DNA of 64,000 nt, from contig JAZGTN010000025.1 in the NCBI GenBank assembly GCA_037783415.1, forward strand, positions 248,001 to 312,000, read 5' to 3'. The notes beneath the pieces were generated by a model. It was not told the DNA's origin. It was given only the letters and a program-made list of their open reading frames with translations, and ran no database searches. Shown in pieces: positions 1 through 64,000 of this stretch. The position numbers and the translations under genes are program-made. Source of the DNA: Leptasterias polaris. Lineage: Eukaryota > Echinodermata > Asteroidea > Forcipulatida > Asteriidae. How positions within the stretch are numbered: position 1 is the first letter of the stretch; each line of letters begins with the position of its first letter.

Positions 1-773
1 AAAACAGAAGTATTGCTGTTTGGTTTTAGAGCTCAACTTTCCAAGTTCAACCTGCTATCCAAACTAATCCTGTCAGAAATCTTGGGGTTATGTTCGACTC
101 TGGATGACCATTTCTGCTCAGGTTTCCAGTATCATCAAATCTTGTAACTTCCATCTGGTTAACATAGGTAGAGTGCGAAAGCTGCTGACTGTCGTGACCA
201 CAAAGTTGGCTGTGCACACTAGTGACGTCATGATTGGCTTATTGCAATAGTCTCTTGACTAGTATCAACAAGACCCTGGAAAAAAGGCTTCATAATGTTC
301 AAAAGACTGCTGCAAGATTGATTCTAAATATACGCAAATATGATTCCATCTTTCCTCATCTAATCAACCTACATTGGCTTCCTATCTCTCAAAGAATCAT
401 CTTCAAACTTATGATCCTGATGTATAAAGCGTACCATAAACAAGCCCCTGGGTATATCACAGACATGCTCAAATTGAGATCTTAACAAAGACATCTTCAT
501 TCGTCTAGCTCTTGTTCCCTTTTTGTTGAGCCAAGAACTCGCTATTCAACTTTTGCAGAGAGATCATTCTCTGTATGGCCCTGTATGGCCCCAAAATGTG
601 GAATAAGCTTCCTGTACAGATCAGAAACGCCAGCTCACTCACCTCATTCAAGACACTCCTTAAGGCTCACCTGTTCCAGCAAGCATACTAACCATTCAAC
701 TGTGCCTCAGCGCCTTAGAACAAACTGTTGATTATGGCACTCTATAAATTACCTTTGATTGATTGATTGATTG
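1..773 (+). mobile_element. L2/CR1-like LINE, 3' fragment
   Basis: C-terminal part of a non-LTR reverse transcriptase ORF, broken by frameshifts. Readable pieces include a VRNLGVMFDS-type block near 85-105, a VSSIIKSCNFHLVNIGRVRK block near 120-180, and RLHNVQKTAARLI...LHWLPISQRIIFKLMILMYK at ~285-430, all typical of the region after the RT domain. The tail carries a CAGCGCC...GCACTCTATAAATTACC motif and ends in (GATT)n at 755-773, the usual L2/CR1-type 3' end. Cut by the window edge on the 5' side; inactive. Confidence 0.85.
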
Positions 774-789
774 GTAAACATTCTCTCTC

Positions 790-1125
790 TCTAGTTAGAC
801 ATAGCCATTTGCCCGTGGTCTCCTCAAATAGAACCCCAATTAAATCACTGGTACTGCTCCCACCACAGCCTGTGCCTGTCTTTCCAGTGTTAGTGCTGCT
901 TTGAGTTCAGTGGTATCACAACCTGACCATTCTCAGATGTTGTCTACCCAGCGCATCTTTGGTCAGCCCACGGAACGATAGCATCCCATCCACATTGGCT
1001 GCTGCCAAGCCACCTTGACGAACCACATGGCCCAACCAAGCTGATGTTCTTTCAATCACAGCACTGCTGCTGAAGTACCATCGGTTGCCAATCATCTCCA
1101 TAAGTCTTTCATTTGTCACAGGGTA
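790..1125 (-). pseudogene. possible LINE ORF2 C-terminal remnant
   Basis: Minus-strand frames contain TNERLMEMIGNR, then AWLGHVVR, and in another frame GRPKMRWVDNI-like and TLERQAQAV stretches. These resemble the extreme C-terminus of Jockey/RTE-type ORF2 proteins (LGHVxR...GRPxxRWxDxI). Frameshifted and short, so tentative. Confidence 0.35.
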
Positions 1126-1294
1126 AACATTAACATACAGAAAATTGTTGCCGAACCCGTTGCTAAAACATATTATTCCAACTGCCTCTAGCCACCGTTA
1201 CATAAAGTACATAGTCTGTCTCTTGCTGTGATATTTGAGAATGCCAAAATATATATATTTTTTCAATTCACATTGCATTACCTTTTTGTTACAG

Positions 1295-1540
1295 GAGTTG
1301 CAAGTCGAAAATCCAGTGCTAATTCACCAGACAGTGAGAAGTAAACTGAAGCCAGTATAATACTTTGCTACATGCTGAATCCAAGAGATAAGGACTTACA
1401 CCTTAATGTGCAGCCATATTAATGGTAATTGGTGTTATACTGAATGTGAAGTGGAAGCTTGTTGTAAAATAGTGCCAGCATTTAGTAAATTGATGATCCA
1501 TGTATTCTTTACATTAATAAAGGTACATGTACCTACGGAT
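1295..1540 (+). CDS. possible 3'-terminal exon of an upstream plus-strand gene
   Basis: A strong acceptor (CATTACCTTTTTGTTACAG|GAG) at 1294/1295 is followed by short open frames. One phase gives SRKSSANSPDSEK-stop (TAA at 1342-1344); another gives ELQVENPVLIHQTVRSKLKP then V-stop (1358-1360). An AATAAA at about 1516 could be the polyadenylation signal. No other exon of this gene is visible and neither reading matches a family I recognise. If real, the gene converges on CUL2. Confidence 0.3.
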
Positions 1541-3411
1541 AATCTAGAAATGCTGTGTGTATAGTTTTTCTCAGTTAAATCAGCTACATGCCACACATGT
1601 TATTGATGATAACATCTTGTAAATTTATCTACTTTGGCTTCTTGCTTGAATTATTATACAGCTTGTAATGCAATGTGATTGTATGAAGACCACTGAATTA
1701 TTATGCTCTTCCGTATATATGCTCTACAAGTTTCCATGCTTCCTGTGTATAATTTAAACAAAAACGTAGGTTGGGTTATACACTACTACAATACATCATG
1801 TAAAGACATGTACATGTACCACTATAAAAGAAGTAGCCCTGTAGCAACCAATTACTTGCCTCATAGTTGTAAATGAACTAGTGTCCATAGGAATTAGTGG
1901 CTGTGTGTTGGTTTTCATGTATAGCTTGTATTCGGTTAATTTGGTGTCTTATTAGTTTGTGCAAATTCTATGTATGAGGTGCATTATTGTACACTTGTGT
2001 TTAATATGCTAACCATTAATATGCTAACCATTTATACAAAACTCATTGGATCTGTTGAAATATTCAACCATTTTCATAGTATTTCACAAAGATGTGCAGA
2101 CCACATGTGATTGCTGTTAAAAAAAGAAAAATTAGTCAATTCCTAACCAGAAAATTTGCCTTGTGCACTGCACTGCTATATAACATTGTCATACATGCAA
2201 TACATTTAGATTTATAATAATCTATCTAATCTACATGTATGATCATCTGAGATTATCAGCAATTTTGTGTGGAAATGTAATGCAAGATTGAAAGGACTGG
2301 TCCACCAATGTACATGTATGTACACACCATGTGCAGCCAGCCAGTTGACTAGATGACTAGACTTTGTTGACTAGATGACTAGACTTTGTTGATCATTTTT
2401 TTTCCTTGGGGAATTTTGAGCAAACCGTAGGTGAAAAATCCATGAAGAATATAAATCCATTGCTATAAATCCAGAGCTGCTTCTTGGACTCACAACTAAT
2501 CCTTTTTTATGATCATGTTTTATGAAGGGCTTGTAACATTTGTCATTAGATCTATCACTTTGATTAGACAGTGGTCAATTTAGGAATAAGCATTATGCGA
2601 AGCTGATCGGGTGCACACAGGAACAATGTGATATAACCAACCCATGACTTTATCATTGGCTTTGTAACTGCTGTGGGTAAGGGACACGTACTTTAGTTTA
2701 TGCTTATTGGACAAAAATGCTGTAATTCAGAATGCATTGGCTTAAAGAACAGGGGGGCTAATGTACATACCACATGTGATTTCTTGGAGTAGTCATTACT
2801 GTTATATATCAGAGTGGTGTTACAGCGTCATTGATAGAGATTTGACTGAAGTTGGGTCCAAGGGAAGGTAATCATTCACAAACTTGGAAATTGAAACTAA
2901 AATTGAATTTTGATACAATGAAGCTAAACAAAACTATTGGTCGTTTGCTAAGCAGCCAGAACATTATTCACTGTAATGATTCCACCGGCAGCCTGTGCAA
3001 ATCACGAAAAAGCGTAAGGATGCATTGAAAATCAAGGATTTGTGCGATATATAGTCTCTGGCATAGAGTCAGAATGCTATATAAATGGCTTTGAATACAT
3101 TTAAACATTGAAATTGCATACAAATTGTTGAACTTCACATGGGAAATCTGAGTTGTCTTAAAAAGGCTTCTGATTTACCTTGGTGAGAAACTTTCCAAGT
3201 TGATACAATGTAAATATTAAAAGAAATACATTTTATTTGACCATTAGATTACTTTTTTTTAATTTTCATTTTAGGAAACTTTACTGGAAGAACCAGAATT
3301 TAGAAAAAATAAATTCATCAGTTAATTTACATTATTCTTTGTTTGACTGATTGATTTGATTATTATTATGAAGACTTTTAAGCATTGAAAAGTCTCAGAA
3401 TCTTTGATACA
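1541..3411. other. AT-rich noncoding stretch, no gene seen
   Basis: No convincing exon or repeat family recognised. Contains several TACATGTA/GTACATGTAC palindromic 8-10-mers (1527, 1815, 2230, 2312) and a 23-bp direct duplication (TGACTAGATGACTAGACTT...) at 2344-2390. Confidence 0.5.
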
Positions 3412-3719
3412 GAGCAAGTTTGAGTGCGTACATTAAGTCAACCTGTGGTTGACCACTGATGAACAACGTACATGCGCATACTCACTCGAATGACTCGTTT
3501 GGAAGTCTAGTCAACCATCGATACACTATTCAACACTACCATTGCCTTCCACCATTTTCCTATAGAATTACTGGCTCCCTTCTGCGTTTACATAAAACGG
3601 GCTACTCGGGCCAGGGAAGAAACCATGGTTCTGAGGCTGGTTCCAAGTAGTCAACTAATAGTGGACCAGCTTGGTTTCAAGTCAAAATAGTTGACCATGG
3701 TTCGCACTTGAACTTGCTC
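3412..3719. repeat. MITE candidate with ~20-bp terminal inverted repeats
   Basis: The left end GAGCAAGTTTGAGTGCG at 3412 is matched in inverted orientation by CGCACTTGAACTTGCTC ending at 3719 (two mismatches). Just inside are further inverted GTCAAC/GTTGAC motifs. At ~308 bp with no coding content it looks like a nonautonomous DNA transposon. No target duplication could be fixed. Confidence 0.45.
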
Positions 3720-4315
3720 ATTGTTGAAATATAAGTTCTGACGCCCTGTGCCAAAATCAGGCACTTCTTGAAAATAGTGAAATATAGACGTTCAGTTCTG
3801 TAAACTTGTATTATAAGTGTTGATTATAAACCAACATTTTGATACCCTCCTGTGAATGCAATAAAACTGTTGTTATACCTCCATGGTTATACATTGTAGG
3901 TGATGTTAACTTTGCCTTTAAATAAAACTAATCAGCACAAAAGGAAAAACCTTGCTTTCAAAATGTCATCATTTCTTATGAATTGGTTTTTGGATTAGTA
4001 AATGCTTTTTCATCTTTGGGTTTTTAATCAACATATAGCCACATTTTCCCATCTTGTCTTGTGGAAAGCTTAAATATATAAGTGACTTTTCAAATATCTT
4101 TATATTTCCCCCATCTCCTTTATGATTAGTAATTTTGTAGCAGTTACTCAAATGATATGCTCTGATCACTATTGTTGATTTTCTCTTTCTGATAAATAAT
4201 CTTGTGTTGTATGTTTATTGACCTATCAACCATACATTCTCCTTTCTGAACTATTAGAGTCAGAGGCATTGTCCACAAATGGTTTACAGTACACCATTAT
4301 TATAAAGCAATGCCA

Positions 4316-4680
4316 ATCCTACCCTATGACAACCCATCATGGCATTCCTTCCATCTTATAAGACACTGTTTCTTCAAACACTTTTATTTATTCTTTATGC
4401 TGAGGACACTACTATTCTTTCCTCCCTTTTTAAAATGTATTCTTCACTTAAAACTATCTCACTGAGCTTGTTAAAGTCTCTTCTTGGTTTCAAGCAAATA
4501 ATCACTCTGACAAGACCAAACACATGGTGTTCAGCAGATCAGTGGAAATAATGGTCAAAATGAATGCTGCTCCCATCAGCATGGTTTGTTTCACTAAATT
4601 CTTTAGAGTTACCACTGACAACAAACTTTCATGGTATAGTTATATCTCTTTTGTCTCACATGTCACCAACCGTAACGGCG
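4316..4680 (+). pseudogene. LINE reverse transcriptase remnant
   Basis: Three frames together give LFILYAEDTTILSS (a decayed YADDT catalytic box), then DKTKHMVFS-like residues, then FFRVTTDNKLSW followed by SHVTN. This order (YADD, TK-ev-f, FLGVtID-L-W-HI) is that of an RT palm/thumb. Multiple frameshifts; dead. Confidence 0.7.
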
Positions 4681-5161
4681 ATCCGTGACAAAATATTGGC
4701 TCTGTGACAAATGCTGTCTCAGAAATCTGTTGTTCAATGATAAGCTCAGTGCAAAACCCGAGACCAGAATGTAAGCTATGGCGATGAAAATATAAAATAA
4801 TGACGCATGCATTTTAAGTACAGATGAAAAAAATAAAAACATTTGGAAATTTGTTCGTAATACAGACTATAATTGCTGATATCTTGTCCTTGCTCTATGA
4901 TTGGAGTCATGCCACATTCCTAAACAAGTGAAAAATCATTTAAAATACGCTAACATTGAACTTCAAGCACACAGTGAATTGAAGCAGAAAGCTCAAAGTG
5001 CTTGTCAAGCAGGTGTGGACTTCTTTGTACACCATTAAACTGCAACGTCGCCAGTTGCCCTACAGAGTTATTATTCTGAACATCGCTGTAGGTAGGCTCC
5101 ATGAGCAAAGGCATTATACCCGAACCTTTGAAGTACCATGTGTCAGGCTCAACATGATCAT

Positions 5162-5181
5162 CCCCCCCCCCCCCCCCCCCC
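5162..5181. repeat. poly(C) tract
   Basis: A run of about 20 C residues. Short proline/glycine-rich frames across it are artefacts. Confidence 0.95.
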
Positions 5182-5882
5182 GTATTTGTGCTTTTTGTTG
5201 GCTTGATGGTAAATAGCCACTATAAGAGGGTATTTTGCTGAGATTTCCAGTTGTTTTGGTGATTTGTATGACTTTTGACATGTTTGATAACTGAGAAAAT
5301 GCAATAGGAAAAAGATCAACATTAGTTTGACCATCCATGGAGCTACGATCAGCACCGGTATTTACGAGAATCTAACTTTTAGATCCTATGAAATGCTTTA
5401 AAGAAGTACAATGTGAACAACAAAATAAAGTCAACATAAATTGCATACCCTGTGTAAACAAATGTTATTATGCCCTTTCATAATCATTATAACAATGTTG
5501 CTTGAGTAATCAGCACCATTAAACAAAGAAGGTAGCAAGCAGGTGTAATTTGATAAAAGGAATTTGAATCCTATTTTGAACTGTAAGTAATAGTCTTTTA
5601 AACTAGCTATCAGTTCAGTTTATGATCATTTACATGAAAAAATAATGTGTATCTAGTACACCTTCTAAAGCCTCAATGCAGTCTTAAGTAGTAGCAGTCT
5701 TAAGATAGCCTTTTTCCTCCGTGTACACTAAAAGTATAAATAACTTTCTTCTTTTTAAATTTCTTTTAACTACCAACAATCTTTTCACGCATTAACATAA
5801 CACTGACCCCAATGATACCTAGTGTTTGTTTCAACAAAAACTAAACTCTAGTTTAGCCATCATGACCTTAACAATTAACATA

Positions 5883-5911
5883 GGGGGGGGTGTCCCCCCC
5901 CCCCCCCCCCC
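5883..5911. repeat. adjacent G8 and C18 runs
   Basis: G8-TGT-C18 forms a potential G/C hairpin at the left border of the diverged tandem repeat that follows. Confidence 0.9.
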
Positions 5912-6396
5912 AAAGGCGCTGTGAGGATCCCAAGACCAATCCACAAGCTAAGTTTGGAGATGATATGCAAAGTCTTTCTTGATTTATTGCTCTGACAATT
6001 ATTATTTTTTTTCTAGCCATAATGACCTTTACATTTGACCTAAGCAATTAAAAAAAAATAGGCTTCTAGGGTATGCCACGACCATATTCCACACCAGTTG
6101 ATATGCCTAGTCCTTCTCAAGTTATCTGACAAAATTTATTTTATTTAAGCCGTAATGACCTTGACATGGGGGGTCCAAAACAATGGGCTTTGCAGGGATC
6201 CAGAGACTAATCCACACATCAAGTTTGGAGTTGATTTGCCAAGGCCTTCTTGAGTTATCACTTGGATATTTCTATCATTTTAGCCATAATAACCTTGACA
6301 TACTAAATCATTAGGCTTTTGAGGATCCCAAGACCAATCCAAACACCAAGTTTGGAGTTGATTTACCAAGTCCTTCTTGAGTTATCGGTCAGACAT
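5905..6396. repeat. diverged ~120-bp tandem repeat, about 4 units
   Basis: Units share GATCCCAAGACCAATCCACA, an AAGTTTGGAGTTGAT block, CCTTCTTGAGTTATC and AGCCATAATGACCTTGACAT. Units are ~75-85% alike. Its style is close to, but its sequence differs from, the ~130-bp repeats inside the Helitron-like elements. No coding potential. Confidence 0.7.
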
Positions 6397-6475
6397 TTCA
6401 AGCAAATAATCACTCTGACAAGACCAAACACATGGTGTTCAGCAGATCAGTGGAAATAATGGTCAAAACGAATGC
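6397..6475 (+). repeat. 79-bp near-identical copy of 4489-4567
   Basis: The segment from TTCAAGCAAATAATCACTCT to GAATGC recurs with a single difference from 4489-4567, part of the LINE RT remnant. Here it follows the tandem repeat, with no other LINE sequence around it. Confidence 0.85.
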
Positions 6476-6519
6476 GTGTCTTCAGGGCCCTTAGGAAAGT
6501 GATAAGAATTTAAATAATA

Positions 6520-6876
6520 ATAATAATAATATCAAGCATTTATAAAGCGCCATCTATCTAGCTAGGCTATTCCGAGGCGCATATTATTACCCCTGGTCAC
6601 TGGGCCATTTTTATTCCAACCCTGAAACCATCTCAGCTCTCTGGGGAGTATATACAGCCTGTGCTGCAATATATGCGCTACTAGGCTAAATCCATCACAA
6701 GAACCATCTCTGCCCTCACAGGTACCCATTTTACCCCTGGGTGGAGAGAAGCAATTATAGTTAAGTGTCTTGCTCAGGGACACAAGTGTCACGACCGGGA
6801 CTCGAACCCACACTCTGCTGAACAGAAACACCAGAGCTTGAGTTCGGTGTTCTTATCCACTCGGCCACGACACCCC
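6520..6876 (-). mobile_element. tRNA-derived SINE with LINE-like 3' tail
   Basis: Read on the minus strand, the first ~85 bases resemble a class II (Leu/Ser-type) tRNA with intact pol III boxes: A box TGGCCGAGTGG at 6867-6857 and B box GGTTCGAGTCC at 6808-6798. A body with CCTGAGCAAGACACTTAACT and GGGTAAAATGGGTACCTG follows, a motif widespread in metazoan SINEs. It ends GCGCTTTATAAATGCTTGAT plus (ATT)n at 6560-6520. The tail closely matches the L2-like LINE end at ~50455-50490, suggesting mobilisation by that LINE class. Confidence 0.85.
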
Positions 6877-6879
6877 ACA

Positions 6880-8136
6880 CCAAAGTTATATATAATGAAA
6901 GTCTTCAAATACCAAGAATTTTGTTCCCCCCTGTACTTATAAAGAATTAATCAATATGAAGTTATTTCGGAGATGCCAACAAATCTCTTTCAGTTTGTTG
7001 AAATACTTTTATTAGAAAGGAAATGGTTCATGTTCTAAGATTGTTATAATTTCAACTGAATTTTTATTTTATTTTTTTATTTCTTTTTTGATAAGACATC
7101 TTTGAGTTTCGGGCTGTAGAATGGTGGGAGGTGGCGGTTCCAAATATGTAGGCTGCTTGACAATCGACACAGATTATGCAGAACCACAGAAATTCTGACC
7201 CCAAAATGTCTAAGAGTTAGGGTTTCTTGTGTACAACTTGCAAACAGATAATCAGTAAGTGACAACCTATATTGTGAGTATTTGTGTGGGGCAAGCCATA
7301 ACTGTATAAGATCCAAGAACAAGATAAATCTTTACAAGTATGAGTGATGTGGAGTAAGATTTAAACAATTCTGAAATAACTCATTTAACTGTTTGTTTGA
7401 TAATACCATTTAATACTTTTATTTATATCATCGAATTGTATAAAAGTGAATTTATAGCAGACACACCTTACTAGCAATGTGTCTTGGTAGCCTTGAATTT
7501 GTTAAAACATGACAAGGCACCTTGGAATATTAGCCAGTACAGGCATCAGTAAGTGGTACTCATTCAACCAGTTCATCTACTACAGAAGATCATTAGGTGG
7601 TATAATGCAAATTAATAAATTGGGAGGCTGGCTAATCATCCTTACTTGCAGCTGAGAAGCTGAATTGTGAATTGCGAGCTGCAGACATGCATAACCAAGG
7701 AGCACAGCGAGAGATTGTTAGTTTTTGACTTTTCTTAATGGAATAGAACCAATTCACAACTCTTCTCACATATGGCCCTAGCCGGGAATCCAGGGCCACA
7801 GTGGTGAAAGGCCAGTACTTTTACACACTAGCAGCCACACATGCCGCCCCTATAATCAGACACAGTGTCAAGATCTGAGGAGAAACCATCAACAATTAAG
7901 ATCAGAATTTCTCAGGGTGTTTTTATATTTTACAAAAACATTCAAAATAAAGATGTTGCTTAATACAGTGAAAAATGGACGCTTATGGTAGTAGACAAAT
8001 CCACGCTTAACAAAAGCATATTTCACAGGTTCGCAAGGATCAGTTACTTGTGCATATATTGACTTGCAAAGCATTCTTGGCTTTCACCATGTTCACAGTT
8101 AACATAGAAATATTTCAGGGAATATTGCGGTAAGCA
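6880..8136. other. noncoding stretch without recognised genes
   Basis: AT-rich. Short open frames at 7077-7322 and 7889-8074 (minus) have no recognisable motif and ordinary composition. No repeat family recognised. Confidence 0.45.
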
Positions 8137-8451
8137 ATGCCATACCATAACAGAAATTACCCTCTTGTTTTTGTAGTCATTCTCACCTTGATGAGTGGAT
8201 CACTCATTTATAAAATTGTATTACCTTTGTGCATTTATTTGGTTCAAGCAATAGGAGCAATAGATGGGAGCCTAATCAAAAGGTTGCATTGTACAATAAG
8301 ATTTAAATCAAGCAAGTATACGCCACCACATTGTTGGTTTGCACAGATCGATTCTACAATGCATGTGAAATTTAACCCAAACACATCCCAACAGCCCATG
8401 TGCAATGCTGAGTGCATATCTTTGTGTGCACAAAGAGAACAAGCACAGTGA
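8137..8451 (+). pseudogene. possible PIF/Harbinger transposase scrap
   Basis: A 104-codon open frame contains QAIGAIDGSLI (about 8247-8278), which resembles the GAIDGTHI motif holding the first catalytic Asp of PIF/Harbinger (DDE_4) transposases. Nothing else in the frame matches the family, and no second D or E block is visible nearby. It could be coincidence. Confidence 0.3.
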
Positions 8452-9221
8452 TTGTAGATGTTTTTTGACGCTATTTACGACACATTTTGAGACACAAATC
8501 ATAATTAATTGAGAATTTTAAATTTGAACCAACCAGTTCTACTTTGTTGCAGTCATATCCCAACATTTCAGCACAAATTTTACAATTTGATGGCCTTTTT
8601 CAGGCATATTAAATGCCAACTACATGGGAATTTTGATTCACCTTCTTACTAAACTGCAATTTTTAACTCAATTTTGTTTAAAATGAAAGCTCTGTCCATT
8701 ATACAAACTGCCCAATGGCCAATCCCACAAAGATTGATCTCAACTGTGTATCAATCTTAAAGGGACACACCGGTTACCTGTTTACGTAATTTAGTCATGT
8801 AGAATCAAAGACAATTATTTCTAGATGGTTTTTATATTTTTTTTATACAAAAATATCACGTAATTAACGAGAAATGACCGGGAAAAAAAACCGGTCAAAG
8901 GTCATCGTATACGCTTTACCAGCCGTTGCAAGTGTCAAATTTACGAGATACATGCTATGCAATGTTGCAAGTAGACTGGTGCTCTGTTTATGTAAGTGTT
9001 TTACTACGACAAGGCATGAGGATCCAGTCCACGTTATCCATCTGAAAGTGTGTATAAACAACGGACACGGTAACCAGTCAACTCGCCCCCAGCAAACTCG
9101 CCAATCACAAAGTCCAACTACAAAGTCGCCCCCTAGCAAAGTCGCCCCCTCACATACAAACTCGTCCCCTCTCAAAGTCGCCCCTCACAAAGGAATGTAA
9201 CAAATTGGTGTGATTGGACTT

Positions 9222-9630
9222 CAGGGGAACGAAAGCTATCTTAAGGGAACAAAAGCTATCTTGAGGGAACGAAAGAGGAATTTTGGGGAACAAAATCTCA
9301 TAACGAGAGAACGAAAGCGTATTTTTAGGGAGCGATAGCATATTTCGGGTGAATGAAAGTATATTTCGGGCAAAAAATTCAAAGTCGTATTTCGAGGAAT
9401 CGAAAGCTTTTTTTTAGGGAACGAAATCTCCTTTCGAGGGAAAGAAAGCGTATTTTGGGGAAGGAAAGCATATTTCGAGCGAACGAAAGTATATTTCTTG
9501 CGAACAAAATCATATTTCGAGGAAACGAATGCGTGTCTTCAGGGAATGAAAGCGTATTTCTGGGGAACTTAATTGTAGTTCGGGGGAAAGAAAGCGTGTT
9601 CAAGGGAACGAGAACCTATTTTCTAGAAAT
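9222..9630. repeat. degenerate ~21-bp minisatellite
   Basis: About 18-19 imperfect units with consensus GGGAACGAAAGCGTATTTCGA. Because the period is near 21 (7 codons) both strands stay open: the plus frame gives repeated ER-RNES/GNESIF-like heptads, the minus frame NTLSFPR-like heptads. No evidence that either is a gene. Confidence 0.85.
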
Positions 9631-10432
9631 AATCTCATTTCGTTACCTAGAAAAACACACTGCGTTCACAAAATGAATTTAATGAATCGAATTTAATAAT
9701 ATTTTGAGGAAACGAAATGATTTTGTTTGAATTTTGTGTGTCGAGGGATGCAATCGAAATTTCGAGTGAGGTTGTTTTTTCCACCTTTTAATTTTTAATT
9801 TCTTTTTCACTTGTCCCTTCAGGGGCTCCGGTTTTTTTTGTGTTTTTTTGGGAGGCTTGTTTTTAGGGAATTGTTTGTCACAAATTTTTTTTAAACTAAT
9901 TGTACTGTCAATATAAAAGTGGTATTCCTATGTATTGACATAAATCTTATTTAATTACCAAGAAATTCGGTACAAATCAGGTCAAGGAACGTACACAGAG
10001 CATTGAAAAGTTGCGATTTTTAAACAACGGATTCGATCAGCGAGGTGTACCGACTAGCAAACCCGCAATAATCTGGCTCCCTACCCCTCCCACATGTTCA
10101 TGAGCTTCCAGGTACAGCTATCTCTTGGCTAGTGGGTTTCAGTCGTGCTAGCACTGCCCAGATACTCTGCTTGCAAGCGACACGACTGCCCCTGTGTTAC
10201 GTGTACATAGTCCCCATGCTGTGCACTGTAAGACACGCTTCCGTTGCTCAGACTCTCTGAAATAAAATCTTACGTTCGACTTTTTTGTATTATTTACAAC
10301 TTGTATCCATAATTTGAATACGTATTTTTGTTTGTCAAATACTCATGAATTCTTGTTAAAAAACAGAGTTGAATTCGGTGCAGTAATTATTTTTTATACG
10401 GCTGGAAGTAAAACTAACTCCGAAGATCACGA

Positions 10433-10468
10433 GGGTTATCCAAACAAAAAAAGTGGTTCGGATAACCC
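10433..10468. repeat. stem-loop GGGTTATCC...GGATAACCC
   Basis: A 9-bp perfect inverted repeat with an 18-base A-rich loop, extended by CAC/GTG flanks. Lies ~165 bp inside the right end of the TTAA element; may be a transposition-related subterminal structure. Confidence 0.6.
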
Positions 10469-10869
10469 ATGTGACCTTCGTTTTTTGAAAAATGCTCAAA
10501 AATGACCAAAATTGATGGTTTCTTTTAGGAACCGTTCTTCTCCATTCCTGGAAGACCTTTGGAGTCATGTTTTAGTCTATTTTGTTGCCCAAATAGCCAA
10601 AATAGCCCAACGAAGCCGGTGTGTCCCTTTAACTGCTAAGTAAATTGTGATGTCACAATACAAATCACTATGGTAATACTGACAACTCATCTTAAGATGA
10701 ATCTTTGTGCTTTGTGAAATCGAGCCACGATTCTTTCCTGATTGGTGCATAACATACACATTGAGTACATCGTGTGCGATCACGAAGTCAACAAAATGGT
10801 GGCAGACTGTTTAGTTATTTAGTTATTTATTTTGTATACAGAATTTATAGTATTTGGGTTTGCACAAAC

Positions 10870-10985
10870 AAAAAATGATTAGACCAGTTTAGCGTGCCAG
10901 CAGTCTACCAACTGAGCTTTCTAGCTCTATGTTGGCGGTCTCCCTATTTTATCAATACGTTTGTTTCGGGTGCCATCTACATGTA
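10870..10985 (-). mobile_element. decayed tRNA-like SINE/repeat copy
   Basis: On the minus strand GAAAGCTCAGTTGGTAGACTG resembles a tRNA A box/D arm, and the stretch upstream of it (GGAGACCGCC...) matches the better copy at 62960-63110, which has GTCTCCCTATTTTGTCAAT where this has GTCTCCCTATTTTATCAAT on the plus strand. The B box is lost. Confidence 0.55.
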
Positions 10986-11050
10986 GAAGCCATACAACTG
11001 CTAGCTGCTCTGTGATGCATCAACAGTATAACTGTATTCTTCACTGTAAT

Positions 11051-11222
11051 CCAGACATGGGTGGATGAGATGATGCATCATCCAGACATGGGTGGATGAG
11101 ATGATGCATCATCCAGACATGGGTGGATGAGGTGATGCATCTATAAATTTATTCTTCACTAATCCAGACGTAGGTGGATGAGGTGATGCATCTTTAACTG
11201 TATTCTTCTTCACTGTTATCCA
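11051..11222. repeat. 31-55-bp minisatellite
   Basis: Four copies of CCAGACATGGGTGGATGAG followed by ATGATGCATCAT or GTGATGCATCT. The first two are spaced 31 bp, the last two ~50-56 bp through an added TTTATTCTTCACT segment. Confidence 0.85.
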
Positions 11223-11894
11223 GAAGGTGGCACAAAAAAATTATTTGAAAAATACATTCACAACTAAGATATTGCAGAATATTATTCTGCAGTGAAAATT
11301 GTTTTTTTTGCCACAAAAATTTGACGTTAAACAATGCACACATCGCACAAAGAAAAGAAATGCCATATAAATAGGCATTGGGTTTAAGTTAAGTATTTGA
11401 ATACAAACCAATCGTATAGATTTTTCTTTTCACAAATGCAAATTCTGCTTTACGGAAAAAAATCCTGCACTGTGCCCAATGAAACCATATTATCTACGTA
11501 TAATCAATGTTGTAAAAAAAAATGTGTTATGTGAAAACACATTATAATAAATATCACGATCAAAGTCAATTTTCAATTTTTCAATTTTCCATTTTATGGA
11601 GTTTGAAATCGGAGTTTGTTGAACAAACAGTTAAATGTGAGGATTTTATAATCATGGAAGTTCAGTCAAATATAGAAAAGAAGCTTGAATAGCGGTTGCA
11701 GACGAATGACCTTTCCTGAGGGCATTTTGTTCCACTGCAATAACATTCACACATAATTTGAACTTGTTAGCATTGCCTTTAGCACCATACCATGTCCCTG
11801 ATCCAGTTGGACAATCCCCAACAAATTTTGCCAACTTATCAGCGATAAGAGTTTAATTAATGTCTGTGATGAAGCTATCACTGGTGGGATACTG
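11223..11894 (-). other. CUL2 3' flank, probably including its 3' UTR
   Basis: Directly follows the CUL2 stop codon on the minus strand. AT-rich with no protein match. A short minus-strand open frame at 11652-11834 shows nothing recognisable. Confidence 0.5.
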
Positions 11895-12023
<129 letters not shown>

Positions 12024-12456
12024 CTACATTGAAAAGAAACAAATATTCAACTAAAACATGGGCTTGTTGGCTGTGACAAAGAGAATCAATTTTGCACCAT
12101 GGAATTGTATCATTATGCAAACATGGAAAAATTAAGTGAGAAATTTAAGTGCAAAAGTGCGTAAGTTGAATTGGAGAGATGAGATTGTTAGAAAACAAAA
12201 AGGTCTTAAATTGAGTATTGGCAAGCACAACACCATTAACACTGGAAAGGTACATTTGTATGCAGTAGAGTACATGAACATGTACTTCATTTGGCTTTTT
12301 CTTGCCAATTTGGTCATGGTAAGTAAGTGATGCCAATCATTATGTTCCTGTGTAATATTTCCTTTTAGAAATAACCACTCTAAAATGAACCTTTCAAATT
12401 GTGACCTTCCAACACCAAGTAATACAACAGTTCTCATAAAGTGAGCTTGTGCTCAT
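12024..12456. other. CUL2 intron flank before DIRS
   Basis: Intron sequence between the last CUL2 exon and the DIRS left end; short frames on both strands show no motif. Confidence 0.6.
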
Positions 12457-12804
12457 TTCCCACCCCACAGTAGTGTAGGCTGGGTCTACGAACGAATACT
12501 TACCTGTAGAGCGAATACTACATTTGCATTGTTCCCTATATGCTGGCAGGCAATTTGCTAAGAGTTTTACACACAATAGCGCCCTCAAGTGTCTGGTCCC
12601 CGACGCCCTGTGACATGCGCACTACGTTAGCGTTCTCTTTTTCTCGAGCGTTACAAGCGTAAGCACTCAAAGAATCGAGTATAGTGGGGAAGGAGGGAGG
12701 TTGCTCTACAGGTAAGTTTTCGTTCGTGGACCCAGCACACACTACTGTGGGGTGGGAGTCTACTTCACTCTACTTAACTGTAGAGCGAATACTACATTTG
12801 CATA
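12457..12804. repeat. DIRS left ITR and internal complementary region
   Basis: 12457-12512 (from CCACCCCACAGTAGTGT to ACCTGTAGAGC) is repeated inverted at ~12703-12758, and 12758-12804 (GTCTACTTCACTCTACTT...) copies the outermost bases of the right ITR. The region thus carries sequence complementary to both termini, as the DIRS ICR does for circular replication intermediates. GTAGAGCGAATACTACATTT occurs three times in the element (12509, 12781 and, inverted, about 19640). Confidence 0.8.
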
Positions 12805-13328
12805 GACTCCGACTGGTTCTTGGTAAGGAAACCAGCCGTAGGGACCAGGCGGACACCGCCTGGTTCCCACCGGATGTGTCCTACCTCCATCGACAGAGAG
12901 TGCAACTTACTGCGCCGTCGGGATGTAGCGACAGCCAGAAGGAAAGCAACCTTGATGGAGAATTGCAACAAAGTTGAATGATCTATCGGTTCGAAAGGGG
13001 GCTTTGCCAAAGTAGATAGCACCCTAAAGAGGTCCCAGGACGGAACCAGCTTGCATACTGGGGGAAGAGACAAACATCCCCTTGATCAGCTGGCTGATTG
13101 CTCAGTTATCCGAGATGGAAGAACCGTCTGGGAAACCCAAATGGATTGCGGCAACAGCCGACTGTTGAGAGGCCGCTGTCAAAAAGGTATACAAAGAAAT
13201 CCCCCACTTCCCCTACAGAAGTATTGGAGGGACGGAGGGATTTCTGTCCACACCATTTAAAGAAATGGCGTAGTCGGCTGTCGTTTACCTTTCTGAATGA
13301 GGCTCGATGCGAGTGAGCTGCGATTGTG
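12792..13328 (-). pseudogene. DIRS tyrosine recombinase, truncated
   Basis: First frame (13328-13106): RKVNDSRLRHFFKWCGQK, then SVGEVGDFFVYLFDSGLST, the N-terminal SAM-like DNA-binding domain of DIRS/Crypton recombinases. Second frame (13073-12792): PPVCKLVPSWDLFRVLSTLA, KPPFEP and LLAVATSRRRSKLHSLSM, with the first catalytic Arg box. The frame then runs into the internal complementary region, so the HxxR and Tyr boxes are absent. One frameshift between the halves. Upstream it abuts the inserted LINE. Confidence 0.85.
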
Positions 13329-14750
13329 CTTCTTCTTCTTTCTTTATTGAACACTTCAAGGTCTTTTGAGCTGCAAGGGTTGGGTAGTAGAGGGCAGACA
13401 AGGAAGTGCTCCATAGTATGGTCTACTTCTCCACATTCACAGGTGTTTGGACCAGTCTTGTAGCCCCATCTGACCAGAGCATCTTTTGATCGTCCAGTTC
13501 TCGTTCTGAGGCGGTTGAGTGTTTTCCATTGACCCAATGGTGCTTCTGGGCCAGGGGGTAGGTTTTCAGTAGGGGGTCTCTTGACAGTTGGAGGAGGGTC
13601 ATTCTCAAGCTTTTCCATCCAGAGTTGGATTCTGGTTTCTTCCCGAGACTTTGTTAGGGGCTGGACATGGCTGAGAAAGCTTCTTCTTGACTTTAGCCGT
13701 AGGGCTGGAGGGTGACATCCATGGAGGAGATGGCGTTCATCACTAGCAACTTTGGTTTTCTCGACTCGGCTGGCCACTTCCCGTCTAATGTCAGCAGGGG
13801 CAATGCCAGCGAGAAGGTGCAGGTTGCCTGTGTTGGTGGGTTTCAAGCAGCCAGTGATCAGGCGGCAGGTGTTGTTCAATGCTGGGTCAAGTTTCTTGAC
13901 CTCTCCCAAACAGGACATGCATATTCCGCAGTGGAATAGCACAGAACCAGAGCAGTAGATCTTAATGTGTGTTCTGTGGCTCCCCATTTGGAGCTGGTCA
14001 GTTTTCGTAGGATGTTGTTTCGAGAACCGACTTTGGATTTCATGTTTTTGATGTGCTTCTTGAAGGAGAGAGTACGATCCAGGGTTACTCCAAGGTACAT
14101 GTAGACAGGGTGAGTACAGTGCTCAAGTGGTGTTCCAGAACATTTGATGTTAAGTGGTCGGTTGGCTTCACGGTTCCTGAGATGGAAGGAGCAGACTTGG
14201 GTCTTTGGAGGGTTGGCATGTAGGTGGTTGTGCTCCTAATAGAGGAGTACATGTAGGTCATCGAGGGCTGTGGTGAGGTTTGCTTCTACTGCTTCAAGAG
14301 AGTTCTCTTGAGACGTTACTCAGAGATTGTCGGCTGGTCGTTGGCTGGTCGATGGTGTAGATGTTATATAGTAGTGGGGCCAGCACACTGCCTTGAGGTA
14401 GGCCATTTAGTTGTTGTCGCGACTCTGCTTGATATTCAGGACAACAAATAAGCGCCTGTCTTTCAGGAGGGCTCAAATGAGGTCTGTGAGTGCCAGGTCT
14501 TTTGACAAGATCTTTTTAAGGAGGCGGCGATGGTTCACAGTGTCATATGCGGCAGACAGATCAACAAAGACTGCTCCTGTAACCAGTCCTTTTTGGAATC
14601 CGTCTTCAATGTGTTGAGTGAGGTTCAGAGGTTGGCTTGTTGTAGATTTGCAGGTCGGAATCCGGCTTGTTGAGGGATGATGGCTGGTTCAGCAACAGGG
14701 GCAAGCCTGTTGAGAATCAAGCGCTCGAACAGCTTGTAGAGGTGGCCTAA

Positions 14751-17700
14751 GGGGTGAATTCAAAATTAAACAATCAGTAACTCGGGGTAATTCTTCATTT
14801 TACCCCAAGGTTTTACGGGGCAAAAGGAAGTCAGGCCATAATGAGCTCATTATCTACAGGTCAATGGACAACAGTCTTGCAGCCACAGAGCGCCAGGTTT
14901 ACTTCTGTGATATCGCCGCCGGCCGCGCTGCGGTTTGGCAGAGGCTCCGTTAATCCGTAATTGATATTGTTCAACAATAGAAAAGTAGAGTTTGTGTTCT
15001 ATTGGTTTCTTTAGAAACATTGAATACCACAAGGAGGCCCAAACTTGCCCACTGAGAAATTATAGAGAAACAGATAATTCAAAAAAGTGTGCTGTTTTTG
15101 TATTTCTTCCCGGCAAATAGTTAAAACTGACGAGATGTTAAAGTTTTTATTGTCTTCAATGAAAAAAACGACCCAGTATGAGCTGAAATTCATGCTTATG
15201 ATTGAGGAGCGTCTGATGAAAGTGCTTCGAGATTCAACTGGCATGGTTCACTGAATATTGCAGCATCTTTTATAGATCAACGAAAGGCTGGAAGCTTTGG
15301 TTTACAAACTGTATCAGATGCATAACTTTCAAAAGGGACTGTTTGTGCGCCAAAACATTTGTTGTTTAGTGACTTTGCCGGGGATTCATAAATAACAATA
15401 GGATTGTTTGCATCGGTTGTTAGGATATTTAGCGTCTACCTATGTCAGTTTGGACTGCAGATGAACAGCGTTATCCTCTAGAGCTCTCAATTTACTTTTA
15501 AAAATCCTCAACTTTTAAAACTATAAAGTCTGAAACTATTCAGAAAGTTCACTGGATACAATGGCGGACAAGGATCTTTCCGAAGATATCTTGGAGATGT
15601 AGATCTGTACACATACAACTCTGACGACTCTTGGTTTTTTCCCGCCGGAGATAGTGATATCGAAAACCATCCAAGCTATGATTACTCTCCAGTAATTTTT
15701 GAAAAAAACAAAATTAATGCGACGCAAACTAAATAAAGTAAATATAAACTGGAAAAGAAAGAAAATAAAACTTTTTACGTCCGACTTCAACCTTGTGAAG
15801 TCCCAAATTATCCAAAGTAAAATAATATAATGACGTCTTCTATAGCGCCGGTATCCACGAAAGTGCTCATGGCGCTTGCTCCAATAATAAAGTTCCTCTG
15901 AGGATGTCTTCCAGTGGTGCACAAGCAAGAAAAGGTGAAAATGGGGTGCTGCATACTATAAAAACAGCAACAGAATAAACAGTAATCCCAATCTCCACGG
16001 AATTAGGAAAAATATTCCTTGAAAAGATGTGTTTTTAAGGCTGTTTTGAAACTGTCCGTTGTCTGGATGGCTCTGATGGAATTTGGTAGACTATTCCAGA
16101 CCTTTCCTGCAGCTACCTGAAAAGAACGGGATCCCCATAAATTGTTCACAGCATATTCCACAAGGAGGAGTTTGTCAGCTGCTGAACGTAGATTTTCACG
16201 AGCTGGAATATATGACTGGATGAGATCACAGATGTAGGATGGTGATTTGCCATTCATTGCTTTAAAAACCAGTAGGCTGATCTTGTAGAAGATCCTCTGT
16301 TCAACAGGGAGCCAGTGAAGCTGCTTCAGAATGGTTGTTATGCTTGAATGCTTCCTGGACAGTGTTACTAATCTGGCTGCCTGGTTCTGGATGCGTTGGA
16401 GCCTTTTTATTTGTTTCTTGCTGAGATTAAATAGAAGAGCATTACACAAGTCTGGACGTAATGTATGCATGGATTAGGAGCTCAGCAACCTGCTGATTAA
16501 TGTGTTTGTGAATCAGACCAAGGTTCCGAAGTGACATACAAGCAGCACGGGATACAGTGGTGATGTGATCCTCCATGGAGAGATTAGAATCAAAAATAAC
16601 TCCAAGATTCCTGACACTATTTGATGAAGTGATAGTAGACTCACCCACTCTTAACCCTGTGATATCCACCTTGGATAGTTGTTGCTTTGATCCGATGATC
16701 ATGAACTAGTGTTTTACTGTCATTTAACTTCAAAAAATTCAAGGTCATCCAGTGACGCACCTCGTCAAGACAGGCTTCGAGTTGCTGCACAGCTTGATCT
16801 ACTTCTGATTTAACAGGCTTGACTGAGAGATAGATTTGGGTATCATCTGTGTAAGAGTGGTAGCTCAGACCATGACGCTGGATAATATCTGCTAATGAGC
16901 GTGTGTAAAGACAAAAAAGCAGTGGTCCAAGAACAGATCCTTGAGGGAGACCATAATGAAGAGGTGATATGTCCGAGTGTGCTCCATTTGTACACACAAA
17001 ACAAGTTCTCTCACTAACATATGAGCGAAACCACTCCAAGGCGACATCACTTATTCCAAAACGACTGTTTAGGCGAAACAGAAGTACATCATGATCTACA
17101 GTGTCAAATGCTGCAGATAAGTCCAATGCTACGAATAGAGAAATCTTTCCACCCGTTCATTGCTTGGAGCAGATCATTCTGAACTCTAACGACTGCTGTT
17201 TCAACGCTGTGGTTGATACGATAAGCTGATTGGTGGTAATCTAGAAAGTTATTTTCAACTAAGAAGGTTGTGAGTTGTTTTGTTACAACTCTCTCCAGTG
17301 TTTTTCCAAGGAAACACAAATTTGACACCGGACGGTAGTTGCTCATCTCATTAAGGTCCATATTTGGTTTCTTCAGGACAGGATGAATCTGGGAAACTTT
17401 AAGAAGAGGGGGAACTTCACCCAGCTTTAGGGATTGGTTGATGATTGACATCATGGCTGGACAGATGACACTGCTACACTGCTTTACAAGTGATGTTGGG
17501 ATTGGGTCAAGTCCGCATGTTTTATTTGGGGACTTGAGGACTACTCCTTTGATGTCTTCTAGAGATACTTCATCAAACCCAAACAATTTAATTGATGTAG
17601 AGATATCTGAAGGAGGATAAAGATTATCTTTGATGGTGAATCCTTCTCGTATCTTTTTGATTTTGTCTGTAAAGAAATAACAGAAACGTTGGGCGAGGTC

Positions 17701-18280
17701 GCGGTTTGACACGTTCTTCGGGAGCCATGACTTCCTATATAATATATAGTGGTATCTTCAGTTTGGAGGAAGCGGCTGGTGTCTGGTCTCTTCAACAACG
17801 CAACGATAATTTGCCGATTTTACGACGACCTGCAAAACTCATTGTTGGGTATCGTTTTAATAGGTAAACTGGCTGTTCAGCGGCTGATTTTGACTGCTCA
17901 AAAAATGAACTGAAGCACAATTTGGTAGACAAGAACGATTTGATACTTTTAAAATAACAATATTTGGCATATCATTCATAATTATAATTGTTAATCCATC
18001 AGCAGAACGATTGTTAGAGCAGCCAGGCAGCTGTAACTAATCCGATAATCCCTTGTTAACGTAATCCCAAACGCAAATCTGGCCTTTTGTTCAGAGGCCA
18101 ATCTCTTTTGCCCAATCTCTTTTTAAATCCGTGGTCGCCCATCCATGACCAAGTTGACCCAGCCTGTGCAGACTCATATTCATGACTCTATTGTTCGTAT
18201 GCAAGGCTGTGATACCCAGTAACACCCCGGGGATTCTCAAATTACCTCGAGTTACCCCTTGTTTAATTTGAATTCGTCCC
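14751..18280. mobile_element. TIR DNA transposon (Harbinger-like) with TAA duplication
   Basis: Imperfect ~45-bp inverted termini: left GGGGTGAATTCAAAATTAAA, right (inverted) GGGACGAATTCAAATTAAAC, both continuing into GTAACTCG-GGTAATT. It is flanked by TAA at 14748-14750 and 18281-18283. Removing the element and one TAA restores an uninterrupted LINE reading (ISLLGHLYKLFERL). A 3-bp TWA duplication is typical of PIF/Harbinger; no transposase recognised. 3.53 kb, of which ~2 kb is a later LINE. Confidence 0.8.
15825..17800 (-). mobile_element. L2-like LINE inside the TIR element
   Basis: 5'-truncated copy. Frames 17712-17104, 17126-16641, 16702-16442 and 16470-16003 give the RT in order: [83 protein letters not shown] (catalytic YTDD), VRNLGVIFDSNLSMEDHI, LHWLPVEQRIFYKISLLVFK and WNSLPNSIRAI...LKTHLF. 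Three frame breaks. The 3' end has an L2-type motif GCGCCATGAGCACTTTCGTG...GGCGCTATA followed by T/A-rich sequence at ~15830. Confidence 0.9.
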
Positions 18281-18769
18281 TAACAGAGAGATTGGGCGGA
18301 AGCTCTTTGCATGGGCTTGATCTGTGCCTGGTTTGAGAAGGGCAATAATCCCGGTTTTCCTCCAGATCCTTGGATGTTTTGGTCAACATGCACTTATTCA
18401 TCAGCTCGAGGATCCGTTTCCTCATCAGAGGTCCAAAGTGCTTGATCTCTTCGGTGAAAATGTTATCCAGTCAGATGGCTTTACCAGTTTTAAGGGTGTT
18501 CATGCTGGTATCGAGCTCTTCAGGGGAGAATGGCTTAGTCAGTCCCATGGTTTGGGAGTGCTTGAGCAGCAGCTGGTGCACAACTTGGTTGGCAGTGGTC
18601 GTATATTGTTGCTGAGTTGTGGTTGATGGATCGTTGCTGATTTTTCAGAAGAGGCTCCATGCCTTTTTGCTGTTTTTTCACATATCAGTTTTCTCCAGCA
18701 GGTTTTTCCACCTCAGCTGGCGGCATTCTAAAATGGAGGTCATGAGTCTCTCTCACCTACATGTACTTC

Positions 18770-19240
18770 GATGGTAGTTTCAGCAAATGGGTCTTAAACT
18801 GGAGCGCGTAGCCGCGGCTGATCGTTTCGAGAACCCACTGGTCAGAGGTGACCTGAACCCAGGACCACAAGAACTCCTGAAGGCGGCCTCCCACAGCTCT
18901 GTCGGCGGGAGGTCGCCAGTAGACAATCAAAGCACTTGAGCCACACCCCAGTCTACCGGGGAGTGGGTGCACGAAAGCCGCGGCCCGATTGGGCACGCTG
19001 CTGTCCGAGAGGGGGCTGTGAAAAAACGTGACCCGGCCAAATTGTCGGCACAGCCACGAAAAACTGTCCTGGGTCGCTTTTTGCGTGCGGCATCGGGGAA
19101 TCACAAACGACGCCTGCTTTCTAGCTTCAGCCGCGGCTTTGGAGGCCGGGGCTTGCGGCTTCTTCAAGTTTATTTTGTCAGTGGCCTTGAGGCGCTTAGC
19201 CTCAGCCTCCATTGACTCCTGAAATTTCCCAGCAAACAAA
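18770..19240 (-). pseudogene. DIRS gag end / RT start fragment
   Basis: A 160-codon frame. The N-terminal part is basic and Ala/Lys-rich (KATDKINLKKPQAPASKAAA), as at a DIRS gag C-terminus. The C-terminal part has VGGRLQEFLWSWVQVTSDQW, VLETISRGYALQF, the conserved entry to DIRS reverse transcriptases. The sequence stops after LLKLPS at the LINE junction near 18760; no catalytic residues remain. Confidence 0.8.
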
Positions 19241-19496
19241 TCCGACCCTGAGAGCAGGAGATCATCCAGGCGCTTATGGACACTTCAAGGAAGGCCTTGG
19301 ACTCGCCGGGCCCGACCTCCTTTTGAACAATTGGCGTTCCGGAGGAGGGGGTTCAGAGTCAAAGGGGAGATTTAGGACCCTTATCATATCTCTCTGAACC
19401 AGGCGAAGTTAGGTTTTGGAGACGGACATTCATTGAATATTATTGACCAGCAGTGGCTGAGGGGGCTGACACAAACGTTACCTGACACAAGCCTGT

Positions 19497-19662
19497 GCTA
19501 AGAGAAAAAAGAGGACGCTAACGTAGTGCCTATGTCACAGGGCCTTGGGGACCGGACACTTGAGGGCGCTATTGTGTGTAAAACTCTTAGCAAATTGCCT
19601 GCCGGCATAGGAAACAATGCAAATGTAGTATTCGCTCTACAGGTAAGTAGAGTGAAGTAGAC
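19497..19662 (-). repeat. DIRS right inverted terminal repeat
   Basis: Reverse complement starts GTCTACTTCACTCTACTTAC and runs through GTAGAGCGAATACTACATTT and ACACACAATAGCGCCC to CACTACGTTAGCG, parallel to 12502-12655 with ~90% identity by eye. Marks the 5' end of the minus-strand element. Confidence 0.85.
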
Positions 19663-20360
<698 letters not shown>

Positions 20361-20923
20361 TCAGAAAACAGTCTTTGATATTTGTAAAAAATACTGATAG
20401 GTTGAATTTATGATATGAATCAATTTTTAATCACAATAAAAGGGTCGAAATGGTCTATGATTTTTGGTCAGGATTGTTTGTAGTGAATATTTTAATGCAA
20501 AATAGTGAGCCTATTAGCTGATTGGCTGTTAAGTGATCATCTGGTTACTTTTTGTTTTTCAAAATGTATTTCCTGACACTTTAATAATGAATGTGCTTCT
20601 CTGTAAGAATAAAAGACACATACACATACAACATCCAAAAGCCTTAATCAAGAAAACAGTTGTAAACTGCAGAAGTTGTATGCATTCTAGAAATGCTATA
20701 AACTTTTGAAATGCACAAAATAAAAGGTAACAACTGCTCCTGTGACAGCATAGTGATATGATCAGGATGGTTCATGGTGCATGGGTTTGAATAGCATGGT
20801 TTTGTTTATCCACAGGAAACTTGGAGAATATAGTGACTTATGATCTGATAAATGCAGACAGTTGTAACATGTTCTCACTCAAAATGGTTTGAACAGCAAT
20901 AAAGATATTACCAGAAAACATAC

Positions 20924-21025
20924 CTGAGGTGTGTCTTTTTGTACTGCAGCAGTAATTTTGAATTTAGTTCTCTTATTGCTGTATCCATTATTGATTGTGT
21001 ATTGTGTAGTGGCAGTCAGATCACC
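20924..21025 (-). CDS. CUL2: CUL2 exon (GDLTATTQY...QKDTPQ)
   Basis: 102 bp, 34 codons, phase 0; acceptor TTTTAAATACAG, donor CAG|GTATGT. The first ~15 residues (GDLTATTQYTINNGY) are variable. The rest, SNKRTKFKITAAVQKDTPQ, matches cullin-2 SSKRTKFKITTSMQKDTPQ. It links the cullin homology domain to the C-terminal neddylation domain. Confidence 0.94.
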
Positions 21026-21836
21026 CTGTATTTAAAACAAAAAACACATTCAATTCTAACAAATACTACTCTTGATTTTCTTGCAGTAGTCAAGGCCCTC
21101 ACTTTAATCAACAGTCAAATTACTCTTCTAATTTTTTTCTGTATTTAAAAAAAAGTATATTGTAACCAAAATTGTTACTGCTAACTTTTTATTTTATTTT
21201 AAATATTTTATACATCATCGTAAAGATCTTGAGAAACTAAACAAATGCTGCACAGACATGACCCCAATTTGACTTTGTCTTCCAGTTCAAACCGAAAGTT
21301 GAAGTATAACTAAAATCAAGGGATTTTGGCTGTACATGTAGGACAAAACAAAACCCAAATCTTGATATAAACAAATTAACAGTATGTTACATGTATGTCT
21401 TCATTTCCTTGCCAAGTAAAGTATCAAGCCCCCCAAATAAGTTACTTGCCCCTGCCTGCCAGCCAAAAATAAAATGCCTAGTTATGCCACTTTCCTTTAA
21501 ACAGTTCACTTCCAGAGTAAAAATCCTTTTCCCACTTTCACTCAAAAAGCAAGTATGTTTTCTTTCTGACCATCAGTAATCACTTCAGGTGGACACCCAT
21601 AGACATTTGGAGATTTTAACAGCTTGTGTTTCTAAAGCACAATCATACCATTGGAAAACCATTATGTACTGGCCAATCATGGACCAAACAGATAGCATGA
21701 GAGAGATAATATAATCCCTCTTTACAAACTCTTGGCTGATATGTGAAAGGAACAGGTCTTTGAAAAAAGGCATTAATTAGGCACAAATCTTAGCAAATCT
21801 GTTCATTGTTTGCAGAGCCTTTTGCCCAGGGCCACC
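21026..21836. other. CUL2 intron sequence, nothing recognised
   Basis: AT-rich; no exon-like or transposon-like block seen before the minisatellite starts. Confidence 0.5.
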
Positions 21837-24800
21837 AAACCAGAGTAAAGCACCAAGCATACAGTGTTTGACCATACACCAGAGTAAAGCACCGACCATA
21901 CAGTGTCTGACCATACACCAGAGTAAAGCACCAAGCACAGTGTTTGACAATACACCAGTGTAAAGCACCAAGCATACAGTGTCTGACCATACACCAGAGA
22001 AAAGCACCAAGCATAAAGTGTTTGACAATACACCAGAGTAAAGCACCAAGCATACAGTGTTTGACCATACACCAGAGTAAAGCACCAACCATACAGTGTT
22101 TGACCATACACCAGAGTAAAGCACCAAGCACAGTGTTTGACAATACACCAGTGTAAAGCACCAAGCATACAGTGTCTGACCATACACCAGAGTAAAGCAC
22201 CAAGCACAGTGTTTGACCATACACCAGAGTAAAGCACCAACCATACAGTGTTTGACCATACACCAGAGTAAAGCACCAAGCACAGTGTTTGACAATACAC
22301 CAGTGTAAAGCACCAAGCATACAGTGTCTGACCATACACCAGAGAAAAGCACCAAGCATAAAGTGTTTGACAATACACCAGAGTAAAGCACCAAGCATAC
22401 AGTGTTTGACCATACACCGGTGTAGGGCACCAAGCATACAGTGTTTGACCATACACCGGTGTAAAGCACCAAGCATACAGTGTTTGACCATACACCAGTG
22501 TAAAGCACCAAGCATACAGTGTTTGACCATACACTAGTGTAAAGCACCAAGCATACAGTGTTTGACCATACACTAGTGTAAAGCACCAAGCATACAGTGT
22601 TTGACCATACACCAGTGTAAAGCACCATGCATACAGTGTTTGACCATACACCAGTGTAAAGCACCATGCATACAGTGTTTGACCATACACCGGTGTAAAG
22701 CACCATGCATACAGTGTTTGACCATACACCGGTGTAAAGCACCAAGCATACAGTGTTTGACCATACACCAGTGTAAAGCACCAAGCATACAGTGTTTGAC
22801 CATACACTAGTGTAAAGCACCAAGCATAGTGTTTGACCATACACCAGTGTAAAGCACCAAGCATACAGTGTTAATGACCATACACCAGTGTAAAGCATCA
22901 TGCCTACACCGTTTGACCATACACCATACACCAGTGTAAAGCACCAATCATACAGTGTTTCATCATACACCAGTGTAGAGCACCATACAGTGTTTGACCA
23001 TACACCAGTGTAAAGCACCAACCATACAGTGTCTGACCATACACCAGAGTAAAGCACCAAGCACAGTGTTTGACAATACACCAGTGTAAAGCACCAAGCA
23101 TACAGTGTCTGACCATACACCAGAGAAAAGCACCAAGCATAAAGTGTTTGACAATACACCAGAGTAAAGCACCAAGCATACAGTGTTTGACCATACACCA
23201 GAGTAAAGCACCAACCATACAGTGTTTGACCATACACCAGAGTAAAGCACCAAGCACAGTGTTTGACAATACACCAGTGTAAAGCACCAAGCATACAGTG
23301 TCTGACCATACACCAGAGTAAAGCACCAAGCACAGTGTTTGACCATACACCAGAGTAAAGCACCAACCATACAGTGTTTGACCATACACCAGAGTAAAGC
23401 ACCAAGCACAGTGTTTGACAATACACCAGTGTAAAGCACCAAGCATACAGTGTCTGACCATACACGAGAGAAAAGCACCAAGCATAAAGTGTTTGACAAT
23501 ACACCAGAGTAAAGCACCAAGCATACAGTGTTTGACCATACACCGGTGTAAAGCACCAAGCATACAGTGTTTGACCATACACCAGTGTAAAGCACCATGC
23601 ATACAGTGTTTGACCATACACCAGTGTAAAGCACCAAGCATACAGTGTTTGACCATACACCAGTGTAAAGCACCAAGCATACAGTGTTTGACCATACACT
23701 AGTGTAAAGCACCAAGCATAGTGTTTGACCATACACCAGTGTAAAGCACCAAGCATACAGTGTTAATGACCATACACCAGTGTAAAGCATCATGCCTACA
23801 CCAGTGTAAAGCATCATGCCTACACCGTTTGACCATACACCATACACCAGTGTAAAGCACCAATCATACAGTGTTTCATCATACACCAGTGTAGAGCACC
23901 ATACAGTGTTTGACCATACACCAGTGTAAAGCACCAAGCATGCAGTGTTTGACCATACACAAGAGTAAAGCACTAAGCATACAGTGTTTGACCATACACC
24001 AGTGTAAAGCACCAAGCATACAGTGTTTGACCATACACCAGTGTAAAGCACCAAGCATACAGTGTTTGACCATACACTAGTGTAAAGCACCAAGCATACA
24101 GTGTTTGACCATACACTAGTGTAAAGCACCAAGCATACAGTGTTTGACCATACACCAGTGTAAAGCACCATGCATACAGTGTTTGACCATACACCAGTGT
24201 AAAGCACCATGCATACAGTGTTTGACCATACACCGGTGTAAAGCACCATGCATACAGTGTTTGACCATACACCGGTGTAAAGCACCAAGCATACAGTGTT
24301 TGACCATACACCAGTGTAAAGCACCAAGCATACAGTGTTTGACCATACACCGGTGTAAAGCACCAAGCATACAGTGTTTGACCATACACCAGTGTAAAGC
24401 ACCATGCATACAGTGTTTGACCATACACCGGTGTAAAGCACCATGCATACAGTGTTTGACCATACACCGGTGTAAAGCACCAAGCATACAGTGTTTGACC
24501 ATACACCGGTGTAAAGCACCAAGCATACAGTGTTTGACCATACACCGGTGTAAAGCACCAAGCATACAGTGTTTGACCATACACCGGTGTAAAGCACCAA
24601 GCATAGTGTTTGACCATACACCAGTGTAAAGCACCAAGCATACAGTGTTAATGACCATACACCAGTGTAAAGCATCATGCCTACACCGTTTGACCATACA
24701 CCATACACCAGTGTAAAGCACCAATCATACAGTGTTTCATCATACACCAGTGTAGAGCACCATACAGTGTTTGACCATACACCAGTGTAAAGCACCAAGC

Positions 24801-25166
24801 ATGCAGTGTTTGACCATACACAAGAGTAAAGCACTAAGCATACAGTGTTTGACCATACACCAGTGTAAAGCACCATGCATACAGTGTTTGGTCACACACC
24901 AGTGTAGAGCACCAACCATACAGTGTTTGATCATACACCAGTGTAGAGCACCAGGGGTCGATTTCACAAAGCACTAAGATCCATCTTAAGATGAGTTATC
25001 AGTATTACCATAGTGATTTGTATTGTGACATCACTCTTTGCTAAGCAACTACGATGGATTTGCAGTTACGATCAATCTTAACTCTTTGTGAAATCGAGCC
25101 CTGGCATAGTGTTTGACCATACACTAGTGTAAAGCACAGAGCATACAGTGTTTCGTCATACATCAG
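21837..25166. repeat. 39-bp minisatellite with higher-order structure
   Basis: About 80 units of ACCAGTGTAAAGCACCAAGC ATACAGTGTTTGACCATAC (39 bp); variants of 35-42 bp. A distinctive block (GTGTTAATGACC...CATCATGCC...GTTTCATCATAC) recurs near 22870, 23762 and 24647, marking ~890-bp higher-order units. As 39 = 13 codons with no stop, frames of up to 659 codons stay open on the minus strand (13-mer YAWCFTLVYGQTL), but these are not genes. Wholly inside a CUL2 intron; interrupted by a MITE at 24951-25104. Confidence 0.95.
24951..25104. repeat. MITE copy 2 (intact), inside the minisatellite
   Basis: 154 bp with 21-bp inverted ends: CCAGGGGTCGATTTCACAA and its inverse ending in CTTTGTGAAATCGAGCCC-TGG, one mismatch. 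Interrupts the 39-bp array, which resumes at 25105. Serves as the empty-site reference for the TTAA insertion in copy 1 (8717-10726). No clear target duplication. Confidence 0.85.
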
Positions 25167-25229
25167 TGCATGGAAAAAACTTAAATTAATTATTTCTAAT
25201 TGAATAAAGTAGATGAAGTTTGATTTAAC

Positions 25230-25429
25230 CTGTGGTTCATGGTCGACCAGCTTGACATCTACCAGTGACTGTATTGTTCTCTGGAGTTCCTTTTCACTTA
25301 ATTGAGTGCTTTCTAGTAGCTCATTGTAACGTAGACATGACTGGCTATTGAACTGCAGTAACACAGCCATCTGAAATGTTGTTGCAGTAACAATGTAGGA
25401 CTTTTTCAGATAGTTCAGTTTGAGTTCAC
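25230..25429 (-). CDS. CUL2: CUL2 exon (ELKLNYLKK...VDHEPQ)
   Basis: 200 bp, phase 1 to 0; acceptor CAATGCCTCAG, donor CAG|GTTAAATC. It completes the split glycine and encodes ELKLNYLKKSYIVTATTFQM, AVLLQFN, a middle part and KELQRTIQSLVDVKLVDHEP. This corresponds to the winged-helix-like part of the cullin homology domain (human [20 protein letters not shown]...TIKSLLDVKMINHD). The 39-bp minisatellite begins only ~65 bp past the donor. Confidence 0.96.
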
Positions 25430-26435
25430 CTGAGGCATTGATAAAATAAATTAAACAATCACATGAATGCATATCACGACTAGATATTAGGACTATATTT
25501 AATTTACATCTAATAAATTAAAAATACAAAAACACATTTGCACTGAAATGGATTTCATTGAAAATGTTCATCTGCATACGGAAAACCTTTATGAAAGTTG
25601 CGATCAATTAAAAAATATATATTTCTGCAAAAAATTGAACAAACTCTTTTTTAAGAGGAGCAAAACACAAACACATTTACTGTATGTAAAATATATATAG
25701 GTACTTGTACTGAAAGGATATTTGACTTTGCTCCCTCATTCGTTCCCTCTTTGGTTATCTCTGAATTTATTGGAGTGAGATTTCAAAGTTGCATTGCCCC
25801 ATTTTTAGCAAAAAGACCAACAATTTTAGAACTTTTCCCATAACGAATGTTGACAATTTTAAAAATGAAAAATACAATTTTACAATTGTGTGAGCCACGC
25901 ATGATACAGAAAATACATGTAACAAACAAATTGTTTGTATATGACAGCTGGTAACATACCATAATGTTCTGTACTTGCAACAGGAATTAAAAATCATTTG
26001 TATCGGTTCACAAATATTTGTATAATAATTATCCATGTCTTTTGTTAGTTCATTTTTTCAAATGAGAGTTTATTATAACTTCCTTGACGAAAGGAAAATA
26101 ACTATATAATTTTTCACTAAAAGAACTTTGCAAAAACATTGGACAATGCCTAGGTTTTTTGTGCAAATTTCATACATACTTACATGGTGTTGGTAAATTG
26201 ACATAAAAACCAAGTTCAGGTCTGAGAACACTCTACTTCCAGAGAAGACATTCAGTGCTAGTGTCATGAGAAAATTTGGTTTTACTTGTATGTTTGCTTT
26301 TTGTTGTTTTTATACAAATTATGTTATGATTCATTTCTTATGTTTGTTATTTATTTTTGTTTACATGTTGCTATCCACAAACTGATTGGCAAGATAATTT
26401 ATTTGATAGTCAGGATAACTGAATAGTTTTCTCAC
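25430..26435. other. CUL2 intron, nothing recognised
   Basis: AT-rich intron; short minus-strand frames at 25767-26036 and 26073-26267 have no motif. Confidence 0.5.
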
Positions 26436-26502
26436 CTGTGCATAAATGATGTAGCCACGTTAGCTTTCTACCTGGATACTTTTCACTGTAGAATTCCTCA
26501 AA
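26436..26502 (-). CDS. CUL2: CUL2 exon (FEEFYSEKYPGRKLTWLHHLCT)
   Basis: 67 bp, phase 0 to phase 1; acceptor ATTCTTTCAG, donor CACAG|GTGAG. Encodes FEEFYSEKYPGRKLTWLHHL then CT plus the first base of Gly. The F--FY---(F/Y)-GR-L-W motif is characteristic of the cullin homology domain. Confidence 0.96.
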
Positions 26503-26544
26503 CTGAAAGAATATTTTAATCACTATATTTTTATTTAACCAGTG

Positions 26545-27570
26545 AGACAGCCCCTGTTTTAACAATTCCATACAAATATTGATTGGGGTTTTAGGGGTTG
26601 AAGCCTCTGTTTCACGTACCTCTAAGTATATTGATTGGGGTTGGAGGGGCTGAAGCCCATGTTTCAACAAACCTCTACACATATTGATTGGGGTTGGAGG
26701 GGCTGAAGCCCATGTTTCAACAAACCTCTACACATATTGATTGGGGTTGGAGGGGCTGAAGCCTCTGTTTCAACAAACCTCTACACATATTGAATTGGGT
26801 TGGAGGGACTGAAGCCTGTTTCAACAAACCTCTACACATATTGATTGGAGTTGGAGGGGCTGAAGACTCTGTTTCAACAAACTTCTACACATATTGAATA
26901 AGGTTGGAGGGGCTGAAGCCTCTGTTTCAACAAACCTCTACATATATTAATTGGGGTTGGAGGGGCTGAAGCCTCTGTTTCAACAAACCTCTAAACATAT
27001 TGATTGGGATTGGAGGGGCTGAAGCCTCCGTTTCAACAAACCTCTACACATATTAATTGGGGTTGGAGGGGCCGAGGCCCATGTTTCAACAAACCTCTAC
27101 ACATATTGATTGGGGTTGGAGGGGCTGAGGCCCATGTTTCAACAAACCTCTACACATATTGATTTGGGTTGGAGGGGCTGAAGCCTCTGTTTCAACAAAC
27201 CTCTACACATATTGGTTGGGGTTGGAGGGGCTGAAGCCTCTGTTTCAACAAACCTCGTAAGTATATTGATTGGGGTTGGAGGGGCTGAAGCTCATGTTTC
27301 AACAAACTTCTACATATATTGATTGGGGTTGGAGGGGCTGAAGCCTACATTTCATTAAACCTCTACACAAATTGATTGGGGTTGGAGGGGCTGAAGCCTG
27401 TTTCAACAAACCTCTACACATATTGATTGGAATTGGAAGGGCTGAAGCCTGTTTCAACAAACCTCTACACATATTGATTGGAATTGGAAGGGCTGAAGCC
27501 TGTTTCAACAAACCTCTACACATATTGATTGGAATTGGAAGGGCTGAAGCCTGTTTCAACAAACCTCTTT
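26545..27570. repeat. 51-53-bp minisatellite
   Basis: About 20 units, consensus TTGATTGGGGTTGGAGGGGC TGAAGCC(TC)TGTTTCAACA AACCTCTACACATA. Most units are 53 bp; the last four (27400-27570) are 51 bp with GGAATTGGAAGGG, and there the frame stays open. Lies between two CUL2 exons, starting within 50 bp of the acceptor at 26502. Confidence 0.93.
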
Positions 27571-27671
27571 GAAGACTAAAAAGTCGGTGTGAACATGTTT
27601 TGTTCTTTGCTTATTTTTAAATAATTGTAGAACAATTCTTTGTTTTAAACTAAGAATATAAACTTACTCAC

Positions 27672-27749
27672 CTTACTAACACTCTGCTCCAATTCTTGTG
27701 GGATTGCAAATGGTGTGAGTGTGGATTGGCCAAGTGGCCATGAGCCAGT
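27672..27749 (-). CDS. CUL2: CUL2 exon (TGSWPLGQS...ELEQSVSK)
   Basis: 78 bp, 26 codons, phase 0; acceptor TTCTTGCAG, donor AAG|GTGAGT. Encodes TGSWPLGQSTLTPFAIPQEL then EQSVSK, matching the cullin motif TxxxWPL...IPxEL. It lies 181 bp from the previous exon, one of the few short introns here. The next intron holds the 53-bp minisatellite. Confidence 0.96.
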
Positions 27750-27930
27750 CTGCAAGAACAAAATCAACCAACATATAGAAATAGCAACTCATTTGGCTAG
27801 ATACAAATAAAAGCGAAATGCTGAGTGAATGTTTTCTTGCACACCACAGTAATTCAGATGGAAATGTTTCTAAAGACAATTCACAACATGATGAACAGGT
27901 GATAATCAAAGTACTTATTAACAAACTTAC

Positions 27931-28077
27931 TGTTAAAACGTAAATAGAGAAGTTGACAGCAAGGTCCACTTGCTTTGACTGACAGAAGGTGTTGAAGTTT
28001 GTATTGAGTCCTTCACTGATTCCAATGTCTGTAAACATTCTATGAAGCTTGTTGGTGAACTCATAACCAAAGGCTTG
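27931..28077 (-). CDS. CUL2: CUL2 exon (QAFGYEFTNKL...IYVLT)
   Basis: 147 bp, 49 codons, phase 0; acceptor GTGCTTTTAG, donor ACA|GTAAGT. Encodes QAFGYEFTNKLHRMFTDIG, a variable loop (SEGLNTNFNTF), then VDLAVNFSIYVLT. It matches cullin-2 QACGYEFTSKLHRMYTDM...ISFQIYVLQ. Cullin homology domain, four-helix bundle to alpha/beta region. A 14-kb intron separates it from the preceding exon at 42218. Confidence 0.96.
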
Positions 28078-28800
28078 CTAAAAGCACAAATTAATTAATG
28101 CATTTCAGTCAGTTGATTAAAAATAAACAATCCACATTCAATTCAGCATAAAGCATTTAATTATAGTATTCATATATATTTGCTATTACTCACTAGATCT
28201 TAGGTTTAACACAAATATCACAGGCTTCTAGCAAACTTTCCTTGTCTAAACATCGTAATCCCATTGGATTTACATAACACATACAGCAATAGAGGTGCCA
28301 GCCCATTATCAATCTCAGTTTAGCCATTAAATGTTACTCTAGCATCAGGTATTTTTGAACTCTCTCAGACAATTTTGTGGACAAACCTATATTGATTCTT
28401 ATTTCTATCACAATGGACGGTGAATTGTTTTTGCAAAAATTAGTTAGTGGCCTGAAATTTCGACCCTAGCAGAGCCTTTCTCGAAGGCTAAATGACAACA
28501 CAACACACATAAACATGTAAACAAGTGTAACAAGAGCAGTCACATGGAAATACATGAATAGAGAGAGAGAGAGAGAGAGAGAAGCAGAAAGCATTCAGAA
28601 AAAGCAGTGGGTATACAGGGATAAGGGAGACAAAAGGGGGGGGGGGTTATGGAGGGAAGGGGCTGGCTTGAACACAAGAAGTTGGAAACACAAAGAACAA
28701 AATGAAAGGTTGGAAGAGGGAGAAAAAGTAAATGATTAGTAAATAAGGCAGACTAAAAATGCTGATATCTGTGGGGTAAAGGAGCAGGCAAAGACAAAAG
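28078..28800. other. CUL2 intron with (GA)n at 28561-28582
   Basis: Intronic; contains a pure (GA)11 microsatellite and a G-run at ~28637-28646. The plus-strand frame at 28554-28739 merely translates this purine-rich stretch. Confidence 0.7.
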
Positions 28801-28804
28801 GTTG

Positions 28805-29079
28805 TTAGTCATTTCCTTCTTGGATGTTCAAACCATGGGGCTGAGTGGTCTTCATGCGCCTTATCCAAAGTTTTTCCCTACTCAGACGGACAGTCTCTCT
28901 GCAGTTACCTAGTGCCTCAATACCCTGTAAATTCATGTCAGAAATGGAGTGATTAGGAAGATTGAAGTGGTGTCCTACAGCTTTTGGGTGTTGACTGTGG
29001 ATCTGTGGCCGTAGAAATGCCTCTTGAGTGTGGTTCTTGTTTCACCTATATATATTGAACACCACAAACTCTGCAAGAT
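28805..29079 (-). pseudogene. Penelope-like element, GIY-YIG domain part
   Basis: Minus-strand frames give SCRVCGVQYI, then YIGETRTTLKRHFYGHRST, HHFNLPNHSISDMNLQGIEA and LWIRRMKTTQPHGLN, stop at 28805-28807. This is the C-terminal GIY-YIG endonuclease of Penelope-like retroelements. One or two small frameshifts. It is the continuation of the element whose RT part lies at 39350-41741; the two are separated by the Helitron-like cluster. Confidence 0.85.
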
Positions 29080-29279
29080 ACTAGGCATTAGCTGTTCCGT
29101 GTATTATTGTTTTGCTTCGATTAAGTGCTTCAAAGCTTTAAAGTTGGTCTGATTTCAAGATAGAAGACTCTTGACCTTTGACAGGCCCTTTTTCACTTAA
29201 GTGTGCCTAAAAACCTAAACCTGGTCTTCATTCTGATACTGAATCGAAAGGAGCTTTTAAACCAGAAATAAAGGTCAAC

Positions 29280-29640
29280 ATGGGGTCATGGTAACCCTTG
29301 TCTAACATTTAATACTCAAAGGGTTTATAACTGAAAAGAAATTGAAAATCGGTTGTGTAGTTCTTGAGATATGGTCTCACTTCCAGTTGACCCGGAAGTA
29401 AAGGTCAACATAGGGTCAAGGTTACCCAAGGCAAATCTCCAATGCCCAAGGAGTCTATAACTAAAAATAGTTTGAAAATCGGTTGTGTAGTTCTTGAGAT
29501 ATGGTCCCACTTCCGGTTGACCCGGAAGTTAAGGTCAACATGGGGTCACGGTTACCTTAAGGCTAATCTCCAATGCCCAAGAAGTCTATAACTGAAAAAA
29601 GTTTGACGATCGGTTGTAAAAAATTACATTGAGAGTTAAG
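29280..29640 (+). repeat. ~130-bp tandem repeat in E1, about 3 units
   Basis: Unit contains AAGGTCAACATGGGGTCACG, GTTACCCAAGGCTAATCTCC, AATGCCCAAGGAGTCTATAA and CTTGAGATATGGTCCCACTT followed by CCGGTTGACCCGGAAG. Short frames of MGPYLKNYTTDFQ type are translations of this repeat. Confidence 0.9.
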
Positions 29641-32539
29641 TTCATGTACTAAGCTTCGATTTGATAAAGGATCTAACTCTTTCATATTTACGCTTTAGGA
29701 TATTAGGTCACATGCAAGGTTGTGTAAACAGGTTTTTTTACTTGAAATTTTGTTTATGAAACTGCTGTTACACGGGTCACCAACTGTTTCAGAAACGGTA
29801 TGTTGACAAAAAATAACCGTGAATGCTCAGGCTTATACGTAAGCCTCCGACGGTTACACGGTTAAGTGACAGATCTTACGGTTAAACATTTACATTTGTA
29901 CGTTTCGGATAAACTTTGAAAAATTCACTTAAAAAGTGTCGCGTAATGCTGACCATAATAACTGTGATCACGATTTTCATAGCACAATATCCCATAAAAC
30001 ACACACACATATCATTCCCAATTTACAGACTCGTAGTCTTTGTTATTTTAATACAACTGTGCGTGCAGCAATATTTGTGAGAAACATTGAACACTAGGGG
30101 GCGTTCCACAACAATTCGATTGCGAATGCTCGCTTTTGCAGGGTGATTGCGCAAAGTCAAAATTCTACAATGAAGAATGAAGACACAATGTTTTTGATCA
30201 CATGTCGGTTGTGTAAACAGGTTTTTTTACTTGAAATGTTGTTTATGAAACTGCTGTTACACGGGTCACCAACTATAGTGTTTCACAAGCGGTTACACGT
30301 TTAAAGAAAATAAGCCTGTGACGGTTACACGGTTAAGTGACAGATCTTACGGTTAAACGTTCACATTTGTATGGTCCGGATAAACGTTGAAAAATTCACT
30401 TGAAAAGTGCTGCAAAATGCTGACCATAATAATTGTGATCTCGATTTGCACAGCAAACGATCCCATACCACACACACCCATATTGTTCCAATTTACAGGC
30501 TTAAGTCTTTGTTATTTCATTACTTTGCGTGCGACATTAGTTGCAAGAAACATTGAACGCTAGAGGGCGTTCCACAACAAATCGATTGCACGGTTACCCA
30601 GTTAACCAAACGATAATCCTGTTAATTGTTTAAATGTTTACGGTTAGGTCAGCGTAAACAAATTAACTTGAAAAGTGCTGCGATATTGTGACCATTACTT
30701 TGCGTGCGGCATTAGTTGCAAGAAACATTGAACGCTAGAGGGCGTTCCACAACAAATCGATTGCACTTTTATTTTGCAGGGTGATCTTTTATTTTGCAGG
30801 GTGATTGCGCAAAGTAAAAATGCTGTGATTAAGACCCAATGTTTCTGATCGTTTGAGTGGTTGTGTTAATGGGTTTTTTGTTCATGAAACGCGTGTTACC
30901 AACCATTTCAGAAATGGTTTCACAATTACAAAAACAACTGTAAATGCTCAGGCTTTGTAAGCCTGCCTGTGACGGTCACACGGTTAATCATCCGACCCTT
31001 GCTCTATGATCCGATCAACCGGTTAAACATCTACATTATTACGGTTCGGATAAATGTTTAAAAATCAGCCTCAAAAAGTGTAGCGAAATTTCGACCATAA
31101 TAAATGCGAACGGTTACACATCTTAACTGACCGTTTCAGAAATGATTACGAGTTTACTAAAAAATAGCCGTAAATTCATGTAAAGCTAAATACTGTTGTA
31201 TTTAAATCGTAATTGTAACAATTGTTCTACCCTGAAATGCCAATCGAGTATGTTATATTTGTTTAGGCTAAAACAGTAAATTCATATGGGATACGAGTGT
31301 ATTGTAATTTTGTCTCTTCACACCCCCAAATCCAACACTGACCGTTTAGCCATGGAAAAACTAATTTCTCTTTACCACACCTTTCCTCAATCAGCTCTTT
31401 TTATTGCTAAAACATATCGTTTTCTGGCGAACAGGACCCGAGCGCAGACAAGTCTACCACGCCGGCAAAATCGCCTAAAACACGGCGAAATGTTTTCGTC
31501 GTTCATGCTGAAACCTGAATAACGACCTATCTGAGCGACACGACGCTCAGACATCAACAATTTTTCTCGATTTTTGTGAATGAACGTAGACTTGTGTCAG
31601 TCGGCGACAGGAATGATGACTCTATGTATATTCTACAAAAACGGCAACAACACGGGTCATAAATGGGTTTAGGACTTGAACGAGACTTGAACGAGTCTAA
31701 GAAATCCAAGAAAGAGCACCGTTAAACTCGTATAGCGCCCTCAATATTTCAATTCTCGATTCTTGTGAACAAACGTAAACTTGTGTCAGTCTGCGACAGT
31801 AATGCATCTCTATGTATATTCTACAAAAAACGCAACAACACGAAACGCAACAACACGGGTCATAAACGGGTCGCGGACTTGAACGAGTTTAAAATTTGAA
31901 TCCATTCCGTAAATAAACACATATCAAATTCTAGGCAGAGCAACCACGGCGTTCAATTTGCTTGAGAATGACAATGTTTTAATAAGTTTTGATGCTTTTA
32001 AACTGACCGTCAAAAAAATCTTTCTTGTTTTAAGAAAATTTGTGTAATCTAGAACGTTAAATTTGACCTTAATTGAAAAATCATTTTTCCTGAGAAGTCG
32101 GATTTGTTTTCACTATTTCCATTTGTTTTGTACAAGGGCGAAAATGCACAATAAATGACGTCATTGTGACGTCGTCCGTAATTTTAGGCCGGAAGGCACA
32201 TCTACAGTACCCCAGAAGTCTAAAATTGAAAAAAGTTTGACGATCGGGGGTATACTTTTTGAGATATGGTGCTAACAAGGTTGGCTAATTAAATATTCAC
32301 CTCGCTGTTAAGTGACTAATTAATTAAGAATTTTAAAAAAAAATTACATTTTGAGTTAAGTTTATGTACTAAGCTTCAATTTGATATAAGATCTAACTCT
32401 TTCGTATTTACGCTTTAGGATATTAGGCTTAAACAAAAAATGTGTGCAATTGCTATGGGGATTTAGGTGGAAACAAAGAATAACTAGACATTAGGTGTTT
32501 GTGAACAAACACAAAGCTGTTCCGTGTATTATTGTTTCG

Positions 32540-33510
32540 CTCAAAGGGTTTATAACTGAAAAGAAATTGAAAATCAAGTGTGTAGTTCTTGAGATATGGT
32601 CCAACTTCCGGTTGACCTGGTAGTAAAGGTCAACATGGGGTCACGGTTACCAAAGGCTAATCTCCCATGCCCAAGGAGTCTATAACTGAAAAAGTTTCAA
32701 AATCGGCTGTGTTATTCTTGAGATATGGTCCCAATTCCGGTTGACCCATAGGTAAAGGTCAGAATGGGGTCACGGTTACCCAAGGATAATCTCCAATGCC
32801 CAATGAGTCTATAACTGAAAAAAGGTTTGAAAAACGGTTGTGTAGTTCCTGAGATATGGTCCCACTTCCGGTTGACCCGGAAAGAAAGGTCAACATGGGG
32901 TCACGGTTAGCCCAGGCTAATCTCCAATGACCAAGGAGTCTATAACTGAAAACAGTTTGAAAAATGGTTGTGTAGTTCTTGAGATATGGTCTAACTTCTG
33001 GTTGACCCGGAAGCAAAATTCAACATGAGGTCACGGTAACCCAAGGCTAATCTTCAATGCCCAAGGAGTCTATAACTGAAAAAAGTTTGAAAATCGGTTG
33101 CATAGTTCTTGAGATATGGTCCCACTTCCGGTTGACCCAGAAGTAAAGGTCAACTTGGGGTCACGGTTACCCAAGGCTAATCTCCCATGCCCAAGGAGTC
33201 TATAACTGAAAACAATTTGAAAATCGGTTGTGTAGTTCTTGAGATATGGTCTCACTTCCGGTTGACCCAGAAGTAAAGGTCACCATGGGGTCACGGTTAC
33301 CCAAGGCTAATCTCCAATGCCAAAGGAGTCTATAACTGAAAAAAGTTTGAAAATCGGTTGTGTTGTTCTTGAGATATGGTCCCACTTCCGGTTGACCCAT
33401 AGGTAATGGTCAACATGGGGTCACGGTTACCCAAGGCTAATCTACAATGCCCAAGGAGTCTATAACTGAAAAAAGTTTAAAAATCGGTTGTGTAATTCTT
33501 TAGATATGGT
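32540..33510 (+). repeat. ~130-bp tandem repeat in E2, 7-8 units
   Basis: Same unit as in E1, E3 and E4; ~85-90% alike by eye. Copy number varies between elements (3, 7-8, 3, 4), as expected for length-variable cores. Confidence 0.9.
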
Positions 33511-33799
33511 GCTTATAAGGTTGGCTAATTAAATATTCACTATTGGCTAATTAATTAAGAATTTTAACATTTTTTACATTTAGAGTTAAGTTCATGTACT
33601 AAGCTTCAATTTGATATATGATTTAACTCTTTCGTATTTAGGCTCTAGGATATTAGGCTTAAAGAAAAAACGTGTACAAATGCTATGGGATTTAGGGTGG
33701 AAACAAAGAATAATAATAATAACTAGACATTAGGTGTTTGTTTACAAACAAGAAGCTGTTCCGGTTTTCTGATTCATAAACAAAAATTAACAACCAAAT

Positions 33800-34180
33800 A
33801 AAGGTCAACATGGGGTCGATCATGGTAACCCTTGTCAAACATTTACTGCCCAAAGAGTCTATAACTGAAAAAAGTTTGAAAATCGGCCGTGTAATTCGTG
33901 AGATATGGTCCCACTTCCGGTTGACCCGGAAGTTAAGGTCAACATGGGGTCACAGTTACTCAAGGCTAATCTCCCTTGCGCAAGGAGTCTATAACTGAAA
34001 AAAGTTTGAAAATCGGCTGTGTAATTCTTGAGATATGGTCCCACTTCCGGTTGACCCGGAAGTTAAGGTCAACATGGGGTCACAGTTACTCAAGGCTAAT
34101 CTCCCTTGCCCTAGGTATCTATAACTGAAAAAGGTTTGAAAATCGGCTGTGTAATTCTTGAGATATGGTCCCACTAATTA
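33800..34180 (+). repeat. ~130-bp tandem repeat in E3, 3 units
   Basis: Same family; the last unit is cut off after GATATGGTCCCACT and runs into the E3-specific TTAATTAA region. Confidence 0.9.
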
Positions 34181-34208
34181 AATATTCACCTCGCTGTAAA
34201 TGGGCTAA

Positions 34209-34282
34209 TTAATTAAGAATTTTTAAAAAAATTACATTGAGAGTTAACTATCAATGTAATTTTTTTTTAAATTCTTAATTAA
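34209..34282. repeat. 32-bp-arm snapback palindrome in E3
   Basis: TTAATTAAGAATTTTTAAAA...ACATTGA at 34209-34240 is mirrored by TCAATGT...TTCTTAATTAA at 34251-34282 around a 10-base centre. E1 and E2 have only one arm at the equivalent place, so the second arm arose by local inverted duplication. Confidence 0.8.
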
Positions 34283-37200
34283 AAGTTCATGTACTAAGAT
34301 TCAATTTGATATAGGATCTAACTCTTTCATATTTGTACGCTTTAGGATATTAGGTCACATGCACGGTTGTGTAAACGCGTTTTTTAACTTGAAATTTTGT
34401 TTATGAAACTGCCGTTACACGGGTCACCAACTGTTTCAGAAACGGTATGTTGACCAAAAATAACCGTGAATGCTCAGGCTTATAGGCCTACATAAGCCTG
34501 TGACGGTAACACGGTTAAGTGACAGATCTTACGGTTAAACGTTTACATTTGTACGGTTCGGATAAACGTTGAAAAATTCACTTAAAAAGTGCCGCGTAAT
34601 GCTGACCATAATAACTGTGATCACAATTTTCACAGAACAATATCCCATAAAACACACACACATATCATTCCAATTTACAGACTCGTAGTCTTTGTTATTT
34701 CAATACAACTGTGCGTGCAGCAATATTTGTGAGAAACATTGCACGCTAGTGGGCGTTCCACAACAATTTGATTGCACATGCTCGTTTTTGCAGGGTGAAT
34801 GCGCAAAGTCAAATTTCTGCAATGAAGAATGAAGACACAATGTTTTTGATCACATGCCGGTTGTGCAAACAGTTTTTTTTACTTGAAATGTTGTTCATGA
34901 AACTGCTGTTACACGGGTCACCAACTGTTTCAGAAACGGTTACACATTTACAAAAAAATTACTGTGAATGCGCAGGCTTATACGTAAGCCTGTGACGGTT
35001 ACACAGTTAACTGACAGATCTTACGGTTAAACGTTCACATTTGTACGATTCGGATAAACGTTGAAAAATACACATGAAAAGTGCTGCGAAATGCTGACCA
35101 TAATAATTGCCACACACACCCATATCGTTTCCAATTTACAGGCTTAAGTCTTTGTTATTTCATTACTCTGTGTGCGGCATTAGTTGCACGAAAAATTGAA
35201 CGCTAGAGGGCGATCCACAACAAATCGATTGCACGGTTACCCGGTTAAACCAAACGATAATCCTGTTAATCGTTCAAATGTTAACGATTGGGATCAGCGT
35301 AAACAAATTCACTTGTAAAGTGCTGCGAAAATTGTGACCATTACTTTGCATGCGGCATTAGTTGCAAGAAACATTGAACGCTAGGGGGCGTTCCACAACA
35401 ATTCGATTGCGCATGCTCTCTTTTGCAGGGTGATTGCGCCAAGTCAAAGAACTGCTATGAAGTATGAAGACACAATGTTTTTAATCACATGCCCAGTTGT
35501 GTTCACGGTTACCCAAGGCTTTTCGAGATACAGTGATCTCAAGATTGGCTAATTAAATATTCACCTCACTGTAAATGGGCAAATTAATTCAGAATAATAA
35601 AAAAAATTACATTGAGAGTTAAGTTCATGTACTAAGCTTCAATTTGATATAGGATCTAACTCTTTCATATTTACGCTTTAGGATATTAGGTCACATGCAA
35701 GGTTGTGTAAACAGGTTTTTTTTACTTGAAATTTTGTTTATGAAACTGCTGTTACACGGGTCACCAACTGTTTCAGAAACGGTATGTTGACCAAAAATAA
35801 CCGTGAATGCTCAGGCTTATACATAAGCCTGTGACGGTTACACGGTTAAGTGACAGATCTTACGGTTAAACGTTTACATTTATTTGTACGGTTCGGATAA
35901 ACGTTGAAAAAAATCACTTAAAAAGTGCCGCGTAATGCTGACCATAATAACTGTGATTACGATTTTCACAGCACAATATCCCATAAAACACACACACATA
36001 TCATTCCAATTTACAGACTCGTAGTCTTTGTTATTTCATTACATCTGTGCGTGTAGCAATATTTGTGAGAAACATTGCACGCTAGGGGGCGTTCCACAAC
36101 AATTCGTGAATGCGCAGGCTTATACGTAAGCCTGTGACGGTTACACGATTAAGTGACAGATCTTACGGTTAAACGTTCACATTTGTACGGTTCGGATAAA
36201 CGTTGAAAAATTCACTTGAAAAGTGCTGCGAAATGCTGACCATAATAATTGCCAAACACACCTATATCGTTTCCAATTTACAGGCTTAATTCTTTGTTAT
36301 TTCATTACTTTGCGTGCGGCATTAGTTGAAAGAAACATTGAACGCTAGAGGGCGTTCCACAACAAATCGATTGCACGGTTACCCGGTTAACCAAACGATA
36401 ATCCTGTTAAACGTTTAAATGTTTACGTTTACATTTAAATGCCGAGGCTTTGTAAGCCTGCCTGACGGTCACACGTTTAACCATCCGATCAACCGGTTGA
36501 ACATCTACATTATTACGGTTCGGATAAATGTTGAAAAATCATCCTCAAAAAGTGTCACGAAATTTTGACCATAATAAATGTCAACGGTTACACATGTAAC
36601 TGACCGTTTCAGAAATGATTACGAGTTTACTAAAAAATAACTGTAAATGCATGTAAACAAAATGATGTTGTATTTAATTCGTAATCGTAACAATTTTTCT
36701 ACCCTGAAATGCCAATCGAGTATGTTATATTTGTTTAGGCTAAAACAGTAAATTCATATGGGATACGATTGTATTGTAATTTTGTCTCTTCACACCCCCA
36801 AATCCAACACTGACCGTTTAGCCATGGAAAAACTAATTTCTCTTTACCACACCTTTCCTCAATCAGCTCTTTTTATTGCCTTATTGCAAGCGCCATCAAG
36901 TTTTGTAACTGATACATCGCGGTTTCCTGAAGTAATGCCTTTGCACAAGAAATTTTAAACATATCGTTTTCCGGCGAACGGGACCCAAGCACAGACAAGT
37001 CTGCAAGGCCGTAGACATCGCCAAGAACGCGGCGCTCCGATTCTTTACGTCTACGCTGAAATCTGAATTACACGACGCTGCGCTGATAGCAAGACAAATT
37101 CTTTTCGATTCTTGTGAATGAACGTAAACTTGTGTCAGTCGGCGACAGGAATGATGACTCTATGTATATTCTACAAAAACGTCAACAACACGCGTCATAA

Positions 37201-37899
37201 ATGGGTTTAGGACTTGAACGAGTCTAGGAAACCCTAGAAAGAGCACCGTTAAACTCATATAGATTGAGGGCACTATACGAGTTTAACGGTGCATTTTTAA
37301 CTTTTTAAAAAAGGGTAAAAAATTTACTCCTTGTCGTTTATAAACACATATCAAATTCTAGTCAGAGTACCTTTGGCGTTCAATTTGCCTGAGAATTTGG
37401 GGTTTTTTCTCTACTGACAATGTTTTAATAAGTTTTGATGCTTTTAAACTGATTGTCTATAATACCTTTCTTGTTTTAAGAAACATTTGTGTAATCTAGG
37501 ACGTTAAATTTGAGCTTAATTGAAAAAACTGTGTTTCTAGAAGTCGGATTTGTTTTCACTATCTCCATGTGTTTTGTACACGGGCGAAAATGCGCAATAA
37601 ATGACGTCATTGTGACATCGTTCCACATTTTAGGCCGAAAAGCACATCTACAGTACCCAAGAAGTCTAAAACTGAAAACAGTTTGACGATCGGTCGTCTA
37701 TTTTTTGAGATAGAGTGGTCTAAAGTCTGGCTAATTAAATATTCACCTCGCTGTAAAGTGGCTAATTAATTAAGAATTTTAACATTTTTTACATTTAGAG
37801 TTAAGTTTATGTTCTAAGCCTCAATTTGATATATGATTTAACTCTTTCGTATTTGCGCTCTAGGATATTAGGCTTAAAGAAAAAACGTGTGCAAATGCT

Positions 37900-39066
37900 A
37901 TGGGGTTCCGACGGGTAAAGAAATGTTTGAAGTCTAAACTGAACGGGGGTAACATGATAAAGGCGATTAACACCTGGGCCGTGTCTTTGATGAGGTACAG
38001 TGGGGGTATTATCGAGTGGACTAAACAAGATCTAGATGTCGCTGATAGGAGGACAAGAAAACTCATGACCATGCATGGCATGCTTCATCCGCGGTCAAAT
38101 GTTAGTAGACTCTATCTTCCGAGGTCAGAGGGCGGAAGGGGATTGCTGAGCGTGGCGGACAGCGTTAACATCGAACGCAGGAGTTTGCAGTGTCATGTCG
38201 GGAGGTCCGAGGAGAGGTTGTTGAAAGCTGCGCAAAGATATACGAGGACAGACGAAGTTGGGCCAAAGGAGTACAAAAGGGTAATGAAAGAGGAAAGGCA
38301 ACAGGATTGGAGGAATAAACCGCTTCATGGCCGATTCTTGAGATGCACTGAAGAAGTGGCGAGCACCAAGTCCTGGAATTGGTTAAGGAGCGGAGAGCTG
38401 AAGAAGGAAACCGAGGGCTTGATTACTGCGGCGCAAGACCAATCGCTAAGGACAAATGTAATGAAGGCAAGGATAGAGAAAGCAAACGTCTCTCCTATGT
38501 GTAGAATGTGTAATAAGGCTGAGGAGACTGTATTTCATATTGTCAGCGAATGTAGTAAGATGGCCCAGACGGAGTACAAGGGAAGACATGACAAGTTGGC
38601 CAAGATGATCCACTGGGATCTGTGTAAGAAGTATGATGTCCACGTCACTGCGAAATGGTACGACCATGTGCCGGAGAAAGTTATAGAGACCGATCAGGTC
38701 AAGATCCTCTGGGACTTTAACATTCAGACTGATCATGTTATAGAACATAGGCGTCCGGATGTTGTAGTCTTGGATAAGACGACGAAGATGTGTCATCTCA
38801 TTGACATAGCAGTGCCAGGTGACATAAGGGTAGCTTCGAAGGAGTTAGACAAGATCCAAAAGTACCAAGACCTGGCCAGGGAACTCCGTAAAATTTGGCA
38901 GGTGAAAGTGAAAGTAGTCCCTGTGGTGGTTGGAGCACTTGGCACCATTCCGAAGGCACTGGGGAAACATCTAGATGAAATAGATACAACTGTGAGGGTA
39001 GATCTGTTACAGAAGGCAGCACTTTTGGGAACAGCGAGAATCCTGAGAAAGACCCTTGAGATCTAA
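37900..39066 (+). CDS. LINE ORF C-terminal: RT end, zinc knuckle, REL endonuclease
   Basis: 388-codon uninterrupted frame. Residues ~20-120 are the post-RT region (INTWAVSLMRYSGGIIEWTK, RKLMTMHGMLHPRSNVSRLY, EGGRGLLSV). About residue 200 is a CCHC knuckle (C-x2-C-x9-H-x4-C: CRMCNKAEETVFHIVSEC). About 284-300 is the restriction-like endonuclease core RPDVVVLDK...LIDIAVPGD, then KYQDLARELRKIWQVKVKVV and PVVVGALGTIPK to the C-terminus. This is the R2-group (REL-type) arrangement. The ATG at 37900 belongs to the Helitron-like host, so the start is accidental. Intactness implies a recent insertion. Confidence 0.85.
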   Translation: MGFRRVKKCLKSKLNGGNMIKAINTWAVSLMRYSGGIIEWTKQDLDVADRRTRKLMTMHGMLHPRSNVSRLYLPRSEGGRGLLSVADSVNIERRSLQCHVGRSEERLLKAAQRYTRTDEVGPKEYKRVMKEERQQDWRNKPLHGRFLRCTEEVASTKSWNWLRSGELKKETEGLITAAQDQSLRTNVMKARIEKANVSPMCRMCNKAEETVFHIVSECSKMAQTEYKGRHDKLAKMIHWDLCKKYDVHVTAKWYDHVPEKVIETDQVKILWDFNIQTDHVIEHRRPDVVVLDKTTKMCHLIDIAVPGDIRVASKELDKIQKYQDLARELRKIWQVKVKVVPVVVGALGTIPKALGKHLDEIDTTVRVDLLQKAALLGTARILRKTLEI

Positions 39067-39187
39067 GGCTACGGGACGTAGCCCGACTCAAGGAGTTACC
39101 GGCACAAAGGAAAATGTGATCTTTCTTTTGTAGGCTGTGATGAAATGAAATAATAAAAATAATAATAATAATAAAAATAATAAAAAT
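37906..39187 (+). mobile_element. 5'-truncated REL-endonuclease LINE
   Basis: Inserted in E3: host GCTATGGGG is followed at once by LINE sequence, which ends in a (AAT/AAAT)n tail at ~39147-39187. Carries only the C-terminal third of the polyprotein, as an open frame (next entry). Confidence 0.85.
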
Positions 39188-39349
39188 CTCGACGAAAACA
39201 ATAGCTGTTCCGACTGCATCGGAACAACTAATAATAATAAAAATAATAAAAATCTCGTAGCTGTTCCGACAGCTAGGTCGGAACAGCTAATAATAAGAAA
39301 TTTTTTGACGAAAACAATAGCTGTTCCGCCAGTAGGTCGGAACAGCTAA

Positions 39350-41741
39350 TTAGATAAGATTAGTGGTGGTGCAGGTGACATGACCCCTCGTCTTATGGGT
39401 GGTACCACCAGTATGGCTGGAAAAGGAGTCTGTGATTCCCTGATGTGGTGTCTACAAACGATGCATTTGGATGTGTTGGGACACCTAAAAGTGCCCTGTG
39501 GCAAAGGGGGATTAACATCATCATTATAATGGGGGGGGGGGGGGGGGGACTTCTCCCCGGATGATGAGATCCCTGAGACTGGGTGGGCATCGGTAGGCAA
39601 CTATGGGTTCTTCTTGTACAGCACGTGAAGCCGATCTGATGTGTGAAGAATATGATGGTTAGAACTGGTTATTTAATGAATGGGAGGAAGTGAGGGTTGA
39701 AAAGTAACGAAGAAAGGAACTTTCCCCTTGGAACTCTGTTGTTGCTTGGGTCCTTTGGAGAGTACCGACTCCCTAGAACGAACCTTGACTTTCTGGATCG
39801 CTCGATGGACTGCTAGGGAGCTATGACCCCTGGAAACAAGGTATTTTTTAAGTTCCTGTGAGTGGTGGAAAAAATCAGAATTATTAGAATAGATTCAACG
39901 GAGTCTGAGGGCCTGACTGTAGGCTATGCTGGTTTTGCAGTGTCTGGGGTGACTGCTGGTTGAGTGGGGGTATTGATGTTTATCTGTGGGCTTAACAAAG
40001 AGATCTGTGATTAAGCCATCATCTGTCTTAATATAACCTTGACATCCAAAACCGGGTGTCCTTGGTCGAGTATTCTTTCGTGAATTTGATGGTCCTGTGG
40101 AAGGAATTAATGTGGTTAATGAATGCTGTGAGGCTTGCTTCATCACTAGCCTGGACGATATAGCGCCACCAGACCCAGGAACAGCATGGGGCTGACGCCA
40201 ACATGTGCTGTTCAAGTTGGCTTATGAATAGGCAGGCCATTGAAGGTGCCATACGTGTACCCACTGCAGCAGGAAATTCTTACCCAAGAACGAAAAGTTG
40301 TTTTTAGTTAGAACATGTTGCATGAGGGATACAATGCCAGAAATGGGTGGTGACATGTGACCACTCTTAAACAGGGCTGAGGAGCAGGCAGCAATACCTT
40401 CATCTTGGGGGATGTTGGTGTACAAAGAGGACACATCAAAAGTACCGATGATAGCTGTGTTGGGGACCTGCTTCTGAATACTTGAGATTTTACAGAGGAA
40501 ATCTGGAGTGTCATGAATATATGATGGAACCTGTGGCATAAGCGGCTTGAGTAAACTGTCATCAAAAAGAGATATGTTCTCAGTGGGGAACCATTGCCAG
40601 ATATGATGGGACTCCCTGGGTTGTCTGGTTTGTGTACCTTGGGAAGGAGGTAAAATCTTGCTGTTCTACAGTCTACCGGGGAGAGAAACTTGTGAGCTTT
40701 CTTGGAGAGGTGGTCTTGGTCGTGCATTTCGTCCAGTGTTTGTTGAATCTCCTTTGAAAAGGTGCCTGTTGGATCAGTGTCAAGGGTTTTATAGTTAGTT
40801 TGGTTGCTGAGTTGTCTTATGGCTTCATGTATTGCTGACGGCCCATAACAACAACAGCAGAGCCCTTGTCAGCTGGCTTGATGATGATGTCCTTCTGTGC
40901 TCGTAGTCTTAAGGGCCTCACGTTCTTCTCTAGGGAGGTTGTCATGAGTCCTGTGGGTGGAATGATCACTGGGATTAATTTGTGAACTAACAACCTGTAT
41001 GTAAGTTGCAAGAGATGGCACACAGTTCTTAGGTGGCACCCATTTACTCTTGCAGTAAAATGGCTCAGGATCCATAGGTGGTGAATCAAGGAAATATTCA
41101 CGGAGGCGAATTCTGCGGTAGTAATCAGTAAGGTCCTGACTGAACTCAACCTGATTCACTGTGGGGGAGTGGGGCAGAAGTTGAGTCCCTTGGAGAGTAG
41201 GCTGTGTTCTGTACATGTATATGAAAGGGTAGACGATGAGAGGTTAATGACTGTGGATTGAGGGACTGACTGGTCAGCCTCAGGGGGTATGTTGCGCTTG
41301 AATCATCTCTGTCTGTACTGTTGCTGTTTCGAGACAAGACGGCCAATCTTGTCATTTCTCCTAGAATTCAGAACAAGTTTCTCACTGGTGAATTGCTCAA
41401 AACGGGCAAGTGAGCAGATGGATCTAAGTTCTGCTCCAAGATAGGATATATCTTGGTTAAAGCTGTTTGAGACAAAATTCACAGTGTTCTGTTAGAATAC
41501 GAATGAGATTAAGCGATGTACTATGGAGTGTGTTGTTCCACTGTCTGCAAAGTGGGTTAGACAGAGACCCAAGGTCTGGGTCAAATTTAACCTGTAAACC
41601 TGTGGGAATGAAACGGGTTAGCGTGTAGAACCTGTAGTTGTCTTGATGATATGAATAACGCAGTGCTTTCTCTTTAAGTTTCCTAAGTTCCTGAAACAAG
41701 CGAACGCATCTTCGGTTAGACATGGTCAAAGAGAAAAACAA
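39350..41741 (-). pseudogene. Penelope-like element, N-terminal and RT part
   Basis: In order on the minus strand: an N-terminal region (RRCVRLFQELRKLKEKALRY), DYYRRIRLREYF, a KDIIIKPADKGSAVVVM block, FYLLPKVHKPDNPGSPIISG, SLYTNIPQDEGIAA, GTRMAPSMACLF, WWRYI (decayed catalytic region), LITDLFVKPTDKHQYPHSTS and a Cys-rich linker (FRCPNTSKCIVCRHHI). These are the hallmarks of Penelope-like reverse transcriptases. Frames shift repeatedly, so inactive. The sequence breaks at 39350 and resumes at 29079 with TTNLI joining SCRVCGVQYI. Confidence 0.88.
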
Positions 41742-42062
41742 ACATGAAAGAAAGCTGTAGAGAAAAACTGTAGAGTTACATGTAACAAAGTCAGAAATAA
41801 TCTGAGGGAGGAAAACAGGTTATTGAATAAAAGGAAATGTACACTGAAAAACAACCTGTAAGTAACAAACAAAACAAAATATGACAAAGAACAAGGGAGG
41901 TAAGGAGGATCACCAAAGGGATCACCAAGTCAGGCCACCAACTAATGTTTGCATTTATACCACAGGCCCTTTTGGTTGGTAAGCAGTTTGCAACAGCTAA
42001 TTCTATTTTTTTCTGTTAATGTTTTTATCACACTATTCTGATATTCAATTTAACAATAATGT

Positions 42063-42178
42063 GCCTTGGCGCAGACCCACTTTGTGACAGCTGGCCTACC
42101 CGGTGAACGACCTCTAGGGCAAAATCGGTTCAGCCACTTTGTTAAGGGGTGTTCAGGGTTGGATGAAAATTAAGTTCA
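42063..42178. repeat. 116-bp interspersed repeat, copy 1
   Basis: GCCTTGGCGCAGACCCACTT...GATGAAAATTAAGTTCA, nearly identical to 47288-47403 (two or three differences). Located 40 bp downstream of a CUL2 splice donor. Family unknown. Confidence 0.85.
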
Positions 42179-43079
<901 letters not shown>

Positions 43080-44220
43080 ATCTTCAGGAGCTGGGAGAGC
43101 TTCATCTTTGAAGTCCACAGGCTGGTTCTCACATCCACCGTAAAATTAAGAACACTTTTCCAAATGTCCGAAATGGTCTGTAACCATCTACGTCACAACT
43201 TAGTCCCTCACAAGACAATAATTCCAGCAATCTTAATGTAGCTCACTGGAATGTCTACTCTGCCTGTAATAAATCCCTGATCATTTGTGACTACATGATA
43301 TCTCAGAACATTGACATAATGTTTCCAACAGAAACTTGGCTTGATCAAGTAGTCATTAACGAAACAACCCCACCAGGAATCATGTGCATTAACATTCCAC
43401 CTGGGGACAAACATGGAGGTATGCCGACATCTTTGATGACGAGCTTAACTTAGTACATGTTCCATGTGACAATTTTGAAGCTTGTACATTTGAGCATGCT
43501 CTTATATCTGATACCACTCATAACTTTCACTTCGCAGTAAACTACAGATCTCCTCCATCTGCAAGAATCAAACTTAAGTCATCTATATATCTCATTGACT
43601 TTGATTGATTCATTGAGTACCTGGACAAATTACCTGGAAAATTAATCTGTCTTGATTTTAAATAACTTTAATAAATTTTAAATAACTGTCCTCACAAATG
43701 TGATACATCTCATGTCCACTCTACGCTAACAGCATTTGCCCTAAAAACAACTTGCCTCAGGCCCTACCCACAAACTAGGACACATGTGAAGGCGAAGTTG
43801 ACACAACTCTGCAGTAAACAATGCTTTTGACATGCAGCTTTGTTGACTTCGAAACCCAATACCAAATGCATTAAACCAAAGTGGTAAAAAAATGATGTTG
43901 ATGACGTGAGACCCAGACTTCATCAAGCTGAACGCAAAAGGCTGAAGTCCAGACTCGCCAGGGACTGTGCAACCTATGAACAATCCAAAGGCAAACTTGC
44001 TGAAGTCCTCATTAAAGCCATGTCTGACTTTTACAAAGAGTCACTTATAGGATCCACCCCAAAGGAAGTCTTCTGCATCATATCCTCAATGACCTCACTA
44101 GTAAACCTCGATTAACCCATCAACCCAGGACTCACCTGTAGTTCTTGCTAATGCTTTCTGTAAATTTTTCACGGACAGAAGGAGTATCCAAGCTCATATG
44201 GATGACATTCAAGCTGATTT
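43080..44220 (+). pseudogene. LINE endonuclease remnant (plus strand)
   Basis: Readable blocks: NVAHWNVYSACNKSLIICDY, DIMFPTETWLD (the ETWL catalytic motif of AP-type LINE endonucleases), AVNYRSPPSARIKL, CLDFK (decayed GDFN) and, near 43906, RPRLHQAERKRLKSRLARDC, typical of the linker to RT. Many stops. Truncated at 44220 where the opposite-strand LINE begins. Confidence 0.75.
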
Positions 44221-47200
44221 AACTTTATTTTATTTTATTTATTTCACACAGCATCCCCAGCGCAAGCGCCAAAAACGGATGGATAATTTTTTTAGTAATT
44301 AACAATAAAATACTTTAAAAGGACATATACATACAACAAACACAAACGTAAAATGGACAAAAAGACACAGGCTCACTCTGGGCCAGACGTTCCCCGCGTG
44401 GGCGTGGGCCCCAGAAGAACACGTCTGGTAGATGATTTAACTGGCTAAAAATATTGATGCTGGGATTGGAGTTAGAAATGGAATTGTATAATGAAGTCAA
44501 CCAGTGAATAAACCCATTCTTTGTAGCACTGACCCTGCTACAGGGAACTTTGAACACATCAAGATAGCGGAGATTAGAACGGGAAATTTTCAGGGGGAAA
44601 AATTTATCAAATTACAAGTAAAATGAGAATTTATACACTTGTAGAGAAAAATCAAGTCCATAGATTGTCTACGTTGTTTAAGTGAATCCAAGGAATTAAG
44701 TTTAAGTTGCGGTTGACCTTCAACCGTGTCAGCTACACCGTTGCTAAGGAAATGGTGGAATTTTCTTTGAACACGCTCAATACGCTCTGCTTGAGTTGCA
44801 GATATGGAATTGAAACATACAGAGGAAAGTTCAAGGCTGGGTCTTACAATAGAACAATAAAGCACATGCTTAGTTTGGGGATCCAAACTTTTGCAATGAC
44901 GCCAGAAAATTCCTAACATTCGATTTGCCTTGGCAACAATGTAGTCAACATGATGATTAAATGTTAATTTAGAGTCAATTAAAATACCTAGATCCTTATG
45001 GGCATTGACTCTTTCCAGACGTACATAATTAAACAAAACAGGCCGTTTCTTTAAAGTCAAAGTAAGGGCTTTACATTTAGGAGGAGCCTGTCCAGATCCT
45101 CCTGAAGGAGCCGAGCATCATCAGGCACCCGGACCGCGAGAAACAGCTTCAAATCGTCAGCAGATAAGAGACAAGGAGAATGATCGAAAATAGCGGGGTA
45201 TCATTGACGAACATATTAAAAAGCAAAGGGCCCAAGACAGAGCCTTGTGGGACACCAGAAGTTACAGGTTGCCAGCTGGAGACATTTCCACAGAAAACAA
45301 CTCTCTGCTGACGATTAATAAAGTAACTTTTGATCCAATTGCACAAATTTCCCGAGATGCCATACTTGCCAATCTTGTACAATAAGAGATCGTGATTGAC
45401 TGTATCAAAGGCTTTAGAAAAGTCAGTGTAGATGACATCACACTGAATCTTTTCATCAAGCGCCAGGTAAGAACTTGATAGCATTGTAGCAAGATTGGTT
45501 TCACATGACCGCCCAGGGACATAACCATGCTGATTGTTACATACTACAGGAGATATGTAACCCACTATGTTCTCAGCAACAATTTTCTCAAAAACTTTGG
45601 ATAGAATGGGTAAAAGTGAAATGGGACGGAAATTCTTAACTGAAGTACGGGAGCCTGCCTTATGTACTGGGCATACATTAGCAGATTTCCAAAGGTTGGG
45701 AATAATACCAGAATCCAAAGGCTTCTGAAAAATCCAAGTGATGAGGGGGACACTATAAGGGGAGATGCACAGTGTTTTAAAACTTTGTTACTGACATTGT
45801 CATAACCGGAACTTTTTTGAGGTTGAATTTTCTTAAGTAGCTGTTCCACGCGACCTCGGATTACCAAAATGTTTGACCAAGGCTCCAACTGGGTACTCAG
45901 GAAGATCTGGACAAGCAATAGTGCAGTCACTCCTGAAAACAGAACAAAAGCAATCATTGAATAAGGATGCCTTTGAGCTGTTACTAAAGGCATGCCTATT
46001 ATCCAAACTAATTACCAAAGGAGTGGGAGATTGCTTGTAATTTGATTTTAGCCATGACCAGAATCTTCTTTGGTTTTCTTGCAGTCTACCATGTCTACCA
46101 GATAATTTGCTGATATACAATTCATGTTTAGTCCGACACAGATGCTTGAAATTTATTCTGGCTATCCTAAACTCTTCAATATGAAAATCAGACACTCATA
46201 AGTTTATGTTTAGAGTTTTTAAGCTTGAAAGATTTTCTGACTTCTTTATCAAACCAAGGGGGACTACATTTAAGAGACTTTACAGTAGGGACACACTCAT
46301 TAACAACTGAATTAACAATAGAGTAAAACGCATCTACTGCATCATTGACATCTTCATAAAAATCTAAAATATTCCAGGGAAAATTAACCCTGGCGAAATG
46401 AGAATTATTGTTATTCTGTCAACTGGTAAAGCTTTTCTGAAGGTCAAAGTCAACAAGTAGAGATTCATGGTCTGATTCAAAAATCTTGTCACCAATACTA
46501 ACATTACAATTAAGACTAGACTGCTCATTCGAAAGTATCAAGTCTAAAATATTATCCAATAGAGTAGCATTGGTATCGAATTGCACTAAAGACAAACCAT
46601 TGAGAATGTGATCACAAAAAAGGGTATTGTGAGCATTGTTTTTGGTTAAAACATACGAACCATCATCATACCATTTAAAATCAGGAAGGTTAAAATCCCC
46701 TAATAATAAAATATCCTGTCTATTGTATTGCACTAAAATCGACTCAAGAGATTGCTGTAAGGAGTTCAACGAGTCTACGCTGGCATTTGGCAGTCGATAA
46801 TAAAGTCCAAGCACACATTTTTGTTCTTGAAGAAACTCCAAGTTCCACCCACATCAGTTCACAATCTTCCTTTTCAAATTCGTGAAGCCTTCTTGAGATA
46901 ATATAATTTTTTACTTATGTTAAAAGTCCACCTCCTCTCTTATTGTTGTTTCTGTCACGTCTATAGATGACACAATCAGGAATGTTCAGCTCAGCATCCA
47001 TCACATGGTGATTCAGCCAGGTTTCAGTTAAGCATATAACCTGGTGATTAAACCCTGCGAGAAGCGGATTGTTTGTGATTTTCCCCGAGGAACGGATGTG
47101 CTCACGCGGTAGGCATATTATGTAATTAGTGAAATTGACACATGAAACAGCCACAGGGTAAACAAGAAACAGTAACCAGGTCACCTATAGGGTATTTCTG

Positions 47201-47287
47201 GGTCAGGATTGTTTTCCATTCACAGACAGATGACAGAGAGCATGTGTTGATACTATGGCGGCAAGTTTTGTACACAAGGGAATTGCC

Positions 47288-47403
47288 GCCTTGGCGCAGA
47301 CCCACTTTGTGACAGCTGGCCTACCCGGTGAACGACCTCTAGGACAAAATCGGTTCAGCCACTTTGTTAAGGGGTGTTCAGGGTTGGATGAAAATTAAGT
47401 TCA
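47288..47403. repeat. 116-bp interspersed repeat, copy 2
   Basis: Second copy, lying in the 5' part of the minus-strand LINE between its 2A-bearing segment and the rest of the endonuclease. Confidence 0.85.
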
Positions 47404-47478
47404 GCGAAAAAAATTAAAATAAAAGTGTTTTAATTAACAAAATTAGAAAAACAGTCCTACAGCTTGAGATCATTCGTT

Positions 47479-47895
47479 TTACCCAGGGTTGGTCTCAATA
47501 TTGATATAAAGAGATGCTTTATAATCATCAAGTTTGTTTTTGAGGCTGCGCACATTTTGAAAATAAAGAGATACCTTGCAGTCACCGTTTACTGGTCCTG
47601 GATTCAGCTCGATGTCTCCTGCCAATAACGGCTGGCCAAGTTGAACATGAAAATTGGCAACATGGTTGGAGTAATAAGTCATCTGTTTCCCAGCATATTT
47701 GAAATGCCGAACACCAGTGTATTTAGACACGAGTACACTTCCATAGTTGAATGGAAAAACAGCATTCAGAGTAATAGGGCTCACACAAATTGAACCATCA
47801 ATGTGTTGGTGGAGGTGGGCCACAGCAACAGTACAAATGCACAGCAACAGTATAGATACTGCTTGTGTAGCAAACGCTTTGAGCCGGAGTAACAT
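47479..47895 (-). CDS. LINE N-terminal frame: hydrophobic leader and 2A-like site
   Basis: 138-codon frame starting MLLRLKAFATQAVSILLLCI, a hydrophobic leader like a signal peptide or anchor. Around residues 90-101 is LLAGDIELNPGP, matching the D-(V/I)-E-x-N-P-G-P ribosome-skipping motif. It is followed directly by CKVSLYFQNVRSLKNKLDD, the start of the AP-type endonuclease. 2A-like sequences are known from LINEs of sea urchins and amphioxus. Ends in frame near the repeat block 47288-47470. Confidence 0.75.
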   Translation of the reverse strand: MLLRLKAFATQAVSILLLCICTVAVAHLHQHIDGSICVSPITLNAVFPFNYGSVLVSKYTGVRHFKYAGKQMTYYSNHVANFHVQLGQPLLAGDIELNPGPVNGDCKVSLYFQNVRSLKNKLDDYKASLYINIETNPG

Positions 47896-48686
<791 letters not shown>

Positions 48687-48964
48687 CTACACACACAAAA
48701 AATAGAGAGAAAAAAAAATTATACAAAACTAACACAAACATTACCAACTCTTCCTGTGTGGACATATTTGCTCCTTTTTTGGGGCGATATCTCAAAAACG
48801 CGACCACCTTTTCAAGTGAAATTTTCACAGGTTAGTTTTATTGTATATATCTACATTTATATAGGATTAAAACAATCGAACGGTTCCAAAAACCAAAGGT
48901 ATACTTAGCCTTTAAAGCTACCCCCCACACCAGAAAATTCGATTTTTTGATGTGTATACCGATC

Positions 48965-50490
48965 AAGTAACTATTATCTGCAAAGCAGCTCTCATGCAAA
49001 TCAGAAAAGTAGGTCAAGTCCGATGCAATCTTGATGATGATTACACTCTTCTACTTGTACACACCTTTGTCACTTCTAAACTCGACTAATTCAATTCTCT
49101 TGTCACTGGACTTTCAGATAAAGAACTTTCCAAGATTCAATGAGTTCAAAACACCGCTGCTCGCCTCGTCTCAGCACACCTTGTTCTCAACATACACCTA
49201 TCTTACAAGAACTCCACTGGCATACACATTAAATCTCCTCACTTACAAAGCTCTCCATGGACTATCTCCAGACTATATATCTGATCTTCTGCAAAAATAT
49301 ATTCCTGTTTGAGCTCTTCATTTTGCTGGCCAATCCTAACTGACAACGAACTACTGTTTCCATAAAATTCTATGGCCAAGGAGCCTTTTATTTCATTGCA
49401 CCTTCATTATGGAATGACTACCAGTTGATATTCACCAAGCTGACTCTGATTTGATTGTCAAGGGACTTTTATTTCATTGCACCTTCATTATGGAATGACT
49501 ACCAGTTGATATTCACCAAGCTGACTCTGATTTGATTGTCAAGGGACTTTTATTTCATTGCACCTTCATTATGGAATGACTACCAGTTGATATTCACCAA
49601 GCTGACTCTGATTTGATTGTCAAGGGACTTTTATTTCATTGCACCTTCATTATGGAATGACTACCAGTTGATATTCACCAAGCTGACTCTGATTTGATTG
49701 TCAAGGGACTTTTATTTCATTGCACCTTCATTATGGAATGACTACCAGTTGATATTCACCAAGCTGACTCTGATTTGATTGTCAAGGGACTTTTATTTTA
49801 TTGCACCTTCATTATGGAATGACTACCAGTTGATATTCACCAAGCTGACTCTGATTTGATTGTCAAGGGACTTTTATTTCATTGCACCTTCATTATGGAA
49901 TGACTACCAGTTGATATTCACCAAGCTGACTCTGATTTGATTGTCAAGGGACTTTTATTTCATTGCACCTTCATTATGGAATGACTACCAGTTGATATTC
50001 ACCAAGCTGACTCTGATTTGATTGTCAAGGGACTTTTATTTCATTGCACCTTCATTATGGAATGACTACCAGTTGATATTCACCAAGCTGACTCTGATTT
50101 GATTGTCAAGGGACTTTTATTTCATTGCACCTTCATTATGGAATGACTACCAGTTGATATTCACCAAGCTGACTCTGATTTGATTGTCAAGGGACTTTTA
50201 TTTCATTGCACCTTCATTATGGAATGACTACCAGTTGATATTCACCAAGCTGACTCTGATTTGATTGTCAAGGGACTTTTATTTCATTGCACCTTCATTA
50301 TGGAATGACTACCAGTTGATATTCACCAAGCTGACTCTGATTTGATTGTCAAGGGACTTTTAAAGACTCACCTGTTTGAATCTACATTTATTTAAACAAA
50401 TTGCTAAATATATTTCATTGTTTTGTGTTGCGCATAGTAGAGGTTCCTGCAATATGTGCTTTATAAATGTCTCATATTGTTTTTATTATT
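48965..50490 (+). mobile_element. L2-like LINE 3' fragment with amplified C-terminus
   Basis: Plus-strand remnant: TFVTSKLD, GLSDKELSKIQ, VQNTAARLVS, then TYKALHGLSPDYISDLLQKY, the L2/CR1 post-RT region. The C-terminal block FIAPSLWNDY...LIVKGL has been tandemly multiplied (next entry) before LLKTHLFEST and the 3' end GTGCTTTATAAATGTCTCAT plus T-rich (TTATT) tail at 50455-50490. Confidence 0.85.
49381..50360 (+). repeat. 83-bp tandem array derived from LINE coding sequence, ~12 copies
   Basis: Unit TTTTATTTCATTGCACCTTC ATTATGGAATGACTACCAGT TGATATTCACCAAGCTGACT CTGATTTGATTGTCAAGGGA C (roughly 83 bp). Copies are almost identical (one visible change, TTTTATTTTATTGC near 49795). The unit is the LINE segment encoding FIAPSLWNDY...LIVKG. 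Confidence 0.95.
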
Positions 50491-50892
50491 AATCTAAAAT
50501 ATGGGAGACTGTTAAATAGAAAATAAGAAAGACATATATAATTAAATGTATAGGGAATTTTTTTCAAGTTACAGCACACTCGAGTGGAAATTTTTATGAC
50601 AACTAGGGATGTAATGGTGATGTAGTGTGACTTGCAATAATTGTTCCATTAAAATAATTGTTACATTAAAGTTGGTCAAAATATGACATTCTCGAAGGGT
50701 GTGGTATTAATGTTAAGAACATTAAACTGCTTGTCACTACTTTGTCCCTCCTGTATTTACACATCTGAATCACAATTTTCCTGGATTTTGGATTAATTCT
50801 ACAGGTTAAAGTTAGAAATAAACAAAGTGATTTATTTTGTAAACTTTAGGTATTTAACAAATGTCATTGACTTGAATAAAGCGGTAACTTAC
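50491..50892. other. CUL2 intron, nothing recognised
   Basis: AT-rich; no motif. Confidence 0.5.
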
Positions 50893-50955
50893 CAGTTCAG
50901 GTGATCTACATGGAAGTCTTGGGTTGGGTCTATCATTGACTATTGCAGCACATGC
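50893..50955 (-). CDS. CUL2: CUL2 exon (ACAAIVNDR...SPEL)
   Basis: 63 bp, 21 codons, phase 0; acceptor TTTTTTTGCTAG, donor CTG|GTAAGT. Encodes ACAAIVNDR then PCRSPEL, corresponding to the ALTSVVNYREP...KAPEL segment of cullin-2 that enters the cullin homology domain. The adjoining exons (MALDK upstream, LAKHCD downstream) join in frame. Confidence 0.87.
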
Positions 50956-52089
50956 CTAGCAAAAAAAGAAAGAAGGAAAAACCTTCCAACTGATATCTCA
51001 TTTTACATCATTCAAATCTTGTTATTGGTTAAGACACTGTTTTAAAAATCGTTTCTACAAAATTAGCGCCAATAATAGGATGAATAGGAAACAAGAAGAA
51101 ATGTTCAGTTTTAGATGTGGGAGGAAAAACCTTATGGGGAAAACCCAGGCATCAGGTAGGGACTGAAAACCCAATGCACATGCAAGGCTCCAGTATGCGG
51201 TTGGATTTGAACTGGGATCCACAGTGGTTGAAAGGCAGGCAAAACTCACTGAGCCAACCTGATAAACTAATCTTACCTGCAAGTGATAAATGCATCTTGA
51301 AAAAGAAACACAATTTAAAAAACGGGCAGTTAACTAATTTTTAACAACTATAGTCAAATAACCTTCAAAAGGTATTTACATTCAAGCAGTAGAAGGCTTA
51401 AAAAAAACATAATTAATGTGATGAATTCTGCTTTAAATTGCTCACAATGTTATGTCACATAAAAATGGAAGTGCCGATATTCCATGAGAGAATACAGTGT
51501 TAGTTGGGTCCTTATTCATTTAGACATTTGGAAATTAGGACATAATTACATACATGTGTTATTTGGATATCAGGTAGCCTTGTGTTGGATGTAGATTGAG
51601 GGCAATAGACCCTTCCCATGAAATATGTAAATTGACCATCACACGTGCGCACTAATACTTTGGTTGGCAAAATGATGGAACATTGCTTCTTTTTGTGCAG
51701 GGCTGATGGTGGCGTGACGCAGACGCGTTTGTGCATCTGCTTAGTGCAAAGTTCTATGGTGTTTACTGTTTACCAACCAATAGTCTGTACGCATGAGTGA
51801 ATGTAATAAGCATATTTCATATAAGGGTATATTGAGATGAAGTCACTGTCTGGGTTGATCCTAGTTAATGGGAGATATCTGTGTGGATGGATGGAGCACT
51901 TGATCTTGCCCCTAACAAGCATACAAGGAAACAGATCAGGTACCATTAGAAGGCTTTTTCTATGAACAGAGAGTTACAAGCGAGGTCTGAGGTTGAGGTT
52001 AAGAACAGGTTTCAGCTACTATAAGCTGAGAGGCATGAGGTCCCAACAGAGTGGTATGACAGGTTTATTCAGTCTTTCAGACAGCTAAA
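50956..52089. other. CUL2 intron, weak repeat traces only
   Basis: 51090-51270 has GTGGGAGGAAAAACC and AAAACCCAGGCATCAGG-type phrases common in dispersed repeats, but no defined family or boundaries. Confidence 0.4.
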
Positions 52090-52959
52090 TCGTGTGTCCT
52101 AGTGTGAAAAAGACTGAGATATATTCACTTCCACAATCTCATTGATGTCAAAGAGGCCCAGTGGACAATGAAATCAGCTCATTAGGCCAATATGGTAACA
52201 GCTGATGAAGAAAGTAGACTAGCACTGTATGAGGCCAAAGAAAATCTCTTGCACACCTCCAATTAAGAGAAGATGCTCTGTGCAAGATTGATCAGGTTAA
52301 GGCAGCTAGTCATGATTGGCAGTATGGTGTGGCATGGGCAGTCATCAACAAGGTAGCTGGAAGACGTACCATCAATGGAGGGCAGATTAAGGGTGCAGCA
52401 GCTCAGGAATGGACACAAGCCTGGTATCAGGGTTTGAGTAAATTACTGGGTAGCCCTTCACAGCTTGCAGATGAAGAAGCGAGTGTCCCAATTGACGACT
52501 CTCAATTCACTCTGGCTGAATACAGACAAGCAAAACAAGCTATCAAGATAGGTAAAAGCTGTGGACTGGGAGAGAATTCTGCAGAGACTGTCAAGCTTTA
52601 TAATTTTGATATCATTCTTCATATGTGGGACACAGCCTGTCTAGAAGGGACAAAACCTGATCAGTAGTTAAGGCTTAATATCATGTTCATACCTGAAAAA
52701 GGTGACTTGACAAAGAAAGACAACTACAGGGGAATCAGCCTCAGCTCAAAAGTTGCAAAGTCGGTCCGGTCCTTCCTTGTGGAACTCACTCCCAATTGAA
52801 TTGAGAAAAGGAGACTTCCTACATGTACCTCACATTCAAAAACTATCTCAAAACCCAACTCTTTCAGTAAGATGTTTCACCTTCTGTTTATTTGTATACA
52901 CGTCTTCTCAGTTGTCAGTTTAGTTTAGGAATATTTTCTGCGCCATGGCGTGTACAAGT

Positions 52960-53874
52960 CTCCCTTATTATTGCTCTATGGCTGTGAGGCCTGCATGATG
53001 ACCAAACATCTTGAGAAGGCTAGATAGAAATGTCAAATGGAGTAAAAGCTGAAGCTCAGATTCTTCTTCACTACAGTTGAGTCAGTCCTGCCCTATGGCT
53101 GTGAGGCCTGGACGTTGACCAAACATCTTGAGAAGAGGCTAGATAGGAATGTCAAATAGAGTAAAAGCTGAAGCTCATATTCTTCTTCACTACAGTTGAG
53201 TCAGTCCTGCTCTATGGCTGTGAGGCCTGGATGATGACCAAACATCTTGAGAAGAGGCTAGATAGGAATGTCAAATAGAGTAAAAGCTGAAGCTCATATT
53301 CTTCTTCACTACAGTTGAGTCAGTCCTGCTCTATGGCTGTGAGGCCTGGACGTTGACCAAACATCTTGAGAAGAGGCTAGATAGGAATGTCAAATAGAGT
53401 AAAAGCTGAAGCTCATATTCTTCTTCACTACAGTTGAGTCAGTCCTGCTCTATGGCTGTGAGGCCTGGATGATGACCAAACATCTTGAGAAGAGGCTAGA
53501 TAGGAATGTCAAATAGAGTAAAAGCTGAAGCTCATATTCTTCTTCACTACAGTTGAGTCAGTCCTGCTCTATGGCTGTGAGGCCTGGATGATGACCAAAC
53601 ATCTTGAGAAGAGGCTAGATAGGAATGTCAAATAGAGTAAAAGCTGAAGCTCATATTCTTCTTCACTACAGTTGAGTCAGTCCTGCTCTATGGCTGTGAG
53701 GCCTGGATGATGACCAAACATCTTGAGAAGAGGCTAGATAGGAATGTCAAATAGAGTAAAAGCTGAAGCTCATATTCTTCTTCACTACAGTTGAGTCAGT
53801 CCTGCTCTATGGCTGTGAGGCCTGGATGGTGACCAAACATCTTGAGAAGAGGCTAGATAGGAATGTCAAATAGA
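52960..53874 (+). repeat. 119-bp tandem array derived from LINE coding sequence, ~8 copies
   Basis: CTATGGCTGTGAGGCCTGG recurs at a spacing of 119 bp (GTGAGGCC at 52984, 53101, 53220, 53339, 53458, 53577, 53696 and 53815). Each unit carries KLKLIFFFTTVESVLLYGCE followed by AWMMTKHLEKRLDRNVK, then a stop and the restart. The terminal unit continues after E4 at 55403. Confidence 0.93.
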
Positions 53875-55402
53875 ACTAGAGATCAGGTGTTCGTAAAAAC
53901 GAACACAGAGGGGTTTTGGTTCATGGAAAAAAAAGACAAACAAAGAAGTATAACTCTACGACATGTGGTTCAGGAAATTTTGTTTGTTTTTTTAAATTGA
54001 ACTTCCTGTCTAAACCGGAAGGAAAGGTTAAATCGAGGGTCATGTTTTTCAATAAAATGTCAAATGTGTCATAAGCTAGCAGACTGCACAAAAATAATGA
54101 CTTTTGCTTCGATTAAGTGCTTCAAAGCTTTAAAGTTGGTCTGATTTCAAGATAAGAAGACTCTTGACCTTTGACAGGCCCTTTTTCACTTAAGTCTGCC
54201 TAAAAACTTAAACCTGGTCTTAATTCTGATACTGAATCGAAAGGAGCTTTTAAACTAAAAATAAAGGTCAACATGGGGTCACGGTTACCCAAGACTAATC
54301 TCCAATGCCCAAGGATTATGTAACTGAAAAAAGTTTTAAAATCGGCTGTGTAATTCTTGAGATATGGTCTCACTTCCGGTTGACCCAGAAGTAAAGGTCA
54401 ACATGGGGTCACGGTAACCCAAGGCTAATTTCCCATGCCCAGGAGTCTATAACTAAAAAAGGTTTGAAAATCGGTTGTGTAGTTCTTGAGATATGGTCTC
54501 ACTTCCGGTTTAACCGGAAGTAAAGGTCAACATGGGGTCACGGTTACCCGAGGCTAATCTCCAATGCCCAATGAGTCTATAACTGAAAAGGGTTTGAAAA
54601 TCGATTGTGTAGTTCTTGAGATATGGTCCCACTTCCGGTTGACCCGGAAGTAAAGGTCAACATGGGGTCACGGTTACTCAAGGCTAATCTCCAATGCCCA
54701 GGGAGTCTATAACTGAAAAAAGTTTGAAAATCTGTTGTGTAATTCTTGAGGTTGGCTGCAAAGACAACACCGTGAAATATTTACGGTAAACTTGTTTAGC
54801 GCCCTCTTGTGTTTAAATGTTTTCGTCTGGGCTAAAACTCGGACTTTTACATACATCGGGTATGGGATTGGTCAAGTCGACATGTAACCGAGAGATGACC
54901 AGAAAAACTTAAATATCGTCAACACAAGGGGAAAAAACATGGAAAAAAAATTATTTATTAGGAAATGGTGCAGCTATGGACTGATATCCGTGTTTGGGTA
55001 TTCATTAATCTGTCGAGTTGATCAGAATTTATGTGAATTCCGTGCCGCGTTATGGGCTTTTTAACGTGTACTTAAGGAATAGCATGGCAGGTCGGCTTCG
55101 AAAATGACGCAGTCGTCCACTCGCCGTCCGCTCGCCACAAATTTTAAACAGCTATAAAACAGGTAAGAATGACGCAATGGTGACGTCAAGATCGGAAAAA
55201 ATAAGTTAAGTTATAGCCTACAAATTGGTATGTAAACTGTAACGATTGGACATGGTTAAGTATAAGATTATCCCATAACAAAATCCGTGTACAAATCATA
55301 TGAGAAAAGGCCGTTAAGAAATATAATAATAATAATAATAAAAAACAACAGTAATCTGGACGATTACAATAGGCGTTTCGGCAACCAGGCCGAAACCCCT
55401 AA
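53875..55402 (+). mobile_element. Helitron-like element E4
   Basis: Starts ACTAGAGATCAGGTGTTCGT with hairpin GTGTTCGT-AAAA-ACGAACAC (53887-53906). Ends with hairpin GTTTCGG-CAACCAGG-CCGAAAC, then CC-CTAA at 55399-55402, followed by host T. Contains a block (54100-54260) matching E1 at 29110-29260 and four ~130-bp repeats (54265-54760). Inserted in the 119-bp array: host ...TGTCAAATAG(A) resumes as TAAAAGCTGAAGC with loss of one or two bases. No protein-coding capacity. Terminal hairpin sequence differs from E1-E3, so a related subfamily. Confidence 0.8.
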
Positions 55403-55815
55403 TAAAAGCTGAAGCTCATATTCTTCTTCACTACAGTTGAGTCAGTCCTGCTCTATGGCTGTGAGGCCTGAGAAGAGGCTAGATGGGTGCTATAACAGAA
55501 TGATGAAAGTGGTACAAGGGTTGCAATGCACTTTACTACTCATGATCGGTATGTTACACTATCAATGATCAATGACAAGATTAGGGTTAGGAGACTTAGT
55601 TTTGCGGGGGACTGCCAGAGGCATGCTGAGGTTGCTGTCAGCAGCATGGTGCTTTGGACGACCAAGAGGAAGACCGATACCACCTATTCTAGAGACATCA
55701 TTTGTCATGATACAGGCTTCTTGAAAGAAGAACTACCTGCTACGGGGGATAAGGAACAGTGGAGAGCCATTATCTGGTAGATATTGCCAACTTAAGCAAG
55801 CAAGCAAGCAAGCAG

Positions 55816-56726
55816 AGTGCTACTACTTGCCAATCATTAATTCAGTCTGCAATGTTTAACTAGCACAAGTTTATACTAGTGGAATGCTTAATCAAGTAAA
55901 TGTTTTTCTTTTTCCCCTATGACCATGTGCTTTGTGTTCTTAAAGGCCGGAAATCCATGTGTCCGTCATGCCTTGTACGAATGAGTAAAAATGAAAGTAC
56001 ATGCCAACCAACGCACATAACTCCATATATTTGTGTTGTGTACTGCATTATCTGTAAAAACTAGTGCATTCCTTGGCTTGCATTTTAATTTTAAAAGATT
56101 GCAAACCAGGTATAACGGCAGCGCATCACAGACACATTTCCAGCATACGCCTGGTTGTGAAGTAATTACCATACACTAGCACTTCACTTACATGTATGTG
56201 TGTAATTGTACTTTCAGAGCTGGAACTGATGTTCATATCAAATACATGTACATAAAGTCAAATGTATTTTCATATCTTAGTTTTCATTTTTGGACCAAAT
56301 CTGAATTCATTTCAAGTGTGGTTAAGGACACCTAGAATACATGAACAAAATGTCAGCTTTCTACGTTAAAAACTACGTTTGTAAAAACTCTTGGTATAAT
56401 TTCATCACTTTCTACAATTTTGTAAATAAAAATAGCACACTTTTGTAGTGATGTTCCCTTCTGTTTAACACTGAAGGATAAAATACATGCCCACTTGAAA
56501 AATTGTACTTGGTATATTCTTTCATTATTGGATTACTGATCTTTTGTAATGTTGTAATTTGTGTTTGCAAACAAAAGAGATTTTCATTAATTTTATAGAC
56601 AGCTCAGTAAAGCACGGTTGCCTTAATGCACTTTATTTGCTGTTGGAATTTCAAGTATGTTTAAAACTTTATTTTTTGACTAAAATACTAAATTATGAGT
56701 AACCCTGAACAAGGTAAGAGTCTAAA
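55816..56726. other. CUL2 intron, nothing recognised
   Basis: AT-rich intron between two LINEs; no coding or repeat block recognised. Confidence 0.5.
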
Positions 56727-59700
56727 ATGACAACTAATAATTGTACTCATCATATTGACTTGAAAGTACAATTCATAAATATCCCAGACAGTTTATCCAT
56801 TCTGATTGGTCGAGAGGAGATCACGTGGCCATGTTTAAGTGTGCGATATAAACCTGGTAAGGAGTGTTTAAAAATACGCAAGAAAGTACACCAGATGGAA
56901 GGTCGCCTGGTTAAACAAGCTTCCCGCATTTCCTCGAGACCCCGCAAGGATAGTGCGACCACTTTAAACAAAAAACGGGAAGAGTTCAACTCGAAACAAA
57001 GTAGACCAGCAATCTATGACGTTGTCAGCCCAAACCCAGTTCTCACAAATGGACGGCTGGCAACCGATGCTTCTACCCCTGGAAGAAATCTTAGAGATGA
57101 ACCAATGCCAAATAAGGACAAACACCCAAGGCTGAGCAACGCCAAACACCCAATCCACATAGGGACCTGGAACGTGAGAACTCTACTTGCCACAGGAAAA
57201 GTAGACCTGTTGGTAAATGAAATAGACAAACTCAAATGGGACATAGTTGGAGTTGCAGAAACACGCTGGAAAGGCCAAGGAATGGTCGAGCTGGAGAAGG
57301 GACGAAAGTTTATATTTTCTGGTGCGACCAAGCAAGGCCAAGCAGGTGTAGGGGTTCTACTTAGCAACCTGTCAATGAACGCATCATTACCATCAGATGC
57401 AGAGGCCAAGGACCGAACTTGACCCTATTTCAAGTCTACGCTCCAACTTCGACTTGTCCAGAGGAAGAAATTGAAGATTTCTATAACGTCCTCCAAGCGA
57501 AAGTAGAGGGTGTGCCAAAACAAGACGTCCTGATTATAGCTGGAGACTTGAACGCCAAGGTTGGTCAGGACTTTGAAACCTGGAGTCCTACTATTGGCAA
57601 ACATGGCTACGGCAGTATAAATGATCGAGGGGAACGTCTTCTGCACTTCTGCAAGGAAAATAGATTAATTGTGACTAATACTTTCTTCAAACATAAAGCA
57701 TCCCGCAAGTGGACCTGAATATCACCAGATCATAAAACCAAGAATGTGATAGACTTTATCCTAGTCAGAGATAGGTGGAAGACATCTGTAGAAAACACCA
57801 GAACATTTTTGAGTGCCGATGTTGGGTCTGATCATAACCTCCTGATGGCTAAGATCAAAATCAAGTTTAAGATGGGACCAAAGGCACTTAAACGGAAGAA
57901 GTGGGACCTCCACAAACTCGCTGATATGGAAGTAAAGCAAAGGTTCCAATTACAAATTAAAAACAGATTCTGCGTCCTTGAAGACGAAGTAGACAATAGA
58001 GGAATGGATACAGATGCACTCATCCAACACACTAACAACATTATAAAGGAAACAGCAGATACAATACTCAGTAACTCAAAATCGAAGAAGAAACCCTGGA
58101 TTTCAGACGCAACCCTTGACCTGACGGCCCAACGGCGTAAAGCAAGAAAGGAAGCTTTGAAAGATCGCGACCTGCGGCGAGTGCACAACGAGCTGACAAG
58201 AAAAGTCCAAAAGAGCCTGAAAGGTGACAAGGAGAAGTGGTTTAAAGACAAGTGTCAGCAAATAGAAAACAACATGGAACAGAACAAGAGTAAAGAAGTA
58301 TTCAGCACTATCAAGATCATAAGCAAAGGCCTGGACAGACAACCAACGACCAAGTGCATCCGTAACAAGCAGGGAGAACTCCTATCAAACACAACAGAAA
58401 TAAAACAACGGTGGTTTGAATATGGCAAGACACTGTACAATCATAAAACAGTGGCAGATCCATCAGTCTGTGCAGAAATGCCATCAATGCCTACTGACAG
58501 CGAGCCTTCAATCCTCCGGTCTGAAATTGTGGAAGCTTTCCACAAGCTGAAAGAAGGCAAAACTCCGGGAACAGACGAGATACCAGGCGAACTACTGAAG
58601 ATGGGAGGTGATATTATGATCGACAGGTATCATCGCATCTGTAATGATATTTGGTCATCTGAAGGATACCAGACGAGTGGACAAAGTCAATCATTGTCAC
58701 ATTACCAAAGAAGGGAAACACCAGTTGCTGCGAGAACCATAGGACCATCAGCCTTATCAATCATGGTAGCAAAATTATCCTAGAGATAATAAGAAGGCGC
58801 ATGAAACCATATGTCGAAGCTATTCTGTCAGAAGAACAGGCAGGTTTCCGAGTTGGCCGCAGCACAGTGGAACAGGTTTTCGCCCTAAGACTTCTCATCC
58901 AACACCGACTGGAGAAACAAGGTGGAAAGGTGTTTGCTGTGTTTGTTGACTATAAAAAGGCATTCGACCGTATATGGCATTTTGGTTTGTTCGCTGTCTT
59001 ACAACAGTATGGCATCCCTGAAAAACTTATTAACATCATTAAGGATCTGTACAGCAAGGCTAAGAGCTGCATCAGAATAAACAGCGAACACACCGACTGG
59101 TTTCTAACTACCATCGGAGTGCGGCAGGGTTGCCTGTTATCTCCTGACCTGTTCAACTTCTTCCTGGAAAACATCCTGTCAGAGGCTTTTGCTGAATGTG
59201 ACCAGTTTGGGATAAATGTAGACGGGTACAGGCTACGGGACCTACGCTTTGCAGATGACATCGCACTGCTAGCAGAGACAGAAGCTGACCTCCACAATTT
59301 ACTTGACAGGGTCCATGACACCAGCAATAAGTACGGAATGGAGATCAGTGTACCAAAAACCAAAGTAATGGTCTTCACACTCGAAGAACTTGAAACAACA
59401 ACAAACATCACAATCAATGGTTCATCACTGGACCAGGTATCACAATTCAAATACCTTGGAGTGACTTTGACACCATCCAACGACTCCTCCTGTGAGATAA
59501 AACAGAGGGTGATGCTAGCATCCGTGGTACTTGTGAAGCTCCAAAGGATCTGGCAAGACAATGATGTAACACAAAAAACTAAACTGCGCCTTGTGAATGC
59601 ACTTGTTTTTCCTGTTCTCCTGTATGGCTCAGCAGCTTGGACCATCAGGAAGGCTGACCAAAAAAAGCTAGAAACTTTCCAGATGCACTGCCTCCGCAAA

Positions 59701-60060
59701 ACCCTGAGCATCTCCTGGCAAGACAAGGTGCGAAATGAAGAGGTGTGGAGGAGAATATCAGCAGGTGGTGACCCACCAGAGTTAATCACCTCAAGCATCT
59801 ACAAGACCCAACTTGCCTGGTTTGGCCACATAGTGAGAATGGAAAACAACAGACTCCCAAAATGCATCCTACTAGAAACAGTAACTGGAAAAAATAGACG
59901 GGGTAGGCCAAGGAAGAGATGGGAAAATGACATCATCATTAACAGCACCTTCTACCTGGAACCCCGAAGAGCACAAGATAGGCAAGAATGGAGAGTGAAA
60001 ATTCGTGGAGCCAATGTCCTGCGGGATACGGTGCAAGATTGATTGATGGAGCGTAAGCTT
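56727..60060 (+). mobile_element. RTE-like LINE, nearly full length
   Basis: Endonuclease (57160-57860): GTWNVRTLL, ETRWKGQG, IAGDLNAKVG, VIDFILVRDRWKTS, SDHNLLMAKIK, all expected AP-endonuclease motifs. RT and C-terminus (58480-60042): LKEGKTPGTDEIPGELL, AGFRVGRSTVEQVFALR, VFVDYKKAFDRIWH, GVRQGCLLSPDLFNFFL, LRFADDIALLAET (catalytic FADD), FKYLGVTL, AWFGHIVRMENNRLPK and GRPRKRWENDI. Only three lesions are visible: a frameshift at ~57410, a TGA for Trp at 57716-57718, and a frameshift near 58665. The tail is GATTGATTGATGG at ~60040. Confidence 0.9.
58801..60042 (+). CDS. LINE reverse transcriptase, intact C-terminal frame
   Basis: 413 codons from the fingers/palm to the C-terminus without a stop. 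Contains RT motifs in order: FRVGRST (~18), YKKAFDRIWH (~50), RQGCLLSPDLFNFF (~107), FADDIALL (~151), FKYLGVTLT (~215), then the C-terminal WFGHIVRMENNRLPK and GRPRKRWENDII. The true ORF starts upstream; the ATG at 58801 is internal (preceding in-phase residues IILEIIRRR are read in the same frame). Confidence 0.85.
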   Translation: MKPYVEAILSEEQAGFRVGRSTVEQVFALRLLIQHRLEKQGGKVFAVFVDYKKAFDRIWHFGLFAVLQQYGIPEKLINIIKDLYSKAKSCIRINSEHTDWFLTTIGVRQGCLLSPDLFNFFLENILSEAFAECDQFGINVDGYRLRDLRFADDIALLAETEADLHNLLDRVHDTSNKYGMEISVPKTKVMVFTLEELETTTNITINGSSLDQVSQFKYLGVTLTPSNDSSCEIKQRVMLASVVLVKLQRIWQDNDVTQKTKLRLVNALVFPVLLYGSAAWTIRKADQKKLETFQMHCLRKTLSISWQDKVRNEEVWRRISAGGDPPELITSSIYKTQLAWFGHIVRMENNRLPKCILLETVTGKNRRGRPRKRWENDIIINSTFYLEPRRAQDRQEWRVKIRGANVLRDTVQD

Positions 60061-60321
60061 ACGCAAACGCTAACTTACACATAACGCTATCAATACACCA
60101 TGGCACTTAATGTAAACTCTATTAGCATGTGCCTATATACAAAATTGTTGAGCACATCATGCAATTTGAACCTTTGCAAAACAGAGTCTTGGGACGTGAC
60201 AGGAAGTAAAAATTTCCAGAAAGGTTTTATAGATTTTCAAACATTATTACGCTTTTTTATAAAAAGGGCATTTAGGATTGGGAAAAAATAGTGACTGAGT
60301 CTTAAATGGCTGTTTAAACCT

Positions 60322-60601
60322 TGCAGGGTCAAGGTTTGTGCGCTACAGGATCTCGTCTATGGCTTGGTCCTTTATCACATGACTACAACCTTGCAGGGTC
60401 AAGGTTTGTGCGCTACAGGATCTCGTCTATGGCTTGGTCCTTTATCACATGACTACAACCTTGCAGGGTCAAGGTTTGTGCGCTACAGGATCTCGTCTAT
60501 GGCTTGGTCCTTTATCACATGACTACAACCTTGCAGGGTCAAGGTTTGTGCGCTACAGGATCTCGTCTATGGCTTGGTCCTTTATCACATGACTACAACC
60601 C
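60322..60601. repeat. 70-bp tandem repeat, 4 essentially identical units
   Basis: Unit CCTTGCAGGGTCAAGGTTTG TGCGCTACAGGATCTCGTCT ATGGCTTGGTCCTTTATCAC ATGACTACAA. No differences seen between units, so recent. Lies ~175 bp from a CUL2 exon. Confidence 0.95.
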
Positions 60602-60776
60602 TGATGGTATTAAAGGGCTGTTTAAGACCTCGTTGCCACTTTGTAATTCCCTTGATATAATAGTCTTGTGAGCAACTAATAGTCTTGTGAGCACTGTATT
60701 TTTAAATATTGTTATTTGCACAGTTTAAATACACAAACAAACACACACATGCCAACTAACAGAATAAATGTAGTAC

Positions 60777-60884
60777 CTTATCTAATGCCATAGTGAAGAC
60801 TTTATCCTTTCCCAGTGTTTGACTCACCATACTGCTATACTTAGTATGCAATGCTAAGATAACATCAACAAAGTGAGCATGAAC
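60777..60884 (-). CDS. CUL2: CUL2 exon (VHAHFVDVIL... to MALDK)
   Basis: 108 bp, 36 codons, phase 0 to 0; acceptor ATTGACAG, donor AAG|GTACTA. Encodes VHAHFVDVILALHTKY and ends FTMALDK, matching cullin-2 VHGKFVQLI...FMSALDK. It is about 11 residues longer in the loop between these blocks than the human protein as I recall it. It belongs to the end of the cullin-repeat arm, just before the cullin homology domain. Confidence 0.88.
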
Positions 60885-62506
60885 CTGTCAATATCAATAT
60901 TAAAACATAAAAGACAAAGATCATTAAAAAAGCCTGTGATCACTAACAATCACACACTCAGCACATGTTACACACGTTTATACAGCCTGTTATTAGAAAC
61001 AAACTTTTGTCATGTCAGCTGACATTAAGTAGCAATTCCAAGCATAACAATGTGTGGTACTTTTATCAATTGTACTTTTCCTCTCTGAGGTTTAACTGAT
61101 GTAGTTACTATTTTTGAAAGGTTTAATATCAAACAGAACATTCTTGATTGTTCTTTTGTTACGTGTACACTCTTAATCACTTAACGATGGTGGGGAGTTT
61201 AAACATACAAATTTCAAGGACACAGGAGTGAGGGCTGGCAAATGTTTTCAAAATATCGTTTTGGTTCAGGGGTTGACATGATGACATGCCTGGAACATTT
61301 TGTATGGTTTGGGGTCAACAGCTGGAGACAAGTGAAAAAGTCTGGAAAATTCCCTGTGTAGTGTGCACTTTTCATGAACTCACGATCTCACACTTTGTTT
61401 GCCCCCGACAAAGCGGTAAAAAGGTTCTAAACTGCTCTAAAACTCCTTTTATCAGAGATTGATGAGTAGTCCAGAATTTCTGTCCTCTTGTCCGACAAAC
61501 AAAAATTATGAGAGATCAATATGCAGCCCTGATTGTTTTTTTATTGTTCTCAGCATAGAAAGAGAGTCAGTGATTCCAGCATGCCGTGATTCCAGATTGT
61601 GGCTTTTGGCTGATAGTCCAGACGAGTCACTGTTAACCAAAAACAAAATTTTCTCAAAAGAGCCAAATAAATTTGAAAAAGGGATTACTCTTATTGTTGA
61701 CCAGGTATCGTAGTAGTCATTGTTTCAAATTAATAATTATTTAAACGTTTCTCATCATATTGGTTTCGAATTTATTGAATGTTTGAAACTTTGGTTAATT
61801 GACATGTTTTTTATTGTTGAAATTTGTGACGGAAAAAAATGACGTTCGGGAATTCGCTATTTTTATTTTTTTCAATTGTCAGATTTTTTTTTTCTCTTGC
61901 TGTTAAAGTATTTGGCATCAGCCCCCACAACCTGTGCATGCAAAAGAAAATATGTACCTCAGCAAATATAAACATGTGATCATTTAAATACCTCTACATC
62001 TATAGTGGTAGTTGAAGTCCGTCAAAAATGCTGACGTTCGAGACTCCAAACCTTTTACCTCGATTTAGTTGAAAGACATCGGTTGTCAATATTGTGTATG
62101 ATAACATGTCAGGTACCTCGTAGTTAATTACACTATATAAAAATAAAAATTAGCTTTCACTTATGAAAATATAAGAGTCCAATTTTCAGACTTGCAAATG
62201 GTCCATATTTTGAAGAATATGCCATGTGCATGTACATGTATAGTATGTTGCATTTGTTTTCTGTACTTTGTTCAGTGTCATGATTTCATTCTAAAAAAAT
62301 AATAATAATTGCTCCAGGTATCTTGAAAAACTATTTTGTTGGAGTTCCTCTCTCTCAATAAGTGTTTGAGCCTGTGAACAGAGGAATGTTTTAATAGATA
62401 CACTGTATGGAAGATAAACTGTGTATCTTTCATGTGACAAATTCATGATATATTTTCTCAAATATTTTAGCATGATATGTATTGCACACATTATACTGTA
62501 ACTTAC
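60885..62506. other. CUL2 intron region holding an unplaced microexon
   Basis: By continuity, about 11-12 CUL2 residues must be encoded here. The rest is AT-rich with no repeat recognised. The plus frame at 61459-61713 shows no known motif. Confidence 0.5.
61958..61993 (-). CDS. weak candidate for the missing CUL2 microexon
   Basis: A 36-bp open stretch ending GAG|GTACAT and preceded by TAG lies where the unplaced CUL2 residues should be. Phase is right (0 to 0), and the last residues (MFIFAE) would precede VHAHF. Similarity to the expected MPTLFVESVLE-type segment is poor apart from the final Glu. A true exon elsewhere in 60885-62506 is quite possible. Confidence 0.2.
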
Positions 62507-62541
62507 ATTGTCACCCTGTAGACTTGAAACTGACTGTAAAC
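62507..62541 (-). CDS. CUL2: CUL2 exon, 35-bp microexon
   Basis: Very short exon: acceptor TTACAAAG, donor AAT|GTAAGTTAC. With the split glycine it encodes G-LQSVSSLQGDN, aligning with the human GLRATSNLTQEN segment. Its length (2 + 33 bases) converts incoming phase 1 to outgoing phase 0. It is too short to be seen by length, so the call rests on similarity, phase and a consensus donor. The following residues (about 11, ending before the valine of the next placed exon) are not located. Confidence 0.7.
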
Positions 62542-62959
62542 CTTTGTAAGTTATAGGATAAAAAATAACCAAAGTTAGTTCAGAGACACAAGTAACTTTA
62601 TTTTGTTTGTAGCACTACAATTTACAAGCACAGTTGCTTTAAACAAAATCTGGGTGCAAACATGTTGTAGTGTGCCCATGTATTTTTAAAAAAAATTATC
62701 TGAGAAGTGTAGAAGGGTTTGTTTGTATTTTATTAATTTTATGTATGTTGGGCCACAGGTTTGAATATATTAAATGTGTAAATAAATTTGCTAACCATGT
62801 GTTTTGTTCCTTGGTAAATTATTTTATCATACAGTGTAATGAAAAGCACTGAATGAAAATTAACTGCCAACAATCATACAAACATCAGGTTTGTATGCAA
62901 AATAAAACCAAGGAAAAAACCACAATGGAAACTAACTAGATAATAATAAATCCATTTTC

Positions 62960-63110
62960 GGTGAACAAAGAGAAATTGACCAAAACAGGATTTGAACCTA
63001 CAAACTCTGGGTTTCATGCCGGTGCTCTACCAACTGAGCTACAATGTATCTAGCCCTATGTTTGGGGTCTCCCTATTTTGTCAATCTTTGTTCAGGGGCA
63101 CCAGTCAGAA
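62960..63110 (-). mobile_element. tRNA-derived SINE-like element
   Basis: On the minus strand, TAGCTCAGTTGGTAGAGC (63041-63024, A box/D arm) and GGTTCAAATCC (62998-62988, B box) lie at tRNA spacing, with CACCGGCATGAAACCC between. Inverted arms flank it: GAACAAAGAGAAATTGAC (62963-62980) versus GTCAATCTTTGTTC (63079-63094). A decayed relative is at 10870-10985. The anticodon stem does not pair well, so it is not a functional tRNA gene. Confidence 0.7.
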
Positions 63111-63263
63111 GTTTTGTGAAATCAATCAAAATAAAACCAACCCAGGTGCATCCACATGACTTAGTGCATGTACAGCAGATGATAGCACTCTTTTATCAAT
63201 AAATCCCAGCTACATGTATATAAATTCAACACAATTATAATATACTTAATATGTCTACGTCTA
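63110..63263. other. CUL2 intron between SINE and TTAA element
   Basis: Short AT-rich spacer; nothing recognised. Confidence 0.5.
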
Positions 63264-63909
63264 TTAACCAGTTCGACGCGAATGACGAGTTAACTCGCGA
63301 GAATTTTTTTTACTGACACTAGGAGGACGAGTAAACTCGCCAAATTTACATATGAATCGCCGTTACCCTCAGCGTGCGAATTGTGTATGCAGTTGTAGTT
63401 GCATTGCGGGGTACCAGGGATATATCTAGTGTAATTTACTAGCGATTGGTGGCGCTATTGAACTTTTACGGACACAGGGCCAGCCGATGAACACAACGAT
63501 TGAGATGACATTTGTTGACAAAATCAAGATGGCGGCCTCCATGAGAAAACGCGTGTACAATAATGACACGGAAATTCTTTGATATTTTGTATCGTCAGGG
63601 TCCTCTAATTCCGATTCATCTAGTTCAGAGGAAAGTAAGGGTAATAGTTCAATAATGCAAATTTTTCTGGGGGATCCATATCTTGAGATGGTGAAATGTG
63701 AGTTTAAACAAAAAGAGAGAAATGTGAAGGTGTTTTCCCCTGTTGTGACATGTTTTTTAAATCACAGAGCTTTTTATTTCAGAAAATTGTCATAAAGAAT
63801 AAAATTATGCCAGCACTTGCACTTTTTTTTTTATTTCAACAAAATTCACAAAAGTATCCCGCGTGGGGGGTAAATTCTGTGAAAATTTATCCCGCGTCGA
63901 ACTGGTTAA
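63264..63909 (+). mobile_element. piggyBac-like TTAA element (relic)
   Basis: TTAA-CCAGTTCGACGCG at 63264 and CGCGTCGAACTGG-TTAA at 63909: perfect 13-bp inverted repeats plus TTAA duplication. Subterminal GAGTTAACTCGCGAG and GAGTAAACTCGCC motifs. From 63541 a short frame MRKRVYNNDTEIL, a stop, then SSGSSNSDSSSSEES is reminiscent of the acidic/serine-rich N-terminus of piggyBac transposases; the rest is deleted. Confidence 0.75.
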
Positions 63910-63964
63910 CTAAATAATCTGGTGATCTTATTTGTTGAATAGTTGTGTGTTATCAACTACCTAC

Positions 63965-64000
63965 CTGTTTGCTTGATGTGTTCTTGTAATTCTGTAACCA
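63965..64000 (-). CDS. CUL2: CUL2 exon (partial at window edge)
   Basis: Exon cut by the window edge. It encodes VTELQEHIKQT plus the first base of a Gly codon, then splices at CAG|GTAGGT. It matches the cullin-2 segment around QELQNHIHDEG in the late cullin repeats (helical N-terminal arm). The phase-1 end fits the next exon, which supplies the last two bases of the glycine codon. Confidence 0.8.

Follow-up and report, generated by a model that had tools for sequence, protein, structure and literature searches.

Results

Three Helitron-like elements are nested at one site in Leptasterias polaris

We analyzed a 64,000-nucleotide stretch of contig JAZGTN010000025.1 (the window) and found three Helitron-like elements, E1, E2 and E3, placed one inside the other, with 5' ends at 29080, 32483 and 33722 followed by hairpin-CTAA 3' ends at 39231, 39290 and 39349. 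These elements very probably belong to a non-autonomous rolling-circle (Helitron-like) family that inserted three times in succession, E2 and E3 using an AAT tract of the preceding element as landing pad, an explanation drawn from four insertions, a small sample in which E1 and E4 (an uninterrupted relative, see below) are the only ones with an empty site to compare. The parts of the nest are as follows.

29080 to 32482, + strand: 5' part of E1, the outermost element (ACTAGGCATTAG-CTGTTCCG)
32483 to 33721, + strand: 5' part of E2, the middle element (ACTAGACATTAG, GTGTTTGTgaACAAACAC palindrome and AGCTGTTCCG)
33722 to 39231, + strand: E3, the innermost element, retrotransposon insert included
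39232 to 39290, + strand: 3' stub of E2 ((AAT)n...AATCTCG-TAG hairpin and CTAA)
39291 to 39349, + strand: 3' stub of E1 (TAATAAG...GACGAAAACAATAG, hairpin and CTAA)

The 5' motif of the original prediction, ACTAG-R-CATTAG, is present exactly at 29080, 32483 and 33722 and has no other exact copy in the window; with mismatches allowed there are 11 matches, 8 of them carrying 1 or 2 mismatches, for a chance expectation of 9.5. The sequence AGCTGTTCCG, with at most one mismatch, is found 10 times in the window versus 1.75 expected. Its 8 exact matches correspond to five hairpin arms and three 5' ends, and the matches with one mismatch to the sixth hairpin arm and an unrelated site at 45839.

The hairpin plus CTAA announced for each of the three 3' ends was recovered both by scanning and by folding. 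A scan of both strands for the TAG...CTA-A hairpin gave 5 matches, one in each of E1 to E4 plus a fifth, weak match at 5820-5844 whose next base is not T; ten Markov-1 controls gave 2, 0, 1, 1, 0, 0, 0, 0, 0 and 1 matches. Folding energies of the nested hairpins are -14.0 (E1), -14.5 (E2) and -8.8 kcal/mol (E3), with z of -8.2, -7.1 and -5.6 in the same order and 0/200 equally good shuffles for each, and the hairpin is found in all four elements with z from -8.2 to -4.8. CTAA is followed by T, and CTAG preceded by A, in 4/4 copies. The bracket pairing joins the two similar 5' ends (E2, E3) to the two similar 3' ends, which share AATCTCG, and leaves the odd 5' end with the odd 3' end (E1), a weak test alone because random pairing gives this result one time in three.

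An uninterrupted relative and a split host retroelement support the pairing of the ends

E4, located further along the window, served as a control.

53875 to 55402, + strand: E4 (AAT tract 55323-55341, hairpin from 55370)
52972 to 53874, + strand: 119-bp tandem array split by E4, six units of which give the empty site GGAATGTCAAATAGAGTAAAAGCTGAAGCTC

Once rejoined across their inserts, E1 and E2 have the layout of E4, AAGAA-TA-(ATA)n-...-hairpin, and E4 also carries its own AAT tract before the 3' hairpin. Compared with the six empty array units, E4 shows no target duplication, and its flank departs from the empty site at a single position, through either an A-for-G change or the loss of a base, the base before the insertion point being A at E4 but G in the six empty sites. 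E4 contains no ORF of at least 180 aa, the only size class looked for.

The sequences on both sides of the nest belong to a Penelope-like retroelement.

About 28900 to 29079, - strand: left flank of the Penelope-like host, covering the YIGET (GIY-YIG) region and containing a frame slip
39350 to about 41500, - strand: right flank of the Penelope-like host, decayed reverse-transcriptase part up to GHVTCTTTNLI

The whole nest splits this one retroelement, which makes 29080 and 39349 the two limits of a single insertion. The joined flank matches 4 relatives among 17 candidates (E 1.4e-13 to 6.8e-10), with a query that is partly out of frame and matches that rest on GHVTCTTTNL and YIGETRTTLK. The nearest named relatives are from Apostichopus japonicus and Lytechinus variegatus. 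In Pfam, neither the joined flank nor either of two Penelope pieces matched a reverse-transcriptase or GIY-YIG family. Relative to the protein relatives, E1 shows no target duplication, and its join with the host lacks about 4-5 of 9 bases, the insertion being located to within about 5 bp. A boundary of E1 based on a restored tyrosine codon (ILQSLWCSIYIGET) was dropped, because the relatives show the frame SCRVCGVQYI with a slip after it, where the TATATA run lies, as well as the missing bases. Together, the E4 control and the split host support the three complete elements proposed earlier, with the innermost ends paired together.

The three 3' hairpins could also have arisen by tandem duplication of 59-bp units, E1 and E2 then being 3'-truncated copies in a head-to-tail array. 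Tandem Repeats Finder reports a 59-bp period repeated 3.2 times at 39172-39359, both stubs are exactly 59 bp, and tandem Helitrons with 3'-truncated inner copies have been described (PMC7492417). However, the number of stubs (2) equals the number of interrupted copies (2), each stub resumes the AAT tract where its partner breaks off, the sub-family features pair bracket-wise, and the outer pair 29080/39349 bounds one insertion in the Penelope-like element. We therefore consider tandem duplication very improbable.

E2 and E3 occupy the same AAT microsite

Each receiving element is interrupted within its own AAT tract.

32469 to 32482, + strand: landing microsite in E1, directly left of E2 (GGAAACAAAGAATA; resumes at 39291)
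33699 to 33721, + strand: landing microsite in E2, directly left of E3 (GGAAACAAAGAATAATAATAATA; resumes at 39232)

As first noticed, the 5' ends of E2 and E3 are each directly preceded by GGAAACAAAGAATA(ATA)n and both stubs start with TAATAA, which supports serial insertion into the elements' own AAT tract. The insertion point had been put at about 50 bp upstream of the hairpin; it actually lies 26-27 bp before the hairpin stem and 59 bp before the 3' end of the receiving element. E2 and E3 are thus at a homologous position and in the same orientation. The tract is present in 4/4 elements, short in E1 and merged with the tail of a retrotransposon in E3.

37906 to 39157, + strand: 5'-truncated non-LTR retrotransposon at the AAT tract of E3, coding to 39066, with an AAT-rich tail

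This insert brings about 1.25 kb of foreign sequence just before the 3' end of E3, and its 3' limit merges with E3's own AAT tract, 39157 being an approximate boundary. From the junction onward, P0001, a close relative with an RVT_1 annotation, matches 386 aa at 92%. We considered whether the E3 ORF (37864-39066) is cargo or a gene native to the element and rejected both, because P0001 has 267 further residues upstream of the junction and so runs past the change to E3 sequence. A zf-RVT match to the retrotransposon (E 2.6e-4) is below the curated cut-off, and a solved-structure search with it gave no match. Compared with the search on the split retroelement, two other reverse-transcriptase searches returned, among the best 120 of 1037 and the best 120 of 512 matches, mixed animals at lower identity (lizard, sea urchin, coral; lancelet, sea slug). 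The insert carries what we take to be an RLE motif (PD...D). It ends in an AAT tract, like RLE-type non-LTR retrotransposons that target microsatellites, such as Dong. RLE-type elements are described as mostly target-specific, some of them for microsatellites (PMC4640811), and Dong has been handled with TAA repeats upstream (PMC3774820).

Internal features of the family

No ORF of at least 100 aa begins or ends between 29080 and 37863, and the ORFs listed beyond this position are the retrotransposon and two minus-strand ORFs overlying it, one of which extends into the stubs. All elements contain copies of a 130-bp repeat (2.7 in E1, at 29265-29617, 7.4 in E2, 2.5 in E3 and 3.8 in E4). By sequence, a 5' palindrome is present in E2, E3 and E4 (3/4) and absent from E1; when its fold is compared with shuffles (z -4.1 for E4, -1.4 for E2, -0.7 for E3 and 0.6 for E1), only E4 stands out. 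Sub-terminal inverted repeats are found throughout. In E1, TTAGCTGTTCCG (29088-29099) matches the reverse complement of the 3' end exactly; the repeat is 10 bp long in E2 and has one mismatch in E3 and in E4. On the 3' side the inverted repeat is the hairpin arm itself, 1 base from the end. The GGAAACAAAGA stretch is a loss specific to none of these repeats and concerns E3, which no longer has it. Exact searches with 2 patterns gave 0 matches in a viral contig collection and 0 in a collection of prokaryote genome contigs, as expected because the element is animal. These features support the Helitron-like identity originally proposed, while a rolling-circle mechanism is suggested by the structure of the elements.

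A preference for AT-rich repeats may suffice to explain the nesting

The original prediction also invoked strong self-targeting, which our counts do not show: AAT tracts hold 2 of the 4 readable insertions (E2 and E3), and the retrotransposon used the same tract. The insertion dinucleotide is A^T within AAT tracts for E2 and E3, A or G^T for E4 and ambiguous for E1, where T^T is possible. Over all A^T sites, the chance of both AAT matches is about 0.1% (3/264 x 10/98), and it rises to about 5% (3/31 x 9/19) over AT-rich sites only, these being defined by a generous cut-off of our own choosing (A+T content of 79% or more across 24 bases). An overall preference for AT-rich repeats may be sufficient for the nesting.

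A stricter alternative is that the transposase, or pairing with the 3' end of the element, directs each transposition to a sister terminus. Both nested insertions (2/2) are indeed at the homologous position and in the same orientation, with the low chance calculated over all A^T sites, and the E1 and E4 sites (71% A+T, below our AT-rich cut-off) show no strong AT-rich preference themselves. Yet the 5% obtained over AT-rich sites, the landing of E1 and E4 outside AAT tracts and the use of the same tract by the retrotransposon all argue against such targeting, which we judge quite unlikely. We favor a rolling-circle family that brings its own AAT landing pad, one open to other elements too.

Proposed history of the nest

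According to this favored explanation, E1 would have entered the Penelope-like retroelement. E2 would then have entered the AAT tract that lies about 27 bp ahead of the 3' hairpin of E1, E3 the corresponding tract of E2, and the retrotransposon the corresponding tract of E3. Element ends are (A)CTAG and CTAA, with no target duplication where the empty site is comparable (E1 and E4). The abundance of A^T sites in the tract would make it a landing pad, and nested copies would share their orientation owing to the tract's strand asymmetry (A^TAATAA). Such nesting leaves three 5' ends, then three terminators ending within 118 bp, and terminators clustered in this way could yield composites with alternative ends. 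The nest may also have arrived as a ready-made composite (E2 with E3, or E1 with both). This history, which we find somewhat unlikely, agrees with the nesting and bears only on how it came about, and nested-Helitron composites have been proposed in maize and Fusarium (PMC3288121, PMC5148889).

Discussion

The E-family ends mix Helitron traits (A^T, CTAA) with Helentron traits (inverted repeat, hairpins, central repeats). Like Helentron/HINE elements (DINE-1-like, including the oyster Cg_HINE), E1-E4 are non-autonomous, with sub-terminal inverted repeats, a 3' hairpin, a microsatellite, central satellite-like 130-bp repeats and no target duplication, and 3/4 copies have, by sequence, a possible counterpart of the 5' palindrome. 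This set of traits is as given in PMC4067079 and PMC7492417, the former also reporting DINE-1-like elements in sea urchin. On the other hand, the T^T target and T-run ends of Helentrons are not seen in E1-E4, where only E1 can be read as T^T, ambiguously. In mite HINEs, the 3' inverted repeat lies 38-60 bp from the end with a separate palindrome, whereas here the hairpin arm is 1 base from the end, and the microsatellite of Cg_HINE is in the left module while the AAT tract is near the 3' end.

Canonical Helitrons (Helitron1) share with the E-family a CTRR 3' end (CTAA) with a hairpin and the lack of target duplication. Their A^T target agrees with the A found before CTAG in 4/4 copies, though the six empty sites of E4 have G. 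However, E1-E4 begin with (A)CTAG (4/4) and not with the 5' TC of Helitron1, their hairpin stem stops 1 nt short of the 3' end rather than 10-12 nt, and they have an asymmetric terminal inverted repeat.

Published precedents exist for nested Helitrons, for multi-terminus composites and for Helitron-like elements in microsatellites. In maize, the helitron_mc2 model likewise places a Helitron in a Helitron in a Helitron, with several 5' and 3' termini; among helA elements, 28.7% show multiple termini, and Helitrons prefer to insert near or inside other Helitrons (PMC3288121). Adjacent head-to-tail insertions are described as well (PMC2267711). The maize three-level nest is a hypothesized intermediate, proposed behind a Helitron with three 3' ends (PMC3288121), whereas here the six ends are in place and a single homologous microsite is used. 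FoHeli elements of Fusarium and relatives also show self-insertion and composites with multiple 5' termini, two sub-groups having an ATIR and hairpins at each end, and in Metarhizium acridum three tandem copies possibly arose via two insertions into a 5' end (PMC5148889). They differ from the E-family in their termini (e.g. TCAG...ATTTT) and target, and the sections of PMC5148889 consulted do not mention an AAT landing tract.

If copies favor the same tract genome-wide, the element would supply its own insertion site, and terminator arrays would follow without a capture step. That a family combines an oriented AAT landing pad by its terminator with co-linear nesting, multi-terminator composites built inside out and mixed Helitron/Helentron ends is a picture to which we give a low probability. 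Lepidopteran Helitron-like elements reportedly disrupt (GAAA)n microsatellites, going by the title of Coates et al. 2010; they resemble the E-family in their microsatellite location and differ in the repeat motif.

Termini and pairing of the nested elements

Between 29080 and 39349 we found three related Helitron-like elements nested in one another: E1 (outermost), E2 and E3 (innermost). As the original prediction held, three 5' ends are followed by three hairpin-CTAA 3' ends. The exact 5' motif ACTAG-R-CATTAG occurs at only three sites in the 64-kb window (29080, 32483 and 33722), and a hairpin of the form TAGCTGTTCCG-loop-CGGAACARCTA-A closes at each of 39231, 39290 and 39349. Scanning both strands of the window for this form gave five hairpins, namely these three, that of an uninterrupted relative (E4) and a weak one without the following T; ten Markov-1 control sequences gave 2, 0, 1, 1, 0, 0, 0, 0, 0 and 1. 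The E1, E2 and E3 hairpins each folded better than 200 of 200 shuffles.

The 5' part of E1 stops after GGAAACAAAGAATA and that of E2 after GGAAACAAAGAATAATAATAATA. Their leftover 3' stubs are 59 bp each; as had been claimed, both start with TAATAA. Rejoined across their inserts, E1 and E2 resemble the 3' region of E4 (AAGAA-TA-(ATA)n-...-GACGA..ACAATAG-hairpin-CTAA), with ten bases ahead of the hairpin missing in E2. Since both then read like uninterrupted E4, the short AAT microsatellite near the hairpin is the family's own. A 5' palindrome and AATCTCG before the 3' hairpin are common to E2 and E3 and absent from E1, and like ends fall together when innermost is paired with innermost (chance expectation, one in three). 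Both observations agree with the pairing that had been proposed.

Insertion sites

Sequences interrupted by the elements
53875-55402, complete Helitron-like element (E4) that interrupts a tandem array of 119-bp units (97% matches), six of which hold an empty site
28900-29079 and 39350-41500, minus strand, decayed Penelope-like retroelement that the nest (E1 to E3) interrupts a little ahead of its YIGET motif

E4 is a good reference copy for the family. Six intact 119-bp units preserve the empty site, GGAATGTCAAATAGAGTAAAAGCTGAAGCTC; in the filled site, ...AATAGA-ACTAG...CTAA-TAAAAG..., nothing is duplicated and one base is doubtful. In the Penelope-like retroelement, whose nearest named relatives are from Apostichopus japonicus and Lytechinus variegatus and so suggest an echinoderm host, the right flank stops at GHVTCTTTNLI and the left flank picks up at SCRVCGVQYI. 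Across this join four relatives have NLIYLISCRVCGVQYIGET or near it (E 1.4e-13 to 6.8e-10), and about 4-5 of the 9 bases encoding YLI are missing. As one retroelement is split by the whole nest, 29080 and 39349 mark the left and right limits of a single insertion.

Classification and divergence

The family resembles Helentrons/HINEs in its inverted repeats, hairpins, central repeats and microsatellite, and Helitrons in its A^T target and CTAA, but differs from both in the 5' CTAG and a hairpin abutting the end. On these features we file the family as a putative Helitron-like variant outside both groups; Phytophthora has a known Helitron-Helentron intermediate that also targets A^T (PMC4067079, in part). 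E1 and E3 are about 82% identical over 1.6 kb (29262-30850 vs 33926-35486), with one 0.5-kb piece at 95% (29618-30118 vs 35601-36106), and E3 carries an internal duplication at about 88% (34174-34782 vs 35549-36120). Judged by sequence, the nested copies are diverged family members and not recent daughters of each other. By eye, E3 also contains an inverted short copy of the AATTAAGAATTT stretch (34204-34290).

Mechanism and choice of target

Exact ends, the 3' hairpin, CTAA, the A^T target and the lack of duplication point to rolling-circle transposition. No ORF of at least 100 aa was found in E1, E2 or the first 4.1 kb of E3. New copies would enter the AAT tract with orientation kept, giving three 5' ends and then three terminators. 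A lepidopteran Helitron-like family reportedly, to go by a title, lies in (GAAA)n microsatellites. For Fusarium, it was proposed that transposase starts from an outer 5' end and halts at the first 3' end, producing composites (PMC5148889, in part). To explain a maize element that has three 3' ends, a nest of three levels was suggested, and maize helA elements reportedly insert by preference close to or within other Helitrons (PMC3288121, in part).

From about 37906 onward, E3 gives way to a non-LTR retrotransposon, of which the C-terminal 386 aa are present and which presumably has a restriction-like endonuclease. These residues match a longer protein, P0001, at 92% identity; P0001 carries a reverse-transcriptase annotation. 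The retrotransposon's 3' end falls in the AAT tract of E3, and about 20 bp of E3 ahead of the tract are missing by comparison with E1 and E2. This suggests that elements of different kinds can use the tract. Retrotransposons with a restriction-like endonuclease are often specific for particular repeats, in some cases microsatellites (PMC4640811, in part).

The original prediction was strong self-targeting, in which insertions are directed to sister copies. The run that was hit holds 3 of the 264 AT dinucleotides in E1 (minus its insert) and 10 of 98 in E2, or 3/31 and 9/19 when only AT-rich sites are counted (at least 79% A+T in 24 bases, a cut-off of our own choice). By these post hoc figures, both runs would be hit in only about 0.1% of cases under random A^T insertion, which favors self-targeting, but in about 5% under AT-rich insertion alone, and the retrotransposon also used the tract. 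The AT-rich account is itself weakened, to the benefit of self-targeting, since the E1 and E4 insertion sites have 71% A+T, under the cut-off and no more than is found at 34% of the window's A^T sites. These two sites make self-targeting slightly likelier and the best explanation slightly less so. We consider self-targeting possible but improbable, and serial nesting of a non-autonomous family in its own AAT tract by rolling-circle transposition the best explanation and a highly probable one. The AAT tract as a landing pad is our preferred reading.

Other features of the window

A 338-aa ORF (13106-14122, minus strand) starts, by eye, like a reverse-transcriptase tail and ends like a tyrosine-recombinase start; it had no match in Pfam. 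The 39/78-bp minisatellite at 21839-24953 (about 3.1 kb) is open on the minus strand in long frames of up to 661 aa, which are probably without meaning. A reverse-transcriptase ORF is followed, at a distance of about 275 bp, by a 70-bp tandem array (60317-60600, 4.1 copies, 100% matches). The 81-bp tandem array at 49377-50362 (12.2 copies, 99% matches) is very young or homogenised.
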